Below are positions 1 through 50,872 of a DNA stretch of 50,872 bases, piece by piece. The notes beneath the pieces are model-generated. The model was not told the DNA's origin and made no database searches. It saw only the letters and a program-made list of their open reading frames with translations. A program made the position numbers and the translations under genes. Positions within the stretch are counted from its first letter, which is position 1. Each line of letters opens with the position of its first letter. This DNA is from Ignavibacteria bacterium (GTDB lineage Bacteria; Bacteroidota; Ignavibacteria; Tepidaquicellales; OLB5), in contig JADZAP010000055.1 of the NCBI GenBank assembly GCA_020852705.1, positions 1 through 50,872 of the forward strand. The letters are read 5' to 3'.

Positions 1-1434
1 ATTCTTTTCAGCAAGTTTTCTGAACCTTCTGAAAATCACTTCTCTCATAGAAGCGAAATCATCGGGTTTTCCTGCTTCATTTAATGCACTTTGAATTTTA
101 AATTTTCTGTAATCACTTTTTTTTGGTCTGCCGTCAATAAATACCACCATACTTGCAACTGTATCAGTACCCTGAATATTTGAAATGTCATAGCATTCAA
201 TTCTCCGCGGCAGTTTTGTTAAACGTAAATCACGTTTTAGAGATGTTACTGAGTTGGGAATGAATTCCCGTTTTAACCGCTGAAGTTTCATCTCATCAAG
301 CATGAATCTTGCATTTGCTTTTACCATTGCAAGAAGCTGTACTTTTTCGCCTCGTTTAGGTATTTTAAACTCTACTTTACGGTTAAAATTCTTTCTGAAC
401 CACTTTGTAAGTGCATCTGTTCCGTGTTCCTCTGATTCAGCTTCATCCGGTAAATGTATTTCATCTGGAATAAATGAATTTTGGCTGTAATATCTGAATA
501 TCACACTTTCTAGTATTTCTGCGGGTTCTTTATCTTCAACGGAATCTATATAAAAGTGTCTTTTCCCAATAACCTTTCCGTCTCTGATATTCAGGATCAT
601 TGCACATGCATCATCTTCTTCTTTTACAAAGTTTATTATATCTTTATCAAGCAAATCATCACTTACAATCTTTTGTTTTTCTGAATATACTTTTAATGAA
701 TCAATTCTGTTTCTCAAAAGAGCTGCTTCTTCAAATCTTTCATTCAAAGCTGCATCCAGCATTTTTTCATCCAGTTCTTTTATTAAAGTAGCGGTTTTGC
801 CATTAAGTACTTTTTCTACTTCCCGTATCATTTCATTATACTTTGCCTGTGTTACCAATCCTTCGCAAGGTCCCTCGCACTTTTTAATATGATACTCAAG
901 GCATACTTTAAATTTTTTCTTTTCTATTGCCTCAGGAGTGATGTTAAGATTGCAGGTGCGTATCATAAACAAATCGCGGAGCATTTTTAAGGAATACTTC
1001 ATTGAACTTACATCAGTGTATGGACCAAAAAATTTTGAGCCATCATTCTTTCTTTTTCGGGTAGGGAAAACCCTTGGGTATGGCTCGTTTGTAATAACAA
1101 TATATGGAAAAGATTTATCATCTTTAAGATTTACATTATACCTTGGCTTTAGCTGTTTAATAAGGTTCATTTCAAGTATCAGCGATTCAACTTCTGAATC
1201 TGTGTTAATTATTTCCACATCTCTGATAAGCGATATCATTTTTGTTAAACGCGGACCTGCCGGTTTTGAGGCAAAATATGATCTTACTCTGTTTCGCAGG
1301 TTCTTTGCCTTACCAACATAAATTATCTTCCTGTTCTTATCTTTAAACTGATATATTCCCGGGTTTCCGGGCAGGTTATCTAATTTAATCTGAAAATTGG
1401 TTCTTTCCTTTTTTTTATTTGTAATCTCAGACAT
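1..1434 (-). CDS. uvrC: UvrABC excinuclease subunit C, N-terminal part (cut by window edge)
   Basis: UvrC makes both incisions around DNA lesions in nucleotide excision repair, acting in the cytoplasm with UvrA and UvrB. Reading leftward from the ATG at 1434-1432 gives 478 codons with no stop, running off the window. Residues 26-41 carry the GIY...YVG motif of the GIY-YIG nuclease that makes the 3' cut. About residues 195-240 contain a UVR-type helical hairpin (EEAALLRNRIDSL) that contacts UvrB. Residues from about 360 (LPRRIECYDISNIQGTDTVASMVVF) are the start of the RNase H-like domain for the 5' cut. The family is usually about 600 residues, so the rest of that domain and the HhH domain lie outside. 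Highly confident family call. Confidence 0.96.
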   Translation of the reverse strand, partial: MSEITNKKKERTNFQIKLDNLPGNPGIYQFKDKNRKIIYVGKAKNLRNRVRSYFASKPAGPRLTKMISLIRDVEIINTDSEVESLILEMNLIKQLKPRYNVNLKDDKSFPYIVITNEPYPRVFPTRKRKNDGSKFFGPYTDVSSMKYSLKMLRDLFMIRTCNLNITPEAIEKKKFKVCLEYHIKKCEGPCEGLVTQAKYNEMIREVEKVLNGKTATLIKELDEKMLDAALNERFEEAALLRNRIDSLKVYSEKQKIVSDDLLDKDIINFVKEEDDACAMILNIRDGKVIGKRHFYIDSVEDKEPAEILESVIFRYYSQNSFIPDEIHLPDEAESEEHGTDALTKWFRKNFNRKVEFKIPKRGEKVQLLAMVKANARFMLDEMKLQRLKREFIPNSVTSLKRDLRLTKLPRRIECYDISNIQGTDTVASMVVFIDGRPKKSDYRKFKIQSALNEAGKPDDFASMREVIFRRFRKLAEKN

Positions 1435-1878
1435 CTGCCTGATTTTATCTCCGTTTAATTTGATTATTTAAAAATATCTTAAAAATTTTTTTCCCATATA
1501 AAACTATAAGCAATAATACTAATTTCTGCTTTAATTGTAAAGTTTCATGCTTATAAATGCAATACATGATCCAAAAAATTTTGTAAATATATCATGTAAA
1601 TTTTCCGATTTACATTCAAATGGGATAAGTTTGAATTTCTTGAGGAATTGCATACAAATATAATAAATAACAAAATCTAATTATATTCAAACTCAAAAAA
1701 TCCCCTCTCAAATAAAATCAGTAAATACTGTAAAATTTCACTAAAAAAATGGTTTTTTTGAGGGAAATTATGCATTGTTTCCTCACAAATTATAAAAATT
1801 TTCTTTTGTGAAAAGGGTTTTAAGTGATAATTTTGGAAAGAAAGGAAATTTATTAAATAACTAAATTTATAAATTATT
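1435..1878. other. Divergent intergenic region between uvrC and the propeller gene
   Basis: This AT-rich stretch separates two divergently transcribed genes and must hold both promoters. On the minus strand at 1662-1655 there is a TATATTTG, which fits the Bacteroidota -7 element TAnnTTTG, but I find no TTG at the expected 19-21 nt upstream, so it is a weak candidate. No gene, RNA or strong hairpin is visible. Confidence 0.4.
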
Positions 1879-3555
1879 ATGAAAAAGCTACTATTATTAC
1901 TTTTACTTTTGACTTTTAACATTTTTAGTCAGGCAACACAATGGACAATTATCGGAAATGGTTCCGGAAATAACGATGATTTTGTTGCTGATATGGTTAT
2001 TGATGCTGCAGGAAACGTATATTTGTGCGGTCCAATCTTCAGGTCTCAAACAAATACGTATGATTATGATATAGTAAAATATAATTCAAGCGGTGTTTTG
2101 CAATGGGCAAAACAATGGGATAGAGGTGTAAATGGAAATGATATTCCCTATGCAATTGCATTAGGTGGTTCGGGAAATGTGTATGTAACTGGTGAGAGTT
2201 ACGGCGGCAATGCAAACGGTACAGACTGGCTAACTATGAAACTTGATGGTTCAAACGGACAAATTTTGTGGACTGTTTTTGAAAACGGAAATGCTACCTT
2301 AACAACTCCAAACGATAAAGCAAGAGATATTGCTGTATCTCCATCAGGTAATGTATATGTTTGCGGTTCATTTTCAGATGATGCAATTTCCAACGGTGGT
2401 GTAAATATGGGAGTTGTAAAATATAATTTAAATGGTCAGCCGCAATGGATTAGAAAATACCAGGGTGCGTGGGTTGATGTTGCAAAGCAAATTAGACTTG
2501 ATGCAGCAGAAAATGTTTATTTTACAGGTTACAGCGTTACTAATAATCTCGTACCTCCCGGTTGTATTTACCGGACTTTTAAACTTAATTCCGCAGGCAC
2601 TCAGCAATGGATGTCAGTTTATTTAGGATATACCGCAAATCACTACAACGAACCATTTGATATGGAGCTTGATGCTTCAAATAATGTAGTAGTAACCGGT
2701 GCTGCTGAAAGCCAGAATAACTTATTTTTTGATATTGTTACAATTAAATATGCTTCTTCCAATGGCAACCAATTATGGGAATCCAGATTTAATCCTCAAA
2801 CAGCTTTGGATTGCTCTCCTAACGATATGACAATAGATGGTTCTGGTAATGTATATGTAACCGGATATCAAACAACTCCAACCACCGGTAAGGATATAGT
2901 TGCATTAAAATATAATGGTTCTAACGGAGCTACATCTTATGTTTACCAGTATAATTATTCAGGTAGCGGCGGAAACCATGATGATGTTGGAAATTTTATC
3001 GCGGTAGATAATGCAGGTTATGCATATTTTACAGGCTTTGTAACAGGTAATGTTGGAAAAGATATTGCAACATTTATATTAAATCCTTCCGGTTCACTTG
3101 CTTGGGTGCAGGCTTATTTTGGTCCTGTTTCAGGTGATGATTATGGTTACAGGGTTGCAGTTGGACCCGCCCGCAGTTTTGTTGTAGCAGGCTCTACATA
3201 TCAAGGTCCAACTAATAAAACGGATTGGTTCATAAGAAAATGGGGAATACCAACGGGAGTTCAACAAACATCATCTGAAGTGCCCGAAACATTCAAACTT
3301 TATGATAATTATCCCAATCCATTTAATCCCTCAACAACTATAAAGTTTGATTTAGCAGCTCAGTCAGAAGTATCATTGCTGATTTATGATATTACCGGAA
3401 AAATTGCAGCAAATCTTACTGACGGAATAGAAGAATTTGCTCCCGGTACATACGAGATAAATTTTGATGCTTCAAAATTTTCAAGTGGTGTGTACTTTTA
3501 CAGACTTAACGCAGGTAGTTTTTCAGATGTTAAAAAAATGATTCTGACAAAGTAA
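1879..3555 (+). CDS. Secreted SBBP-repeat beta-propeller protein with T9SS type A sorting domain
   Basis: The 558-residue product starts with a signal peptide (MKKLLLLLLLLTFNIFSQA). Residues about 30-455 form repeated units of the type DxxGNVYVTGxS...DxxxxKYNSSGxxxW, the SBBP seven-bladed propeller repeat. The last ~85 residues are a classic T9SS C-terminal domain beginning NYPNPFNPSTTIKFDL and ending SSGVYFYRL...KKMILTK. It should be exported by Sec, taken across the outer membrane by the T9SS, and then released or anchored at the surface. The substrate or binding partner is unknown. A hairpin terminator follows, so it is probably monocistronic. Confidence 0.88.
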   Translation: MKKLLLLLLLLTFNIFSQATQWTIIGNGSGNNDDFVADMVIDAAGNVYLCGPIFRSQTNTYDYDIVKYNSSGVLQWAKQWDRGVNGNDIPYAIALGGSGNVYVTGESYGGNANGTDWLTMKLDGSNGQILWTVFENGNATLTTPNDKARDIAVSPSGNVYVCGSFSDDAISNGGVNMGVVKYNLNGQPQWIRKYQGAWVDVAKQIRLDAAENVYFTGYSVTNNLVPPGCIYRTFKLNSAGTQQWMSVYLGYTANHYNEPFDMELDASNNVVVTGAAESQNNLFFDIVTIKYASSNGNQLWESRFNPQTALDCSPNDMTIDGSGNVYVTGYQTTPTTGKDIVALKYNGSNGATSYVYQYNYSGSGGNHDDVGNFIAVDNAGYAYFTGFVTGNVGKDIATFILNPSGSLAWVQAYFGPVSGDDYGYRVAVGPARSFVVAGSTYQGPTNKTDWFIRKWGIPTGVQQTSSEVPETFKLYDNYPNPFNPSTTIKFDLAAQSEVSLLIYDITGKIAANLTDGIEEFAPGTYEINFDASKFSSGVYFYRLNAGSFSDVKKMILTK

Positions 3556-3639
3556 ATGAAATAACTTTATAATTAGATTCGTTTTAGATGAAGATGTATA
3601 AATAAGCTTATCATTACCTTAGAGTTTATTTATCACTGT

Positions 3640-3672
3640 AAAAAGGGCAGTTATTAACTGTCCTTTTTCTTT
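3640..3672 (+). terminator. Rho-independent-type terminator after the propeller gene
   Basis: AAAAAGGGCAGTTA pairs with TAACTGTCCTTTTT (14 positions with one G-U wobble) and runs into a T-rich tract, 85 bp after the stop codon. Confidence 0.75.
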
Positions 3673-3760
3673 TTAATCTCTTGATTATCCTGAAATTATA
3701 AAATTATTTAAAACTATCACTTGAATTATTAGTTACTTTATATTAAATTGCGTCTAATAA

Positions 3761-3810
3761 TTAAACATTGTTTAATAAATAAACATTGTTTAATAAATAA
3801 ACATTATTCA
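3761..3810 (+). promoter_or_regulatory. Three tandem operator-like repeats in front of tetR
   Basis: TTAAACATTGTTTAA at 3761-3775 is a perfect palindrome around a 3-bp centre. AAACATTGTTT recurs at 3781-3791, and a third degraded copy (AAACATTATTC) lies at 3799-3809. The copies are about 18-20 bp apart and the last ends 3 bp before the tetR start codon. TetR-family repressors bind short palindromes of this kind as dimers, so I infer autoregulation of the tetR - DUF4188 - TonB receptor operon. The repeat is seen; the binding is inferred. Confidence 0.7.
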
Positions 3811-3812
3811 TT

Positions 3813-4427
3813 ATGGGAACTGAGGAAAGAAAAGAACGGGAAAAAATGGAAATGAGGCAGTTGATTGTGAAAACTGCTTTGAAGTTGTTTGCTGAAAATG
3901 GTATTGAAAATGTTTCTATTAGAGCAATTGCAGAAAAAATTGAATATTCACCGGGTGCAATATATTCTTATTTTAAAGATAAAGGTGAAATAATTCACGC
4001 AATTCACACCGAAGGATTTGAAAAACTATATGCTCTGCAAAGATCACTTGACGGTATAAAAAATCCAGTTGATAAACTTGGGCAAATGGGAAAGTTGTAC
4101 ATAAATTTTGCTCTGGAAAATAAAGATTACTACGACTTGATGTTTATTGCCAAAGGAATAGCAGAAAAAATTAATGAAAAAAAGGAATGGGATGCAGGGG
4201 AACGGTCTTATAATTACCTTCGAGATACAGTAAATGATTGCATTGAACAGGGTTATATAAACGATAAAAATGTTGATGCAGTTACATTTGCAATATGGGG
4301 TTTTGTTCACGGTATGGCTGCTTTAATTATCCGCGGCAGGTGCGCAATGATGCCTGATGAATTTATTCAGCAAACTCTCAGCGGCAGTTTTAACTTTTTT
4401 AAAACTCATTTAATAACAAATAAATAA
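3813..4427 (+). CDS. TetR/AcrR-family transcriptional repressor
   Basis: A 204-residue protein with an N-terminal TetR helix-turn-helix at about residues 18-62 (ALKLFAENGIENVSIRAIAE then YSPGAIYSYFKDKGEI) and a helical C-terminal ligand/dimerisation domain. The family represses transporters or catabolic genes and lets go of DNA when it binds a small molecule. Three palindromic repeats abut its start, so it probably represses its own operon. The ATG at 3813 has no clear Shine-Dalgarno sequence. An in-frame ATG at 3846 (residue 12), which follows a GAGGAAAG, is an alternative start. The DUF4188 gene follows after 80 bp and the TonB receptor after that. The ligand is unknown. Confidence 0.9.
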   Translation: MGTEERKEREKMEMRQLIVKTALKLFAENGIENVSIRAIAEKIEYSPGAIYSYFKDKGEIIHAIHTEGFEKLYALQRSLDGIKNPVDKLGQMGKLYINFALENKDYYDLMFIAKGIAEKINEKKEWDAGERSYNYLRDTVNDCIEQGYINDKNVDAVTFAIWGFVHGMAALIIRGRCAMMPDEFIQQTLSGSFNFFKTHLITNK

Positions 4428-4507
4428 TTACAAATAATATTCAACAAGAAATTTATCTTATGAATTTATATTGCAAGTAATAGATTCAGGAGGTTTAAAA
4501 ATAAATT

Positions 4508-4996
4508 ATGGCTAAGTTAATTAATGGCAGAAAGTTTGCAGCTATTAAGGGTGATTTTGTTGTTTTCCTTATCGGGATGCGGATAAATAGCTTCTGGAAG
4601 ATTCATAAATGGCTTCCCGTTGTTATAGCTATGCCAAAAATGTTAAAAGAATTATACAATAATCCCGAATATGGATTTTTGGATGAGCGAAGCTGGTTCG
4701 GAAGAAATACAATTTCAGTGCAATACTGGAGATCATTTGAACATCTTGAAAATTATGCTAAAAATAAAAATCTTGAACATTTTCCTGCATGGGTTGCTTT
4801 TAACAAAAAAGTCAGTAAAAACAATGCCGTAGGTGTATGGCATGAAACCTATAAAATTTCTCAGGGAAATTATGAAAATATATATATTAATATGCCCATT
4901 TTTGGACTTGGCAAAGCAGGAGAAATTGACTCAGCCGAAGGTAAAAATAATAACGCAGCAGGAAGAATGAACAGAGAAAATATTAAACAAAATTAA
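4508..4996 (+). CDS. DUF4188 (monooxygenase-like) family protein
   Basis: The 162-residue protein matches the DUF4188 family: GDFVVFLIGMRINSFWKIHK near the N-terminus, WFGRNTISVQYWRSFEHL in the middle, FPAWVAFNKKV, VGVWHETY and the closing NMPIFGLGKA. Members are annotated as monooxygenase-like, but the reaction is not established. A strong Shine-Dalgarno sequence (AGGAGG, 4488-4493) sits 14 nt before the ATG, unlike most genes here. It lies 80 bp after tetR and 29 bp before a TonB receptor, so it is probably co-regulated with both. I infer a detoxification or uptake role for the operon from the context only. Confidence 0.85.
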   Translation: MAKLINGRKFAAIKGDFVVFLIGMRINSFWKIHKWLPVVIAMPKMLKELYNNPEYGFLDERSWFGRNTISVQYWRSFEHLENYAKNKNLEHFPAWVAFNKKVSKNNAVGVWHETYKISQGNYENIYINMPIFGLGKAGEIDSAEGKNNNAAGRMNRENIKQN

Positions 4997-5025
4997 ATAA
5001 CCATTCAGAAACTGAAATAAAAAAA

Positions 5026-7311
5026 ATGAAATACTTGATATTACTGCTGATTTTTTTTATAGCTAAAGTTTATTCGCAAAATAACGGAATAATTATCGGA
5101 AAAGTAACCGACAAGGAAACTCAAAGTTCCGTACATAATGCAACAGTATCTGTATTGAATACAGATATGAAAACTGTAACTGATAATGATGGTAAATTTC
5201 AATTCAAAAACATTCCGCTTGGTAACTATGAACTTAAAGTTACATGCGTGGGTTACGAGGCATTTATTCGTACTGATATAGTTGTAAATTCTTCACGTCC
5301 TGCAGAAGTGGAAATTGAACTTCTCAATTCAAATATAACAACATCTGTAATTGATGTTGAAGGCAAATATTTCCAAAAATCTACCGATGTAAGTACAAGC
5401 AGTTACAGCCTAGATTTTGAAGAAGTTCGCCGCGCACCCGGGGCTATAGAAGATGTTTCAAGAATGCTTCAGATAATGCCCGGAGTTTCATCAGCAAATG
5501 ACGGAAGAAATGACCTTATAGTAAGAGGCGGCTCTCCTTCTGAAAACCTGACCATAATTGATGGAATTGAAATTCCAAACATAAATCATTTTCCCACAGA
5601 AGGTTCAACAAGCGGTCCAATTGGAATGATAAATGTAAAATTTATTGATAATGTTAAATTTTCAACGGGTGGATTTTCAGCCCGTTATGGCGATAAGCTT
5701 TCATCAATTATGGATATCAGGTTCCGCGAAGGTTACCGAAAAAAATTCCTGAGCGATATTAATCTTTCTACTGCCGGGTTTGGCGGAATTTTTGAAGGTC
5801 CCCTGTTCAGTCAAAAAGGTTCATTCATTATTTCTGCAAGGAAAAGTTATCTGAATCTTATTAAAGGTGCTATTAGACTAGCAGCGGTGCCCGATTATTG
5901 GGATTTTAATCTGAAAGCAGATTATGACTTTAACAATAATACAAAGTTAAGTTTAATTGGTATTGGTGGATTAGATAAAATAAGTTTTATTAATGACTCA
6001 AAAGAAATTTCCGATGAAAACCCTTACGGAAAAGTAATTGGAGACCAGCAGCAGTTTACTGTTGGATTAAATCTGAAGAAGCTTTTTAAAAAAGGGTATT
6101 GGCAAATGATTGCAGCTAATTCAACCGGTTTTGCATATTATACCAATAATGATATACGAACAGACGAACTTAAATTCAGATATAAAAATTTTCAAACTGA
6201 TTTTAATTTTAAAACAGAGTTTTTTTATCAGTTAAATAATTCAAATAACATAATTGCTGGTGTATCGGGGCATCTTATTAGGTACAGAAATGAAACTTTC
6301 TATAAAGCAGATACAACAAATTTTGGTGATCCAATGCCTGAGTCAAATGTAAATACAGCAGATAAATACAATAAAGCCTCTGTATTTGTTCAATACACAT
6401 ATAAAATTCCAGACAATAAAGTAATTTTAAATGCAGGTGCAAGATTTGATTATTTTTCGGGAATAAAAGAAAAAACTGCAGTTTCTCCCCGGTTTGGCAT
6501 AAGCTATTCTTTGTTTAATTCAACAACTCTAAGCGCCTCAACGGGAATTTATTATCAGTCACCTGAATATCTTTGGCTCTCATCTGAACCCGGTAACAAT
6601 GAACTTAAATTTATAAAGGCTATTCATTATGTAGCAGGCATTGAGCATCTATTTACCCCTGAGCTAAGAATGCAGATAGAAGCATATTATAAAGAATATA
6701 AAAACTATCCTGTTAGTACAGTCATACCTACTTATGTTCTGATAAGCGGAGGTACTGAGAATGGTCCAAACCTGATGTATGGCAAAGCAGTAAGTGCAGG
6801 GTTTGGATTTTCCAGAGGTATAGATTTTTCGTTGCACAAAAAGCTTACAGGTAACGGAATTTACGGGATGATAAATTATTCTTTAAGTGAAAGCAAAGTT
6901 ACGGCACTTGTTGGAGGCGAAAAGCCGGGTTCTTTTGATTATAGACATAGCTTGACTATCATTGCAGGTTATCAGATATCAAATGACTGGCTAATTGGAA
7001 TTAAATTCCGCTACACAACCGGCAGACCATACACACCATTTGATATTGTAACTTCTACATACTATGGCAGAGGTGTCAGTGATTTTAATAACTTTAACAG
7101 TGCCAGATTTAAAGATTACAACAGACTTGATTTTAGAGTTGATAAAAAATGGAATTTTAAAAAATTGAGCATTGTAACCTACATTGAACTGCAAAATGCC
7201 TTAAATACAAATAATGTTTATTCATATTTCTGGAATGAATACAAAAACGAACAGGGAACTATATACCAATGGAAATTTCTCCCGGTCGGCGGATTCAGTA
7301 TTCAGTTTTAA
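5026..7311 (+). CDS. TonB-dependent outer-membrane receptor with CarboxypepD_reg-like domain
   Basis: A 761-residue outer-membrane protein. A signal peptide (ends VYSQ) is followed by a CarboxypepD_reg-like beta-sandwich at about residues 22-110 (GKVTDKETQSSVHNATVSVL). Next come a plug domain at about 130-235 (VSRMLQIMPGVSSANDGRND, LIVRGGSPSENLTIIDGIEI) and a long beta-barrel ending in an aromatic residue (GGFSIQF), as expected for BAM-dependent insertion. No SusD partner is next to it, so this is not a polysaccharide-utilisation locus. It is the last gene of the tetR operon. The ligand imported is not visible from sequence. Confidence 0.9.
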   Translation: MKYLILLLIFFIAKVYSQNNGIIIGKVTDKETQSSVHNATVSVLNTDMKTVTDNDGKFQFKNIPLGNYELKVTCVGYEAFIRTDIVVNSSRPAEVEIELLNSNITTSVIDVEGKYFQKSTDVSTSSYSLDFEEVRRAPGAIEDVSRMLQIMPGVSSANDGRNDLIVRGGSPSENLTIIDGIEIPNINHFPTEGSTSGPIGMINVKFIDNVKFSTGGFSARYGDKLSSIMDIRFREGYRKKFLSDINLSTAGFGGIFEGPLFSQKGSFIISARKSYLNLIKGAIRLAAVPDYWDFNLKADYDFNNNTKLSLIGIGGLDKISFINDSKEISDENPYGKVIGDQQQFTVGLNLKKLFKKGYWQMIAANSTGFAYYTNNDIRTDELKFRYKNFQTDFNFKTEFFYQLNNSNNIIAGVSGHLIRYRNETFYKADTTNFGDPMPESNVNTADKYNKASVFVQYTYKIPDNKVILNAGARFDYFSGIKEKTAVSPRFGISYSLFNSTTLSASTGIYYQSPEYLWLSSEPGNNELKFIKAIHYVAGIEHLFTPELRMQIEAYYKEYKNYPVSTVIPTYVLISGGTENGPNLMYGKAVSAGFGFSRGIDFSLHKKLTGNGIYGMINYSLSESKVTALVGGEKPGSFDYRHSLTIIAGYQISNDWLIGIKFRYTTGRPYTPFDIVTSTYYGRGVSDFNNFNSARFKDYNRLDFRVDKKWNFKKLSIVTYIELQNALNTNNVYSYFWNEYKNEQGTIYQWKFLPVGGFSIQF

Positions 7312-7369
7312 ACAGAAAACTGATTACTATTGAATTAAAGAGAAAATTTATTGCTAAGTTTTTATTTTA

Positions 7370-7400
7370 TATAATTCTAATATAATTCTAATATAATTCT
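7370..7400. repeat. Tandem repeat, 11-bp unit, almost three copies
   Basis: The unit TATAATTCTAA begins at 7370, 7381 and 7392, with the last copy 9 bp long. It lies between the TonB receptor and the hydrolase promoter. No function can be inferred. Confidence 0.8.
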
Positions 7401-7460
7401 TTAAAACAAATATAAATACAACTCTACTGTATTTACGGTATAATAATTCGTAATACTGTG

Positions 7461-7555
7461 ATACAGTGATTTGGCTAAAATTTAGGTTTAAAAGGTAATT
7501 TTCCATTTACTTGCTCTGCATGATTGTTTTAGGGTTAGCTTAAATGCTATTTTTG
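7461..7555 (+). promoter_or_regulatory. Shared promoter module, copy A (hydrolase 1)
   Basis: Three blocks recur at four genes of this window. Here they are ATACAGTGA at 7461-7469, the imperfect palindrome GTAATT-TTCC-ATTTAC at 7495-7510, and a Bacteroidota-type core promoter with TTG at 7524-7526, a 21-nt spacer and TATTTTTG at 7548-7555. The leader just downstream (ACTAATTCGGTAGGGAAA) is shared with copy B. The palindrome is placed where an activator would sit, just upstream of the -33 element. Confidence 0.75.
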
Positions 7556-7586
7556 TATCACTAATTCGGTAGGGAAAGTAATAGCA

Positions 7587-7633
7587 GAAAAGATTTTTGA
7601 TTTAAACATTAATTGAAAACTTTTCAGAAAGGA
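7587..7633 (+). promoter_or_regulatory. 5'-leader hairpin abutting the ribosome-binding site of hydrolase 1
   Basis: GAAAAG (7587-7592) can pair with CTTTTC (7620-7625), directly followed by AGAAAGGA (7626-7633), the probable ribosome-binding site. The second hydrolase has the same layout with a longer stem. Confidence 0.45.
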
Positions 7634-7645
7634 TTCATTTCATAA

Positions 7646-9694
7646 ATGAAAGCTATTAATTTCCAAATTAACAGGAAGCGTTTGTTCAGCATTTTAACAG
7701 GGCTTCTTTTTTTATTTGTATCATTTTACACATCTTCACAGCCATTAAATATTCCGGGTGGAATAAATACTTGGCGACCCACACTTCTTCCGCATCTTCC
7801 GGGTGATAATCCATATACAGCCTCAAAAACAGATTTTACCATCACTATGCGGGATGGCATAATTATTGACTGCTTAAAATGGGTGCCTGATGCACCTGCA
7901 CCTCAAGGCGGATGGCCAACCGTAATTATGGTTCACGGTTATGGTGATAATAAAGTTACACTTTCAGAATTCTGCCGACTGCAGGCAGAGTATGGTTACT
8001 ATACTATGACATTCAGCGTACGCGGTCAGGGACTTTCTGGCGGTGTATCTAACCTCATTAGCAGAACTGAAGCTCAGGATTTGCAGGAAATTGTGAACTT
8101 TGTAAGGAATGATACTTTAAGCGGAGTAGGAAGAGATAAGATTCTGATTATGGGCGGTTCACAAGGCGGTGTTTTACCATTAATGGCTTCTTGTATGCCG
8201 GGTGGATTACCTGTTAAGGCAATAATAAATTCTGTAGCCCCCCCAAACTTTGCTTCAAGCTGGATTGAAAACGGCTGCGTTAAAATGTCATTGTTATGGA
8301 CAATTGAATATACGCCTGATACTGCTAGATATAACGGACAGGTTGACCGCATGAGTGAATGGATATATGATGAATCAAAACCTTATTGGGATAGTCTTGC
8401 ATATTGGCTGCCAAAAGACAGGGATTTTACATCTATTCTTTCAAATAACACTGTTCCATTGCTTATAGAAGCAACTTGGCAGGATAAATTCTTTAATGCT
8501 GATGGCTGGCTGCAGAACATTCATCTTGTAAATGCTCCGTTTTCATCATACATGGGTGCAGTTCAGGGGCACGGAGGTGAACACTCCTTAACCGAAGATA
8601 CTTGGCACATGGATTGGTTTAATAAATTTTTCTTCCAGACCTTATGGGGAATGCAGACTAATGTTTTCACAATGCCTAAATATCAATATGCTTCAACGAT
8701 TACTCCTGTTACAAATAATGCGTGGACCTTTGTTCATGATAGTTCAACTGCACCTTTAAAAGATATTTCAACCAATACTAGACTTTATTTTAACGATAAC
8801 CATAGATTAAAAACTACCCCAAGTCACAGGTGGCTGTTTCCTGATGTTGACCTGCTGAAAAATGATGTGCGTAATAATTATACAATAAAGCAGGCTGTTT
8901 ATGATGAATTTACCGGTTCCAATTTTAATAATAAATTTAAAATTGATGATGTTGTATATGAAACTGCACCGTTAGCTGCAAATACTGAAATGACCGGAAC
9001 TCCTGAAATTAAAATGGATTACATTTCAACCTGTAAGCCTTTTGTTCAATTCAATTTTCAGGTATATGAAGTATTTCCGAACGGATCAGCCAGATTTGTA
9101 ACACGTCTTAACTATGAAGACAGGAACAATAACTTCGGATTCCTTCCGTCAAGAAAGCATGTTTCTTTCCGCGGACAGGCGCATTCACATATCTTTTCTG
9201 CCGGAAGCAAAATACGTGTTAAAGTTACAAATTTAGACAGAACAACCGAAGAAACTGAATTTTTTGGCACTAATCCGTTCGTTCTGCCTGCTATGAAAAA
9301 AGGTGTAAGTATTTTAATGCTTACAAATAATTTCTATATTGATCTTCCTATTGTTTCAGCAAACAATTCCAAGCCAAATACAGATTTATTTGTAGAAGAA
9401 AGAGACCCTGCTCCGGTAAATAATGTTCCAGAAAAATTTGAACTAAAACAAAATTTCCCCAATCCGTTCAACCCAAATACAGTTATAAGCTACTCAGTAG
9501 CTAAAGCTGAAAAAGTTGAAATTAGGGTGTATGATATTCTTGGGAAAGAAGTTCAGACACTTGTGAATGAGATTAAAAACCCCGGTTCGTATAATGTAGT
9601 ATTCAATGCTCAGAACCTCTCAAGCGGTGTTTATTTTTACAGGATCAATGCCGGAAGTTTTACCGACATTAAAAAAATGACTCTTGTAAAATAA
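7646..9694 (+). CDS. Secreted S15/CocE-type serine hydrolase with T9SS sorting domain (paralogue 1)
   Basis: A 682-residue exported enzyme. The signal peptide covers about residues 1-32. Residues 60-345 form an alpha/beta-hydrolase of the X-Pro dipeptidyl-peptidase / CocE type: oxyanion region VHGYGDN, RGQGLSGG, nucleophile elbow GGSQGG (Ser172), Asp280 in WQDKFFN and His309 in GHGGEH. A PepX C-terminal-like jelly roll follows at about 430-590 (FNFQVYEVFPNG, FRGQAHSHIF). The T9SS tail begins about residue 605 (NFPNPFNPNTVISYSV) and ends KKMTLVK. It probably cleaves peptides or esters at the cell surface; the substrate is unknown. It belongs to a set of three paralogues here and is driven by promoter module A. 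Confidence 0.88.
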   Translation: MKAINFQINRKRLFSILTGLLFLFVSFYTSSQPLNIPGGINTWRPTLLPHLPGDNPYTASKTDFTITMRDGIIIDCLKWVPDAPAPQGGWPTVIMVHGYGDNKVTLSEFCRLQAEYGYYTMTFSVRGQGLSGGVSNLISRTEAQDLQEIVNFVRNDTLSGVGRDKILIMGGSQGGVLPLMASCMPGGLPVKAIINSVAPPNFASSWIENGCVKMSLLWTIEYTPDTARYNGQVDRMSEWIYDESKPYWDSLAYWLPKDRDFTSILSNNTVPLLIEATWQDKFFNADGWLQNIHLVNAPFSSYMGAVQGHGGEHSLTEDTWHMDWFNKFFFQTLWGMQTNVFTMPKYQYASTITPVTNNAWTFVHDSSTAPLKDISTNTRLYFNDNHRLKTTPSHRWLFPDVDLLKNDVRNNYTIKQAVYDEFTGSNFNNKFKIDDVVYETAPLAANTEMTGTPEIKMDYISTCKPFVQFNFQVYEVFPNGSARFVTRLNYEDRNNNFGFLPSRKHVSFRGQAHSHIFSAGSKIRVKVTNLDRTTEETEFFGTNPFVLPAMKKGVSILMLTNNFYIDLPIVSANNSKPNTDLFVEERDPAPVNNVPEKFELKQNFPNPFNPNTVISYSVAKAEKVEIRVYDILGKEVQTLVNEIKNPGSYNVVFNAQNLSSGVYFYRINAGSFTDIKKMTLVK

Positions 9695-9806
9695 ATAATG
9701 GGTCTAAATTGAGGAAATAAGCAGTAATCAGTGCAGTAAAAGGGAAGCTGTACTGAAAAATTAAGAGAAACAACAACATTCATCTCTGAAAAAACCGGAA
9801 ATATAA

Positions 9807-10040
9807 GGGGCATATACTAATTGACTAAGTAAGTTAAAAAGTAAAGCCCCTGATTTTCGGAAATCAGAACGAAAAACAAAGTTGCAAATTTAAAACGTTC
9901 ACATTTTACAGTTTTAACTTAACAATAATATTTAAAAGAGTTAAAAATCGCTGTTACCCCCGGCTTTTAAGATATAAAGTTAATAAATCATAAAGCCAAA
10001 CAGCTTAAAACCCCGCAGCTTAATGCTTGCGGGGTTTTTA
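9807..10040 (+). ncRNA. Candidate structured RNA / structured 3' UTR ending in a terminator
   Basis: Consecutive helices can be drawn with almost no unpaired bases between the first three: GGGGC 9807-9811 with GCCCC 9846-9850; TGATTT with AAATCA (9851-9866, loop TCGG); GAACG 9867-9871 with CGTTC 9896-9900. Next, ACAGTTTTAAC near 9908 pairs with GTTAAAA and CTGT near 9940-9955, and GGCTTT 9962-9967 pairs with AAAGCC 9992-9997. A terminator hairpin closes it. I see no promoter directly upstream, so it may be the 3' UTR of the hydrolase mRNA. It does not match tmRNA, RNase P or SRP RNA by eye. In AT-rich DNA some of this pairing may be chance. Confidence 0.3.
10007..10040 (+). terminator. Strong rho-independent terminator
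   Basis: AAAACCCCGCA pairs with TGCGGGGTTTT (11 bp, 10-nt loop) and continues into a T tract. It ends the hydrolase 1 transcription unit or the structured RNA. Confidence 0.9.
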
Positions 10041-10313
10041 TTCTTATTTAACCCTTTTTGTATTTTGGATAAATTATAGTAAAAAGTAATATAAACTGCT
10101 TTTTTATAATCTCCTTTACCTGTTTTCGGTAGATGTGATTATTGATTATGTATTCATGGAATTTTGGATTAATAATTTTTTAACAGGTTATTTTACATTT
10201 ATAAATCCCCAATTGATACATTTAGTTAGCCAATTTTTTAGCTGTTTTAACATTGTTCAGTTCATTAAAAACCTTAAATTCATTATAAAATCACTATTTA
10301 CCACTTTATTCAA

Positions 10314-10341
10314 CTACCGTAAATACCCCAATATACGGTAG
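10314..10341. promoter_or_regulatory. Perfect inverted repeat upstream of module B
   Basis: CTACCGTA (10314-10321) and TACGGTAG (10334-10341) form an 8-bp inverted repeat with a 12-bp centre. Related TACGGTA/ACCGTA words occur just upstream of the other three modules (near 7435, 11170 and 12014). This may be a further regulator site. The rest of 10041-10407 shows no gene. Confidence 0.45.
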
Positions 10342-10407
10342 GGATATCAGGTAAATCACGGTAATATTTTCCACCAAAAATAAATGGAGTATTTAGGTTA
10401 AATGCCT

Positions 10408-10501
10408 ATACAGTGAATTACTGATTCATTCGGTTTATATGGTAATTCTGCAATTACAGGCATTTACGATTGTTTTAGGGTGCTTATGAATGTTATTTTT
10501 G
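10408..10501 (+). promoter_or_regulatory. Shared promoter module, copy B (orphan sorting-domain gene 1)
   Basis: ATACAGTGA at 10408-10416, palindrome GTAATT-CTGC-AATTAC at 10442-10457 (perfect arms), TTG at 10470-10472, 21-nt spacer, TATTTTTG at 10494-10501. The distances match copy A to within one base. Confidence 0.78.
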
Positions 10502-10576
10502 TATTACTAATTCGGTAGGGAAAACTGATAGCGAAAGAAGTTTAAAAAACTAATTCTCGTGAAAGGATTTAACAAA

Positions 10577-10960
10577 ATGAAAGCTATCAACAACCAAAAC
10601 CGTGCAGCAAAGAAGCAGATTGCAGTTTTATTCATGCTTCTTTTTTTATTTGCTTCATCTAACATTTTAGCCGGAAACACCACAAATAAGCTTACCGAAG
10701 CTGAATTAAACAATTCACCTGCTTTAACAGTTGAAAATAACGTAATTTTCACATTTAATATTCCTGCTGGCGAATATGTGAAATTTTCAATATATAATGT
10801 AAAAGGTGAAGAAATAAGAGTATTGATAAACGATAGGTCAATTAATGGTGAAATTTCAGCAGATCTTGCTCAGGCATTCTTAAATAATGGCGTTTACTAT
10901 TACAGTCTAGAAGCAGGCGACTATAAAGAAGTTAGAAAACTGAATATCTATTCATATTAA
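10577..10960 (+). CDS. Small secreted protein made almost only of a sorting-domain-like module (1)
   Basis: A 127-residue product. The ATG at 10577 is chosen because GAAAGGA, conserved before all four module-driven genes, lies 10 nt upstream; an in-frame GTG at 10559 lies before that site. Residues 1-33 are a signal peptide (MLLFLFASSNILAG). After a short linker, residues about 60-127 look like a T9SS C-terminal domain (FNIPAGEYVKFSIYNVKGEE, NNGVYYYSLEAGDYKEVRKL). It lacks the NxPNPFNP opening and any cargo domain. The neighbouring gene is a paralogue. Function unknown; it could be a sorting-domain decoy, adaptor or surface filler. Confidence 0.75.
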   Translation: MKAINNQNRAAKKQIAVLFMLLFLFASSNILAGNTTNKLTEAELNNSPALTVENNVIFTFNIPAGEYVKFSIYNVKGEEIRVLINDRSINGEISADLAQAFLNNGVYYYSLEAGDYKEVRKLNIYSY

Positions 10961-11055
10961 TAGATACTTTAATATTTCAGATTTCATTTGTTTTTTTTAG
11001 AGCTGCTGTAAAACAGATAGACTATCATCAAACTCTAATAGATCGTGAAATTTTT

Positions 11056-11083
11056 AACCCCGCTAAATTTAGTGGGGTTTTTT
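11056..11083 (+). terminator. Rho-independent terminator after orphan sorting-domain gene 1
   Basis: AACCCCGCTAAA pairs with TTTAGTGGGGTT (one G-U pair) and is followed by a T6 run. Confidence 0.88.
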
Positions 11084-11176
11084 ATTGGATATAATATTAT
11101 TTTAATTTTTGTGGAATTTTCTGCAATTTTCACATTCAATAACCCCCTTACGTTAGATTAATACAGCAGTACCGTA

Positions 11177-11270
11177 ATACAGTGAAATGTGGATTTTTTA
11201 GGTTTATGGTGTAATTATGCAATTACATACATTTATGATTGTTTTGGGATTCTATAATTTGCTATTTTTG
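11177..11270 (+). promoter_or_regulatory. Shared promoter module, copy C (orphan sorting-domain gene 2)
   Basis: ATACAGTGA at 11177-11185, palindrome GTAATT-ATGC-AATTAC at 11211-11226 (perfect arms), TTG at 11239-11241, 21-nt spacer, TATTTTTG at 11263-11270. Confidence 0.78.
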
Positions 11271-11316
11271 TAACACTAATTAAGTGGGGAGCCATTTGCA
11301 GAAAGGATTTTGTACA

Positions 11317-11706
11317 ATGAAACTAAATAGTTTCAGTTTAACAGTTTTTGCATTATTAATAGCAGTAAATGCTTCAAATTCAGTATTTGCCGGTGATATA
11401 AAAGAGGAAGCAGAGGGAGCTTTACTGACAGCCGTTACTTTAACAAACGATGAAATGCTTACATCCCCGATCCTTGCTATTGCATCAAACTCTCTATTAA
11501 GTTTTACCATACCGCAAAGTGAATATGTAAGACTTTCAATTTTCAATTCAAGCGGCAGAGAAATTGCGGTTCTGATTAAAGATTATAAAAACGCAGGCAG
11601 TTTTTCTGCGGAGCTTAAACATGCAAAGCTAACAAAAGGTACTTACTATTACAGACTTGTTATAGGAAGATATAAAGAAGTACGACGTCTTGAAATAACC
11701 AAATAA
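11317..11706 (+). CDS. Small secreted protein made almost only of a sorting-domain-like module (2)
   Basis: A 129-residue paralogue of the gene at 10577. The ATG at 11317 is chosen because GAAAGGA (11301-11307) precedes it; an upstream in-frame GTG at 11284 does not fit. A signal peptide (ALLIAVNASNSVFAG) leads into a short linker. About residues 60-129 then resemble a T9SS sorting domain (SFTIPQSEYVRLSIFNSSGR, TKGTYYYRLVIGRYKEVRRL, EITK end). There is no enzymatic or binding domain. It has its own promoter module and terminator. The role is unknown, and T9SS export is an inference from similarity to the hydrolase tails. Confidence 0.75.
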   Translation: MKLNSFSLTVFALLIAVNASNSVFAGDIKEEAEGALLTAVTLTNDEMLTSPILAIASNSLLSFTIPQSEYVRLSIFNSSGREIAVLIKDYKNAGSFSAELKHAKLTKGTYYYRLVIGRYKEVRRLEITK

Positions 11707-11734
11707 TTATTCTAAAAAATTATATAATCAAAAA

Positions 11735-11765
11735 TTTTCCCCGCTATAATGCCGGGGTTTTTTAT
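11735..11765 (+). terminator. Rho-independent terminator after orphan sorting-domain gene 2
   Basis: CCCCG (11739-11743) pairs with CGGGG (11753-11757), with A/T flanks extending the stem, followed by a T run. Between here and 12040 I see no gene. Confidence 0.82.
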
Positions 11766-12040
11766 TGGTTAATACTCTTCGGATGGCTTCGCGATTAATA
11801 TCCTAAAAAGGTATTAAATCACTGCCAGATTTAATTGAGTTAATTGCAATAATTTTTGCTTTTTCACTTTTGATTTCTTCATTGCCTCTGCAGTTATTCT
11901 TTAATATTATCATTTATTTTATACTACCAGCTATATTATTTATTTTCTGATTATAACATATATATAATAAAATCAATATATTACAAATCTTGCTTCAAAA
12001 ATCCTCACTTTTGTACGGTAGAAAATTTAATAGTAAAATT

Positions 12041-12134
12041 ATACAGTAATTCGTGTATTCATTAGGTTTTTGGCGTAATTTTACATTTACAGCTATTTAC
12101 GATTGTTTCGCACTTTGCCTAACGGCTATATTTG
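12041..12134 (+). promoter_or_regulatory. Shared promoter module, copy D (hydrolase 2)
   Basis: ATACAGTAA at 12041-12049, imperfect palindrome GTAATT-TTAC-ATTTAC at 12075-12090, TTG at 12104-12106, 20-nt spacer, TATATTTG at 12127-12134. This is the most diverged copy, but the 34-bp distance between the first two blocks is unchanged. Confidence 0.74.
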
Positions 12135-12164
12135 TAAAGACAATTCGTAGGGAATACAATAGCA

Positions 12165-12206
12165 GAAAAAGATTATTTATTAATTATATATCTTTTTCAG
12201 AAAGGA
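12165..12206 (+). promoter_or_regulatory. 5'-leader hairpin abutting the ribosome-binding site of hydrolase 2
   Basis: GAAAAAGAT (12165-12173) pairs perfectly with ATCTTTTTC (12190-12198), immediately followed by AGAAAGGA (12199-12206). This is the same layout as at hydrolase 1. Confidence 0.5.
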
Positions 12207-12218
12207 CATCTATCAGAG

Positions 12219-14249
12219 ATGAATGCTATTTGTAATCCGGTACCAAAGAGACTTTTGATGACAATTCTTTCATTAGCTCTTTTTTTTATTGCTTTTAATG
12301 AAATATCCTTTACGCAGCAAACCACCACTTTTAAGCCAAAAGGTTTAAACTCATGGACTCCATCGTACCTGCTTCCAATGCAGAGCGATAATCCTGTTAC
12401 GGCTCAGCGTACTGATTTCACAATCACAATGCGTGATGGCGTTATTATTGATTGTTTAAAATATACCCCAATAACTACACCGCCCGCTGGCGGATGGCCA
12501 ACCGTAATTATGCATCACGGTTACGGAGATAATAAAGAAACACTTGCAGATTTCTGCCGCGCACAAGCAGAATATGGTTATTACACCATGACATTCAGCG
12601 TTAGAGGTCAAGGGCTTTCAGGAGGACTTTCAAATCTTATCAGTACATTAGAAGCTGATGATTTGATTGAGATTGTTAACTGGATTAAGAGAGATTCAGT
12701 TAACGGATCAAATCCTTCAAAAATTCTTATTATGGGAGGTTCACAGGGAGGCGCTGTTCCTTTAATAGCGGCTACAAGAGGTATGCAGGTTGCAGCAATT
12801 ATCAACTCAGTTGCTCCGCCTGATTTTGCCTCCAGTTGGATAGAAAACGGCTCTGTTAAAATGACATTGCTTTGGACAATTGACTATACTCCTGATACTG
12901 CAAGATATAACAGTCAGGTTATTAGTATGAGGAAATGGATAACTACAAATACTAAATCCGGATGGGATAGCTTAGCATACTGGCTGCCAAGAGGCAGGGA
13001 TTTTACAAATGGTTTAAGCTCAATTACAACTCCAATGCTTGTTGAAGCTGCTTGGCAGGATAAATTTTTTAATGCAGATGGATGGATGCAGAATATAGAT
13101 AAAATTACAAATGCTCCGTTTTGTTCTTATCTTGGTGCAGTACGCGGACATGGAAGTGATGTATCTGCAACAGAAGATATATGGCACATGGATTGGTTCA
13201 ATAAATTCTTCTTCCAGACTTTGTGGGGCATGCAGACAGATATTTTTACAATTGCAAAATATCAGTATGCTTCAACAAGGTTCCCGGTTGTTGATAACAG
13301 GTATTTTACATTTTCACATGATAGCTCAACAACATTATTAAGAAACAGTACAGAACCATTAAAACTATTTCTAAATAAAAATGGTGAACTAAAAACTACT
13401 GTTCAATCAGGTAATTATTCTGCTGTATTAAAAAATAAGATCACAAGAAATTATACTTTACAGCAAGCTATTAATGAGGAATTTACGGGTTCAAACTTTA
13501 ATTCAAAGTTCAAGAAAGATTCTGTAACATTTATTACATCAGCATTAACCGCACCGCTTGAGTGGACAGGTGCTCCTGTAATAAAGCTTGATTACAAATC
13601 AGCGGCTTCTACATTTGCTCAGTTTAATTACCAGATTTATGAGGTTCTGCCAAGCGGTGAAAGAAGATTCATAAACCGTGCTAACTTTACAGATAGAAAT
13701 TACCACAGAAACTCAAGAAAACAGGCTACTTTCCGCGGACATGCACACTCACATGTTTTTGCAGCAGGAAGCAAGATACTTGTAATTATCACAAATTTAG
13801 ATAAAGCACATACAGATGAAGAATTCTTTGGAACAAACCCGTTTGTTCTGCCTGTTATGAATAATGGTGACCACACTGTTTATCTTAGCAGTAATTCTTA
13901 TATTGAGTTTCCTATATTGACAAACTCAGGAATAAGACCAAATGCTTTATTTGAGGAAGAAAGATCAACAGAAACAAGTTCACCGTATTCATATACGCTG
14001 TCTCAAAACTTTCCTAATCCGTTTAATCCTTCAACAATGATACAGTATTCAATTGCTGAAGCACAGAAGGTTGAGATTAAAGTGTATGACCTGCTTGGAA
14101 GAGAAGTTGCGACACTTGTAAATGAAATTCAAAACCCGGGTTCATATAATGTTATGTTTAATGCTGCTAAACTTTCAAGCGGTGTTTACTTCTACAAACT
14201 TACTGCAGGCAATTATACTGATGTAAAGAAAATGACATTAATTAAGTAA
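12219..14249 (+). CDS. Secreted S15/CocE-type serine hydrolase with T9SS sorting domain (paralogue 2)
   Basis: A 676-residue close paralogue of the enzyme at 7646. It has a signal peptide (about 1-34) and an alpha/beta-hydrolase core with HHGYGDN, RGQGLSGG and GGSQGG (Ser175). The Asp is Asp281 in WQDKFFNADG and the His is His311 in RGHGSD. A PepX C-terminal-like domain follows (FNYQIYEVLPSGERRF, FRGHAHSHVF). The T9SS tail starts NFPNPFNPSTMIQYSI and ends KKMTLIK. All triad residues are present. The ribosome-binding site AGAAAGGA precedes the ATG by 12 nt. Promoter module D suggests co-expression with hydrolase 1 and the two orphan sorting-domain proteins. The substrate is unknown. Confidence 0.88.
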   Translation: MNAICNPVPKRLLMTILSLALFFIAFNEISFTQQTTTFKPKGLNSWTPSYLLPMQSDNPVTAQRTDFTITMRDGVIIDCLKYTPITTPPAGGWPTVIMHHGYGDNKETLADFCRAQAEYGYYTMTFSVRGQGLSGGLSNLISTLEADDLIEIVNWIKRDSVNGSNPSKILIMGGSQGGAVPLIAATRGMQVAAIINSVAPPDFASSWIENGSVKMTLLWTIDYTPDTARYNSQVISMRKWITTNTKSGWDSLAYWLPRGRDFTNGLSSITTPMLVEAAWQDKFFNADGWMQNIDKITNAPFCSYLGAVRGHGSDVSATEDIWHMDWFNKFFFQTLWGMQTDIFTIAKYQYASTRFPVVDNRYFTFSHDSSTTLLRNSTEPLKLFLNKNGELKTTVQSGNYSAVLKNKITRNYTLQQAINEEFTGSNFNSKFKKDSVTFITSALTAPLEWTGAPVIKLDYKSAASTFAQFNYQIYEVLPSGERRFINRANFTDRNYHRNSRKQATFRGHAHSHVFAAGSKILVIITNLDKAHTDEEFFGTNPFVLPVMNNGDHTVYLSSNSYIEFPILTNSGIRPNALFEEERSTETSSPYSYTLSQNFPNPFNPSTMIQYSIAEAQKVEIKVYDLLGREVATLVNEIQNPGSYNVMFNAAKLSSGVYFYKLTAGNYTDVKKMTLIK

Positions 14250-14311
14250 TCTTTAATAATTATTTTATGAAATAAAATATTTAAAAACCGGATAAAATAG
14301 CATAAACTGGA

Positions 14312-14342
14312 AGGGATATATCTTTTAATAAAGATTATCCCT
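14312..14342 (+). other. Long hairpin downstream of hydrolase 2
   Basis: AGGGATA and ATCTTT pair with AAAGAT and TATCCCT (13 bp with one bulged base, 4-nt loop). No T run follows, so it is not a standard terminator. It may stabilise the mRNA 3' end. Confidence 0.45.
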
Positions 14343-14451
14343 GAAGGTTTAAATACATTTAATTAATAGAATAATATAAAATAAAATTTTTTTAAATAAT
14401 TAAAATGCTGGAATCTTTAGGGAAGAATTTAGAGGGGATAAATAGAGTAAG

Positions 14452-14538
14452 ATGTCATTATTAATATTACCGGTGATCTTTGTGTTTTTACTGATACCGT
14501 TTATAATTTTAGGTTATCAGTTTTACAGCAGCAGGTAA
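14452..14538 (+). CDS. Possible 28-residue single-span membrane peptide
   Basis: ATG to TAA encodes a very hydrophobic peptide (LLILPVIFVFLLIPFIILGY) with a basic C-terminus. GAGGGG lies about 20 nt upstream and a terminator hairpin lies about 105 bp downstream. Small membrane peptides are real in many bacteria, but a chance ORF of this length is also likely. Confidence 0.3.
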   Translation: MSLLILPVIFVFLLIPFIILGYQFYSSR

Positions 14539-14641
14539 GTAACTTATAAGTTCACTTGAATTAAGAAAATTAGGGATTTATTTATTATAAAATTATTGGG
14601 TTTATTCCCTCATTTAATAAAATTTTTATTGCTGAATTTAT

Positions 14642-14677
14642 AAGCTCCGCTTGCTTTGCGGAGTTTATTCTTTTTAT
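14642..14677 (+). terminator. Rho-independent-type terminator just left of the prophage
   Basis: CTCCGC (14645-14650) pairs with GCGGAG (14658-14663), followed by a T-rich tract. It ends the host transcription unit about 55 bp before the prophage. Confidence 0.75.
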
Positions 14678-14721
14678 GCTGATATTTTTTAAATTACTGT
14701 TTTAATGCATTACCGGTAAAA

Positions 14722-14731
14722 ATATTTATAT
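14722..14731. repeat. Left copy of the flanking direct repeat (candidate target-site duplication)
   Basis: ATATTTATAT stands immediately outside the prophage's left TG and is identical to the 10 bp outside its right CA (45531-45540). Confidence 0.6.
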
Positions 14732-14783
14732 TGCAAGCGACCAAATTATTTTTCGCTTAAATTCCAAATTATTTTTCGTTTCA
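14732..14783. promoter_or_regulatory. Left prophage end with two transposase-binding repeats (L1, L2)
   Basis: CCAAATTATTTTTCG occurs at 14741-14755 and 14764-14778, exactly 23 bp apart (about two helical turns). The L2 copy, extended to CCAAATTATTTTTCGTTTC, is the perfect reverse complement of the R2 site at 45438-45456. Paired sites of this kind at each end are what MuA-type transposases bind. Confidence 0.85.
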
Positions 14784-14784
14784 T

Positions 14785-14835
14785 AAAAATAAAAATGCTG
14801 ATTTTTAGCCAAAAATCAAAGCCAAAAACCAGCAT
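14785..14835 (-). terminator. Terminator of the leftward late operon
   Basis: On the minus strand GATTTTT-GGCT-AAAAATC (14817-14800) forms a 7-bp hairpin followed by AGCATTTTTATTTTT. An outer ATGCTG/CAGCAT pair (14795-14800, 14830-14835) encloses it. Confidence 0.7.
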
Positions 14836-14846
14836 AAAACCCACTT

Positions 14847-15377
14847 TTAAGCCCATATTAGCAATATAATTGCTGTTAAAAAGAGTCCCAGAGCAGTCTG
14901 AATCCATGCTTCATTTATGCTCACCATACCTTTTAAAAAATTGTAGTCTGGATAGTTCAAATACTTCCTTTTATAGCAATCAGTTGACCAATTCCCATAT
15001 TGAGCATCCATGTCAAGCTCTGTGAAGCCTGGAAGCACACAGAAGCCCCACCAATTACACCGGAGCAAGCCCAGTGGAGTCCACCATCTCCAGAAGCCCC
15101 AGACAGCTGTGCTTTCATTAGTCAAAATATACCTGAAAATATTGTAATATGAGTCACAGAGATGAAACCATTTAGCAATAAAAAAGGCTGCAAGAAATCC
15201 CAGCTGAACATCAAATATAAAATATGCTATTGCTGGAATTATTAGGAAGTCAATCAGAGCTTTTAGTGTTCTGAATATCCATTCATATTTGTGACCGGAG
15301 TGCTCTTTATAAATACCATACCAGACAGCAAAATCAAAAAGAGCCTCAATAAGTCCTATGAATAAAATTATTGTCAT
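14847..15377 (-). CDS. Multi-span membrane protein of unknown function (last late gene)
   Basis: A 176-residue protein with three hydrophobic segments in the first 90 residues and another at the very C-terminus (TALGLFLTAIILLIW). Between them lies a Trp/Cys-rich stretch (GFWRWWTPLGLLRCNWWGFC). I do not recognise the family. It is the last gene of the leftward late operon, about 115 bp from the left end. Mu-like phages often carry accessory genes there (Mu keeps mom there). It could be a lysogenic-conversion or lysis-related membrane protein; both are guesses. Confidence 0.7.
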   Translation of the reverse strand: MTIILFIGLIEALFDFAVWYGIYKEHSGHKYEWIFRTLKALIDFLIIPAIAYFIFDVQLGFLAAFFIAKWFHLCDSYYNIFRYILTNESTAVWGFWRWWTPLGLLRCNWWGFCVLPGFTELDMDAQYGNWSTDCYKRKYLNYPDYNFLKGMVSINEAWIQTALGLFLTAIILLIWA

Positions 15378-15394
15378 TGTTTTATGATCTAAAT

Positions 15395-15853
15395 TTATGG
15401 AAGACCAGTGGAGACTGTTCCGCTGGATAAATCAATTTTTATTGTGCCATCTTCATTGTTTGCAAATACAATGTATGGAGATTTATAATAAATTGTGACA
15501 GCTTCATCTCTAAACCCCAATGGGTTATTTAACTGAACTTCAAATTCAGAGAGATGCTGTCTTTGCAAAGAAGTCAGTAAATTCTGAACATTTATTTCAG
15601 ACTGGTTATTTGCATTTTTACCCAGAGTTATCCCACTATTAACATGAGTCAATATTCCGGAATTTTTATTTATCTGAATTCTTGCAGTATCTCTGACCAC
15701 AAGCTTGAAGTCTGTAGAGTTGCTAAGTAAATAATTATCTTTGCCAAAATACACAGCATCTTCAGCTGTGGAATATCCTGAGAACATTCCCACTGCAATA
15801 ATTATAAATGCAATAGCATTAAATACAGTGAGAGCTTTATAATATTTATTCAT
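15395..15853 (-). CDS. Exported phage protein of unknown function
   Basis: A 152-residue protein with an N-terminal signal peptide or anchor (KALTVFNAIAFIIIAVGMFS). The rest is beta-rich, with a Ser/Thr/Asn-rich part (VNSGITLGKNANNQSEINVQ) like the repeats of tail-fibre or fibre-tip proteins. It lies 14 bp after the fibre-like gene, in the same operon. I do not recognise a family. A role next to the fibre protein is inferred from position only. Confidence 0.65.
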   Translation of the reverse strand: MNKYYKALTVFNAIAFIIIAVGMFSGYSTAEDAVYFGKDNYLLSNSTDFKLVVRDTARIQINKNSGILTHVNSGITLGKNANNQSEINVQNLLTSLQRQHLSEFEVQLNNPLGFRDEAVTIYYKSPYIVFANNEDGTIKIDLSSGTVSTGLP

Positions 15854-15867
15854 TTTAAATCCTTCCT

Positions 15868-16998
15868 TTATTGCTGATAAGTTAACGAAGTATTGACAAC
15901 CCAGCCAGCTACTATATCAGAAGAGCCAAATGTTATGAGTGTATTGCTGACAGAATTTACAATGTTATTTGCATTGACAGTGGTGAAGCTTCCTGAGCCA
16001 GTATGAGTGAAAACACAATTTTCAAACTGTGAGCCATTAAGCGATATATTAGGAGCATAATTATCTTCAATAGTTCTGACAGAGCAATTTATAACAATCA
16101 TTTTCTGAAATGTGATATTTGCATCAGTCTGCTCAAAATTCAGATTAACACATTTTACATTCCTATCAGTCATCCCTCCGCTTCTGGTAAATATGGAATA
16201 GGGTGGCTCATTAAAAGTGTTTTTAATTGAGACATATCCCATTCCTATCATATCTATGTAGTCATACCAGACCCAGTTATCAGTATATATACCATTGTGA
16301 CCTGGCAATATAACAATAAGCCATCTGTTATTAGAAGTGGGCGAGCCGGAGAGATATGCATAACTTACAGCTTCTGAAATCGTGTTGTAAATTTTACCGG
16401 AAACATCAGTGGTCTGTTTTGAATCCACTATGATTCTATTTGCATTAACAGGGAAATAGCCACCACCGACAGACTGAATAAAGTTATCAACAACCCATTT
16501 TTTCCATACAAGAGAATTATTGTCTTCCGGAGTTCCAGCAATATATTCAGCTGAGCCTGTATTTATTTTTGGAGCTTCTATTGTGGCTGTGGCTGTGATT
16601 GAAACTGCATCAGAGAATGTAGTGTTATCCTGGAAAGTGTTTAATCCAGTCCATGTATTATTGCAGCTTATACATCCGAAGTATGTCCTGTCATCCCCAG
16701 CAAGTTTTGTCCCATACCATTCCTGGAGTGTTCCTGAAATATACAGTCTAACTGGCTCATAGGAAGGGAATCCATAAACAAGATAATTCCCAGTTGCATT
16801 CCCACCAGGCTGAGTGACAGTCAAGCCGGAGATCACATCTCCAGCTCCATAGGGAGACCTTCTGAATTTAATCTGTGTATCTGTGTAACCATTTATAAAA
16901 GCTCCAGTGTTATCCACCAGCTGAAGAGACATTTCAAGCTGAGCAAATGTGCCTGAAGCAATTAAAAGTAAAATGAGTGTTAAAAATATTTTTTTCAT
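15868..16998 (-). CDS. Fibre-like / beta-helix phage protein with a signal peptide
   Basis: A 376-residue protein. It starts with a typical signal peptide (LTLILLLIASGTFAQ). About residues 110-155 (NNTWTGLNTFQDNTTFSDAV) resemble the WTGxNTFxxNTTF strands of phage tail fibres. Residues about 185-376 look like a right-handed beta-helix with short Asn/Ser-rich rungs and a pectin-lyase-like flavour. A receptor-binding fibre would fit the position after the tail genes. A cleavable signal peptide is unusual for a virion part, so it may instead be displayed on the lysogen's surface. The exact role is uncertain. Confidence 0.6.
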   Translation of the reverse strand: MKKIFLTLILLLIASGTFAQLEMSLQLVDNTGAFINGYTDTQIKFRRSPYGAGDVISGLTVTQPGGNATGNYLVYGFPSYEPVRLYISGTLQEWYGTKLAGDDRTYFGCISCNNTWTGLNTFQDNTTFSDAVSITATATIEAPKINTGSAEYIAGTPEDNNSLVWKKWVVDNFIQSVGGGYFPVNANRIIVDSKQTTDVSGKIYNTISEAVSYAYLSGSPTSNNRWLIVILPGHNGIYTDNWVWYDYIDMIGMGYVSIKNTFNEPPYSIFTRSGGMTDRNVKCVNLNFEQTDANITFQKMIVINCSVRTIEDNYAPNISLNGSQFENCVFTHTGSGSFTTVNANNIVNSVSNTLITFGSSDIVAGWVVNTSLTYQQ

Positions 16999-17002
16999 TT
17001 TA

Positions 17003-17413
17003 TTAATTAATTAGTTTTAAAAAAGTATCTATTTTGTTTTTAGCAAGCTCAATTGTTTTAGGTTTTGTATTTTGCAGCTTTGCAAAGTGGGAGCTTGTGA
17101 CTCCAATCTTAATTAAAAATTCTGCATGGTTAATTATTATTTTTCGTTTTATACCTTCATTTATTTCAGCTTTAATGCTATTGTAGTATTTACCGAGATT
17201 AACATAGTGAGTTCTACAAATTTCATTATACATTGAATGATGGTTATGCCTGAAATGTGTTATTATATTAGCCAGCCAGTTCAATTTTTCATCCCGATGG
17301 AAGACACTAAATAAATAATTAGACCCACAGACCAGCTTATGGCAGACAGGACAGTAAATAAATTTATCGTTAAAATAAGAATCAGTGTCAATATGAGTTA
17401 ATTGAATATTCAT
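17003..17413 (-). CDS. Small protein with a C2H2-like zinc site, unknown function
   Basis: A 136-residue protein with CPVC at residues 21-24 and HFRHNH at 53-58, a spacing that could bind one zinc ion. The C-terminal half is helical and basic (GVTSSHFAKLQNTKPKTIEL looks like a degenerate helix-turn-helix). Its start codon overlaps the stop of the methyltransferase gene, so they are translationally coupled. DNA binding is plausible but not shown. Confidence 0.65.
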   Translation of the reverse strand: MNIQLTHIDTDSYFNDKFIYCPVCHKLVCGSNYLFSVFHRDEKLNWLANIITHFRHNHHSMYNEICRTHYVNLGKYYNSIKAEINEGIKRKIIINHAEFLIKIGVTSSHFAKLQNTKPKTIELAKNKIDTFLKLIN

Positions 17414-18009
17414 TAATTAAACCATTTCAAAATTGTTTCACCACAATATCCTTTTTGCCAAATATACCAGGCATAACACCTGGCTGAATTTTCTGAGTAT
17501 TTAGAGAAGTCTCCATTCTTTGCACAGTTCAGCCTTGAGCTGCTAACATATATTGTCTGGGGGGGAGCTTCTCTGAATAAATATTTTCTCTTTTTACCTT
17601 CCACAAACTGAATGCCCATGAATAAAGCAATTTTATTTCCTTCCGGAATAATCTGCAAAGCTTTCCTGACAAAGTCTTCACTGTATTTATATGGTGGGTT
17701 TGTGATTATATCTCCATCCCATTCAAGCACATCAATACTTAAAAAATCTTTAAGCTCTTGTGAGTAACCTCTGTCAATAATATCTGAGCTTCTCACATTA
17801 TAGCCAGCATTTTTTAATACTTCAGATAAATGACCAGCTCCACAAGCACATTCCCAAATATTAGAATTGAATTTTTCCAGTTTCAATAATTCAATCAAAG
17901 CTTTTGGCTCAGTAGCATAAAAATCATAAGTTTCACGATCTTCCACAGCATGAGCTGAAGAGCCCAGTGTTTTAAAAACAGAATTATTATTGCCAGTCCA
18001 GTCCTTCAA
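17413..18009 (-). CDS. Phage DNA adenine-N6 methyltransferase (class I, NPPY motif)
   Basis: A 198-residue SAM-dependent methyltransferase. The SAM-binding motif I is ECACGAGHL (residues 53-61) and the catalytic motif IV is NPPY (104-107), the signature of amino-methylating DNA enzymes. The N-terminal DFYATEPKALIELL is typical of phage adenine methyltransferases. No restriction partner is nearby, so it is an orphan enzyme. It probably modifies phage DNA late in infection to resist restriction, placed near the left end much like Mu's mom modification gene. The target sequence cannot be read from the protein. Confidence 0.85.
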   Translation of the reverse strand: MKDWTGNNNSVFKTLGSSAHAVEDRETYDFYATEPKALIELLKLEKFNSNIWECACGAGHLSEVLKNAGYNVRSSDIIDRGYSQELKDFLSIDVLEWDGDIITNPPYKYSEDFVRKALQIIPEGNKIALFMGIQFVEGKKRKYLFREAPPQTIYVSSSRLNCAKNGDFSKYSENSARCYAWYIWQKGYCGETILKWFN

Positions 18010-18016
18010 AAATATT

Positions 18017-18262
18017 CTACACTTCCCATTTAATATTGTTATCTATATACTCAGCTCTCAAGAGCTCTGAAGCCTGGTCTTCATTTAAGCCAGCAATCAT
18101 TTCAAGGAATTTCACAAAGTAACCTCTGTCAATCCTTCTTGTAATATTCCCTTTTTTTACATAAGCTTTTAAGCCAGTAGTAAAAATAAAACCATGAAAT
18201 ATAGAGCCAGCATAAATATGCTGTGGGATAATTACATATTGCAGATTTTTCACTCTTCTCAT
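18017..18262 (-). CDS. Small phage protein, unknown function
   Basis: An 81-residue basic protein (MRRVKNLQYVIIPQHIYAGS...). Its start overlaps the last base of the upstream gene's stop, and the methyltransferase gene starts 7 bp downstream, so it is a tightly packed operon member. No motif is recognised. Confidence 0.6.
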   Translation of the reverse strand: MRRVKNLQYVIIPQHIYAGSIFHGFIFTTGLKAYVKKGNITRRIDRGYFVKFLEMIAGLNEDQASELLRAEYIDNNIKWEV

Positions 18263-18783
18263 TACTGCACCTGTCCTTTTGCCGGAGCTTCATGTGTTCC
18301 ACCAATATTTTCAGCATAAGTAGTCATATTAGTCATGTTAATATTCAGAATAGGCTCAGCATTTGTGAAAGCTATTTCAAAGCCCTTATTAGTAGTGTCA
18401 TCATATAAATCAAAATAAGATTCTGTATCAATATCTCTCTCTTCATCAATTATGAGAGCTTTGAATTTTCTTGAGCCGTTATCCAGATGGACTTGCAGAT
18501 AAATCTCCCATCCGGTAATTTCAAGATTTTCAATCTCTCCATAATTCAACAAGTCCGGAGCAATTATTTCATTCACATGAGATATGCTCCACCTATAATT
18601 TACATGGTGAGATATTTTGCTCTTGCTGCCGTCATCCCACTCAAAGACTGTGGTTTTTCTCTGGTAAGTTTCTGTGAGCTTTGCAAAATGTCTGGAAAAA
18701 TTAAAAACTCTGTCAGCTTCACCATTTTTTTTGCAAGTGACTTTAATCTGCTTACATCCATTTATATAAAGTTTATCAGCCAT
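18262..18783 (-). CDS. Phage tail-region protein, unknown function
   Basis: A 173-residue, beta-rich acidic protein (VFEWDDGSKSKISHHVNYRW, WEIYLQVHLDNGSRKFKALI). It has no signal peptide and no recognised domain. It lies between a large tail protein and the small coupled gene at 18017, 1 bp apart from its upstream neighbour. A role in the distal tail or as a fibre chaperone is inferred only from position. Confidence 0.62.
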   Translation of the reverse strand: MADKLYINGCKQIKVTCKKNGEADRVFNFSRHFAKLTETYQRKTTVFEWDDGSKSKISHHVNYRWSISHVNEIIAPDLLNYGEIENLEITGWEIYLQVHLDNGSRKFKALIIDEERDIDTESYFDLYDDTTNKGFEIAFTNAEPILNINMTNMTTYAENIGGTHEAPAKGQVQ

Positions 18784-18784
18784 T

Positions 18785-20185
18785 TTATTTTTCTATAAGT
18801 TTAATCTGCATTTTTTTGTCATTTTCATCAAGCTCAGCTCCCACAAGCCACCAGTCTCTTCCTTTAAAATTATTGACTGAGACTGCATATTTTGCATTAG
18901 CATTATATTCAGTTTCAAACTGACAATTTTTTTTCCTTCCATTAGCCAGATACTCATTATTTCTCATTATTACATGCAATACAAGATTAAAACCACTATC
19001 ATAATAATTCCCACCTGGATCATGCTGCCAGCCTAAAACAATACATCTTGCAAAGGAGACATATACTTTATAGCCATTGACATCTTTCCAGTATGCAAGA
19101 GAATCCATTTCAAGCAAATTCCTTTTATGAGCTCCAAAACCTCTGACCGGAAATGCATAGGCTTCCTCCTGGTATGACCTGACAAGAGCAATATCAGTAT
19201 TAATAAGAGCCGGATTCAAGTCTGCATTAAGGCTTGTATATCCTGAGAATTTTTCTTTTGTTCTTATAAAATAATAACCATATCTTCCACTAACATATTG
19301 AGCCGGATCATTAGGCAATTCGTATCTTGTGAGTAAATGAATAAATGATTCCTTCTCTGAGACAGTAATTCCTTCAGTATAATTTTTTGTTTTTGTAATT
19401 GTAATAGCAGAATTATTAAGAACAGGAAAAAATATTTTTACATAGTAAGTTCTGAAGCCGTTTACAGTTTGCTGTGGCTGTGGATCAATACGCCATGCAG
19501 CTCCTGTCTCAAGAACATAAGCCTGAAATACATCCCATGCAGATTTTGCTCCCAGTTCTGTTCCAAGCAGCTGACCCAGCCAAGCATTATATAAAGGAAC
19601 AGACAAAAAGGGAACTGTGTTTAATGGATGGGCTTGATTCCATTGTGGATGTTCAAATCTTAAAACAGGATTCCCTGCAATATAAGGATCAAATATCTCC
19701 GTAATATAAAAAGTGTGGTCTTCCGGATTAGGATGTCTTTTTGAAAATGTTCCCTTCAGATACTCTTCAAGATGCTTCTCAAAAGAGACTACATTGCACT
19801 CAATAGAATACTCTCCAGGATATAATTTCAGAATAATTGATTTTACATCAATCTCTCCAGCCCATTGAATATTTTGAAGAGAAGTTCCATAATAAAGCCA
19901 GTATGCATAATTGAGAGTATTGTCAGACTCAAGGAATTGCTGAATGGTTTTTCCTTCATTTGAAATAAAGTCATCCGTGACCGCAAAGTTTACCTTAAAA
20001 TCATTTGCATACCATTTTAATGGCTGACCTGGCTGGCTTCTCTCTATAGGTATCACATTATTTGCTCTCAACATTTTTGTAAAGAGAATATAATCTTTTA
20101 CAGCATTATTATTTTGATAAGTTGCATTAAAATAATTAGGCTTAGTATTAAAATTATTATATACTTTTTGAATTAAGCAATGCAT
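18785..20185 (-). CDS. Probable distal tail / baseplate-type protein
   Basis: A 466-residue protein encoded directly downstream of the tape measure (1 bp apart). That is where siphophages keep distal-tail and tail-tip proteins. The sequence is rich in beta strands and aromatic residues (LKLYPGEYSIECNVVSFEKH at about residues 120-140), a pattern seen in distal-tail-like proteins. No named domain is certain. The final part (NYDSGFNLVLHVIMRNNEYL-like region) could be a carbohydrate-binding sandwich. The call is positional with moderate confidence. Confidence 0.55.
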   Translation of the reverse strand: MHCLIQKVYNNFNTKPNYFNATYQNNNAVKDYILFTKMLRANNVIPIERSQPGQPLKWYANDFKVNFAVTDDFISNEGKTIQQFLESDNTLNYAYWLYYGTSLQNIQWAGEIDVKSIILKLYPGEYSIECNVVSFEKHLEEYLKGTFSKRHPNPEDHTFYITEIFDPYIAGNPVLRFEHPQWNQAHPLNTVPFLSVPLYNAWLGQLLGTELGAKSAWDVFQAYVLETGAAWRIDPQPQQTVNGFRTYYVKIFFPVLNNSAITITKTKNYTEGITVSEKESFIHLLTRYELPNDPAQYVSGRYGYYFIRTKEKFSGYTSLNADLNPALINTDIALVRSYQEEAYAFPVRGFGAHKRNLLEMDSLAYWKDVNGYKVYVSFARCIVLGWQHDPGGNYYDSGFNLVLHVIMRNNEYLANGRKKNCQFETEYNANAKYAVSVNNFKGRDWWLVGAELDENDKKMQIKLIEK

Positions 20186-20186
20186 A

Positions 20187-22619
20187 TCAATTCATTGACT
20201 TCCTTCCTAAACTCAGGCTTTCAAGTATAAAGCCATCTTTGTATATCTCCTGTTTAAAGTTCCTGTCAATTTTCCTTCCATTGATATAAAGATTTGAATT
20301 AGCGGAAGACATTGCAGCTGAGACTATCCCACCGGAATTGTAATGACCGGCAATTGCCGGAGTGAGAGAGCCACCATTGAGCCAGTTAATAAAATTCCAT
20401 CCGTATTGAGAGACAAGCTCATTAACTCTTGACTTTTTAATGACAGCTTCTCCTGGAGTCAGCATTGCCGGAACAGTGTCAGAGCTTGAGATCACAGAAT
20501 TAGTTCCTGAGCTGAAGCCCAGAATTGTGGTGAATATAGAAACCATTGAGCCAAAAATATCCCCAAAGCTCAAGCCTTCATCAGAAGAGCTTTTTTGAGC
20601 AAGATTAATTGCTTGCTGAGCCATCTTTAATGCAAGGCTGATATATTTTAAAAATGATTTACCGCCATTTTCCAATTTAGAAGCAAGAGCATCAACCAAA
20701 CTGAGACTTGAAGCCAGAACTGAGTTTATTTCACTATACATTTTAGCAATTCTTTCAGCTTCCTTCTTTGCCTGTTCCTCAAGCTCATCAAGATATTTTT
20801 TAAACCACTCCAAATGTTTTTTCATCTCTTCACTCAGATCAATATCAATAATAACTTTGGGCTGACCCAGAATCATTTTTGTCATGTCAAATATCTGCTT
20901 ATGAATATCCTTCCTTACAGCAAGAACTTTATTTTCCTGTTCAAGTGTGCTTAAATTAAGCTTGCTGAGGTCAATCAGCTGAAGCTGGCTCTGAAGGAAT
21001 TCAGCTGTAAGAGTATTTTTATATTTTCTGTTCTCAATCTCTTCTCTCACTTTTTTAAGAAGTTCATCAAGAGCTTTATTCTCTTTGTCAGTTACACTTT
21101 CATTTGAGCCAGTTCCTGTGGAAGTTTTTGGTGAAGATGTCACTGGGTTTTTCTTTGGTGGTGGTGGTGGGTATGGATATTGTGGCTCTGAGCCAGTGAG
21201 CTCCTGAGTAACCGGAGAGCTGTCACTTGAAAATGCATTGAACAAAGCAGTGACCGGAGAGCCATAAAATAGAATTTTCCCAGCCGGAGAGTTTGCAAAA
21301 TCCATTATCATTTTTATTGCATTCTTGACCTGAGTTAAAAGGAATGAAGTGACATCCACCACTTTGCTTAAAATTGCAACTTCAATTTTAAATATCCAGA
21401 ATGCTATTTCATACAATGCTTTGCCTATCTTAGAGAGCTGGTCAATAAGTGGGGGATTTTGCTGAATAAAATCTCTAAAAGATTTTACCAGGTCAAGAAT
21501 ATAGGGAAGAGCTTCTCTGGCTTTACTGAGAAGGAATTCAACTCCGTTTTTAACCAGGTCAATGAGAGACCTTTTAAAGTCATCAGCTGCTTTTTGACCT
21601 CCCATAGTAGCTGAGATCATTTGCAGAACTTCTTTATAAAAGCTCAGGATTTTTTCAGCTGCACTCTGAATGACCGGAAGCAAATCCATAAAGAAGCTTA
21701 CAAATTTAGAACCAGCTCCGGCAACAAAGCCACCGATTTTCTCAAAAACCTCTCCCATCTGATTTTTGAGAATTTGCCATTTACCTGCAAAAGTAGAGCC
21801 CACAGTCTCAGCCATCCCTTTAAAATTCTGGTCAAGGATTTTGCTGAGATATATCGCCTGTTCAGTTCCTTTAAGAGATTTAAGCTTTGCTTCCTGTTCC
21901 TGAGTAAAAGCCACTCCAACTCTTCTTAGAGTTCCGAGGGTCTCTTCATTGACCTTACCCAGCATGACAGCAACTTGCTGCACATCCATCTGACTTTCAC
22001 CATTCTGCATAAAAGCAGCTGCAAGGTCAAGAATTCTGGGAGTTAATATTTCAATCTCTTCAGAGCTCTTCATGAAAGTAGTCAGCATTGACTGAGCATT
22101 CATGATGCTTTCATCAGAAAATGGAGTTTTAAGCTGGAGCTGAGAAGCCTGAGAAGTCAGTCTTCTGTAAGCATCCATTCCTTCACCAACATTTTTCAGA
22201 CCATTCATGAGCTTTGCGGAAGCCACTTCAGATTTGTTAAATTCATCAGTAACAAAATTCAAGCCTCTCTGAACATAATTTAATCCCTGTCTTACATAGC
22301 CTAAAACAAGGGTAAAATTCAGAAGCTTTCCGCTGAAGCCGGAACTTGCAGCTGAAACTTCATTTGTGGAAGCTACTGTCTTTTTTTGCTCAGCCTGTGT
22401 TTGTTTAAGCTCAGTCTGGTATTTGTCAAGAGTGTTATCCAGCTTTTTAATTTCAGCATCAAGCTTGTCAAATGAAAAAGTGGGTGGCTTCAGCTTAAAA
22501 ATATCATTAATATTTTTAGCTCCCATTTGTGCAATTTTCTGAGCTGTCTTTATTCCTTCTGAAAATGGTCTGACATCCAGAGTTAATATTGCAGCAATAT
22601 TTCCAATGTTAGTGCTCAT
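20187..22619 (-). CDS. Tail tape measure protein
   Basis: An 810-residue protein that sets tail length and is packed inside the tail tube. The N-terminus (GNIAAILTLDVRPFSEGIKT) is a standard tape-measure start, and helical stretches run through about residues 40-90 and 560-650. There are hydrophobic segments near the middle, a proline-rich linker (PYPPPPPKKN) at about 480, and the usual end VPAMLTPGEAVIKKSRVNEL followed by GWNFINWLNGG. It follows a tail chaperone gene with a frameshift, exactly the order seen in long-tailed phages. The length would predict a tail of roughly 120 nm. Confidence 0.88.
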   Translation of the reverse strand: MSTNIGNIAAILTLDVRPFSEGIKTAQKIAQMGAKNINDIFKLKPPTFSFDKLDAEIKKLDNTLDKYQTELKQTQAEQKKTVASTNEVSAASSGFSGKLLNFTLVLGYVRQGLNYVQRGLNFVTDEFNKSEVASAKLMNGLKNVGEGMDAYRRLTSQASQLQLKTPFSDESIMNAQSMLTTFMKSSEEIEILTPRILDLAAAFMQNGESQMDVQQVAVMLGKVNEETLGTLRRVGVAFTQEQEAKLKSLKGTEQAIYLSKILDQNFKGMAETVGSTFAGKWQILKNQMGEVFEKIGGFVAGAGSKFVSFFMDLLPVIQSAAEKILSFYKEVLQMISATMGGQKAADDFKRSLIDLVKNGVEFLLSKAREALPYILDLVKSFRDFIQQNPPLIDQLSKIGKALYEIAFWIFKIEVAILSKVVDVTSFLLTQVKNAIKMIMDFANSPAGKILFYGSPVTALFNAFSSDSSPVTQELTGSEPQYPYPPPPPKKNPVTSSPKTSTGTGSNESVTDKENKALDELLKKVREEIENRKYKNTLTAEFLQSQLQLIDLSKLNLSTLEQENKVLAVRKDIHKQIFDMTKMILGQPKVIIDIDLSEEMKKHLEWFKKYLDELEEQAKKEAERIAKMYSEINSVLASSLSLVDALASKLENGGKSFLKYISLALKMAQQAINLAQKSSSDEGLSFGDIFGSMVSIFTTILGFSSGTNSVISSSDTVPAMLTPGEAVIKKSRVNELVSQYGWNFINWLNGGSLTPAIAGHYNSGGIVSAAMSSANSNLYINGRKIDRNFKQEIYKDGFILESLSLGRKSMN

Positions 22620-22633
22620 TACTGAAATTAATT

Positions 22634-22963
22634 TTAATTATCTTTTATTGCATACCATTGAATGAAAGCTTCCTTGTCATTTATCAGCTGGCTTATCTGA
22701 ATAAAGCTTAATGTTTTATTCATTGCCTGTTCCTCTGTTAAATTATATTTTTTGCAAAGCTGTTCAATCAGTTCCTCTTCTGTTCCTTTTATGTAAGCCG
22801 GAGATTTGCTTTCAAGGAATTTTTTATATTTTGCATAATCAATATAAAATTTAGCATCCGGCTTCCATGTCTCATTTTTATCCGGAATTATTCCGGCTGG
22901 GAATCCAGACCGGATTTTCCAATCCCTAACTTTTTGCTCAGTGAGGGAGATAAAATAAAAAAA
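22634..22963 (-). CDS. Frameshift extension (T part) of the tail assembly chaperone
   Basis: In the -1 frame, reading continues from the slip site for 107 codons to TAA at 22636-22634. It gives a plausible protein with DWKIRSGFPAGIIPDKNETW and helical LTEEQAMNKTLSFIQISQLI. A TGA in the -1 frame lies directly upstream of the slip site, and there is no good independent start codon. It is therefore best explained as the C-terminal part of a 213-residue fusion with the preceding gene. This matches the G/GT tail chaperone design of lambda and many siphophages and fills the otherwise empty gap before the tape measure. Confidence 0.75.
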   Translation of the reverse strand, partial: FFYFISLTEQKVRDWKIRSGFPAGIIPDKNETWKPDAKFYIDYAKYKKFLESKSPAYIKGTEEELIEQLCKKYNLTEEQAMNKTLSFIQISQLINDKEAFIQWYAIKDN

Positions 22964-23274
22964 TCATTTGCAATATTTATTATCTCCTCTCTTGTCAGAT
23001 TTTCCCAGTCAGCTTTGTATTTGTCAGACTTCAATGCTTCCGGAACAGATTCAACATCAAGGATAATATCAATTGCATCAAGCAGAATATCTTCATTAAT
23101 AAGCTTCTCAATTAAATCAGTGACCTTCATGCTTTCCTTCAGGTCAGTAAGAGTGTTAATGTTCAGCTTTGTCAGAACAGTTTTAATAAGCTGCTTATCT
23201 GTTTTATATGTTGCTTCTTTTTGTGAAGCTTTTACTCCACACTTAAACTGGTAATCTTTTTTCTCTAAATTCAT
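22888..23274 (-). CDS. Tail assembly chaperone, short (G-type) form
   Basis: A 128-residue, helical, charged protein with no recognised domain, located just upstream of the tape measure gene. Its last third is overlapped by the -1 frame extension. In siphophages the short product and a small amount of the frameshifted long product together coat and fold the tape measure during tail assembly. The 0-frame end after the slip site (ILSPSLSKKLGIGKSGLDSQ) looks less protein-like than the -1 frame. Confidence 0.72.
   Translation of the reverse strand: MNLEKKDYQFKCGVKASQKEATYKTDKQLIKTVLTKLNINTLTDLKESMKVTDLIEKLINEDILLDAIDIILDVESVPEALKSDKYKADWENLTREEIINIANDFFILSPSLSKKLGIGKSGLDSQPE
22957..22963 (-). 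promoter_or_regulatory. Slippery heptamer T TTT TTT for programmed -1 frameshifting
   Basis: On the minus strand the 0-frame codons are GAT TTT TTT ATT. T TTT TTT fits the X XXY YYZ rule exactly in phase. After the slip, decoding continues TAT TTT ATC TCC for 107 codons. Confidence 0.72.
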
Positions 23275-23323
23275 AATATTAGTTTTTGAATAATGTTAGT
23301 TTGTATTATTGTTTTATATTTTA

Positions 23324-23358
23324 AGTGCTCTCTCTTACTATTATTCAGAGAGAGCACT
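23324..23358 (-). other. Perfect 12-bp intercistronic hairpin in the late operon
   Basis: AGTGCTCTCTCT (23324-23335) and AGAGAGAGCACT (23347-23358) pair with no mismatch around an 11-nt loop. No T run follows in either direction. It lies between two late genes and shares its outer GTGCTC/GAGCAC with the hairpin at 29433. It could be an mRNA processing or stability element or a protein site. Confidence 0.6.
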
Positions 23359-23388
23359 GTATAAGCAATATGATCAAGAAAAGCTGTT

Positions 23389-23976
23389 TTATAATTTTAA
23401 ATGATACTGCTTTCCGGTTTTAAAGACCGGAGCAGCAAGCCCAAAATCATAAGGTAATGAATTTAATATTGCTCCTTTTGCTTTTGGGACTTTCCTTACT
23501 GTCACATAGCTTACATCAGTTAAATTCACAGCATTGCTTCTGACAATCAGAATTTTTCCGGCTGCGTAATTCACTTTATAAAAGACAGTAGTGCTTGCTC
23601 CTGGAATAATTACACCATTTGACTGTGTGGGAGTTGTAAAAATACTTACAGAATTTGTGTCATTCACTTTGCTTAAATATGCCAGAGTTTTAGTGGCTGT
23701 ATTTATAGCACCATCAGCAAATCCTGCTTCAATATAAACCTTGAATGTGTCAGTTCCGCTTCCGGCTGAGTCATAAGCTTCAATATATGTATCATATCCA
23801 GGCTCAAGTGTTATCTCAAAAGTGCTGTCTCCGGAAGTGAATCTGTGGCTCTCCACCAGGTCTCCGGTTTTATTATATGCAATTGCATCAGAGCTGTAGA
23901 AACCGGCTGCAAGCAATACAGTGCATAAAACCATGACTGTGAAGATTGCCTTAATAAAAAAGATTTTTTTTCTCAT
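23389..23976 (-). CDS. Exported beta-rich phage protein between tail tube and tail chaperone
   Basis: A 195-residue protein with a clear signal peptide or anchor (FTVMVLCTVLLAAGFYSSDA). A beta-sandwich-like Thr/Ser/Asp-rich body follows (FEITLEPGYDTYIEAYDSAG). The position, downstream of the tail tube gene, is that of a tail-decoration protein, yet it carries an export signal. It may be a surface-displayed accessory factor. I do not recognise the family. Confidence 0.62.
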   Translation of the reverse strand: MRKKIFFIKAIFTVMVLCTVLLAAGFYSSDAIAYNKTGDLVESHRFTSGDSTFEITLEPGYDTYIEAYDSAGSGTDTFKVYIEAGFADGAINTATKTLAYLSKVNDTNSVSIFTTPTQSNGVIIPGASTTVFYKVNYAAGKILIVRSNAVNLTDVSYVTVRKVPKAKGAILNSLPYDFGLAAPVFKTGKQYHLKL

Positions 23977-24020
23977 TACGAATTTTATTTTGGTTTATGA
24001 AATAATGTTAAAATTGTTTT

Positions 24021-24548
24021 TTAAGCAGCAATTGTTTCAAGTATGATATAAAAAGGATTTTTCCCAGTGACCGGAGAAGCTCCTGAAGCATAAGCATCCG
24101 CTGGAAGACCTGTGTCCGGAGTCACAGAAACATTTGCAGACTGAGCCACCACAGAAAACTCAAGATTTAAAACCTGATGCTTACCGCCTTCCATGTCAAG
24201 CTTCAGTTTTTCAATAGGCTTCATTTCAGGAAGATAAAATTCCTGGTCTGCTCCCAGTTCGTCTCTTCCGTTGTAGAAGTAACCTTCCACAGAAGTATTG
24301 AGAATGTCATCAATTTGATCCATTATCTCCTTTGCAACCTGAGAGAGAACTACACTTAAAGTGCATGACCGCTTTGAAGCTTTTTTGTGTGAGTTCCCAT
24401 CTGCATGAGTGATCTCAATTGAGTCAGCCATTTTTTCCAGAGAGCCGGAAACTATGTTTCCCAGTGTAAGCCAGGAGCTTCCCACTTTTATCTGAAAATT
24501 ATTTCCGGAATTAATTTTTTCCTGTTCAGTGTTTTTTGTTATTGCCAT
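24021..24548 (-). CDS. Probable major tail tube protein
   Basis: A 175-residue protein of mixed beta strands. The N-terminal FQIKVGSSWLTLGNIVSGSL, the central ITHADGNSHKKASKRSCTLS and the regular strands after it (KLDMEGGKHQVLNLEFSVVA) resemble lambda-gpV-type tail tube proteins. It lies upstream of the tail chaperone and tape measure, the usual order. An acidic, flexible C-terminal tail follows. The family is inferred from pattern and position. Confidence 0.62.
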   Translation of the reverse strand: MAITKNTEQEKINSGNNFQIKVGSSWLTLGNIVSGSLEKMADSIEITHADGNSHKKASKRSCTLSVVLSQVAKEIMDQIDDILNTSVEGYFYNGRDELGADQEFYLPEMKPIEKLKLDMEGGKHQVLNLEFSVVAQSANVSVTPDTGLPADAYASGASPVTGKNPFYIILETIAA

Positions 24549-24566
24549 TTAGCTATAAAATTAAAT

Positions 24567-24845
24567 TTATGAATTAGTGTTTTTAACTTTTGGAGCTTCA
24601 GGCTTTGAGACCAGGCTCTCTGTCAATTCCTTGTCAGAATTAAAGAGCTTCTCTTCAGGTCTTGTAATTCCCAGAGCATCCTGAAGCCTGTATTTTATAA
24701 ACTGATTGCTCTGAGCTGATTTAAGCTCCGTATCTTTTGCAGCCACTGAAGCAATTACTTCAATAACCTTAGAGCTTTTTATTACGCCATTGTTAGCAAG
24801 ATAAAAAGCTGTGTCTCCGATATTAAATTTTGTTGTTATTGTCAT
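24567..24845 (-). CDS. Small phage protein with an SH3-like start
   Basis: A 92-residue protein. The N-terminus (KFNIGDTAFYLANNGVIKSS) looks like the small SH3-type barrel of many Bacteroidota phage proteins, followed by a helical and then disordered tail. It lies 18 bp upstream of the tail tube gene. The function is unknown; a head-tail joining or regulatory role is possible. Confidence 0.55.
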   Translation of the reverse strand: MTITTKFNIGDTAFYLANNGVIKSSKVIEVIASVAAKDTELKSAQSNQFIKYRLQDALGITRPEEKLFNSDKELTESLVSKPEAPKVKNTNS

Positions 24846-24849
24846 TTGA

Positions 24850-25515
24850 TTAATAAAATGGTTTATAAATAAATTCAGCTTTTAAGTCAGTTTTATCCAG
24901 AATGCTTCCCTCTGATTTGCTGAGGTCATAAACAAGACCAGCATTAAAATGAAATTTTTCCATGTAATTAAAACCAGTAAGAAGCTGCACATTATGAGTG
25001 AATTTATTTTTTATATCATTCACTTTCCTTTTGTGCTCATATCCAAAAATAAAGGGGCTGAAGTAAAATCTTTTTGACTTCACAAAAAGCTTTCCATGCT
25101 GGGATATAATTTCAAAGTCTCTTCCTATTCCCACATAAATGCTCTCTTTTAAAAGAGTATCATTCATATTAATAGTATATGCTGTGATCTGGTCTGCTTT
25201 TTTTTCCAGCTTCATGACTAAGTCAAGCTTCTTTGCTTTATTAATAAAGACAGTGTCAACCTTCTGAAAATTTACGATCACCGGCTCAGACTTTTTATAA
25301 ACAATTTTTTCATGCCATTTTATGACTGTATCAGCTTTAGTGACCACTCTCTCAATGACAGTTGTATCATATTTATAAATTGTAGTTCCTGAAGTAGAAC
25401 TGTAATCAGAGCCACCACAGCTGAGGTCTTTTAAAAAGAAAAACCAGACACAGAAAATGAATACAAGCACTGCAATAATTCTTGCTATCCATATAGAAGT
25501 CATTGATTGCTGCAT
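24850..25515 (-). CDS. Membrane-anchored protein next to the endolysin (spanin-like candidate)
   Basis: A 221-residue protein with one N-terminal transmembrane segment (IARIIAVLVFIFCVWFFFLK). A charged, extended periplasmic part and a beta-rich C-terminus follow (FYFSPFIFGYEHKRK, HFNAGLVYDL). Its start overlaps the stop of the amidase by one base. Spanins, which fuse inner and outer membranes at the end of lysis, are usually encoded here. The C-terminal part could reach the outer membrane. The call rests on topology and context. Confidence 0.5.
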   Translation of the reverse strand: MQQSMTSIWIARIIAVLVFIFCVWFFFLKDLSCGGSDYSSTSGTTIYKYDTTVIERVVTKADTVIKWHEKIVYKKSEPVIVNFQKVDTVFINKAKKLDLVMKLEKKADQITAYTINMNDTLLKESIYVGIGRDFEIISQHGKLFVKSKRFYFSPFIFGYEHKRKVNDIKNKFTHNVQLLTGFNYMEKFHFNAGLVYDLSKSEGSILDKTDLKAEFIYKPFY

Positions 25516-26081
25516 TATTCAGTCACTTCCTTTCCGGCTGAATGTGCCTGAAGCTCTTCATCAGTCTCCGGCTCTCCATCTTCACCATCCACAGCTTCAG
25601 CCTGTTCAGCAAGTTCAGGCTTTGGATTTATTGCAGATTTTTCCCAGTTAAGTTTTTCCTGAACACTATTCAGGAAGTCAGCTGCTTTCCTTACTTTGAA
25701 GCAAGGACATGCTTTTGCAACACCTGGAAAATCATTGTGACCATAAATGTCATCTGTGCTCAGGTCATATCTGTATAAAACCTGTGCAGTGATCCACTCA
25801 AGAGAATTCTTTTGAGCTAATGTCATATATTTACCATAAGGAGCATCAGACTGAGTGTCACTTCCTCTGGATATATATGCAATTCCTATATTGCCGGAAT
25901 TATGACCACCGACATGAGCTCCGACCTGGCTCTCAGGTCTTCCAGCATGAATGACTCCTTCTTTGTCAACAAGCCAGTGATAACCAATGTCTTTCCATCC
26001 CTGAGCTTTATGGGCTCTCCTTATGGATTCCACTGTTCCCTCAGAAGCTGTAATGTGAATAGTAACTTTATTTATTTTCAT
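25515..26081 (-). CDS. Endolysin: N-acetylmuramoyl-L-alanine amidase (Amidase_2, T7 lysozyme type)
   Basis: A 188-residue zinc amidase that cuts peptidoglycan between MurNAc and L-Ala at lysis. The zinc ligands are visible as His9 (VTIHIT), His115 (YGHNDFPG) and Cys125 (KACPCF). Tyr34 in GYHW and Lys123 match the catalytic Tyr and Lys of T7 lysozyme. It has no signal peptide, so it needs a holin, which is encoded directly upstream. The last 40 residues are acidic and look disordered. Confidence 0.92.
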   Translation of the reverse strand: MKINKVTIHITASEGTVESIRRAHKAQGWKDIGYHWLVDKEGVIHAGRPESQVGAHVGGHNSGNIGIAYISRGSDTQSDAPYGKYMTLAQKNSLEWITAQVLYRYDLSTDDIYGHNDFPGVAKACPCFKVRKAADFLNSVQEKLNWEKSAINPKPELAEQAEAVDGEDGEPETDEELQAHSAGKEVTE

Positions 26082-26392
26082 TGCTTCACCTCACTTTTTT
26101 CTGAGTTCACAGTTCTCTCTCCAAATGTCTGGATAAATTTTCCAGTGGTGGGGATTCCCAGAATCCCAAATGTCAGGAATGTTAATTCCTTGAGCACAGA
26201 AACATCCGGCTGAATAACAGTCTTCACTCCGGCTGTTTCAATTATTACAGGCTGCATATTAACAGCCATAATAATAATTGTAATCACAAGAGCAGTCACA
26301 AGAAGGAAGCACAGAAAATATATCCCTCTCATAATGGAATAAGCTCCAGTGTCATCCCTTAAAAAATCTGATAAATTATTTTTCATATTCAA
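26078..26392 (-). CDS. Holin-like protein with two membrane segments
   Basis: A 104-residue protein with a first hydrophobic segment at about residues 22-45 (GIYFLCFLLVTALVITIIIM) and a second at about 70-88 (LTFLTFGILGIPTTGKFI), both flanked by charges. The start overlaps the end of the upstream membrane gene and the end overlaps the amidase start (4 bp each). Size, topology and coupling to the amidase suggest the holin that times lysis. Confidence 0.7.
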   Translation of the reverse strand: MNMKNNLSDFLRDDTGAYSIMRGIYFLCFLLVTALVITIIIMAVNMQPVIIETAGVKTVIQPDVSVLKELTFLTFGILGIPTTGKFIQTFGERTVNSEKSEVKQ

Positions 26393-26703
26393 TCTCCATT
26401 AAATTCTAATGAGTCAGCCTCAAATTTTATTTTCTCTTTTTTCAAAAGCTTGTCAATTTTATTATTGACCACTGTCACTTTCCTGAAGAGCTCTCTCTGG
26501 TTATATTCCTGAGTCTTTTTGTAATCATAAAAAGTGTCAGCTTCAAGTTTATCAGATTGAAGAGCTTTGATTTCATGATTAGTATCACTTGCAAATGAAG
26601 CAACATAAAATGTTCCTATTGCAACCAGGCAAAGCAAAGACCATAAAACAGCAAGAGGAACATTTATTCTGGTTTTTTCCGTGATTGAATTAGACTGACT
26701 CAT
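26389..26703 (-). CDS. Single-span membrane protein with coiled coil in the lysis cassette
   Basis: A 104-residue protein with one transmembrane segment (VPLAVLWSLLCLVAIGTFYV) followed by a charged helical stretch (residues 42-95) that should form a coiled coil. That is the build of an inner-membrane spanin (i-spanin) or of a holin partner. It overlaps the holin-like gene by 4 bp. No lipoprotein partner is embedded in it as far as I can see. Confidence 0.55.
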   Translation of the reverse strand: MSQSNSITEKTRINVPLAVLWSLLCLVAIGTFYVASFASDTNHEIKALQSDKLEADTFYDYKKTQEYNQRELFRKVTVVNNKIDKLLKKEKIKFEADSLEFNGD

Positions 26704-26739
26704 TATAAAATAAAAATTATATATTCAGGTTAATTAAAT

Positions 26740-27102
26740 TTAATTTTCAATTCTTACATCTCTTGCTTCCAGGTATTGACCCAGATCATGCTTCCTTACT
26801 TCAGCAAAAGCAGCTCTTTTGTCTTCAGCTTCCACTATGACATATTTTTTCAGTGTCACATAGCAAGTGAATTTTTTCTTTGCTGATGGCTCAGATTCCG
26901 TAGCTTTGCTGCTATCCGGAGTTTGCTGAGCTAACTGTGAGCCTGGAATGAATATCTCTCCGGCTGTTAATAAATAAATGATATTTGCTCCACCATCAAT
27001 GTCTTCAGTGAATGAAGCTCCGTTTGTTTTTGCAAGCTCAATCTCTTCTTTGGTAAACTCTCCCAGAAGAGTGTTATCCTTATAGACTTTAAATTTTTCC
27101 AT
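26740..27102 (-). CDS. Late phage protein of unknown function
   Basis: A 120-residue protein in two halves. The N-terminal half (FKVYKDNTLLGEFTKEEIEL) and C-terminal half (FTCYVTLKKYVIVEAEDKRA) are separated by a Ser/Thr/Pro/Gln linker. It lies between the capsid terminator and the lysis genes. I do not recognise the family; a small head-completion or regulatory protein is possible. Confidence 0.55.
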   Translation of the reverse strand: MEKFKVYKDNTLLGEFTKEEIELAKTNGASFTEDIDGGANIIYLLTAGEIFIPGSQLAQQTPDSSKATESEPSAKKKFTCYVTLKKYVIVEAEDKRAAFAEVRKHDLGQYLEARDVRIEN

Positions 27103-27120
27103 GTGAATGATTTTAGAAGT

Positions 27121-27148
27121 TTAAAAAATTTGCCTGTCTGTTCCAGGC
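27121..27148 (-). terminator. Terminator (or attenuator) after the major capsid gene
   Basis: On the minus strand GCCTG-GAACAGA-CAGGC is followed by AAATTTTTTAAA. A second hairpin, CCTTCA/TGAAGG, lies just upstream (27155-27172). A weak stop after the capsid gene would give more capsid than downstream products, as in many phages. Confidence 0.6.
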
Positions 27149-27211
27149 TGTCAACCTTCAAAACTATGAAGGATTTTCTCAGCTATGTCAGTTATGTCAA
27201 GTAATTTTCAA

Positions 27212-28021
27212 TTACAATGATTTGATCACACAGGCAAATTCATTGCCATCAAGCTCAGCTGCTCCATGTGCAAGAAGATCAACTGCATCCCCTAACACTG
27301 TGGGCTGATAAGCTTCTTTTATTTCACCTTCATTTGAAAGTATGAAAGCAAGTCCTTCCTGATGCCATGCCACAATATTGGTTTTCCCGCCAATTGTGGG
27401 AACAAGTCCTGAAATGACCCATTTAGCTCCCAGCATTTCATTTGCTTCTCCGGCTCTCAGAGCTTTCATATTGAATCCGATTGCTGTTTTTATAACATCA
27501 ATCTCATAAAAGTCCTGTTCAAGAGCTGAAGGGATGACAATAACTCTGTTCTCTTCCGGAACTTCATTGTCATCAAAGTGCTTCAGAATCCTGGAAAAAT
27601 CCCTGAAGGAGATTTGAGCAGCAGCTGCCGGAATTATATTTGTAGTAGCCTGAGCTGCTTCAATAACGTCTTTATTAAACTGTCTCTTTAATGCAAGAGC
27701 CATTGAAATTTCATACTGAGTCCTCAGCATGTCATTGCTTTCAAACTTTGCAGCCATCTGAGCAAGAATAGGAACTGCATAAACATCCAGAGCAGTAGTA
27801 ACCATTGAAGTGTCATCTTTGGTTTTTTTTCTGTCTGCATCGTCAGCAGCTGTGCCTGTATTTTTTTTGACCACCATGCTTGCAAGCTTAGGTCTAACGA
27901 CTTCAGTTGCTCCAGGCTGAACAAGTGAGTCATAACTTCTGTTTGTCAGCTGATAAAGACCTTTGTCTTCCATGCATCTTAAAATCACATTATCAGCTGT
28001 TACCTGTTTATTCCAAGCCAT
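27212..28021 (-). CDS. Major capsid protein
   Basis: A 269-residue protein encoded right after the protease/scaffold gene, the standard order in Mu-like phages. Its features fit a coat protein of HK97/P22 type: a helical spine region (AAKFESNDMLRTQYEISMAL), the LKHFDDNEVPEENRVIVIPS segment and a C-terminal strand region (AEANEM... WVISGLVPTIGG, FILSNEGEIKEAYQPTVLGD). The closing part, NEFACVIKSL, is typical of coat proteins. A terminator-like hairpin follows. I am confident in the role, less in the exact family. Confidence 0.8.
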   Translation of the reverse strand: MAWNKQVTADNVILRCMEDKGLYQLTNRSYDSLVQPGATEVVRPKLASMVVKKNTGTAADDADRKKTKDDTSMVTTALDVYAVPILAQMAAKFESNDMLRTQYEISMALALKRQFNKDVIEAAQATTNIIPAAAAQISFRDFSRILKHFDDNEVPEENRVIVIPSALEQDFYEIDVIKTAIGFNMKALRAGEANEMLGAKWVISGLVPTIGGKTNIVAWHQEGLAFILSNEGEIKEAYQPTVLGDAVDLLAHGAAELDGNEFACVIKSL

Positions 28022-28083
28022 TTTTTATTTTTTTTAGTTTATGAAAAAAGTTTTTATTTAACTGTGTTCAAAGCCGGAGCTTT

Positions 28084-28656
28084 TTATTTTTTGAAATAAG
28101 TTGACTGCTTCCTGAGCTCAGCAAGCTCTTCTGAAGTAAATTTCTTCTGGAGCTTAGCATCCTTAATCACTTCTTCATAAGTCAATGGAGTTCCATCAGC
28201 TTTTGTGAATTTAGGATCAGTAACATCCACAGCCGGAGCTTGAGCGTTTGTGTCAATCTGCTTTGAAGCAAGCGAAGGATGGACTGACATTGCTGAAATA
28301 GTTTTTTCAGCAAGCTCATAATTGCTTATTGCAAGCTCAACAAAAGAAGCTTTGTCAGCCGGAAGGATTTTCTTTGCTGCAATACCATTATTGACCAAGT
28401 CTTCAGCTCTTTTATTTTCAATATCACTGAGCCTGTTCTGAAGCTCTGTGAATTTTGGATCACCTGAGCTCTCTCCTGAAGGCTTTGTGATTTTGCCTTC
28501 AAGCTCAGTCACTTTGCTCTGAAGGCTTGTGACTGTGGCTGAAGTATCTGTGAAATGTTTCGTAATAGCTTCCTGAGCAGCTTCCTCAGTCACAAACTTT
28601 GAAGCATCTATTCCCACAGATGTCAGAATCTTTTTTGTGTTGTCTGTTAAATTCAT
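28084..28656 (-). CDS. Possible separate scaffold protein from an internal start
   Basis: Codon 194 of the protease gene is an ATG at 28656, placed after an Asn/Gln-rich linker and before a helical, charged region (residues 225-300) that would make a scaffold. In Mu the gpI protease and gpZ scaffold share a C-terminus in exactly this way. There is no Shine-Dalgarno sequence, but the A/T-rich context before the ATG is acceptable for Bacteroidota. Confidence 0.4.
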   Translation of the reverse strand: MNLTDNTKKILTSVGIDASKFVTEEAAQEAITKHFTDTSATVTSLQSKVTELEGKITKPSGESSGDPKFTELQNRLSDIENKRAEDLVNNGIAAKKILPADKASFVELAISNYELAEKTISAMSVHPSLASKQIDTNAQAPAVDVTDPKFTKADGTPLTYEEVIKDAKLQKKFTSEELAELRKQSTYFKK

Positions 28657-29217
28657 GTTTGAATTATTTTGGTTATTGAAATTATTTATTTGAAATGTAA
28701 ATGTCATTTTTGATTCAATTCTTGCAACATCAAACTTCTCTGAAGGCTCATAAGTAAATTTTTTCTGGTCATAAAATCCTGAAGAGAGAGTAAAATTTGA
28801 TTTATCCTGAAATGAGAACGGCTCAATTCCGTCAACAGCTGGTCTGTTAGTAAGACCCAGAGCTCCCAAATACCAGATTTTTTTTCCTGTGCTTAAAACA
28901 TACAGATATAATTCCACACTGGAATATTTGAACTTTTTATTCTGCACAAGCTCAAAGAACTCTTCTGAAATATGAGAGAATGCAATGTAAAGCTTTCCAT
29001 CTATTGCAATGACCGGATTAATCCATCCCAGAGCTTTCGGCTCTTCAGAGCCCAGTGTCTGAGATTTATCTTTATTGTGACCTATCCACACCGGAGCTTC
29101 TCTGAAGCGAGGATCATAATAGAATGCAATGTCAGCAACCTGGTCAGCTGTGAAGTTCCCTTGAGGGTAATTCCCAGCCGTAAAAACATGATAATATTTT
29201 ATTCCATTCAGAAGCAT
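28084..29217 (-). CDS. Head maturation protease fused to scaffold (Mu gpI-like)
   Basis: A 377-residue protein from the ATG at 29217 (a TTG at 29235 would add six residues). Residues 1-185 match the Mu I-type prohead protease: GNYPQGNFTADQVADIAFYY, APVWIGHNKD (candidate catalytic His), KALGWINPVIAIDGKLYIAF, YSSVELY (candidate Ser) and LGALGLTNRPAVDGIEPFSF. An Asn/Gln-rich linker leads into a coiled scaffold region (TSLQSKVTELEGKITKPSGE). It cuts scaffold and itself during capsid maturation and is the first gene of the leftward late operon. Confidence 0.85.
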   Translation of the reverse strand: MLLNGIKYYHVFTAGNYPQGNFTADQVADIAFYYDPRFREAPVWIGHNKDKSQTLGSEEPKALGWINPVIAIDGKLYIAFSHISEEFFELVQNKKFKYSSVELYLYVLSTGKKIWYLGALGLTNRPAVDGIEPFSFQDKSNFTLSSGFYDQKKFTYEPSEKFDVARIESKMTFTFQINNFNNQNNSNMNLTDNTKKILTSVGIDASKFVTEEAAQEAITKHFTDTSATVTSLQSKVTELEGKITKPSGESSGDPKFTELQNRLSDIENKRAEDLVNNGIAAKKILPADKASFVELAISNYELAEKTISAMSVHPSLASKQIDTNAQAPAVDVTDPKFTKADGTPLTYEEVIKDAKLQKKFTSEELAELRKQSTYFKK

Positions 29218-29432
29218 GAGCAAGTATAAAAGCAAATCAATTTTTATACTACTCTATGCATCCTATTTAAAGCCTATTTTGGATAAATAGCCATTAATAT
29301 AGAGCTGTCATATTTTATCTTTGTTCCGTTGACTTAATCAATCTGAACACAATGAAAATTCACTTTGATTTATTAAATAATTTTCAGGAAGGATGGAGCA
29401 AATGAAACTTCATTAATCTCAAAATTTTATGA

Positions 29433-29466
29433 GTGCTCAGGTATATTGCCTGAGCACAATTTTTTA
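29433..29466 (+). terminator. Strong hairpin with T tract between the divergent late operons
   Basis: GTGCTCAGG (29433-29441) and CCTGAGCAC (29449-29457) pair perfectly around a 7-nt loop, followed by AATTTTTT. It looks like a rightward terminator but stands 12 bp before the first gene of the rightward late operon, so it may act as an attenuator or antitermination site. The whole gap (29218-29477) must also hold promoters for both late operons. A TATCTTTG (-7-like) is visible on the + strand near 29317, without a clear -33 element. Confidence 0.6.
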
Positions 29467-29477
29467 AATTGTGTTTA

Positions 29478-29885
29478 ATGATAAAAGAAATATTTGACCA
29501 GCTTATTGCGGATATAAAAGCCGGAGTTACTGAGCTGGAGCTTGTGGAGCAATACAATGGAGAGTTTGAGGAAGGCACAGACTGGAATCCCAGAGCTTCA
29601 GCATGTTTCATCCAGCTTACAGGATTTAAGCCAGTGGTCAAGCATTCAGATGGAAGCTCCGGAAAGTCACAGGTCATATTTAAAATTTATACCGGAGCAA
29701 ATAAAAAACAGAATAAGAGTGCTATGGATATTACTGAGGGAGTTATTGAGCTTTTAAATGGCTCTAAGCTTACCATTGAAAGCTCCGGAAAAACTTACAT
29801 AATGACCATTATGGCTGAAGGAATGGATTTCATTTCATATCAGCAAGGCTTTGAAGCTTATGTGTTCAGTTTAAGTGTAGTTTAA
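29478..29885 (+). CDS. Mu gp37-like tail protein (DUF1834-type)
   Basis: A 135-residue protein. The ATG at 29478 is preferred over an in-frame TTG at 29469, which lies against the hairpin. The N-terminal IKEIFDQLIADIKAGVTELE and the mid-part (FKPVVKHSDGSSGKSQVIFK) resemble gp37-type (DUF1834) proteins of Mu-like phages, which act at the tail end of the head-tail interface. It is the first gene of the rightward late operon. A 450-bp gap without a gene follows. Confidence 0.55.
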   Translation: MIKEIFDQLIADIKAGVTELELVEQYNGEFEEGTDWNPRASACFIQLTGFKPVVKHSDGSSGKSQVIFKIYTGANKKQNKSAMDITEGVIELLNGSKLTIESSGKTYIMTIMAEGMDFISYQQGFEAYVFSLSVV

Positions 29886-30337
29886 ATAGCTGGTTTTGAT
29901 ATGAAATCAAAAGTGAGTGTGTGAAATTTCAGGCTGTTTTTACAAAAAATGCAATTACAGCTTAAATATGCAAAATATGCTGTCAGTGCTTTTTTAAATG
30001 TGCTTAAAATCCATTTTCAAAAGTGACAAATTGAAGGCAAAAAGTATCAAATGAATTTTTAAAAATGACAATAACATTTTAAAAACCTCAAAAACAGAAT
30101 AAAAATGAGATACTTTTTTAATGCACTTTTACACAAAAGTGACAAATTTTGGAAATTATACAAGTATGCTATACCACCATTCCTGAGCACTTTTAAGGGC
30201 TTATAAACGATTTTAAAGCGTTTTTCAAATTTTGCATGACTGAAAATACTATGAAAATTAAATACCGTGTTTAAGGTTTATCACAATTTCAGTGAGCAAA
30301 AAAGTGTGTGAATAAATTTTTTAAAACGAAAAATATT
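29886..30337. other. Non-coding region at the exact midpoint of the prophage, with spaced direct repeats
   Basis: No convincing gene. CAAAAGTGA occurs three times (29908, 30018, 30134), about 110 and 116 bp apart. The last two copies extend to CAAAAGTGACAAATT. TTTTGAT/ATCAAAA (29894-29912) and AAAAAGTATC/GATACTTTTT (near 30040 and 30107) are inverted repeats. CCTGAGCAC near 30183 repeats an arm of the hairpin at 29433. The prophage midpoint is at 30131. Mu needs a strong gyrase site at its centre for replication, so this is a candidate for the same job. Confidence 0.5.
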
Positions 30338-31750
30338 ATGGTCAAAAAAATAACAAAAACAGCAAGGAATAAAGAGCAAAAAACTCCACCGGATATGAGC
30401 TCAGCTGTTATCAAAGTAGAGAATCCTAAAAATGTGCATAACCTTTATACTTCAGAATTCTCTGGAATGAATCCCACAAAGCTCAAGATTTATCTCATGA
30501 CTGCAATGAAGGGGCTCTTTTATTTTAAGAGTTTATTCTTTGAGGAGATAAGGAGACGTGATCTGAAAATTGGTGGAGACTGCCAGACCAGGAAGCTGAG
30601 TGTTGCAAATAAAGAATGGGAATTGAAATATAGCAAGGAAAGCTCTGTTCCTGAAGAGACTCAGAAAAACATCAGAAGCTTTGTCCTGGAAAATCTGAAG
30701 AGCTGTAAGCTGGTAAACTTTATGACTGACTGTGTGGAAGCTCAGATTCAGGGAGTCTCCTTTTTTGAAAATATTTTTAAGCCTGAAGGCTCTTATGTTT
30801 TTATTGACAGTGTGAATTATATCCCTAATCATTTGCTTTGTTTTGATGACTTGAAAAATGAATACAGACATTTACTTCCTCAGAAGATTGACACAAATAT
30901 TTTAAGGACTCTGGGATGGAACTCTCTTGACCAGAGAATTAAACTTGATGGACTTGCAGCTGACCCTCTTGACCCATTTAAAAAGATTGAAGTTCACTCT
31001 CTGGATGGCAATGCACAGAATGGAATTATGAATGGCTGTATTGATTCACTTATATGGGCTTTCCTGTTTAAAAACTATGGGCTGAAGGACTGGTCAATAT
31101 ATGTAGAGAGATTTGCAATTCCTTCTATTGTTGCAAAGTTCCCACCGCTAATGAGCAAAGCTGATAAAAGACTTCTTGAGGAAGCTGTTCAGAATTTTGG
31201 TCATCTGTTCAGAGCTGTCATTCCGGATGGAGCAACCCTTGACTTCACTGGAGACAATGACAAGGCAAATTCCCAGAAGGTATTTGAGAGCTATACTCAT
31301 TACTGGGATAATGCAATTTCAATCAGACTGTTAGGACAAACACTCACTTCTGAAGTGGGTAAAAACGGAAGCTTTGCAGCTGCTCAAGTTCATAATGAAG
31401 TAAGAAGAGATTTAATGGTCACAGATATGCTTCTTGTAAAGGAAGCAGTGAATGAGCTTGCTAAAAAAGTTATAATCTTAAATTTTGGAAAACAGATTGA
31501 ATATCCTGAATTCAGTTTTGAGGAAGAGGAAGATATTGACTACAAGCTGAAGAGAAGTGAAATTGCAAGGAATCTTATGCTTGCTGGTTACAGGGTAATA
31601 CAGGAAGACATTGAAGAGGAATTTGAGTGGAGAGTGGAGAAGGCAAACACTCCAGGAGCTGCTCCGGATGCAAATCCTGGAAGCTCTGAAGACCCTGAGA
31701 ATTATATTAAAAATTTTATAGAGGACTACTGGAATGGCTTACACAGATAA
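30338..31750 (+). CDS. Portal protein, Mu gp29-like (DUF935)
   Basis: A 470-residue protein from the ATG at 30338; a GTG at 30308 would add ten residues. It matches the DUF935 portal family: the N-terminal SGMNPTKLKIYLMTAMKGLF, RDLKIGGDCQTRKLSVANKE, then EAQIQGVSFFENIFKPEG and YGLKDWSIYVERFAIPSIVA. The helical C-terminal stem includes LLGQTLTSEVGKNGSFAAAQ. Twelve copies form the ring at one capsid vertex through which DNA is pumped. The end overlaps the next gene by 17 bp. Confidence 0.88.
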   Translation: MVKKITKTARNKEQKTPPDMSSAVIKVENPKNVHNLYTSEFSGMNPTKLKIYLMTAMKGLFYFKSLFFEEIRRRDLKIGGDCQTRKLSVANKEWELKYSKESSVPEETQKNIRSFVLENLKSCKLVNFMTDCVEAQIQGVSFFENIFKPEGSYVFIDSVNYIPNHLLCFDDLKNEYRHLLPQKIDTNILRTLGWNSLDQRIKLDGLAADPLDPFKKIEVHSLDGNAQNGIMNGCIDSLIWAFLFKNYGLKDWSIYVERFAIPSIVAKFPPLMSKADKRLLEEAVQNFGHLFRAVIPDGATLDFTGDNDKANSQKVFESYTHYWDNAISIRLLGQTLTSEVGKNGSFAAAQVHNEVRRDLMVTDMLLVKEAVNELAKKVIILNFGKQIEYPEFSFEEEEDIDYKLKRSEIARNLMLAGYRVIQEDIEEEFEWRVEKANTPGAAPDANPGSSEDPENYIKNFIEDYWNGLHR

Positions 31751-32165
31751 AACATTTTTTTTAACTAAGCTTAAAGAGTCAGAGCTTGACAATCTTGTAA
31801 AAGATGCTGATGGAGCTGCTGACTATGACAAGCTGATTCAGGCTGTTAAGGAAGCAGACACAATAATCAATGGTTATCTTAAAAGTGGTGGAGTTATAAT
31901 ACTTCCAATTCCTGAAGAGAAGCTTCCGGATAATATAAAGCTCTACAGTTATTATATAGCCAGTTATATTCTGCATGAGAATATTCAGTATAATGACATC
32001 CCTGAGAGAGTAAAAGATAATTATGACCTTGCGATTAACTGGCTGAAGGATTTTGCACAGGGAAAAACTGATATTATACTTGAGGAAGAGGAAGCCGGAG
32101 ATGCAATGGAGTCTAATATCAGTTACTTCACAGATGCTCCCAGACTTGACAGAGATATGTATTAA
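31734..32165 (+). CDS. Mu gp36-like protein (DUF1320), head-tail connector
   Basis: A 143-residue protein with the DUF1320 pattern: MAYTDKTFFLTKLKESELDN, EADTIINGYLKSG, then a short helix-rich part (ASYILHEN, VKDNYDLAINWLKDFAQGK) and an acidic tail. In Mu-like phages this protein belongs to the neck or connector. It overlaps the end of the portal gene, which supports co-translation and the start chosen. Confidence 0.85.
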   Translation: MAYTDKTFFLTKLKESELDNLVKDADGAADYDKLIQAVKEADTIINGYLKSGGVIILPIPEEKLPDNIKLYSYYIASYILHENIQYNDIPERVKDNYDLAINWLKDFAQGKTDIILEEEEAGDAMESNISYFTDAPRLDRDMY

Positions 32166-32193
32166 TATTTTATAACTAAATTATATTTTAAAA

Positions 32194-32640
32194 ATGAAAA
32201 AAATAATCTTTGCTTTATTGGTTTTGTTAAGCTTTGAAGCTGTTTTAAATTCTCAGAATATTTTTAAAAAACAAGGTCAAGTTGAAAATCAAGGAGACGG
32301 AGTATATTTGTTAGCTGACATCACTCTGGATGGTCTGTATAAAAATTTAACATTGAGCTTGTGGGGAGACCCTAATGGATATGCATTTGACAGCTTAATT
32401 GTTTTGTCTTATATAGGAACAGATATAAATGATGAAGCAGTATTTGCTAAAATCCCATTTCATGATATTTATAAAGATTCTTTTATTACAGCCATAACTC
32501 CTGACATGATTATTGATGACTATACTTCAGCAAGGAGCTTTGAAATATTAGAAAAAATCGTTGACAGATTCCAGATAAAAGTTTATTCAAGTGTTACATG
32601 GGGGGTCTGGTGGTATATACGAGGAATTAAAAATAATTGA
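32194..32640 (+). CDS. Exported phage protein of unknown function in the head operon
   Basis: A 148-residue protein with a signal peptide (MKKIIFALLVLLSFEAVLNS). The body is beta-rich and acidic (VYLLADITLDGLYKNLTLSL, WGVWWYIRGIKNN end). It is inserted between the gp36-like and MuF genes, where Mu has no exported protein. It may be a lysogenic-conversion gene or an envelope factor. The family is not recognised. Confidence 0.6.
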   Translation: MKKIIFALLVLLSFEAVLNSQNIFKKQGQVENQGDGVYLLADITLDGLYKNLTLSLWGDPNGYAFDSLIVLSYIGTDINDEAVFAKIPFHDIYKDSFITAITPDMIIDDYTSARSFEILEKIVDRFQIKVYSSVTWGVWWYIRGIKNN

Positions 32641-33428
32641 ATAAGTATTTTGTAAATACTATTTATAAAATCCTTGCAAAAGGAATTGATGAAGGTTACA
32701 AGACCGGAATCAGTTCAATAATGAAAGGAGCTGCTTCCAGCTTTGCTGTCAATCCTGATATTAACTACACCGGAAATGACCTGGAAGCAATTAGGAACTT
32801 CAAAATAAATGCTTTTAAAGTTGCCGGAGTGGGAACTTATGAGCTTGAGGAAGAGCTCAAGAAGCTGGGAGTCAGTGTCATGGATGGCACAATTCCTGAA
32901 TATGACACATTTGAAATTGCTGTCAGGCAAAAAATGCTTCAATATGGAATAGGTCTGGGAGACCAGCCACCTTCCGGATGGATCAAGACTAATCTTGACC
33001 ATGCAATTAAGTCAAGTATTTCAGGAGCAAGATGGAAGAGAGTGAATGATCCGCAGCTTTCCGGAGTTTATATTGCATGGAGATACGAAACTCAAAAAGA
33101 TGGAAGAGTCAGAGAAGAGCATCAAGTTCTTGAAGGAGCTGTCTTCAGGCTGAATGATCCCGAAGGCTCTAAAATATTCCCACCAAATGACTGGGGATGT
33201 AGATGTTATGAAACATTTTTAACTGCTCAGGAAGCAAGAGGTCTGGATATAAGCACTCCGGAAAAATCCAGAGAGCTGCTCAAGGAAGTTCCCAGTGAAT
33301 TCAGGTTTAATCCAGGAGAGAAGCAAAGTATATGGAATAAATGGCTTAATGAAAAGCTTCAGGGAATGAATGAGACTGAATATGCAAAGCTTAAAAAATT
33401 ATTAAATGAAGAGTTCAGGGTAAAATGA
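32637..33428 (+). CDS. Minor head protein, Mu gpF-like (MuF domain)
   Basis: A 263-residue protein. The start is the TTG at 32637, which overlaps the upstream stop codon (TTGA); the next ATG would remove 28 residues. The MuF region covers about residues 140-200: GVYIAWRYETQKDGR, EEHQVLEGAVF and PPNDWGCRCY, with the His and CxC typical of the family. The protein sits on the portal inside the head and is needed for head morphogenesis and possibly DNA injection. It overlaps the next gene by 4 bp. Confidence 0.82.
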   Translation: MNKYFVNTIYKILAKGIDEGYKTGISSIMKGAASSFAVNPDINYTGNDLEAIRNFKINAFKVAGVGTYELEEELKKLGVSVMDGTIPEYDTFEIAVRQKMLQYGIGLGDQPPSGWIKTNLDHAIKSSISGARWKRVNDPQLSGVYIAWRYETQKDGRVREEHQVLEGAVFRLNDPEGSKIFPPNDWGCRCYETFLTAQEARGLDISTPEKSRELLKEVPSEFRFNPGEKQSIWNKWLNEKLQGMNETEYAKLKKLLNEEFRVK

Positions 33429-33949
33429 TAAATGGTATAGAAAATATTATGACCAGGCTTAATGATATTAACAGCAATCTTAAACCGGCTGTTCTGAATG
33501 TTTTTGCAGTTGAATGGGAAAAATCCATTAAAGCTAATTTTGTTGCTGGTGGGAGACCAGGTAAATGGAAGCCCAGAAGGAAAATAAGCAAAAGACAAAG
33601 AGGAACAAATCTACTGGTAATTTCAGGAGCATTAAAAAATTACAGAGCCACAGTGGAGCTCTCCGGAAGCCGTGTAATACTGGTCAGTGATCCCAGAGCC
33701 AGAGAATATGCTGAAATACATGACAAGGGTGGAGTCATTCAAATCCCTTCAAGAGCTATAAGGCACAGAGTAAAAAGATATAAAGACGGAAGCAGAAGGA
33801 CAGTCTTTGCTGGCTCAAGACATAAGAGATTTACAGAAACACAGACAAAATCATATTCAATAATAATTCCCAAAAGGGAACACACAAACATTCCTGAAAG
33901 TGATATTCCCAGAATTCTTAATGCAGTTAAGCAAGTAATTAAATTATAA
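33425..33949 (+). CDS. Mu gpG-like virion morphogenesis protein
   Basis: A 174-residue basic protein matching phage virion morphogenesis (gpG) proteins: VFAVEWEKSIKANFVAGGRP, GKWKPRRKISKRQRG, LLVISGALKNYRATVELSG, SDPRAREYAEIHDKGGVIQI. In Mu-like phages it acts at the tail-head junction. The ATG overlaps the MuF stop (ATGA). Confidence 0.85.
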   Translation: MINGIENIMTRLNDINSNLKPAVLNVFAVEWEKSIKANFVAGGRPGKWKPRRKISKRQRGTNLLVISGALKNYRATVELSGSRVILVSDPRAREYAEIHDKGGVIQIPSRAIRHRVKRYKDGSRRTVFAGSRHKRFTETQTKSYSIIIPKREHTNIPESDIPRILNAVKQVIKL

Positions 33950-33953
33950 TTTT

Positions 33954-34790
33954 ATGATACATAAAGGAAAAAAATTTGAAGCTGATATAAAAGCCTTAAA
34001 GGAACTGAGAGCAAAGCAGAAAAAGAATCCTTCCAAATATGAGAAGGCTTATATTGCTTTAAGAGACAGGCTTGCTGATAAATATGAAGTAAGTGTCAGG
34101 GCTGTTCAGCTGTGGCTAAAAAAAAGGAATCCGGCAATAAGGAAGACCAGGAATGACAGTGGCAAAGAGAGAGTGAAGATTTCAAGCAAAGCAAAAACAC
34201 TGCTTCATGATGCAGTCAGTTCAGGCAAAAATAAGAAGGAAGCAATGAAGCTTGTGATTAATAATTCCGGAAAAAAAATTTCTAAGTATAAAGCAGATAA
34301 AATTCTGAAGAGTGAAACTGAACAAAAGAAGGCTGAAGCAAAGCCAGCTTTATATGGTCAGGAATTTAAGGAATTCCTTGAAGCTCATTTCAGGCTTGAC
34401 TTGATCCCTGAAGGGAAAAATTTAATTCTTAAAATAGGAAAGTTAAAATTCCCAGTAACTCCGGAAGATATAAAAGACATTCAAATGATACTTACGAATG
34501 CATATAACAGGGCTCAGTTTGCAGCTGATAAGAAGCTGAAGCTTGACAGAACATATTTAAGAAGAGTTAAGACATGGCACTTATTTGAGCAGCTTTTAGA
34601 TTTGGCTATTGAGAGAGTTGACTCAAAAACATTTAACTCACTTACTCTGGCTGTTCAAAGACTGGAGCTTGATCCTTCCAAATTCAGCAATCCAAATTTT
34701 GAAACACTTGAAGCAGCTTGCAGAGAGCTGAAGCCTGACATAACATTTGATGAAGTCTTTGCTTTAGTAGAAAAACACTCAAAAGAATAA
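33954..34790 (+). CDS. Probable terminase small subunit (Mu gp27-like position)
   Basis: A 278-residue, very basic protein encoded 3 bp before the terminase large subunit. Residues about 15-60 form a helix-turn-helix (YEKAYIALRDRLADKYEVSV, RAVQLWLKKRN), with a Lys-rich linker (residues 60-125) and a helical C-terminal half. Small terminase subunits bind the packaging site and load the large subunit. Position and DNA-binding character support this; direct family recognition is moderate. Confidence 0.65.
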   Translation: MIHKGKKFEADIKALKELRAKQKKNPSKYEKAYIALRDRLADKYEVSVRAVQLWLKKRNPAIRKTRNDSGKERVKISSKAKTLLHDAVSSGKNKKEAMKLVINNSGKKISKYKADKILKSETEQKKAEAKPALYGQEFKEFLEAHFRLDLIPEGKNLILKIGKLKFPVTPEDIKDIQMILTNAYNRAQFAADKKLKLDRTYLRRVKTWHLFEQLLDLAIERVDSKTFNSLTLAVQRLELDPSKFSNPNFETLEAACRELKPDITFDEVFALVEKHSKE

Positions 34791-34793
34791 GCT

Positions 34794-36287
34794 ATGAAAT
34801 TAACTTTAAAGCAGCAAGGGAAAATATTAAAAATACAGAGGAGGCTTGAAGAGCTTGAATCAAAAGGAAAAACGCTTAAAGGCTCTAATCTTATTAATTT
34901 ACTGCTCCCTAAATATGATATGAGCATTCATAATGGAAAGCCTGTGGAGTGGAATGGCACATATTATGAAGATGGCAATATAAAAGACTGGCACAATGCT
35001 GAGCAGCTTGAAAAAGGTCTGAAGGGTGGTGAGAGAGCCGGAAAAACTTTCCCACTGGAAGCTGAAGCCATAAAACTTTCATTTGTGAACAGACCAGAAT
35101 TTCATCTCTCTGTAAGTCCTTCTTTTGACAATGCATGTGAAACTGTGGTGGAAGTTCTGAAAATGCATTGCAATATTAATGAGCTGGCTTATGACTGGTA
35201 TAAAAGCAATAATTTATTTTTAATATACTGGGGAACACATGAAGAGGACACAGCAAGAATTTTAATTCATGGAATGGATTCAGAATGGCTGGGAGTGACC
35301 GCTGCTTCCGGAGACCTGAATGAGCCCTTCAGTATTAAGAATCAAGCTTTCCTGGACTGGAGAGCAAGAATCAGCTCACCCACAGCCAAAGAACTCAAAA
35401 GGCTCTGGGGTGGCACAGCTGTTCCGGAATCTATGCAGTGGGGTCATGAGTATTTTGATGAAGTCAAAATTGTAACTCCCACACTTTATGCTGACACAAT
35501 TATCACTTATGGCAATAAATACCTTCCTATTGATTATGTAAATGACTTAGATAAAAAATACACGGAAAAACAAAAAGAAGTAAGATTGCTGGGAAGATGC
35601 ATCAGACTGACTGAAGGAGATGCAGTGTATTATGGCTATTCCGATAAAAACAAAAAGCCTTTTGTGAATGAAAATGATTTTGAATTTGCACTGAGCTTTG
35701 ACTTTAATATTAATCCTATGACTTGCGTAATGGCTGCACTGAAGCCTGGAAGGATTCATTTTAACAAATCATTCAAAATAAAAAAGTCTTCCACAGGAGA
35801 GCTTTGTGACCAGGTTATTAACTGGCTGAAGGATAACAGTCTTGTGAGAGAAGATGGTTATTCCTTAAACGGCTCAAGCTTTATAATAACCGGAGATGCA
35901 ACCGGAAAGCATGGAGATACAAGAAGCCATCTGACTGACTGGCTTATAATTCAGAATAAATTTGAGGAAGCAAAGATAAAAGTGACAATTGCTGTTTATG
36001 AATCAAATCCTTCAATAAGGGATTCAGCTAATGAAGTGAACTCTGGGCTTGAAAGCCTGAAAATTCTTATTGATCCAGTAGAGTGTAAAGATTTGCTGAG
36101 GACATTTGACATGACAGCCTGGAAGGATGGAGCTAAGGGATTTGCTATAAATGAACAAGCTGAGTGGGGACACCACTCAGCTTGTATAAGATACTTAGTC
36201 TGGCACACTGCTCCCATCCATAACAATGAAGCCGGAGCTTCTCAGGTCTCTTCAGTAAGTCTGGGATATAGGGAAAGCAGACGCTAA
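34794..36287 (+). CDS. Terminase large subunit (Mu gp28-like)
   Basis: A 497-residue packaging motor. The ATPase Walker A is GGERAGKT (residues 78-85). The C-terminal nuclease has the acidic residues Asp303 (SFDFNINPMT) and Asp368 (ITGDATGKHGDT), as in RNase H-like terminase nucleases. It pumps phage DNA through the portal and cuts it. For a transposable phage it packages by headful from the integrated copy into host DNA. Its end overlaps the end of the convergent lipoprotein gene by 4 bp. Confidence 0.88.
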   Translation: MKLTLKQQGKILKIQRRLEELESKGKTLKGSNLINLLLPKYDMSIHNGKPVEWNGTYYEDGNIKDWHNAEQLEKGLKGGERAGKTFPLEAEAIKLSFVNRPEFHLSVSPSFDNACETVVEVLKMHCNINELAYDWYKSNNLFLIYWGTHEEDTARILIHGMDSEWLGVTAASGDLNEPFSIKNQAFLDWRARISSPTAKELKRLWGGTAVPESMQWGHEYFDEVKIVTPTLYADTIITYGNKYLPIDYVNDLDKKYTEKQKEVRLLGRCIRLTEGDAVYYGYSDKNKKPFVNENDFEFALSFDFNINPMTCVMAALKPGRIHFNKSFKIKKSSTGELCDQVINWLKDNSLVREDGYSLNGSSFIITGDATGKHGDTRSHLTDWLIIQNKFEEAKIKVTIAVYESNPSIRDSANEVNSGLESLKILIDPVECKDLLRTFDMTAWKDGAKGFAINEQAEWGHHSACIRYLVWHTAPIHNNEAGASQVSSVSLGYRESRR

Positions 36288-36757
36288 AAAATTCTTTTTA
36301 CTTTTATATCTTTAAATCTGATATATTTCAGATTATGTGTATTATTATAAGTTAATGAAATATAATAATAACATTTAATAAAATCCCTGCTATTGAATTC
36401 AACTGTATAATTGTAAGAGCTGTCAGTGTAACTGAATAGCTCTCCACCAATTGAATGGAAGGAAGTGTCAGCTCCGTAAATTCCGGCAATAAAAAAACTG
36501 CTTGAGCTGTCATCCATATTTGACTGCAAAGTAAATGTAATGTTAAGTTTTTTTATTGAAGTATCTGATGTCTGATATTTGACTGAATCTTTTAATAATA
36601 GAACACCATAGTCAGAGCTCCAGATGCTTAGAGAGTCACTGACAAAAATAAACTGTGGATCATTGTTGCTTCCGGAATTATTTGTGATATTGTCTTCACC
36701 ACAGGAAGCAAATAAAAAAATAATTGAAACGAATAATATTGTAATATAGGCTTTCAT
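36284..36757 (-). CDS. Phage lipoprotein, candidate superinfection-exclusion factor
   Basis: A 157-residue protein with a lipoprotein signal (IIFLFASCGED, lipidated Cys19) and an acidic, beta-rich body. It is transcribed with the repressor gene (67 bp apart), away from the lytic genes, so it is probably made in the lysogen. Phage lipoproteins in this position (such as Llp of T5) often block receptors against related phages. The function is inferred from context only. Confidence 0.65.
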   Translation of the reverse strand: MKAYITILFVSIIFLFASCGEDNITNNSGSNNDPQFIFVSDSLSIWSSDYGVLLLKDSVKYQTSDTSIKKLNITFTLQSNMDDSSSSFFIAGIYGADTSFHSIGGELFSYTDSSYNYTVEFNSRDFIKCYYYISLTYNNTHNLKYIRFKDIKVKRIF

Positions 36758-36823
36758 GTTTTTAAATATTTACTTACTCAAATATAATATCATTTGTTAT
36801 TAATATGCAAATCCATAATATAA

Positions 36824-37198
36824 TTAATTGAAAAATCCGTCAGCTGTAAGCTTTCCCAGAGCTTCAAAATTTTCATTTTTAACCAGGAATTTTTTAATAT
36901 TTTCCTTGAGCTCCTGGCTGTGATAATTATAAAATTCAGTTATAAATATAGCATTCCCAAAAATTATTTCATCAGAGGTCACAGCTAAAAGGACACAAAG
37001 CTTTGCAATCTCCTCAAGCTTCCATGAAGTTTTTGCTGCAATTTTATCATTAAATGTGGGAAGTGGCATATCCAATAAACTGCTCATTAATTTATTTGAC
37101 AGCCTTTTAGACTTAATCAGCTCTTTTATTCTCTCACTGGCTTCTTTATCCCAGTTTTTATGTATGGTAAAACCTTCAAATTTATGCTTTTTTTCCAT
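36824..37198 (-). CDS. Lysogeny repressor (HTH, cI/c-like)
   Basis: A 124-residue protein with a helix-turn-helix at about residues 20-60 (ERIKELIKSKRLSNKLMSSL, LPTFNDKIAAKTSWKLEEIA) and an acidic C-terminal part. It is divergent from the Ner-like gene across an intergenic switch, the same layout as Mu c/ner. It probably silences the early operon in the lysogen. There is no peptidase domain, so induction would not be by RecA-stimulated cleavage; Mu c is likewise not cleaved in that way. Confidence 0.75.
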   Translation of the reverse strand: MEKKHKFEGFTIHKNWDKEASERIKELIKSKRLSNKLMSSLLDMPLPTFNDKIAAKTSWKLEEIAKLCVLLAVTSDEIIFGNAIFITEFYNYHSQELKENIKKFLVKNENFEALGKLTADGFFN

Positions 37199-37246
37199 TG
37201 CTGGATAGTGTTATTAAATAATTTATAAAAATATCTTAAAATATAC

Positions 37247-37329
37247 TTGCAATATATGATTTTCCATATTATATTTGTGTAACATTTTTGTTAATACTAC
37301 AAAGATAATACATAGCTATGTCAAAACAA
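37247..37329. promoter_or_regulatory. Lysis-lysogeny switch: face-to-face promoters around an operator
   Basis: Rightward early promoter: TTG 37247-37249, 20-nt spacer, TATATTTG 37270-37277. Leftward repressor promoter: TTG at 37329-37327, 19-nt spacer, TATCTTTG at 37307-37300, with its -33 inside the Ner-like gene. Between the two -7 elements lies TAACA-TTTT-TGTTA (37280-37293). The predicted start sites face each other about 10 bp apart, so the two polymerases would exclude each other. Confidence 0.75.
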
Positions 37330-37521
37330 AATACCGTATTTAAGAAAAGAGCCTTAAAGATTAAAAACTTCCTCAAAAATAACCATTTAAAAATAAATGC
37401 AGTTGTAGAGGTCTCCGGAAAGTCCAGGATCACTGTCTCTCATATATTAAATGGCTTACGCTATCCCAAATTTACTGAGGAAGTTCTCACCAGAATAGAA
37501 AATCATTTTTCCATTAATTAA
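37318..37521 (+). CDS. Ner/Cro-like HTH regulator
   Basis: A 67-residue basic protein with a helix-turn-helix (AVVEVSGKSRITVSHILNGL RYPKF, residues 28-52). It is the first gene of the early operon, opposite the repressor gene, like Mu ner. Ner turns down both early and repressor promoters during lytic growth. The start at 37318 overlaps the repressor's -33 region, so the repressor promoter lies partly within this gene. Confidence 0.75.
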   Translation: MSKQNTVFKKRALKIKNFLKNNHLKINAVVEVSGKSRITVSHILNGLRYPKFTEEVLTRIENHFSIN

Positions 37522-37535
37522 ATAAGCTAATCACC

Positions 37536-37760
37536 ATGAAAAAACATGAAAGCAACATTCAATTTGTAAAAAGATTTATGTCAGAAACTCATTTGAATGA
37601 AGTTATTGTCATTCAGGCTCTTGCTCATTATTCTGAGGAAGTTATAAAAAATAAAAAGCAGTTTCTTGATGAGAACAAAAATAATGCAATTATTAGTCCT
37701 CAATATCTTCTTGCTGCCATAGAAGACTTAAAATCACAATTGGAAAATCATTTAAAATAA
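37536..37760 (+). CDS. Small early protein, unknown function
   Basis: A 74-residue helical protein (ESNIQFVKRFMSETHLNEVI, LAHYSEEVIKNKKQFLDENK). It lies 14 bp after the Ner-like gene and 9 bp before the transposase. No motif or zinc site is seen. Confidence 0.6.
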   Translation: MKKHESNIQFVKRFMSETHLNEVIVIQALAHYSEEVIKNKKQFLDENKNNAIISPQYLLAAIEDLKSQLENHLK

Positions 37761-37769
37761 ATTCATTTC

Positions 37770-39695
37770 ATGTCACTACTAACAATAACACAATTTTGCA
37801 AAATGAAGGACATCTCTGAGAGAACATTCTACAGAATGAAGTCAGAGAATAAAATTCAGGTCATTCCAGGAACAGAATTTATATACAGCTCTGAAGAGCT
37901 GTTCAGGCTCAGTGAAGCTGACAGAGAGCTTATTGTAGAGCTTAAAATGAAAAAATGGAATGAAGCTCTTAAAAATGCTCATAACATTTACAAACTTAAC
38001 AATAAAGCCACAGCACAGACAACTCATATTATTCAGAACATTGAAGCCGAAGCTTCTTTCCTTAAAAATATTGGTTTTAAAATTAAAGGGTATGACAAAA
38101 GATCACTTCAGATAAAAGTTAAAACAGGAAAAATCTCCAGGAAAGCCAGAGAGGAAGCCAAGCCCATCCGGAATGACTTTGTCAGATATGCATTCCCAAA
38201 AGCAATGGAGCTTATTTGTAACCTTCATTTACAGAGAGCAATGATCTCAGTCAATGAAGCAGTTGACAGAGCCATCTATTATGCAAAAAGCAATGAAGAT
38301 TATTATGAAGTTGCTGCATGTGAGAAGTATATTCACACTCTCAGGAGACATATCAGAAGGGCTTTCAAAGAATCTAAGCTTAACACTCTGCATGATTTTA
38401 TTAATCATTATAACAAACATAATAAAAAGAGAGCTTATGTGAAGGGAGCTTTCACTGATGACATTGATTTTATGGATATAATTTCACTTGATGACCATAA
38501 ATTTGATGTAGCCGGAGCTCTGGAGTGGGATGAATATGAAGGCAAATGGAGACCTAAAAAAATATATTCCTGGTTTGTAGTGGAGATGAAGACCATGTTC
38601 CCTATGGGCTATGAAATAAAGTCAACTCCATTCACTGAGGAAGACATTGTGAAGTTGCTCATGAAGGTCTTCAGGCAATATGGAAAGCCTAATAAAAAGA
38701 TAATTATGGATAATGGGCTTGCTGCAAGTGAGAGATGTCTTGACTTTATTCAGAAGCTGGGAATTGTGCATGAAGTTCAGCCACCATACACTCCCACAGC
38801 AAAAGCTAACAATGAGAGAATTTTTAAATTCTTTAAAGAAGAGCAAGATGTTTATATGAATGATTTTGTGGGCTCTAACCATCCCACAGAAGGAAGGCAC
38901 TCCGGCAAAGAACTGAGCCCAGATGAAACTCTCAGAACTATTGAGGAAGCAAAAAAACAGTATGATAATTATGTAAATGGTTATTATCTTGAGAGACCCA
39001 GAACAAGAGACATCAAAGACATTCCACCACACTTGCTGGATAACACCAAAAGAATCAGCATTAAAACTCTTTATGACTACTATTACAGAACATACGAGAA
39101 AAAACCTGTGACAGATATTCGGCTCAGATATGCATATATGAAATATGATTTAGTTAAAAGCTTCCGGAATTTTTATATCACTTATAAAAAAGAAGTATAT
39201 CTCCCAGTCACAGAGGTCTCACTTGTGCTCAATGATCCTTCCTATAAATATATAATAGCCACAGACCCCACAGACCTTAATAAAATTGATATGTATGCTG
39301 CTCAGGATATACTTGACAGCATGACAGGAGAGTATTTTAAAAAAGGAGATTATGTCTGCACACTTGAAAGCCTTGCAATGCTCAGCTCTAATGAGAAAAA
39401 AGCAAAAGTCAGCATTTACAACAAAAGAATAAACAAGGCTTATAAAGAGCTTGCTAATAATTACAGGGCTAAATTTGCAACTCAAAAAGACCTGGTCAAT
39501 TCTGTAGTCAGTGATAACGGCTTAATAGATATTGCAAAAGAGCAGACTAAGCAAGTAGAAAAAATACTCAAGTCCTCAGTTCCTGTGCAGAAAATTGAGC
39601 TGGCTCTGGATAGAGCTCAGCAATCAATTACAGAAGAGCCTGAATTCACTGAAAGCTCCATGAATGAGCTTAATGAGCTTGAAGTAGAAGAGTAA
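37770..39695 (+). CDS. DDE transposase, MuA-like
   Basis: A 641-residue recombinase that joins prophage ends to target DNA and drives replication by transposition. The N-terminal part (TITQFCKMKDISERTFYRMK) is a MerR/MuA-type DNA-binding helix-turn-helix. The RNase H core runs from about 230 to 360, with catalytic Asp242 (SLDDHKFDV), Asp314 (IIMDNGL) and Glu349 (KANNERIFKFFK). The D-35-E spacing is standard. A Mu-type C-terminal beta-barrel region (NFYITYKKEVYLPVTEVSLV) and a helical tail (from about 540) follow. It should bind the CCAAATTATTTTTCG sites at both ends. It is the second gene after the Ner-like regulator. Confidence 0.93.
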   Translation: MSLLTITQFCKMKDISERTFYRMKSENKIQVIPGTEFIYSSEELFRLSEADRELIVELKMKKWNEALKNAHNIYKLNNKATAQTTHIIQNIEAEASFLKNIGFKIKGYDKRSLQIKVKTGKISRKAREEAKPIRNDFVRYAFPKAMELICNLHLQRAMISVNEAVDRAIYYAKSNEDYYEVAACEKYIHTLRRHIRRAFKESKLNTLHDFINHYNKHNKKRAYVKGAFTDDIDFMDIISLDDHKFDVAGALEWDEYEGKWRPKKIYSWFVVEMKTMFPMGYEIKSTPFTEEDIVKLLMKVFRQYGKPNKKIIMDNGLAASERCLDFIQKLGIVHEVQPPYTPTAKANNERIFKFFKEEQDVYMNDFVGSNHPTEGRHSGKELSPDETLRTIEEAKKQYDNYVNGYYLERPRTRDIKDIPPHLLDNTKRISIKTLYDYYYRTYEKKPVTDIRLRYAYMKYDLVKSFRNFYITYKKEVYLPVTEVSLVLNDPSYKYIIATDPTDLNKIDMYAAQDILDSMTGEYFKKGDYVCTLESLAMLSSNEKKAKVSIYNKRINKAYKELANNYRAKFATQKDLVNSVVSDNGLIDIAKEQTKQVEKILKSSVPVQKIELALDRAQQSITEEPEFTESSMNELNELEVEE

Positions 39696-39709
39696 GACCG
39701 GAGCTTTGA

Positions 39710-39961
39710 ATGAGAAACATGAGCAAAATGGTAAGTGAGAAGTTTTATGGAATCAAGGAAGAGAATTTAATCAGTCTCATTATTCATGATCTTAATTTGA
39801 GCCGTAAATATAAAATTACAGAAGCTTCAGGATTTATACAGATTGACATTTTCCTGACCTCTGACCTTGAAGAGAATGAAGTTACATATAAAATTGATTT
39901 TGAAACGTATCATAAATATTTATACAGTAAAATTAAACAGCTGAAGGGAGCTAAAAAATGA
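39710..39961 (+). CDS. Small early protein, unknown function
   Basis: An 83-residue protein (FYGIKEENLISLIIHDLNLS...). It follows the transposase by 14 bp, where Mu has the ATPase gene B. It is far too short and has no Walker motif. Its stop overlaps the next start (ATGA). Confidence 0.6.
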   Translation: MRNMSKMVSEKFYGIKEENLISLIIHDLNLSRKYKITEASGFIQIDIFLTSDLEENEVTYKIDFETYHKYLYSKIKQLKGAKK

Positions 39962-40338
39962 GAAACACCAAAAACACAAATTTACCTGAAGTTATTGATA
40001 TGCTTCAGGAAGAGCCTGGAAGTCTAACAGTAGAAGAGCTTCTGAATTCCATTCCTAAATCTAACAGCAAGAAGCTTCAGGTTTTATATGATAAAATAAT
40101 TGAGCAGCTCAGCAATGACCTTCTTGAAATGAAGGAGCTGGAAGTAAAAAAGAAAAAAGCTCAGGATTTAATTAACAATACAGAGCCAGTGAAAGCTTTA
40201 AAGAGGCTTAAAAAAAGCATTAAAATAAAAAAGAGCTCCACTGACAAGCTTATGCAAGCACTTATGGGAGTGAAGAGTGCAGCAAAAGCTATGGATGTAG
40301 AGCTTAAAACAAAAAAAGCCTTAACTCAGGGAGACTGA
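39958..40338 (+). CDS. Helical, lysine-rich early protein
   Basis: A 126-residue protein. About residues 45-75 form a coiled coil (KLQVLYDKIIEQLSNDLLEM) and the rest is Lys-rich. It is translationally coupled to the upstream gene. No family is recognised; nucleic-acid binding or an adaptor role is possible. Confidence 0.6.
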   Translation: MRNTKNTNLPEVIDMLQEEPGSLTVEELLNSIPKSNSKKLQVLYDKIIEQLSNDLLEMKELEVKKKKAQDLINNTEPVKALKRLKKSIKIKKSSTDKLMQALMGVKSAAKAMDVELKTKKALTQGD

Positions 40339-40339
40339 A

Positions 40340-40555
40340 ATGGAACTTATAACAATGGAATTGAGCACACTGGAGCTGAAGCTCTTATTAACTGGGCTTG
40401 AAAGCCTGAAGAGAATTGTGACCGGAGCTGAGCTGAATCAGCTCCGGCAAAGAATAGAGAGCCATCTGAAGCTTGCTCAGTGCAATTGTGGTGGCTCTAA
40501 GATTGACCCTGAACACATTGAGGCTCAGCCCTGTAAATGTAACCAGGAGAGCTGA
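40340..40555 (+). CDS. Small Cys-rich early protein
   Basis: A 71-residue protein with a helical N-terminal part (LSTLELKLLLTGLESLKRIV) and CNCGGS...PCKC near the end, enough cysteines for one metal site. GGGAG precedes the ATG by 5 nt. Unknown function. Confidence 0.58.
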   Translation: MELITMELSTLELKLLLTGLESLKRIVTGAELNQLRQRIESHLKLAQCNCGGSKIDPEHIEAQPCKCNQES

Positions 40556-40556
40556 T

Positions 40557-40778
40557 ATGATAAGAGATTTTACAAAAGAAGTGAAGCCTGGAGATTTATG
40601 CTATTGGAAAGTAGCAAAAGATCACATCCTTCATAAAAGTGTTAAATGGGAGACATGGGTGGGAATCATTTCAAAAGTAAAGCCAGCTCTTGTGGTGGTT
40701 TTTGCTCCGGCTCTGAAAAAATATTTAAAGGTCAGAAGACCTGAAATTTTAGAATTTGAGAGGTCAAAAGATGGGTGA
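40557..40778 (+). CDS. Small early protein, SH3/KOW-like
   Basis: A 73-residue protein from the ATG at 40557, which follows AGGAG and lies just after the previous stop; an upstream in-frame ATG at 40473 would overlap the neighbouring gene. The pattern (VKPGDLCYWKVAKDHILHKS, ETWVGIISKVKPALVVVFAP) suggests a small beta-barrel. Unknown function. Confidence 0.58.
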   Translation: MIRDFTKEVKPGDLCYWKVAKDHILHKSVKWETWVGIISKVKPALVVVFAPALKKYLKVRRPEILEFERSKDG

Positions 40779-41094
40779 AATAATTCAGCAAGCTTATGAA
40801 GCTTTAAACAGACCGGATGAAGCAAGATTAAAGAGAATCAATAAAATGGTGGCTCTTTATAAATACCGTTTCCAGTGGTCAAGGAAGACCTTCATTGAGA
40901 AGTGTCTGGAGTGGCTTCCGGAGCTTAAAGAGAGACTCAGTGCTAATGTATTAAAGAACTGGAGCACAAAAGGACTTTATGCAGCAATGGAGCTGAGAGA
41001 TATGAATATAATTCTGACAAAGCTGGAATTAATTGAGAATAATAATAAGAGAAGGAAAAAATCAAATGGCAATTCATGCATTAATAATAAATAA
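40771..41094 (+). CDS. Basic helical early protein
   Basis: A 107-residue protein from the ATG at 40771, which overlaps the previous stop by 8 bp; a TTG at 40756 is less likely. The body is helical and basic (RLKRINKMVALYKYRFQWSR, KTFIEKCLEWLPELKERLSA). No motif is recognised. Confidence 0.55.
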   Translation: MGEIIQQAYEALNRPDEARLKRINKMVALYKYRFQWSRKTFIEKCLEWLPELKERLSANVLKNWSTKGLYAAMELRDMNIILTKLELIENNNKRRKKSNGNSCINNK

Positions 41095-41284
41095 GCAATC
41101 CAGGTATTTTGGAAAGTCACACTTTGCAATAAACACACTGGAGCTTAACAGTGATGGAGTTGAATTGTTTGAAGACAATCCCGCAGCAAGAGAGCAGATA
41201 ATTTCAATAAAAAACTATTTAGGTCTGGTTTTAAAGTTCAATGGTCAGACCATAAGAACTCACCAGGATAAATTTATTAAATAA
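41066..41284 (+). CDS. Small early protein, unknown function
   Basis: A 72-residue protein from the ATG at 41066 inside the end of the previous gene. GAAGG lies about 10 nt upstream. It has an alternating strand pattern (HALIINKQSRYFGKSHFAIN). No family is recognised. Confidence 0.52.
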   Translation: MAIHALIINKQSRYFGKSHFAINTLELNSDGVELFEDNPAAREQIISIKNYLGLVLKFNGQTIRTHQDKFIK

Positions 41285-41319
41285 TATTCCAAAATTAAAT
41301 TTAAAGGAAGGATTCAAAT

Positions 41320-41553
41320 ATGTTCAGTATCAAAACCGAGAAAAAAACTGTGGAAGTGAAAAAAACTCAGGGCACTTACACAAAAAGCATGGTTAATGAG
41401 CTAATCAGAGCACATGCTGAAAAAGAGCATTCCATTGCAGTTTCAAAAATTGTGTGGAATGGTAATGGCACAATGACAGTGGAAGGAAAGCCCACCACTG
41501 AAAAAAAGAGGAAGGAACTTGAGAGAGAAGCTTCCGGAGAGGCTGGTGCATAA
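41320..41553 (+). CDS. Small early protein before Gam
   Basis: A 77-residue protein. AAGGAAGGA precedes the ATG by 8 nt. A charged N-terminus (TEKKTVEVKKTQGTYTKSMV) leads to a short beta part (SIAVSKIVWNGNGTMTVEGK). It ends one base into the Gam start codon, so the two are coupled. Confidence 0.55.
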   Translation: MFSIKTEKKTVEVKKTQGTYTKSMVNELIRAHAEKEHSIAVSKIVWNGNGTMTVEGKPTTEKKRKELEREASGEAGA

Positions 41554-42074
41554 TGGCTGAGAAGATTAAACCACTTTTAAAAAACTGGGATGAAGTTGAC
41601 AATAAGCTCCGGAGCATTGCTGAGAACACTGCTAAAAGGGATGAAGTCCAGGCTGAAATGAATCAGAAGCTTCTTATTGTGCAGAATAAATATAATGATA
41701 CTTTGGATATGCTTAACAGAGATATTACTTCGGACAGCTCAGAAGTGAATGCATTCTGCAAGGCTCATGAAGCTGAGTTCAGCGGAACAAAAGAGAAGCT
41801 CCTTAATTATGGGAAAATAACATTCAGGCTTAATCCACCAAAGCTGGAAATCAAAAAGGGCTCTACACTTGAGAAGGTTATCCAGAAAATAAAGGATAGA
41901 TTCAAAAAGAGTGCTTCCACTTATATAAAAACCACCGAAGACATAAACAAAGCAGCCTTAAAGAGTCTTGATGACAAAGCTCTGAAAGCAATTGACCTGG
42001 TGAAATCCCAGACCGGAAGCTTCAGCTTTGAAACATTTAAGAAGGAAGCCTCAGAAAATAAATCAGCTGCTTAA
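41553..42074 (+). CDS. Host-nuclease inhibitor Gam-like protein
   Basis: A 173-residue protein of the Mu Gam type, which binds double-strand DNA ends and shields them from exonucleases such as RecBCD or AddAB. A long coiled-coil hairpin covers residues 8-60 (NKLRSIAENTAKRDEVQAEM). The family core YGKITFRLNPPKLEIKKGST follows, with VIQKIKDRFKKSASTYIKTT and a C-terminal DKALKAIDLVKSQTGSFSFE. It is coupled to the small gene before it. In the eukaryotic family this fold is the Ku core. Confidence 0.85.
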   Translation: MAEKIKPLLKNWDEVDNKLRSIAENTAKRDEVQAEMNQKLLIVQNKYNDTLDMLNRDITSDSSEVNAFCKAHEAEFSGTKEKLLNYGKITFRLNPPKLEIKKGSTLEKVIQKIKDRFKKSASTYIKTTEDINKAALKSLDDKALKAIDLVKSQTGSFSFETFKKEASENKSAA

Positions 42075-42194
42075 TTGAAGGACTTATATAAATATGACTA
42101 CAGCTCCGGCAATAACAGACTAAGCATATTGCTTTTAAGCATTGCAGCCATTCTCATGGTATTAGGGCTGTTTTATTGCTGGGCTGGTCATTAA
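42075..42194 (+). CDS. 39-residue single-span membrane protein (candidate)
   Basis: From the TTG at 42075, directly after the Gam stop, an open frame runs for 39 codons. Residues 18-36 form one membrane span (LSILLLSIAAILMVLGLFYC) after a charged N-terminus. It fills a 130-bp gap in an otherwise packed operon, which supports it. Confidence 0.45.
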   Translation: MKDLYKYDYSSGNNRLSILLLSIAAILMVLGLFYCWAGH

Positions 42195-42204
42195 ATATTT
42201 TATC

Positions 42205-42405
42205 ATGGACAGAAAAAAAACACGAAAAAAATACAGGATTAAAATTAACCTGAGCCAGACTACTCTGACTGATTACAATAGCGGAGTGGCACAGGACAGA
42301 ATATTTTTTATTCCACAGGATCAAAGCCATTTATTAATTCTCTCCGGAGAGCAGATATTCACAAGAGAAGGCAATGGAATTTTAATTAAAATTTATCAGA
42401 ATTAA
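42205..42405 (+). CDS. Small basic early protein
   Basis: A 66-residue protein with a basic start (DRKKTRKKYRIKINLSQTTL) and a beta-rich rest. Its stop overlaps the next start (TAATG). Unknown function. Confidence 0.52.
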   Translation: MDRKKTRKKYRIKINLSQTTLTDYNSGVAQDRIFFIPQDQSHLLILSGEQIFTREGNGILIKIYQN

Positions 42406-42764
42406 TGAATTACAGGACTACATATCATGCTGAGCTTGCAAGAAAGGAAGCTTTTTTAAATATTCTTGAGAAGCTTTCAGGCAATAAAAAGAAGGTCTTT
42501 GAAGCTATCCTTCATTATTTTCCTGTGACTGATAAGCAGCTTGTGGAGCTGACTGGTCTTCCTATAAATGTTGTCACTCCCAGAAGGAAGGAATTAACAG
42601 GATATAAATGGGAGTTTGTTGCTGCTAAAAATAAGAGCGAATATGTGTTTTATCCTGAACTTGAATATGTTGAATTTGACAGCTATGAGAGCAAGGATTC
42701 AAAAGTGTGCAGATGGAAGCCCACTGACAGAGCTGTAATATTGCAGCCTGAACTTATATTTTAA
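42405..42764 (+). CDS. Winged-helix DNA-binding protein
   Basis: A 119-residue protein with a winged helix at about residues 20-75: KLSGNKKKVFEAILHYFPVT, DKQLVELTGLPINVVTPRRK, EL. This type is common in phage early regions and may act as a regulator. It could control the switch from early to late genes. It is coupled to the upstream gene. Confidence 0.65.
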   Translation: MNYRTTYHAELARKEAFLNILEKLSGNKKKVFEAILHYFPVTDKQLVELTGLPINVVTPRRKELTGYKWEFVAAKNKSEYVFYPELEYVEFDSYESKDSKVCRWKPTDRAVILQPELIF

Positions 42765-42769
42765 AAATT

Positions 42770-42976
42770 ATGAATCTTTATATTGAATTACTAAATTTAT
42801 ATTCCCTTCATAACAGAAGGAAGGAAGCTGACCTTTTATATAAAGCAAAATTCAAAGAGTTAGAGCCTATAATTAGAGAGGAGATTAAAAAAGGAGCTAT
42901 CTTAAAATTTGGAGAAGATTGTGAATTTTTAATTGATAAAAGTAATAATGTAATTTTTAGGAAGGTAAGTAAATGA
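42770..42976 (+). CDS. Small early protein, unknown function
   Basis: A 68-residue helical protein (LYIELLNLYSLHNRRKEADL) with an acidic strand at the end. Its stop overlaps the next start codon (ATGA at 42973). Confidence 0.5.
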   Translation: MNLYIELLNLYSLHNRRKEADLLYKAKFKELEPIIREEIKKGAILKFGEDCEFLIDKSNNVIFRKVSK

Positions 42977-43261
42977 ATAGAATAAAGTTCATATTTGCCT
43001 GGTTTGATCTGTGGTTTGGCTTTTTTTTACGATAAAAGAAAACACAGATTATATTGCATGATCCCCTTTGTGGGTTTTTACATACAATTTAAAATGCAGT
43101 GTGAATGCTGCAAAGAATATTTTTCACCAGATGAAATTGAATTTCGTGAATATTATTATTGTCAATGTCCGGATTGCATTAAATATCAATTTGACGATCT
43201 TTCCGAAGATTTGCTTCAAGCTAATATGAATGATATTCCTGATGAAGACCTACCTTTTTAA
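42973..43261 (+). pseudogene. Small membrane/zinc protein split by a frameshift in a T8 run
   Basis: Frame 1 starts at ATG 42973 (coupled to the previous gene) and reads MNRIKFIFAWFDLWFGFF, then stops. Removing one T from the T8 run at 43021-43028 continues into YDKRKHRLYCMIPFVGFYIQ and a zinc-like part (CECCKEYFS...YYYCQCPDC), giving 95 residues. The join makes a sensible protein (an FAW-DLW-GFFYDR-type start), so both halves were one gene. It may be a true mutation, a sequencing error in the homopolymer, or a gene read by slippage. Confidence 0.55.
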
Positions 43262-43263
43262 TT

Positions 43264-43785
43264 ATGAAATTTGATATAATAAAAAAATATGCTGAAGAGC
43301 TGAAGGGGATTCTTGCTCCGGTATGCATAAGGATTGAAATTGCTGGAAGTATAAGAAGGAAGAGACCTGAGAGCAAGGATATTGAGCTTGTGTGCATTCC
43401 GGATAAATACAGACTTGAGCAGCTCTTAAATAACATGAAAGCCCATTCCAAAATATTTTTCGTTAAAAATGGAAAATTATATAAACAGTTTAAGTGGTCT
43501 GGTCAGATTGTTGATCTCTTTATTTGTCAGCCTGAAAATTGGGGATGGATTTATTTTATAAGAACTGGGAGCAGTAACTGGAATAAAAAAGCCTTGCAGC
43601 ATTACAGGAATATATATGGCTTTCCGGCTGAGAGAGATGAAGCTGGAGACTATAAAGTAAAAGCCAGCCATGAAGGATATTTGCTCTCCGTGACTGGTGA
43701 AAAAATATTCACATTAGAAGAGCAAGATGTTTTTGACCTTCTCAAAATTCCATTTGTAGAGCCGGAACACAGAGAGAGAAAATAA
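43264..43785 (+). CDS. PolX-like nucleotidyltransferase
   Basis: A 173-residue protein with the nucleotidyltransferase signature of DNA polymerase beta/PolX: GSIRRKRPESKDIELV (Gly28-Ser29, Asp39, Glu41) and a third acidic residue Asp84 in VDLFICQPENWGWIYF. RTGSSNWNK follows, as in the thumb of the PolX family. It is shorter than a full polymerase (about 330 residues or more), so it may be a minimal gap-filling or tailing enzyme. It could help repair gaps left after transposition, but this is inference. Confidence 0.78.
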   Translation: MKFDIIKKYAEELKGILAPVCIRIEIAGSIRRKRPESKDIELVCIPDKYRLEQLLNNMKAHSKIFFVKNGKLYKQFKWSGQIVDLFICQPENWGWIYFIRTGSSNWNKKALQHYRNIYGFPAERDEAGDYKVKASHEGYLLSVTGEKIFTLEEQDVFDLLKIPFVEPEHRERK

Positions 43786-43808
43786 AACAATTAGGGGGTA
43801 ATTGTAAA

Positions 43809-44282
43809 TTGAGAGATTCCTTATTTGAACTGTTAAAAGCTGACTATCTGAAAGCATATAAATGGTATGCTGAAAAACAAGGAAAGCCTGGAGTCAGAGT
43901 CTGGAAAAAAGGCAAAGATGACAGGTCTCTTGCATTGCTTATTCAGTATATGAAAGCCTATTATAAGCAGCTGGATAATACTAAGCTGAATACAGAACAG
44001 ATGCATAAAGCTTGCAGAATATGGCTTCATAAAGCTTTTAGCACAGCTCCAGAGTGGCTTCAGAAGGATGGCAGCTTAAATGTATTAGTCAGCCGTTTTG
44101 AATTGATAATGGAATCCCCAGACCCTAACAGTGAAGCCTATAGAATAGCACAGCTCCAGAAGCAGAAGAGAGCTGGACTCAAATATGACCCTCACAAGCA
44201 TGAAGTGATCCCACCAATGAAAGTGGGAGAGCCTTCAGTGTTAAGTTCAATTATTAAATCAATTGCGGAAAAATCTGAATGA
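43809..44282 (+). CDS. Early protein, unknown, possibly replication-associated
   Basis: A 157-residue protein from a TTG at 43809, 14 nt after GGGGGT. It is helical and basic (ADYLKAYKWYAEKQGKPGVR, AYYKQLDNTKLNTEQMHKAC). Its end overlaps the next gene (ATGA). I do not recognise the family. Confidence 0.55.
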   Translation: MRDSLFELLKADYLKAYKWYAEKQGKPGVRVWKKGKDDRSLALLIQYMKAYYKQLDNTKLNTEQMHKACRIWLHKAFSTAPEWLQKDGSLNVLVSRFELIMESPDPNSEAYRIAQLQKQKRAGLKYDPHKHEVIPPMKVGEPSVLSSIIKSIAEKSE

Positions 44283-44788
44283 CTGTCAAGGAAGTAAGCA
44301 TAATCACTGGCTTATCAAATAGCTATATAAATAAAGTAAGACAGGATAAAACTGAAGGAATGAGTTTTGAGACTGTAAACAGGGTAAAATTTTTATTAAA
44401 TTTGGAAGTTGGATATTTTGAAGCTTTGTTTGCCAGACCGGAATTTGCTGACATTTGTCAGCTTGTGCTCCAAAAGGGAACAGAGAGACTTGACAAGAAC
44501 ATTGTAAATGTAATTAGATTTACTAATAAATGCCTCAGGAAGCACAGAACTGTTCTTGATTCAATTGCAGATAAACCATTTGACCCAGACAATTTTGACT
44601 ACAGGGATATAATGGGAATTTACATGGCTGATGCAAAAGCTATGTTTAAAAATCCGCTGTTTTGTAATATGTGCAGTCTTGCAATAAGGCTGGATAAATC
44701 ACAGAACATAAGAGCTTTTGCAGATTTGCTTCTTGACATTTATGATATGCTCAATGACCTGGATAAAAAATCAATTCTTACTGATTGA
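44279..44788 (+). CDS. HTH protein at the end of the early operon, candidate late regulator
   Basis: A 169-residue protein starting directly with a helix-turn-helix (VKEVSIITGLSNSYINKVRQ, DKTEGMSFETVNRVKFLL) followed by a helical domain. Mu encodes its middle/late activators at a similar late-early position. This gene and the winged-helix gene at 42405 are the best candidates for switching on the late operons. It is coupled to its neighbours by ATGA/TGATG overlaps. Confidence 0.6.
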   Translation: MTVKEVSIITGLSNSYINKVRQDKTEGMSFETVNRVKFLLNLEVGYFEALFARPEFADICQLVLQKGTERLDKNIVNVIRFTNKCLRKHRTVLDSIADKPFDPDNFDYRDIMGIYMADAKAMFKNPLFCNMCSLAIRLDKSQNIRAFADLLLDIYDMLNDLDKKSILTD

Positions 44789-45105
44789 TGAAGCATAAGA
44801 ATAATAAATTAAATAAAGTCAGCCCTGTTCAAATGAGAAACACAGTTTCTCATAAATGCATTAAGTGTGGTCACAAAACTGATGTCATTGATGTGAAGCC
44901 TTATAAATCCTTTAAAGCAAATAAGGACATCAAAAACCCTGAGAATAATACTTATATTCACAGATGGAGAAAATGTAGATTTTGCGGATCATTAGCTCAA
45001 ACAGCTGAAATATGGATTGAAGGAACATTTATTGAAAATAATTATGAAGACTTTCAAATGAATTTAGAATATTATAGAGAACATAATAATGCAATTAAAA
45101 AATAA
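44788..45105 (+). CDS. Zinc-ribbon protein
   Basis: A 105-residue protein from the ATG at 44788 (overlapping the previous stop). CIKCGH near residue 24 and CRFCGS near residue 62 form a four-cysteine zinc ribbon; the rest is charged. Possible nucleic-acid or protein-binding factor; the role is unknown. Confidence 0.6.
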   Translation: MKHKNNKLNKVSPVQMRNTVSHKCIKCGHKTDVIDVKPYKSFKANKDIKNPENNTYIHRWRKCRFCGSLAQTAEIWIEGTFIENNYEDFQMNLEYYREHNNAIKK

Positions 45106-45119
45106 ATATATAAAACTAT

Positions 45120-45309
45120 ATGAATAATAAAAGTTATGATAAATGTTCTTATTGTGGAACTGAATATATTGATCAATGATTTACATGAAATTGAAATTCA
45201 GCAAGAAGTTTATGATATTCAATTTTCTGATGGAACAAATTATCAAATACCAAAAAGAAGGAAAATTATTGAAGTTAGATATGAATTAAGTAATAATGAT
45301 TATTATTAA
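45120..45309 (+). CDS. Last small early gene, frame uncertain
   Basis: Two overlapping frames exist. From 45120 MNNKSYDKCSYCGTEYIDQ ends at a stop near 45178. From the ATG at 45136 a 57-residue frame (ending IIEVRYELSNNDYY) runs to TAA at 45309. The Cys-rich start plus the longer frame would make a sensible zinc protein if joined by a shift near 45170, so this may be a frameshifted gene. Low confidence in either reading. Confidence 0.35.
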
Positions 45310-45321
45310 TATTACAATGTC

Positions 45322-45359
45322 AAAATGACAGTAAAATATTAATTTTGCTGTCATTTTTT
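45322..45359 (+). terminator. Early operon terminator
   Basis: AAAATGACAG (45322-45331) pairs with CTGTCATTTT (45348-45357), ending in a T run. It lies about 170 bp before the right prophage end. Confidence 0.85.
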
Positions 45360-45437
45360 AAATTCTACAAAATAACATCCTTTAAAATATCTCACAAAAA
45401 AGCTATTTTTATATTATTCAAATAAAGGTTAAAAAGA

Positions 45438-45530
45438 GAAACGAAAAATAATTTGGTTTTAAAATTGCGTTTTTTTTTGATTTTCTTTTTTTCTTTTTTT
45501 TATTAACGAATAATAATTTGGTTTAAAGCA
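45438..45530. promoter_or_regulatory. Right prophage end with two transposase-binding repeats (R1, R2)
   Basis: R2, CGAAAAATAATTTGG (45442-45456), and R1, CGAATAATAATTTGG (45507-45521), are the reverse complements of the left-end repeats (R1 with one change). They are 65 bp apart against 23 bp on the left, separated by a T-rich stretch that may bend. R1 ends 9 bp before the terminal CA, which mirrors L1. Confidence 0.85.
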
Positions 45531-45540
45531 ATATTTATAT
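45531..45540. repeat. Right copy of the flanking direct repeat (candidate target-site duplication)
   Basis: ATATTTATAT, identical to 14722-14731. Mu makes 5-bp duplications, so 10 bp would be unusual; a 4-bp match (ATAT) is also possible because the sequence repeats itself. Confidence 0.6.
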
Positions 45541-45569
45541 TGGAACAAAGTATTAAAAATGTATATTTA
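45540..45569 (+). promoter_or_regulatory. Probable promoter of hydrolase 3 at the prophage junction
   Basis: TTG (45540-45542), 19-nt spacer, TATATTTA (45562-45569), a near match to TTG/TAnnTTTG. The -33 element shares its first base with the end of the flanking repeat, so the prophage has landed right at this promoter. Confidence 0.45.
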
Positions 45570-45596
45570 TATTTAAAACAATTATATATTTATAAA

Positions 45597-47561
45597 ATGA
45601 GATCGATTAAATATTTTTTTATTGCTGTAACAGCTATTTTTATTTTTACATCGCTTACACAATCACAGCAAAAAAGAGCTCGGGATAATTACGAATTTCT
45701 GCAGCTTCTTCCAAAGTATTCAAATACTGATAATTTACCTGTAACCCGGGTTGATTTTACTGTTACATTGCGTGATGGTACAATTCTTGATGCCCTAAAA
45801 TTTATTCCGGTTGGTACACCTCCAGCCGGCGGCTGGCCAACTGTAGTATTTGTTCATGGGTATGGTGATAACAAAGAAACTCTGGCGGGCTTTGCTAAAG
45901 CACAGGCAGAATACGGCTACTATACTACAACTTTCAGTATGAGGGGGCAGGGAAATTCAACCGGACTTTCAAACCTTATTTCAACTACAGAAGCTGAAGA
46001 TATGATTGAGTTCATAAACTTCATTAAACAAGATACCCCAAACGGCATTAATCCCAACAACATACTTGTTATGGGCGGTTCACAGGGCGGGCTGATTCCC
46101 TATATGGCATGTACTATGGGAATGAACGTAAAAACTATAATTTCTGCTCTTGCTCCGCCTAACTTTGCTTCAAGCTGGATTGAGAACGGCTGCATTAAAA
46201 TGACTTTGCTGTGGACAGTGGAATATACTCCCGATACAGCAAGATATACTCCTCAAGTTGACCGTATGAGCGATTGGATTTATGCTTCTAATAAACAATA
46301 CTGGGATAGTCTTGCTTATTGGCTTCCAATTAACAGAGATTTTATGGCAAATATTCCAAACAACAGAGTTCCTTTGATTATGGAAGGTTCATGGCAGGAT
46401 AAATTTTTTAATGCATCAGGAATAATGAAAGCTTCTATGCTTAACACAGGTTCAACGTTTCACCTCTATATTGGGGCAGTTCAGGGGCATGGCGGCGACC
46501 ACTCGCCAACTGAAGATATCTGGCACATGAACTTTTTTAATGACTGGTTTTTCAGCTGGCTTTTTCCAAGTATAGGTTCACCTTTACCCCACGCAGACTA
46601 TGATTATGCCTTCACTAACTTTCCTGTTAACGGGCAGTATTGGAGCTTTACACATGACAGCTCAACTGTACCATTGCAGAATATTACAACTCCATACAGA
46701 TTATATTTTAATACAAACAACCGACTTACAACTAATGCAGGTACAACTTCCAGACGAGTTACTATAAGAAACAGAGTCAGCGGTGGCTTAACAATGCATG
46801 AAGCAGTTGATGAAGAATTTACCGGCTCCGCATTTAACAGAAAATTCACAAAAAAATCTGTAATATTTAATTCACCTGTTTTAACTTCAGATTTAAAATG
46901 GGTTGGTATTCCTAAGGTTAACATGGATTATCTTTCAACTGCAAATGTTTTTACTCAGTATAATTTTCAGGTGTTAGAAGTTGACCAAAATGGCAAAGAA
47001 AAGCTGATTAACAGAATAAACTATACCGATAGAAATTACACAGCTAACTCCAGAAGGTATGCAAATTTTGACGGGCAGGCACATGCACATATTTTTAAAG
47101 CCGGAAACAGAATCAGAATTAGGGTAACTAATCTTGATACGCATTCAGATGATACGTGGTTTCTTGGGACAAACCCGTTTGTATTGCCTGTGCTTAACAA
47201 TGGCTATAATTATATGTATTTAAACAATAATTCTTATATTGAGCTTCCGGTAATTAATGCATCAGATAATTTTGCATTTAACAATAACGAAACCCCGTCT
47301 GAATTTTCATTAAGCCAAAACTATCCAAATCCTTTTAATCCTGTTACAGTTATCAATTATTCTGTTCCTGTAAAAGGATTGGTTTCTTTAAAGATTTATG
47401 ATGTAACCGGCAGGGAAGTTGCAGTATTACTAAATGGTGTTCAACAGGCAGGCAGCGGCAGTGTTACATTTAATGCGTCAAATTATTCAAGCGGTGTATA
47501 TTTTTATAAATTTACCGCAGGAAGTTTTAGCAGTACTAAAAAAATGGTTCTTGTAAAATAA
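45597..47561 (+). CDS. Secreted S15/CocE-type serine hydrolase with T9SS sorting domain (paralogue 3)
   Basis: A 654-residue paralogue of the enzymes at 7646 and 12219. The ATG at 45597 is preferred because a signal peptide (FFIAVTAIFIFTSLTQSQQ) follows it; an upstream in-frame TTG (45540) is next to the prophage junction and adds 19 unlikely residues. The triad residues are Ser162 (GGSQGG), Asp268 (WQDKFFN) and His298 (GHGGDH). A PepX C-terminal-like domain and a T9SS tail (NYPNPFNPVTVINYSV, ending KKMVLVK) complete it. It lacks the shared promoter module and the leader hairpin. The substrate is unknown. Confidence 0.87.
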   Translation: MRSIKYFFIAVTAIFIFTSLTQSQQKRARDNYEFLQLLPKYSNTDNLPVTRVDFTVTLRDGTILDALKFIPVGTPPAGGWPTVVFVHGYGDNKETLAGFAKAQAEYGYYTTTFSMRGQGNSTGLSNLISTTEAEDMIEFINFIKQDTPNGINPNNILVMGGSQGGLIPYMACTMGMNVKTIISALAPPNFASSWIENGCIKMTLLWTVEYTPDTARYTPQVDRMSDWIYASNKQYWDSLAYWLPINRDFMANIPNNRVPLIMEGSWQDKFFNASGIMKASMLNTGSTFHLYIGAVQGHGGDHSPTEDIWHMNFFNDWFFSWLFPSIGSPLPHADYDYAFTNFPVNGQYWSFTHDSSTVPLQNITTPYRLYFNTNNRLTTNAGTTSRRVTIRNRVSGGLTMHEAVDEEFTGSAFNRKFTKKSVIFNSPVLTSDLKWVGIPKVNMDYLSTANVFTQYNFQVLEVDQNGKEKLINRINYTDRNYTANSRRYANFDGQAHAHIFKAGNRIRIRVTNLDTHSDDTWFLGTNPFVLPVLNNGYNYMYLNNNSYIELPVINASDNFAFNNNETPSEFSLSQNYPNPFNPVTVINYSVPVKGLVSLKIYDVTGREVAVLLNGVQQAGSGSVTFNASNYSSGVYFYKFTAGSFSSTKKMVLVK

Positions 47562-47572
47562 ATTTAACTTCA

Positions 47573-47595
47573 AGCGGGCTTTTTATAAGCCCGCT
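47573..47595 (+). terminator. Perfect 9-bp hairpin between hydrolase 3 and the dehydratase
   Basis: AGCGGGCTT pairs with AAGCCCGCT around a 5-nt loop. No T run follows, and the next gene begins within 11 bp, so it may be a weak terminator or a leader hairpin. Confidence 0.5.
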
Positions 47596-47605
47596 AATGG
47601 TTGTT

Positions 47606-47890
47606 ATGGATAAATTAACAGAAGAACAAATTTCAGATGCATTAAAAAATTTTTCCGGCTGGGTATATTCAAACGGATCAATTAAAAAAACATTTAAAAC
47701 GCAAAATTATCCTTTAACTTTGGCTTTTGTTACTGCTGTTGGAGCAATTTGCCAGCGGAAAAATCACCACCCTGATTACATGCTGGTAAAATTCAATGAA
47801 ATTGAAGTATCGTTTTCAACACACTCAGCAGGCGGTGTAACTGAAAAAGATACAGAAATTGCTTCTGAACTGGAAAAAATTCCCTTATAA
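47606..47890 (+). CDS. phhB: Pterin-4a-carbinolamine dehydratase
   Basis: A 94-residue enzyme from ATG 47606 (an ATG at 47597 adds three residues). The family signature is intact: FVTAVGAICQRKNHHPDYML, then EVSFSTHSAGGVTEKD, including the two catalytic histidines (HHP) and the second His (STHSAGG). It dehydrates 4a-hydroxy-tetrahydrobiopterin to recycle the cofactor for aromatic amino-acid hydroxylases. It is a host gene immediately after hydrolase 3, with no obvious functional link to it. Confidence 0.93.
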   Translation: MDKLTEEQISDALKNFSGWVYSNGSIKKTFKTQNYPLTLAFVTAVGAICQRKNHHPDYMLVKFNEIEVSFSTHSAGGVTEKDTEIASELEKIPL

Positions 47891-47984
47891 GCAAATAAAT
47901 ATCAATTTGTTGCAAATTTTCTCACTTTTATTATTTTTATTTTTAGTTTAAGTTGCTTAAATTAAACCTGTAAATTATTATTTT

Positions 47985-48299
47985 TTGAGCAATGAACGTA
48001 TAAATATCCTTCTGGCTAAATTGGCTGAAGATCCAAATGATACTTTTGCACGTTATGCTCTGGGTTTAGAATATTTATCGCTTAATGAAATACAAAAAGC
48101 TACAGAAACTTTTGAAGAAGTACGTACATTAGACCCAAACTATGTTGCCGTATATTATCAGCTTGGTAAAGTGTATGAATTAAACGGTGATGAAACAAGT
48201 GCCCGTAAAATTTACGAAAAGGGAATTTACGTAGCTGCTTCTCATAATGATACACATACTAAAAGTGAACTTGAACAAGCTTTAAACGATCTTCTTTAA
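47985..48299 (+). CDS. Small TPR-repeat protein
   Basis: A 104-residue protein of about two and a half tetratricopeptide repeats (NDTFARYALGLEYLSLNEIQ, VAVYYQLGKVYELNGDETSA) and a C-terminal helix. It starts at a TTG (47985); no in-frame ATG lies near. TPR proteins act as protein-protein scaffolds; the partner is unknown. It is 99 bp before the PorZ-like gene, so it may share a transcript. Confidence 0.82.
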   Translation: MSNERINILLAKLAEDPNDTFARYALGLEYLSLNEIQKATETFEEVRTLDPNYVAVYYQLGKVYELNGDETSARKIYEKGIYVAASHNDTHTKSELEQALNDLL

Positions 48300-48398
48300 T
48301 TATTTTAAATTTTAATAAACTATACTTCAATTAACAAAACTAAACGGACCTCATATAATACATTCCTCTACTTATTTTCTTAATCAAATTACATTACA

Positions 48399-50699
48399 AT
48401 GCTTAAAAAACTTGTATTATTAACAGCTTTTGCTATTTGCGGTAATTTATTTTCACAAAGCTCTAACAGCTTGTGGAATATTTATACCTCATACAGAGAA
48501 GTAAAGGCATTATCATATAAAGATGGATTTGTTTGGGCTGCAACATCAGGCGGTTTATTTAATTTTGAGCTTAATAATCTTTCTAATATTAAAAAATATA
48601 ATTCACTCGATGGCCTTCGTTCAAATGAACTTACTTCACTGGGTATAACATCAGATAACCGAGTTTGGGCAGGAGCATTTGACGGCTCAATCAGTGTATT
48701 TAATATCGGTAACCAAAAATGGCAGCAGATAACTGATATATATAATTCAACTGAGCCTTCCAAACGGATAAATGCATTTTATGAATATAATAACTTTATG
48801 TTCTTTGCCTCAGAGTTTTGTATAGTGAAATTTAATATCTCAAACTTTGAATTTGTTGATCAGCCATATACCCGTTTTGGAAATTTAACGGCTCCCACTC
48901 CGGTAAATGACCTGTTAGTAATTAATGATACAATTTGGGCAGCTACCAGAAATGGATTGGCTTATGCCAATATTAATACTAATTTACCAATTGCTTCTAA
49001 CTGGAAAACTTATACAACTAGCAATTCAGTTTTAAAAAATAACAGAATAAATTCTGTTGCATATTTTGATTCAAAAGTATTTATGGCTACTGATAGCGGC
49101 TTGGTTTATTTTCAAAACGGTAATTTAAATTCATTCAATCCATTAGTTAATGGAAATCCGTTTGTTGACCCTGTTTCTAAACTATCTGTTTCGGGTAATA
49201 ATTTATATTTTTCTGCATTTTCTTATGATGGATTAACTAAATATAATTTCAGAATATTCAGAACAAACTTGAGTAATCTAAATAATGCGGAACTTATTGA
49301 AAGCGGTACAGCAGTGAATTCATTAATAGTCGAACAATCAGGTAATCTTTTAATAGGAACGGTAAATAAGGGAGTAAAAATTAACAGAAGCGGAAATATT
49401 TCCAATATTTACCCTAATGGACCTGCTTCAAATGTATTTCAGGATATTTCTATAGACCAGAACGGAAATATTTACGGTGTTTCAGGTGGTTTAAATGCTG
49501 GAGTGTACAGATATAACTTTAATGATTGGAAAAATTTTTCAACTGAAAACCAACCATGGATGCAGGCAAATGATTTCAGGCATATATATGCTTCAAAATA
49601 TAACAATACTGTGTGGGCGGGAGGTTACGGCTCAGGTCTGTTAAAAATTGAAGGTGATAGTGTATTATTATATAATAACCAGAATTCCTGTCTTGTTTCT
49701 CTTGAGGGCAACTTTACACTTGCTGAAGGTATTGCCGAAGATAACACCGGCAGGCTGTGGCTGATAAACAGGGCGCCAAGTAATTCTTTGCCAATTATCA
49801 GATTTTCAGAAAACGGGCAGTGCCTGGCTTACCCAACACCAACTAATTCTACAGTAACTACTTTAATATTTATGGCTGTTGATAACTTTAACACTAAATG
49901 GATGACACTGCCAAATGACCTGCCTAACCAGCCAAGAGGTGTGGTTTACTTTAACGAAAGCACAATGCCTAACGGTTCAATAGTTAATACAGCTTCACTT
50001 GGTTCTGATATAAGCGCTGTAAATCATGTAGTTGTTGATAAGACTGGTGAAGTTTGGGTTGGTACTGATAACGGAATTTCCATTATCAGGGAACCGGCTC
50101 AGGTAATAAATAACCCGGGATCAATTCCTCAAACCGAAAAAATGAGGCTGATTGAAAACGGTATAGCTACTCCGTTAACGGAAAATGTACAGTTCATTGC
50201 AGTTGATGAACTAAATAATAAATGGATAGGGACATTATCAAACGGATTATTGTATGTATCACCGGACGGTTCAACACTGCTTGCTAGATATAATACCGAT
50301 AACTCTCCTTTACCCGTAAATAAAATATTAAGTATTGCTGTATCTCCTCAATCAGGAGTTGCATATTTTGGTACTGAAAAAGGACTAGTTGCTCTAAATA
50401 CCATTGCCGTTAAACCATTGGAAAACTGCGATAAGATAAAATGTGGTCCTAATCCGTTTATTATACCGGCAGATTCTAAATTAAAGATTGACGGCCTGGT
50501 TTCCGAATCAACGGTTAAAATAATGACTATAAGCGGAACGCTTGTAAGTGAATTTGAGACTCCGGGAGGAAGAATAGCCGAGTGGGATGGCAGGGATCAA
50601 TACGGTAATTTAGTTTCAAGCGGCATATATATTGTTGCCGGTTACAATAAAGATGCCAGCCAGGTATGTACAGGCAAGGTTGCGGTTGTGAGAAAATAA
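48399..50699 (+). CDS. PorZ-like two-propeller T9SS protein
   Basis: A 766-residue exported protein (signal peptide ends CGNLFSQ). Residues about 25-330 and 335-670 form two beta-propellers of the two-component-regulator type (VWAATSGGLFNF, VWAGAFDGSISVFN, VWAGGYGSGLLKI, VWVGTDNGISII). The C-terminal domain (CGPNPFIIPADSKLKIDGLV, GNLVSSGIYIVAGYN) is FlgD/sorting-like. Length and architecture match PorZ, the surface T9SS component that hands substrates to the PorU sortase. It could instead be a generic propeller substrate of the T9SS. Confidence 0.65.
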   Translation: MLKKLVLLTAFAICGNLFSQSSNSLWNIYTSYREVKALSYKDGFVWAATSGGLFNFELNNLSNIKKYNSLDGLRSNELTSLGITSDNRVWAGAFDGSISVFNIGNQKWQQITDIYNSTEPSKRINAFYEYNNFMFFASEFCIVKFNISNFEFVDQPYTRFGNLTAPTPVNDLLVINDTIWAATRNGLAYANINTNLPIASNWKTYTTSNSVLKNNRINSVAYFDSKVFMATDSGLVYFQNGNLNSFNPLVNGNPFVDPVSKLSVSGNNLYFSAFSYDGLTKYNFRIFRTNLSNLNNAELIESGTAVNSLIVEQSGNLLIGTVNKGVKINRSGNISNIYPNGPASNVFQDISIDQNGNIYGVSGGLNAGVYRYNFNDWKNFSTENQPWMQANDFRHIYASKYNNTVWAGGYGSGLLKIEGDSVLLYNNQNSCLVSLEGNFTLAEGIAEDNTGRLWLINRAPSNSLPIIRFSENGQCLAYPTPTNSTVTTLIFMAVDNFNTKWMTLPNDLPNQPRGVVYFNESTMPNGSIVNTASLGSDISAVNHVVVDKTGEVWVGTDNGISIIREPAQVINNPGSIPQTEKMRLIENGIATPLTENVQFIAVDELNNKWIGTLSNGLLYVSPDGSTLLARYNTDNSPLPVNKILSIAVSPQSGVAYFGTEKGLVALNTIAVKPLENCDKIKCGPNPFIIPADSKLKIDGLVSESTVKIMTISGTLVSEFETPGGRIAEWDGRDQYGNLVSSGIYIVAGYNKDASQVCTGKVAVVRK

Positions 50700-50723
50700 A
50701 AAATAATAGAAAATTTTTTATCT

Positions 50724-50753
50724 AAGGGTAATCAGGTAGATTACCCTTTTTTT
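50724..50753 (+). terminator. Strong rho-independent terminator after the PorZ-like gene
   Basis: AAGGGTAATC pairs perfectly with GATTACCCTT around a 5-nt loop and runs into a T7 tract. Confidence 0.92.
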
Positions 50754-50872
50754 ATTGATTTATAATATCATTATACTAGTTAATTAATGTTAAAAATATT
50801 AACGTGATAAATGTATATTATTATATATAGCTGCTATCGTTAGATAATAATTTGATTTCATAATTACTTTTG

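Follow-up and report, generated by a model that had tools for sequence, protein, structure and literature searches.

Why are four neighbouring genes, two encoding hydrolases and two encoding small proteins, preceded by the same arrangement of sequence boxes, and does this arrangement indicate a common regulator? We considered this question in an Ignavibacteria bacterium, in a stretch of 50,872 nucleotides (the whole of which is referred to here as the window). The explanation we think rather likely is that a primary-sigma promoter, together with upstream activator sites and a leader, would place a handful of T9SS-exported proteins under the control of one regulator or a pair.

Four module copies and four paralogous genes

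The composite motif has exactly four exact matches in the window, beginning at positions 7461, 10408, 11177 and 12041, and none in 100 shuffles, which bears out the original prediction of four module copies before four neighbouring genes. In the organism's own genome (2.94 Mb) the motif occurs at the same four places only, each before one gene of the cluster; a genome-wide search with the palindrome plus GATTGT returned these places alone, and a reversed control pattern gave no match. Copy A (7461..7510; this and all other module, gene, leader and hairpin features given for the window are on the + strand) reads ATACAGTGA ... GTAATT-N4-ATTTAC, and its core promoter, from GATTGT with the -33 TTG to the -7 box TATTTTTG, spans 7522..7555. 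Copies B (10408..10457, core promoter 10468..10501) and C (11177..11226, core promoter 11237..11270) both read ATACAGTGA ... GTAATT-N4-AATTAC, with perfect palindrome arms as predicted, and copy D (12041..12090, core promoter 12101..12134) reads ATACAGTAA ... GTAATT-N4-ATTTAC.

Pfam and NCBIfam matches confirm that the genes encode two hydrolases and two small sorting-domain proteins. Hydrolase A (7646..9694) is S15/CocE-like with a T9SS type A tail, and hydrolase D (12219..14249) is 59% identical to it; both match Pfam S15 above the cut-off and NCBIfam CocE_NonD below it. Small protein B (10577..10960) has a signal-peptide-like start and an Ig-like sorting domain, and small protein C (11317..11706) shares 40% identity with B. 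The sorting domain (PF18962/TIGR04183) exceeds both cut-offs in the two hydrolases; in B and C it scores 26.1 and 25.1 in NCBIfam, above the cut-off of 23, and 22.1 and 20.8 in Pfam, below the cut-off of 27. A structure search with small protein B gave generic Ig-fold matches only. The starts of the small proteins resemble those of the hydrolases, in the best case at 51% over 55 aa (E 3e-13). The four genes are old paralogues, a relationship that the original prediction overlooked, and each is probably its own transcription unit. Terminator-like hairpins follow hydrolase A (10007..10038) and gene B (11056..11079), such hairpins being at chance level in the region (4 found, 3.6 expected by shuffles).

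Because the four genes are paralogues, the sharing of the module within the cluster needs no independent recruitment, and it is shared there by descent and, we infer, kept by selection. In a promoter tree, copies before the same type of gene from different genomes cluster together (7 label changes versus 15.5 in shuffles, the positions of copies A and C being unsure). This grouping leaves recent local duplication or gene conversion unsupported.

The module does not mark secreted proteins in general. Among 150 T9SS-tail matches listed in the own genome it precedes the four cluster genes only, and no copy stands before any other secreted-protein gene, so a genome-wide regulon for secreted genes can be rejected here. 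The small regulon that had been proposed is therefore not seen beyond the cluster in this genome, but it finds support in relatives, which have weaker copies before genes of two other T9SS-tail families. Since the own-genome copies stand before paralogues only, nothing beyond common descent is needed to explain why they share the module. In one alternative, shared ancestry is all there is, the ordinary strong promoter of an ancestral gene having been copied along without any dedicated regulator. The paralogy and the lack of further module copies in the own genome both favour such an explanation, and we allow it a real but minor chance of being correct.

Geometry and distribution of the module

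The predicted distance of 34 bp, start to start, between the first two boxes was found in all four copies. Copy A has 29 bp from GTAATT to TTG where B, C and D have 28 bp (28-29 bp predicted), and TTG is followed by a 21-nt spacer up to the -7 box (20-21 nt predicted). In 40 family copies laid out in detail, the 34-bp spacing and that from CGATTGT to the -7 box are constant (40/40), with 27 bp between CGATTGT and the best match to TATNTTTGTA in every copy, while GTAATT stands at one of two distances, 1 bp apart, from the -33 region (27 copies versus 13). The suggestion that two proteins are bound on fixed helical faces is not borne out, because 34 bp does not correspond to complete helical turns and because of this 1-bp shift. 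It had also been suggested that the spacing was conserved although the DNA in between had drifted. The spacing is indeed conserved, but simple drift is contradicted by bases of the 50-bp block that lie between the boxes, A at position 17, T at 23 and GG at 25-26, all invariant in 40/40 family copies. The perfect arms of B and C are not the conserved form of the palindrome, as the right arm in the 40 family copies is mostly ATTTAC (23/40), the others being TTATAC (8), AATTAC (4), ATATAC (3), AATTAG (1) and AAATAC (1). With its N4 centre the palindrome presumably resembles a CRP/FNR-type site in shape only. The accessible part of a study of CRP/FNR sites in an anammox community contains no motif.

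The module is longer than first described: it also has an ACGKTA element upstream, the GG dinucleotide between the boxes and, downstream, a conserved leader, so that conservation extends past the promoter into the predicted transcript. Within the 50-bp block, column identity between pairs of copies averages 0.96 in the element columns, which were picked after the alignment had been seen, versus 0.51 in the remaining columns. Between -33 and -7 a GCC..GGC inverted repeat scores at least 6 in 17 of 40 copies, with 12% expected from single-letter shuffles that leave the shared ancestry of the copies uncontrolled for.

A search of related genomes with model R1 found the module again in a single bacterial family, with 44 copies at E<1e-10 in 13 of 15 family genomes. 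It gave 69 matches in all, nine of them weak (E 0.002 to 0.07). In a class-wide search of 149 genomes, the nine that matched were all members of the family, and outside the family the exact pattern was found in none of 84 genomes. The divergent weaker copies stand before genes of two further T9SS-tail families, of 485 aa and 875 aa, whose proteins have partial matches, mostly in the tail, in the own genome. Of 16 weaker copies, 8 have upstream boxes at the expected offset, and these 8 are all found before genes of the two families. By group, the upstream score is positive at 4/4 sites of the 875-aa family, 4/10 of the 485-aa family and 0/2 of the hydrolases; it is not positive at the other six 485-aa sites or at either weaker hydrolase site. 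The eight positive sites score 5.5 to 31.5 with the upstream matrix at zero shift, values that are not independent because the model that found the sites included the upstream part; among 545 -7 boxes, the top upstream score outside the listed sites is -13.5. Both the near invariance of the upstream boxes in 40 copies, set against the other columns of the block, and their retention at the expected offset before other T9SS-tail families argue against ancestry alone. The near letter-perfect boxes in related species point to a regulator that would switch a few surface proteins in concert.

The conserved leader

Downstream of its core promoter, copy A has a leader (7563..7625) composed of AATTCGGTAGGGAA..AGCAG and an A/U hairpin (about 7587-7625), and copy D likewise has a leader with a hairpin (12141..12198; hairpin about 12165-12198). 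In the window, leader model R2 matches at A and D and weakly at B (10509..10558, E 0.008), with no match at copy C. A computed fold includes the start codon of D in a possible mini-hairpin, CATCT..AGATG (12207..12221), and stems like it were seen in relatives, as judged by eye. No leader was found by eye for a fifth full-length 875-aa paralogue.

Regulation could instead reside mainly in the leader, as a structured RNA that would mask or release the ribosome site in T9SS cargo genes behind a constitutive promoter, but we regard this as quite improbable. At E 0.01 the leader model matches 15/15 family genomes versus 0/29 others of the order, although the sole match in genome G014 behind this count is not leader-like by eye; another G014 match, at 28.1 bits, precedes a hydrolase. 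Folding z averages -1.38 for 56 leaders versus -0.30 for 150 windows comparable in G+C, and in the four 875-aa leaders the conserved motif is predicted to pair with the start-codon region at -7.7 to -13.6 kcal/mol. Leader cells changed on both sides number 22 versus 10.4 in shuffles (0/500 as high), but the alignment had been fitted to the structure and includes three doubtful rows that were kept in the count, two of them leader-model matches not leader-like by eye (G014:C209 and G004:C260) and the third taken from the strand opposite a leader hairpin. Leader pairs with both-side change number 6 versus 4.6, as high in 85/500 shuffles, and with the partner shifted by +2 the cells changed on both sides number 23, equalling the structure itself. 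RNAalifold finds no consensus structure in a 57-row leader alignment or in another leader alignment, and in 13 module copies it gives nine pairs, none changed on both sides. The restriction of matches in the window to three of the four copies also speaks against this alternative. No Rfam match supports a known riboswitch, with none at the gathering score in the window and, in five relative loci, eight sub-threshold matches of which none overlaps a leader.

Proposed control and comparison with known systems

In the activator-based explanation that we favour, the core promoter would be of the primary-sigma, Bacteroidota type, TTG-N21-TATNTTTG, beneath a stack of putative protein-binding sites: ACGKTA near -125, TACAGTGA near -97, the GG and, from about -64 to -49, GTAATT-N4-AWTTAC. 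The start site is placed by a flavobacterial rule, in which the -7 box covers positions -12 to -5. As they lie upstream of -33, these are most likely activator sites, through which one regulator, or a pair, would switch on the T9SS-exported proteins together. The transcript would begin with the conserved leader, GTAGGGAA..AGCAG plus the A/U hairpin, which may add translational control. More speculatively, and rather doubtfully, the whole may be a movable promoter-plus-leader cassette, peculiar to one Ignavibacteria family, that equips selected T9SS cargo with a dedicated activator and with a leader masking the start codon, the cargo including sorting-domain-only proteins that could serve as reporters of the secretion machinery or as competitors for it.

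Repression of the four promoters via GTAATT-N4-AWTTAC by the product of a TetR-family gene conserved upstream of the cluster (3813-4427) is very unlikely, for although its homologues (family F2) occur in 5 of 14 loci compared and a separate search found TetR in 8/8 loci (two from one genome), the module site lies upstream of -33, and four of the TetR upstream regions listed have an AAAC-N3-GTTT-like repeat just before the start, different from the module palindrome, and no module.

The accessible text on the Bacteroidota primary-sigma promoter gives a TAnnTTTG -7 box (PMC9723704). The module is similar in its TATNTTTG-like box with TTG 21 nt upstream, but adds the upstream boxes and the conserved leader, in relatives named as Ignavibacteria. 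Control of T9SS genes has been described, in the portions of the literature available, from Porphyromonas and Flavobacterium, via PorXY-SigP and alternative sigma factors; in Porphyromonas gingivalis PorXY-SigP acts on T9SS genes (PMC8265659, in part). Coordinated control of T9SS-linked genes is common to both, here as a proposal from sequence, but the -7 box of the module is of the primary-sigma kind and its targets are cargo genes. Membership of a PorX/SigP regulon is rejected, because the proposed PorX box CGMAAAAA-N5-TWTCTTTGC is at chance level in the window (3 matches at 3 mismatches versus 2.6 expected) with none in the module. In this uncultured lineage a distinct and rigid cis-module marks a chosen few of some 150 T9SS-tail genes. 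Its exact DNA sequence can serve as bait for the regulator, and the candidate leader RNA is open to simple reporter-fusion tests.

Small proteins with a T9SS CTD are also known from elsewhere, those in the part of the source available being PorA (246 aa) and Fjoh_0547 (112 aa) (PMC7712824). Like these, B and C are short, with a signal peptide, a sorting domain and little else. PorA is described there as having a FimH-like domain, whereas in B and C the sorting domain is preceded by no more than a short stretch, with a hydrolase-like start.

The promoter module in the window and among related genomes

The four copies of a composite promoter motif that the original prediction described are present in the window, starting at 7461, 10408, 11177 and 12041 (copies A to D), and 100 shuffles gave no match. 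The genes downstream form a cluster, with hydrolase A first, then small B and small C, and hydrolase D last. No further copy of the composite motif was found in the whole of this genome, an assembly of 75 contigs that totals 2.94 Mb and is 97.6% complete. A promoter sequence model of 137 positions, built from 13 copies, recovered the same four copies in the genome with E values of 9e-27 to 7e-26, and beyond these gave only seven weak hits, at E 0.25 to 3.2. Terminator-like hairpins lie 3' of genes A and B; because the total for the region (four observed versus 3.6 expected) is not above expectation, single transcription units are only weakly supported.

The original prediction also proposed a search of related genomes, and in our analysis the matches to the composite motif are confined to the family among the genomes searched. 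The exact pattern is present in 11 of 99 genomes, which are this genome, nine others of the genus and one of another genus of the family, and is absent from all 84 non-family genomes. The 137-position model has matches at E ≤0.1 in all 15 family genomes. By our own count 44 of the 69 model matches have E <1e-10 and are spread over 13 family genomes, while two (G005 and G014) have weaker matches only. In a class-wide sample under stricter filters 9 of 149 genomes match, every one in the family; among the 140 without a match, the 20 that are listed fall outside the family, the other 120 not being listed. Most of the named records in which hydrolase A has relatives are Ignavibacteria MAGs, one example being OLB5, which the NCBI taxonomy assigns to Ignavibacteriota, order Candidatus Tepidaquicellales.

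The detailed layout is that of 40 of the 44 strong copies, as three lie outside the fetched clusters and one falls under the 60-bit nhmmer line. An ACGKTA element occurs 27 or 28 bp upstream of TACAGT in 29 of the 40, and downstream of it come TACAGTGA and then T-N-GG. All 40 copies have GTAATT at a start-to-start distance of 34 bp from the first box, and 23 have ATTTAC as the right arm. The distance from the start of GTAATT to CGATTGT is 25 bp (27 copies) or 26 bp (13 copies), that from CGATTGT to TATNTTTGTA is 27 bp in every copy, and the best match to GTAGGGAA lies 19-23 bp downstream of the -7 box start. Mean pairwise identity in the 50-bp upstream block is 0.96 for element columns, which were assigned after the alignment had been inspected, versus 0.51 for other columns. 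According to PMC9723704, the -7 box of the Flavobacterium psychrophilum primary sigma is TAnnTTTG, at -12 to -5, and the positions of the upstream boxes are derived from it. The most likely role of the boxes upstream of -33 is as activator sites. Among the titles listed, no published account of the module was found in the literature on Ignavibacteria, control of the type IX secretion system (T9SS), the TAnnTTTG promoter or small CTD proteins, subscription journals being mostly uncovered.

Genes downstream of the strong copies

Hydrolase-like frames follow 20 of the 44 copies and small sorting-domain proteins another 20, the types being assigned in relatives by frame length and sequence likeness, with domain searches for the window genes only. 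Another three precede frames of only 55-65 codons; one is followed by a short stretch up to the contig end, without leader and without such a gene. In a promoter tree of 40 copies, these group by gene across different genomes, and gene types take 7 label changes versus 15.5 in shuffles (none of 200 reaching so few), although near-copies by themselves can cluster a label; window copies A and C are poorly supported in their placement. The module is common to the cluster genes by descent, and we infer that it has been retained there by selection.

The small genes look to be under constraint, with pairwise dN/dS of 0.08 to 0.29 (nine pairs; dS is saturated in the three most diverged). One small protein has 51% identity to a hydrolase across its first 55 residues (E 3e-13 in a small comparison; the stretch is partly signal peptide). 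This match to a hydrolase start points to the small genes as hydrolase paralogues after loss of the catalytic part, or to a 5' end common to both. The predicted structure of protein B has a helix and a single confident Ig-like domain (mean pLDDT 82), and Foldseek returned generic Ig folds only. At two loci in relatives (L087:10187 and L091:9221) the module and leader stand ahead of 55- and 56-codon frames with a hydrolase-like start and then a stop, suggesting either broken genes or short peptides.

The leader

At E 0.01 a structured model of 26 leaders has matches in 15 of 15 family genomes and in none of 29 other genomes of the order; the single match in G014 is not leader-like on inspection. 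In a 57-row alignment fitted to the structured model, three rows of which are doubtful, cells with changes on both sides number 22 versus 10.4 in shuffles (0 of 500 as high) and the covariation score is 0.241 versus 0.190 (0 of 500). Pairs with changes on both sides are not above chance (6 versus 4.6; 85 of 500 shuffles), a control slid by +2 gives 23 such cells versus 22 for the structure itself, and RNAalifold found no consensus structure on this alignment. Individual leaders fold better than background, with a mean z of -1.38 (n=56) versus -0.30 for 150 random windows of similar G+C, and the Mann-Whitney p of 3e-8 is too small because the rows are related. Hydrolase leaders have a small stem at the start codon (CATCT/AGATG, ATCTC/GAGAT or ATCAC/GTGAT), which by eye seems to vary in a compensating manner, and the four leaders of an 875-aa T9SS-tail family have a UUUAGUAGG-like sequence able to pair with the start-codon region. 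The leader may add translational control.

Weaker copies and the genomic neighbourhood

Sixteen copies score 15-60 bits with nhmmer, one of them (L093) also counted among the 44. Judged by C-termini, T9SS-tail proteins lie downstream in all 16, ten of a 485-aa family, four of the 875-aa family and two hydrolases, and Pfam confirms the tail in one member of each of the two non-hydrolase families. The sixteen are not an unbiased sample, because all were detected with the module model. Upstream boxes occur at zero shift in 8 of the 16, scoring 5.5 to 31.5; outside the listed sites the highest score, with 545 -7 boxes scored, is -13.5. The leader is present at a further 485-aa member in one family genome (G013), and none was seen by eye at a fifth full-length 875-aa paralogue (L169). 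In three genomes (L097, L098 and L102) genes of the two families lie ~11.5 to 13.5 kb apart, perhaps as a second T9SS cargo cluster. The whole genome that includes the window has at least 150 T9SS-tail matches (150 of 168 candidates scored), which is many cargo proteins for a genome of 2.9 Mb.

In a relative annotated by Pfam the cluster is followed by a third hydrolase, a pterin dehydratase, a TPR protein and PorZ, families found again in several other loci, and the nearby PorZ ties the place of the cluster to the T9SS. Hydrolase D, the third hydrolase and PorZ are closely adjacent in relatives; in the window a Mu-like prophage (about 14700-45540, with Mu portal, Mu-like protease, capsid and integrase-core protein) separates the first from the other two. 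CCAAATTATTTTTCG, near 14740-14780, and its inverse copy near 45440 may be the prophage end repeats. The promoter model has no match at the third hydrolase, an S15 hydrolase with a T9SS tail (45540-47561). The cluster is preceded by a TetR gene, a monooxygenase-like gene and a TonB receptor. Repeated AAACATTGTTTAAT-like units directly before the TetR gene (about 3760-3812), similar in three relatives, are likely the TetR operator.

Follow-up and report, generated by a model that had tools for sequence, protein, structure and literature searches.

The window (the whole 50,872-nucleotide stretch of DNA that was analysed) is contig 61 of a 2.9-Mb genome of an Ignavibacteria bacterium, and it carries a complete Mu-like prophage. 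The ends of the prophage, TGC at 14732 and GCA at 45530, lie between host genes. Each end carries two copies of the inverted terminal repeat CCAAATTATTWTTCG (at 14741, 14764, 45442, and 45507), which has 5 matches in the window vs 0.03 expected. The flanking match ATATTTATAT is 10 bp long and AT-rich; it is a candidate target-site duplication, longer than the 5 bp of Mu. The insertion point is immediately upstream of a hydrolase-like gene (45540); two paralogues of this gene lie to the left of the prophage (7646 and 12219). Several host proteins carry T9SS-like tails.

14732..45530: whole Mu-like prophage with TG...CA ends, 30,799 bp, flanked on both sides by ATATTTATAT
24021..24548, minus strand: probable major tail (tube) protein, 175 aa (phrog_1407, weak, E 0.054), whose homologues precede the chaperone in relatives
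22888..23274, minus strand: zero-frame product, G-like tail assembly chaperone, 128 aa, with homologues in ten loci and a predicted fold resembling tail assembly chaperones
20187..22619, minus strand: tape measure protein, 810 aa (phrog_1272, E 3.5e-6), directly 3' of the chaperone

The Mu-like label given to this phage in an earlier note, made from the sequence of the window, is borne out by the Mu-type ends and by profile matches to Mu Gam (E 4.8e-25), the Mu portal protein (3.8e-65), F (3e-12), the I protease (6.8e-14), and a MuA-like rve domain (E 1.2e-6; at 29.2 bits, below the Pfam cut-off of 32.6). A virion-morphogenesis protein and a capsid protein are also encoded. The tail genes follow the order probable tube protein, chaperone, tape measure, the tube assignment being weak by profile. 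Between the capsid gene (27212) and the tape measure gene (22619) there is no minus-strand ORF longer than 221 aa and no sheath-sized gene, so the tail is most likely non-contractile and the phage probably siphovirus-tailed. A 195-aa ORF (23389-23976) between the tube and chaperone genes has a signal-peptide-like start, unusual inside a tail operon, and a homologue stands at the matching place in another genome, G007 (L023 8359-8877).

Overlapping reading frames at a slippery heptamer

The chaperone gene ends in two overlapping reading frames that are related by a run of seven T residues, and the features of this region are as follows.

22957..22963, minus strand: slippery heptamer T TTT TTT (zero frame GAT TTT TTT), T7 or T8 in 10/10 loci
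22634..22963, minus strand: -1 frame, T-like domain, 109 codons plus TAA, with profile homologues and third-position-biased substitutions
22964..22966, minus strand: TGA in the -1 frame abutting the heptamer, present in 4/10 loci
22984..22990, minus strand: AGAGGAG, Shine-Dalgarno (SD)-like candidate stimulator, 20 nt 5' of the heptamer (10-13 nt in six relatives)
22890..22956, minus strand: predicted two-hairpin RNA fold directly 3' of the heptamer (inner stem 22948-22923, second hairpin 22914-22892)
Predicted fusion junction peptide: spans ...NDFFYFISLTEQK

Read on the minus strand from the ATG at 23274, the zero-frame codons are ...AAT GAT TTT TTT ATT TTA TCT..., and the heptamer at 22963-22957 lies in exactly the phase that is needed for a two-tRNA -1 slip, as the earlier note had proposed. 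The -1 frame is without a stop from 22963 to 22637 and closes with a TAA at 22636-22634, just upstream of the tape measure gene. Of its 109 codons, 107 come after the two re-paired Phe codons, and the computed length of the predicted G-T fusion is 213 aa; both figures agree with the 107-codon open frame and the 213-residue product that had been claimed. The zero frame extends 22 codons beyond the heptamer, giving an overlap of about 69 nt, and the earliest ATG, GTG, or TTG of the -1 frame is found 240 nt downstream of the heptamer. The TGA immediately 5' of the heptamer arises from the AAT GAT codon pair.

Within the phage genes this combination stands out. T TTT TTT occurs in phase once among 7171 codon positions, and the other in-phase XXXYYYN sites open onto -1 frames of at most 18 codons. 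Runs of at least 109 codons in the -1 frame begin at 24 of the 7171 positions; the median run over all positions is 5 codons.

Conservation of the site among relatives

The -1 frame, used as a query, retrieved a decayed copy in the same genome and members in two other genomes, and a profile built on it matched nine genomes among the 391 genomes of the class that were searched. A second profile, limited to the part of the zero-frame domain that precedes the heptamer, matched these nine genomes and no others, and each of its matches abuts the -1 frame. A DNA-pattern scan of IMG/VR and 84,980 species genomes added one new member (IMGVR_UViG_3300028845_000345); apart from this, both frames were open only in loci that were already known, and pattern matches outside the known loci and L042 were rejected as chance, one or both frames being closed. 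No member outside the genus was found in a phylum-wide sample, and searches with the tape measure and the chaperone in viral_contigs and cultured phages gave no close relative. The comparison below therefore concerns ten loci, namely the window and nine relatives (eight same-class genomes and one IMG/VR contig), the latter with 22-34% protein identity to the window.

Two outlying arrangements are described here for completeness. The decayed copy (L009 6336-7842, on contig 34 of G000, beside a glmS-like gene) is a tandemly duplicated fragment: the N-terminus of a tape measure runs in frame into a chaperone T domain, after which comes a second tape-measure N-terminus, and there is no zero-frame chaperone in the vicinity. 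The tape measure search gave weak matches only (e.g., Bacteroides phage F4, whose chaperone pair has an A-run site). In this phage (L026 8073-8725) two overlapping hypothetical ORFs, the second in the -1 frame, precede the tape measure, with a long A run in the overlap; the pair is likely an unannotated chaperone frameshift in a cultured phage.

In all ten loci a T run follows GA in the same phase, with seven T residues in six loci, including the window, and eight in the remaining four (L011, L015, L016, and L017). The -1 frame is open for 94-119 codons, and the zero frame continues for 22-40 codons past the heptamer. The residues encoded around the site are DFF[IST]L[NS]P in the zero frame and FF[YF]xxS in the -1 frame, and D-F-F-x-L-N-P is the best-conserved stretch of the zero-frame protein. 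The earlier note had named conservation of the heptamer and the -1 frame in related prophages as a check, and an independent start of the second frame, or stops in it, as evidence against the frameshift; the heptamer and the frame are kept, in phase, in 10/10 loci, and neither such a start nor such stops were found in them. Its remark that a TGA directly precedes the heptamer stood for the window (22966-22964) and not as a general feature: the TGA is found in 4/10 loci, and in the others a -1 stop lies 1 to 16 codons further upstream, with no start codon between that stop and the heptamer. In four relatives (L010, L012, L015, and L135) the zero-frame ORF begins with a hydrophobic, membrane-like segment ahead of the chaperone domain, which may reflect start-site choice or a real extension.

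The same comparison bears on whether the two frames are one gene. They could be two separate genes, the second with a non-standard start, or one original gene in whose T run a sequencing or assembly error has broken the frame; homopolymer runs are prone to error, and the second frame is without a homologue of known function. Yet ten loci, from nine genomes and one virus record, share this frame relation, which an error could produce only by happening repeatedly. Moreover, no ATG, GTG, or TTG occurs in the -1 frame of any of the ten until at least 153 nt after the heptamer, and homology of the -1 frame starts at the heptamer itself (profile position 1). Separate genes or an error are thus very improbable.

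Nor is another direction of shift a serious contender. Mu itself uses a -2 shift (annotation; PMC5009743), and a +1 or Mu-style -2 shift could be imagined in place of -1. The frame that either would enter closes after 3 codons in nine loci, through a TAA inside the conserved TTAAATCC, and after 7 codons in the window, against 94-119 open codons in the -1 frame. Given this frame relation, the second domain can be read through a net -1 shift and no other, and the probability of a +1 or -2 shift is close to negligible.

A net -1 shift could also arise before translation, if RNA polymerase added one U on the T run and normal translation of the altered message then gave the same fusion. The site is a homopolymer, a single added U yields the same frame, and four loci do reach T8; nevertheless, 6/10 loci, including the window, have only T7, no run is longer than eight, and T7 is usually short for polymerase slippage. 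Every locus preserves the phase X XXY YYZ, and most have an SD-like sequence upstream at ribosomal spacing, which also speaks against slippage of the polymerase. Transcriptional slippage is accordingly considered improbable, if less so than the two preceding explanations, and ribosomal slippage is preferred.

Selection on both frames

In the closest pair of loci (L013 and L014), the differences in the -1 frame beyond the zero-frame stop number 6, 7, and 23 by codon position, and those in the zero frame before the site number 10, 5, and 47. This third-position bias indicates that both frames are protein-coding and under constraint; as judged from these substitutions, both are under purifying selection. 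The phage uses TTT for 159 of 230 Phe codons and GAT for 155 of 261 Asp codons. Given that Asp-Phe-Phe is required, the chance of GAT TTT TTT being kept in ten loci is about 3e-6 when independence is assumed, a figure that is a guide only, since the ten loci are not fully independent.

Predicted fold of the chaperone

Neither frame has a significant match to a Pfam or PHROG chaperone family. An AlphaFold2 model of the zero-frame product, built from ten sequences, consists of a beta hairpin and helices (pLDDT 74). Among viral models (Foldseek, BFVD), its best matches include two tail assembly chaperones of Arthrobacter phage Kitkat, with a probability of 0.98-0.99 but E-values of 0.03-0.05, which are weak. 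The top PDB row is the HK97 tail assembly chaperone 2ob9, also a weak match (Z 4.0, rmsd 4.7, 76 aligned). The model of the C domain is of low confidence (pLDDT 68) and has no PDB match. The zero-frame N domain is thus predicted to fold like tail-assembly chaperones; the single matches are weak and point in the same direction as the gene order.

Candidate stimulators of the shift

In eight of the ten loci, an SD-like sequence 5' of the heptamer is the best, or among the top 4%, of the anti-SD matches in its own gene. The mean anti-SD pairing in the stretch before the heptamer is -7.7 vs -2.6 kcal/mol. Resampling of synonymous codons in this stretch gives weaker pairing (mean -4.6, sd 0.9), and codon choice therefore adds to the signal, part of which stems from conserved Glu-Val residues. 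The test was devised post hoc, after the data had been seen, and no single locus is significant. Internal SD sequences of this kind are familiar from E. coli dnaX, where one stimulates a -1 frameshift. The likeness is in position, about 10-13 nt 5' of the heptamer in 6/10 loci (10 or 13 nt in each); dnaX differs in its slippery codons, the spacing is 16-19 nt in L010 and 20 nt in the window, and the SD here is putative.

Downstream of the heptamer, the 67-70 nt that follow it in the window fold with a z-score of -3.5 to -4.6, the lowest in a scan along the gene. RNA structure was rejected as a general feature, L011 and L017 being the only relatives with z below -2.

The anti-SD is intact in the genus, and 32% of mRNAs in Ignavibacteria have an SD (PMC10783764). 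Tentatively, and at odds that are short of even, the -1 shift of this lineage may be helped by the upstream internal SD-like sequence, together with a downstream hairpin that is stronger in L011 and the window, in which the SD is absent or too distant, though most gene starts of the window's phage are without an SD. If so, stimulation of frameshifting by SD pairing would be kept where SD-led initiation is uncommon.

Comparison with known systems and proposed mechanism

Long-tailed phages as a rule have a programmed -1 frameshift between G and T (PMC5009743), and that of lambda G/GT (Xu, Hendrix and Duda 2004, reviewed in PMC5009743) is the reference case. The locus resembles lambda in having a zero-frame chaperone with a -1 extension, placed between the major tail protein and the tape measure, and a -1 heptamer close to where the first gene ends. 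It differs in its heptamer, T TTT TTT(T), in having no detectable Pfam or PHROG chaperone match, and in a zero frame that runs 22-40 codons beyond the site.

The nearest parallels are the D3112-group Mu-like siphophages of Pseudomonas aeruginosa, in which a -1 G/GT frameshift at T TTT TTC has been predicted (PMC4378225); the novelty that the earlier note implied for such a frameshift in a Mu-like phage was overstated. When their sequences were re-read, D3112 had a T TTT TTC site with an 87-codon -1 frame, and B3 had C CCT TTC with a 93-codon -1 frame. The group shares with the prophage its Mu-like head and transposition genes and, probably, a non-contractile tail, and D3112 also has its -1 site on a T run encoding Phe-Phe. 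In contrast, the hosts of the group are Proteobacteria, and no homology between the window and D3112 chaperones was seen by profile comparison. Mu, with gp41 and its frameshift product, is likewise a Mu-like phage with a chaperone before the tape measure, yet it has a -2 shift and a contractile tail (annotation; PMC5009743).

The locus is best read as a G/GT gene for the tail assembly chaperone, carried by a Mu-like prophage that is probably siphovirus-tailed, the fusion being made by a -1 ribosomal slip on T TTT TTT (probability about 0.92). The heptamer and its phase, the open frame, its conservation, selection on both frames, the gene order, and the chaperone-like predicted fold support this reading; the order tube-chaperone-tape measure, the fold, and the ten-locus conservation all agree with the G/GT interpretation of the earlier note.

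Most ribosomes would remain in the zero frame and produce the 128-aa G-like protein. A minority, with tRNA-Phe in the P and A sites, would re-pair one base back on T TTT TTT and read 107 further codons in the -1 frame, yielding the 213-aa G-T fusion. If the two parts act as they do in lambda, the G part may bind the tape measure and the T part may recruit the major tail protein, and the ratio of the 128-aa to the 213-aa product may matter for tail assembly. We infer the occurrence and efficiency of slippage, the making of both products, and their binding roles. Counting against the reading, U_UUU_UUU supports only weak -1 shifting in E. coli constructs (PMC5009743), although a low efficiency is enough for lambda G/GT; the missing Pfam and PHROG chaperone matches, the weak fold matches, and the lack of a general downstream RNA structure also weigh against it. 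The lambda roles, with the tape measure bound by G and the tube protein by T, are those given in PMC5009743.

Implications for transposable phages

The observation is real and was correctly read, and the arrangement itself is already known from other phages. With it the G/GT rule reaches transposable phages in a bacterial class whose phage biology is little studied, and it does so through a chaperone family that goes unrecognised by Pfam and PHROGs. Around a poly-T slip site that stays unchanged, the proteins have diverged to about 25% identity. Annotation of these genomes will overlook the second frame or list it as an orphan. In addition, the SD-like element poses a question that can be tested, that of frameshift stimulation where SD-led starts are few.
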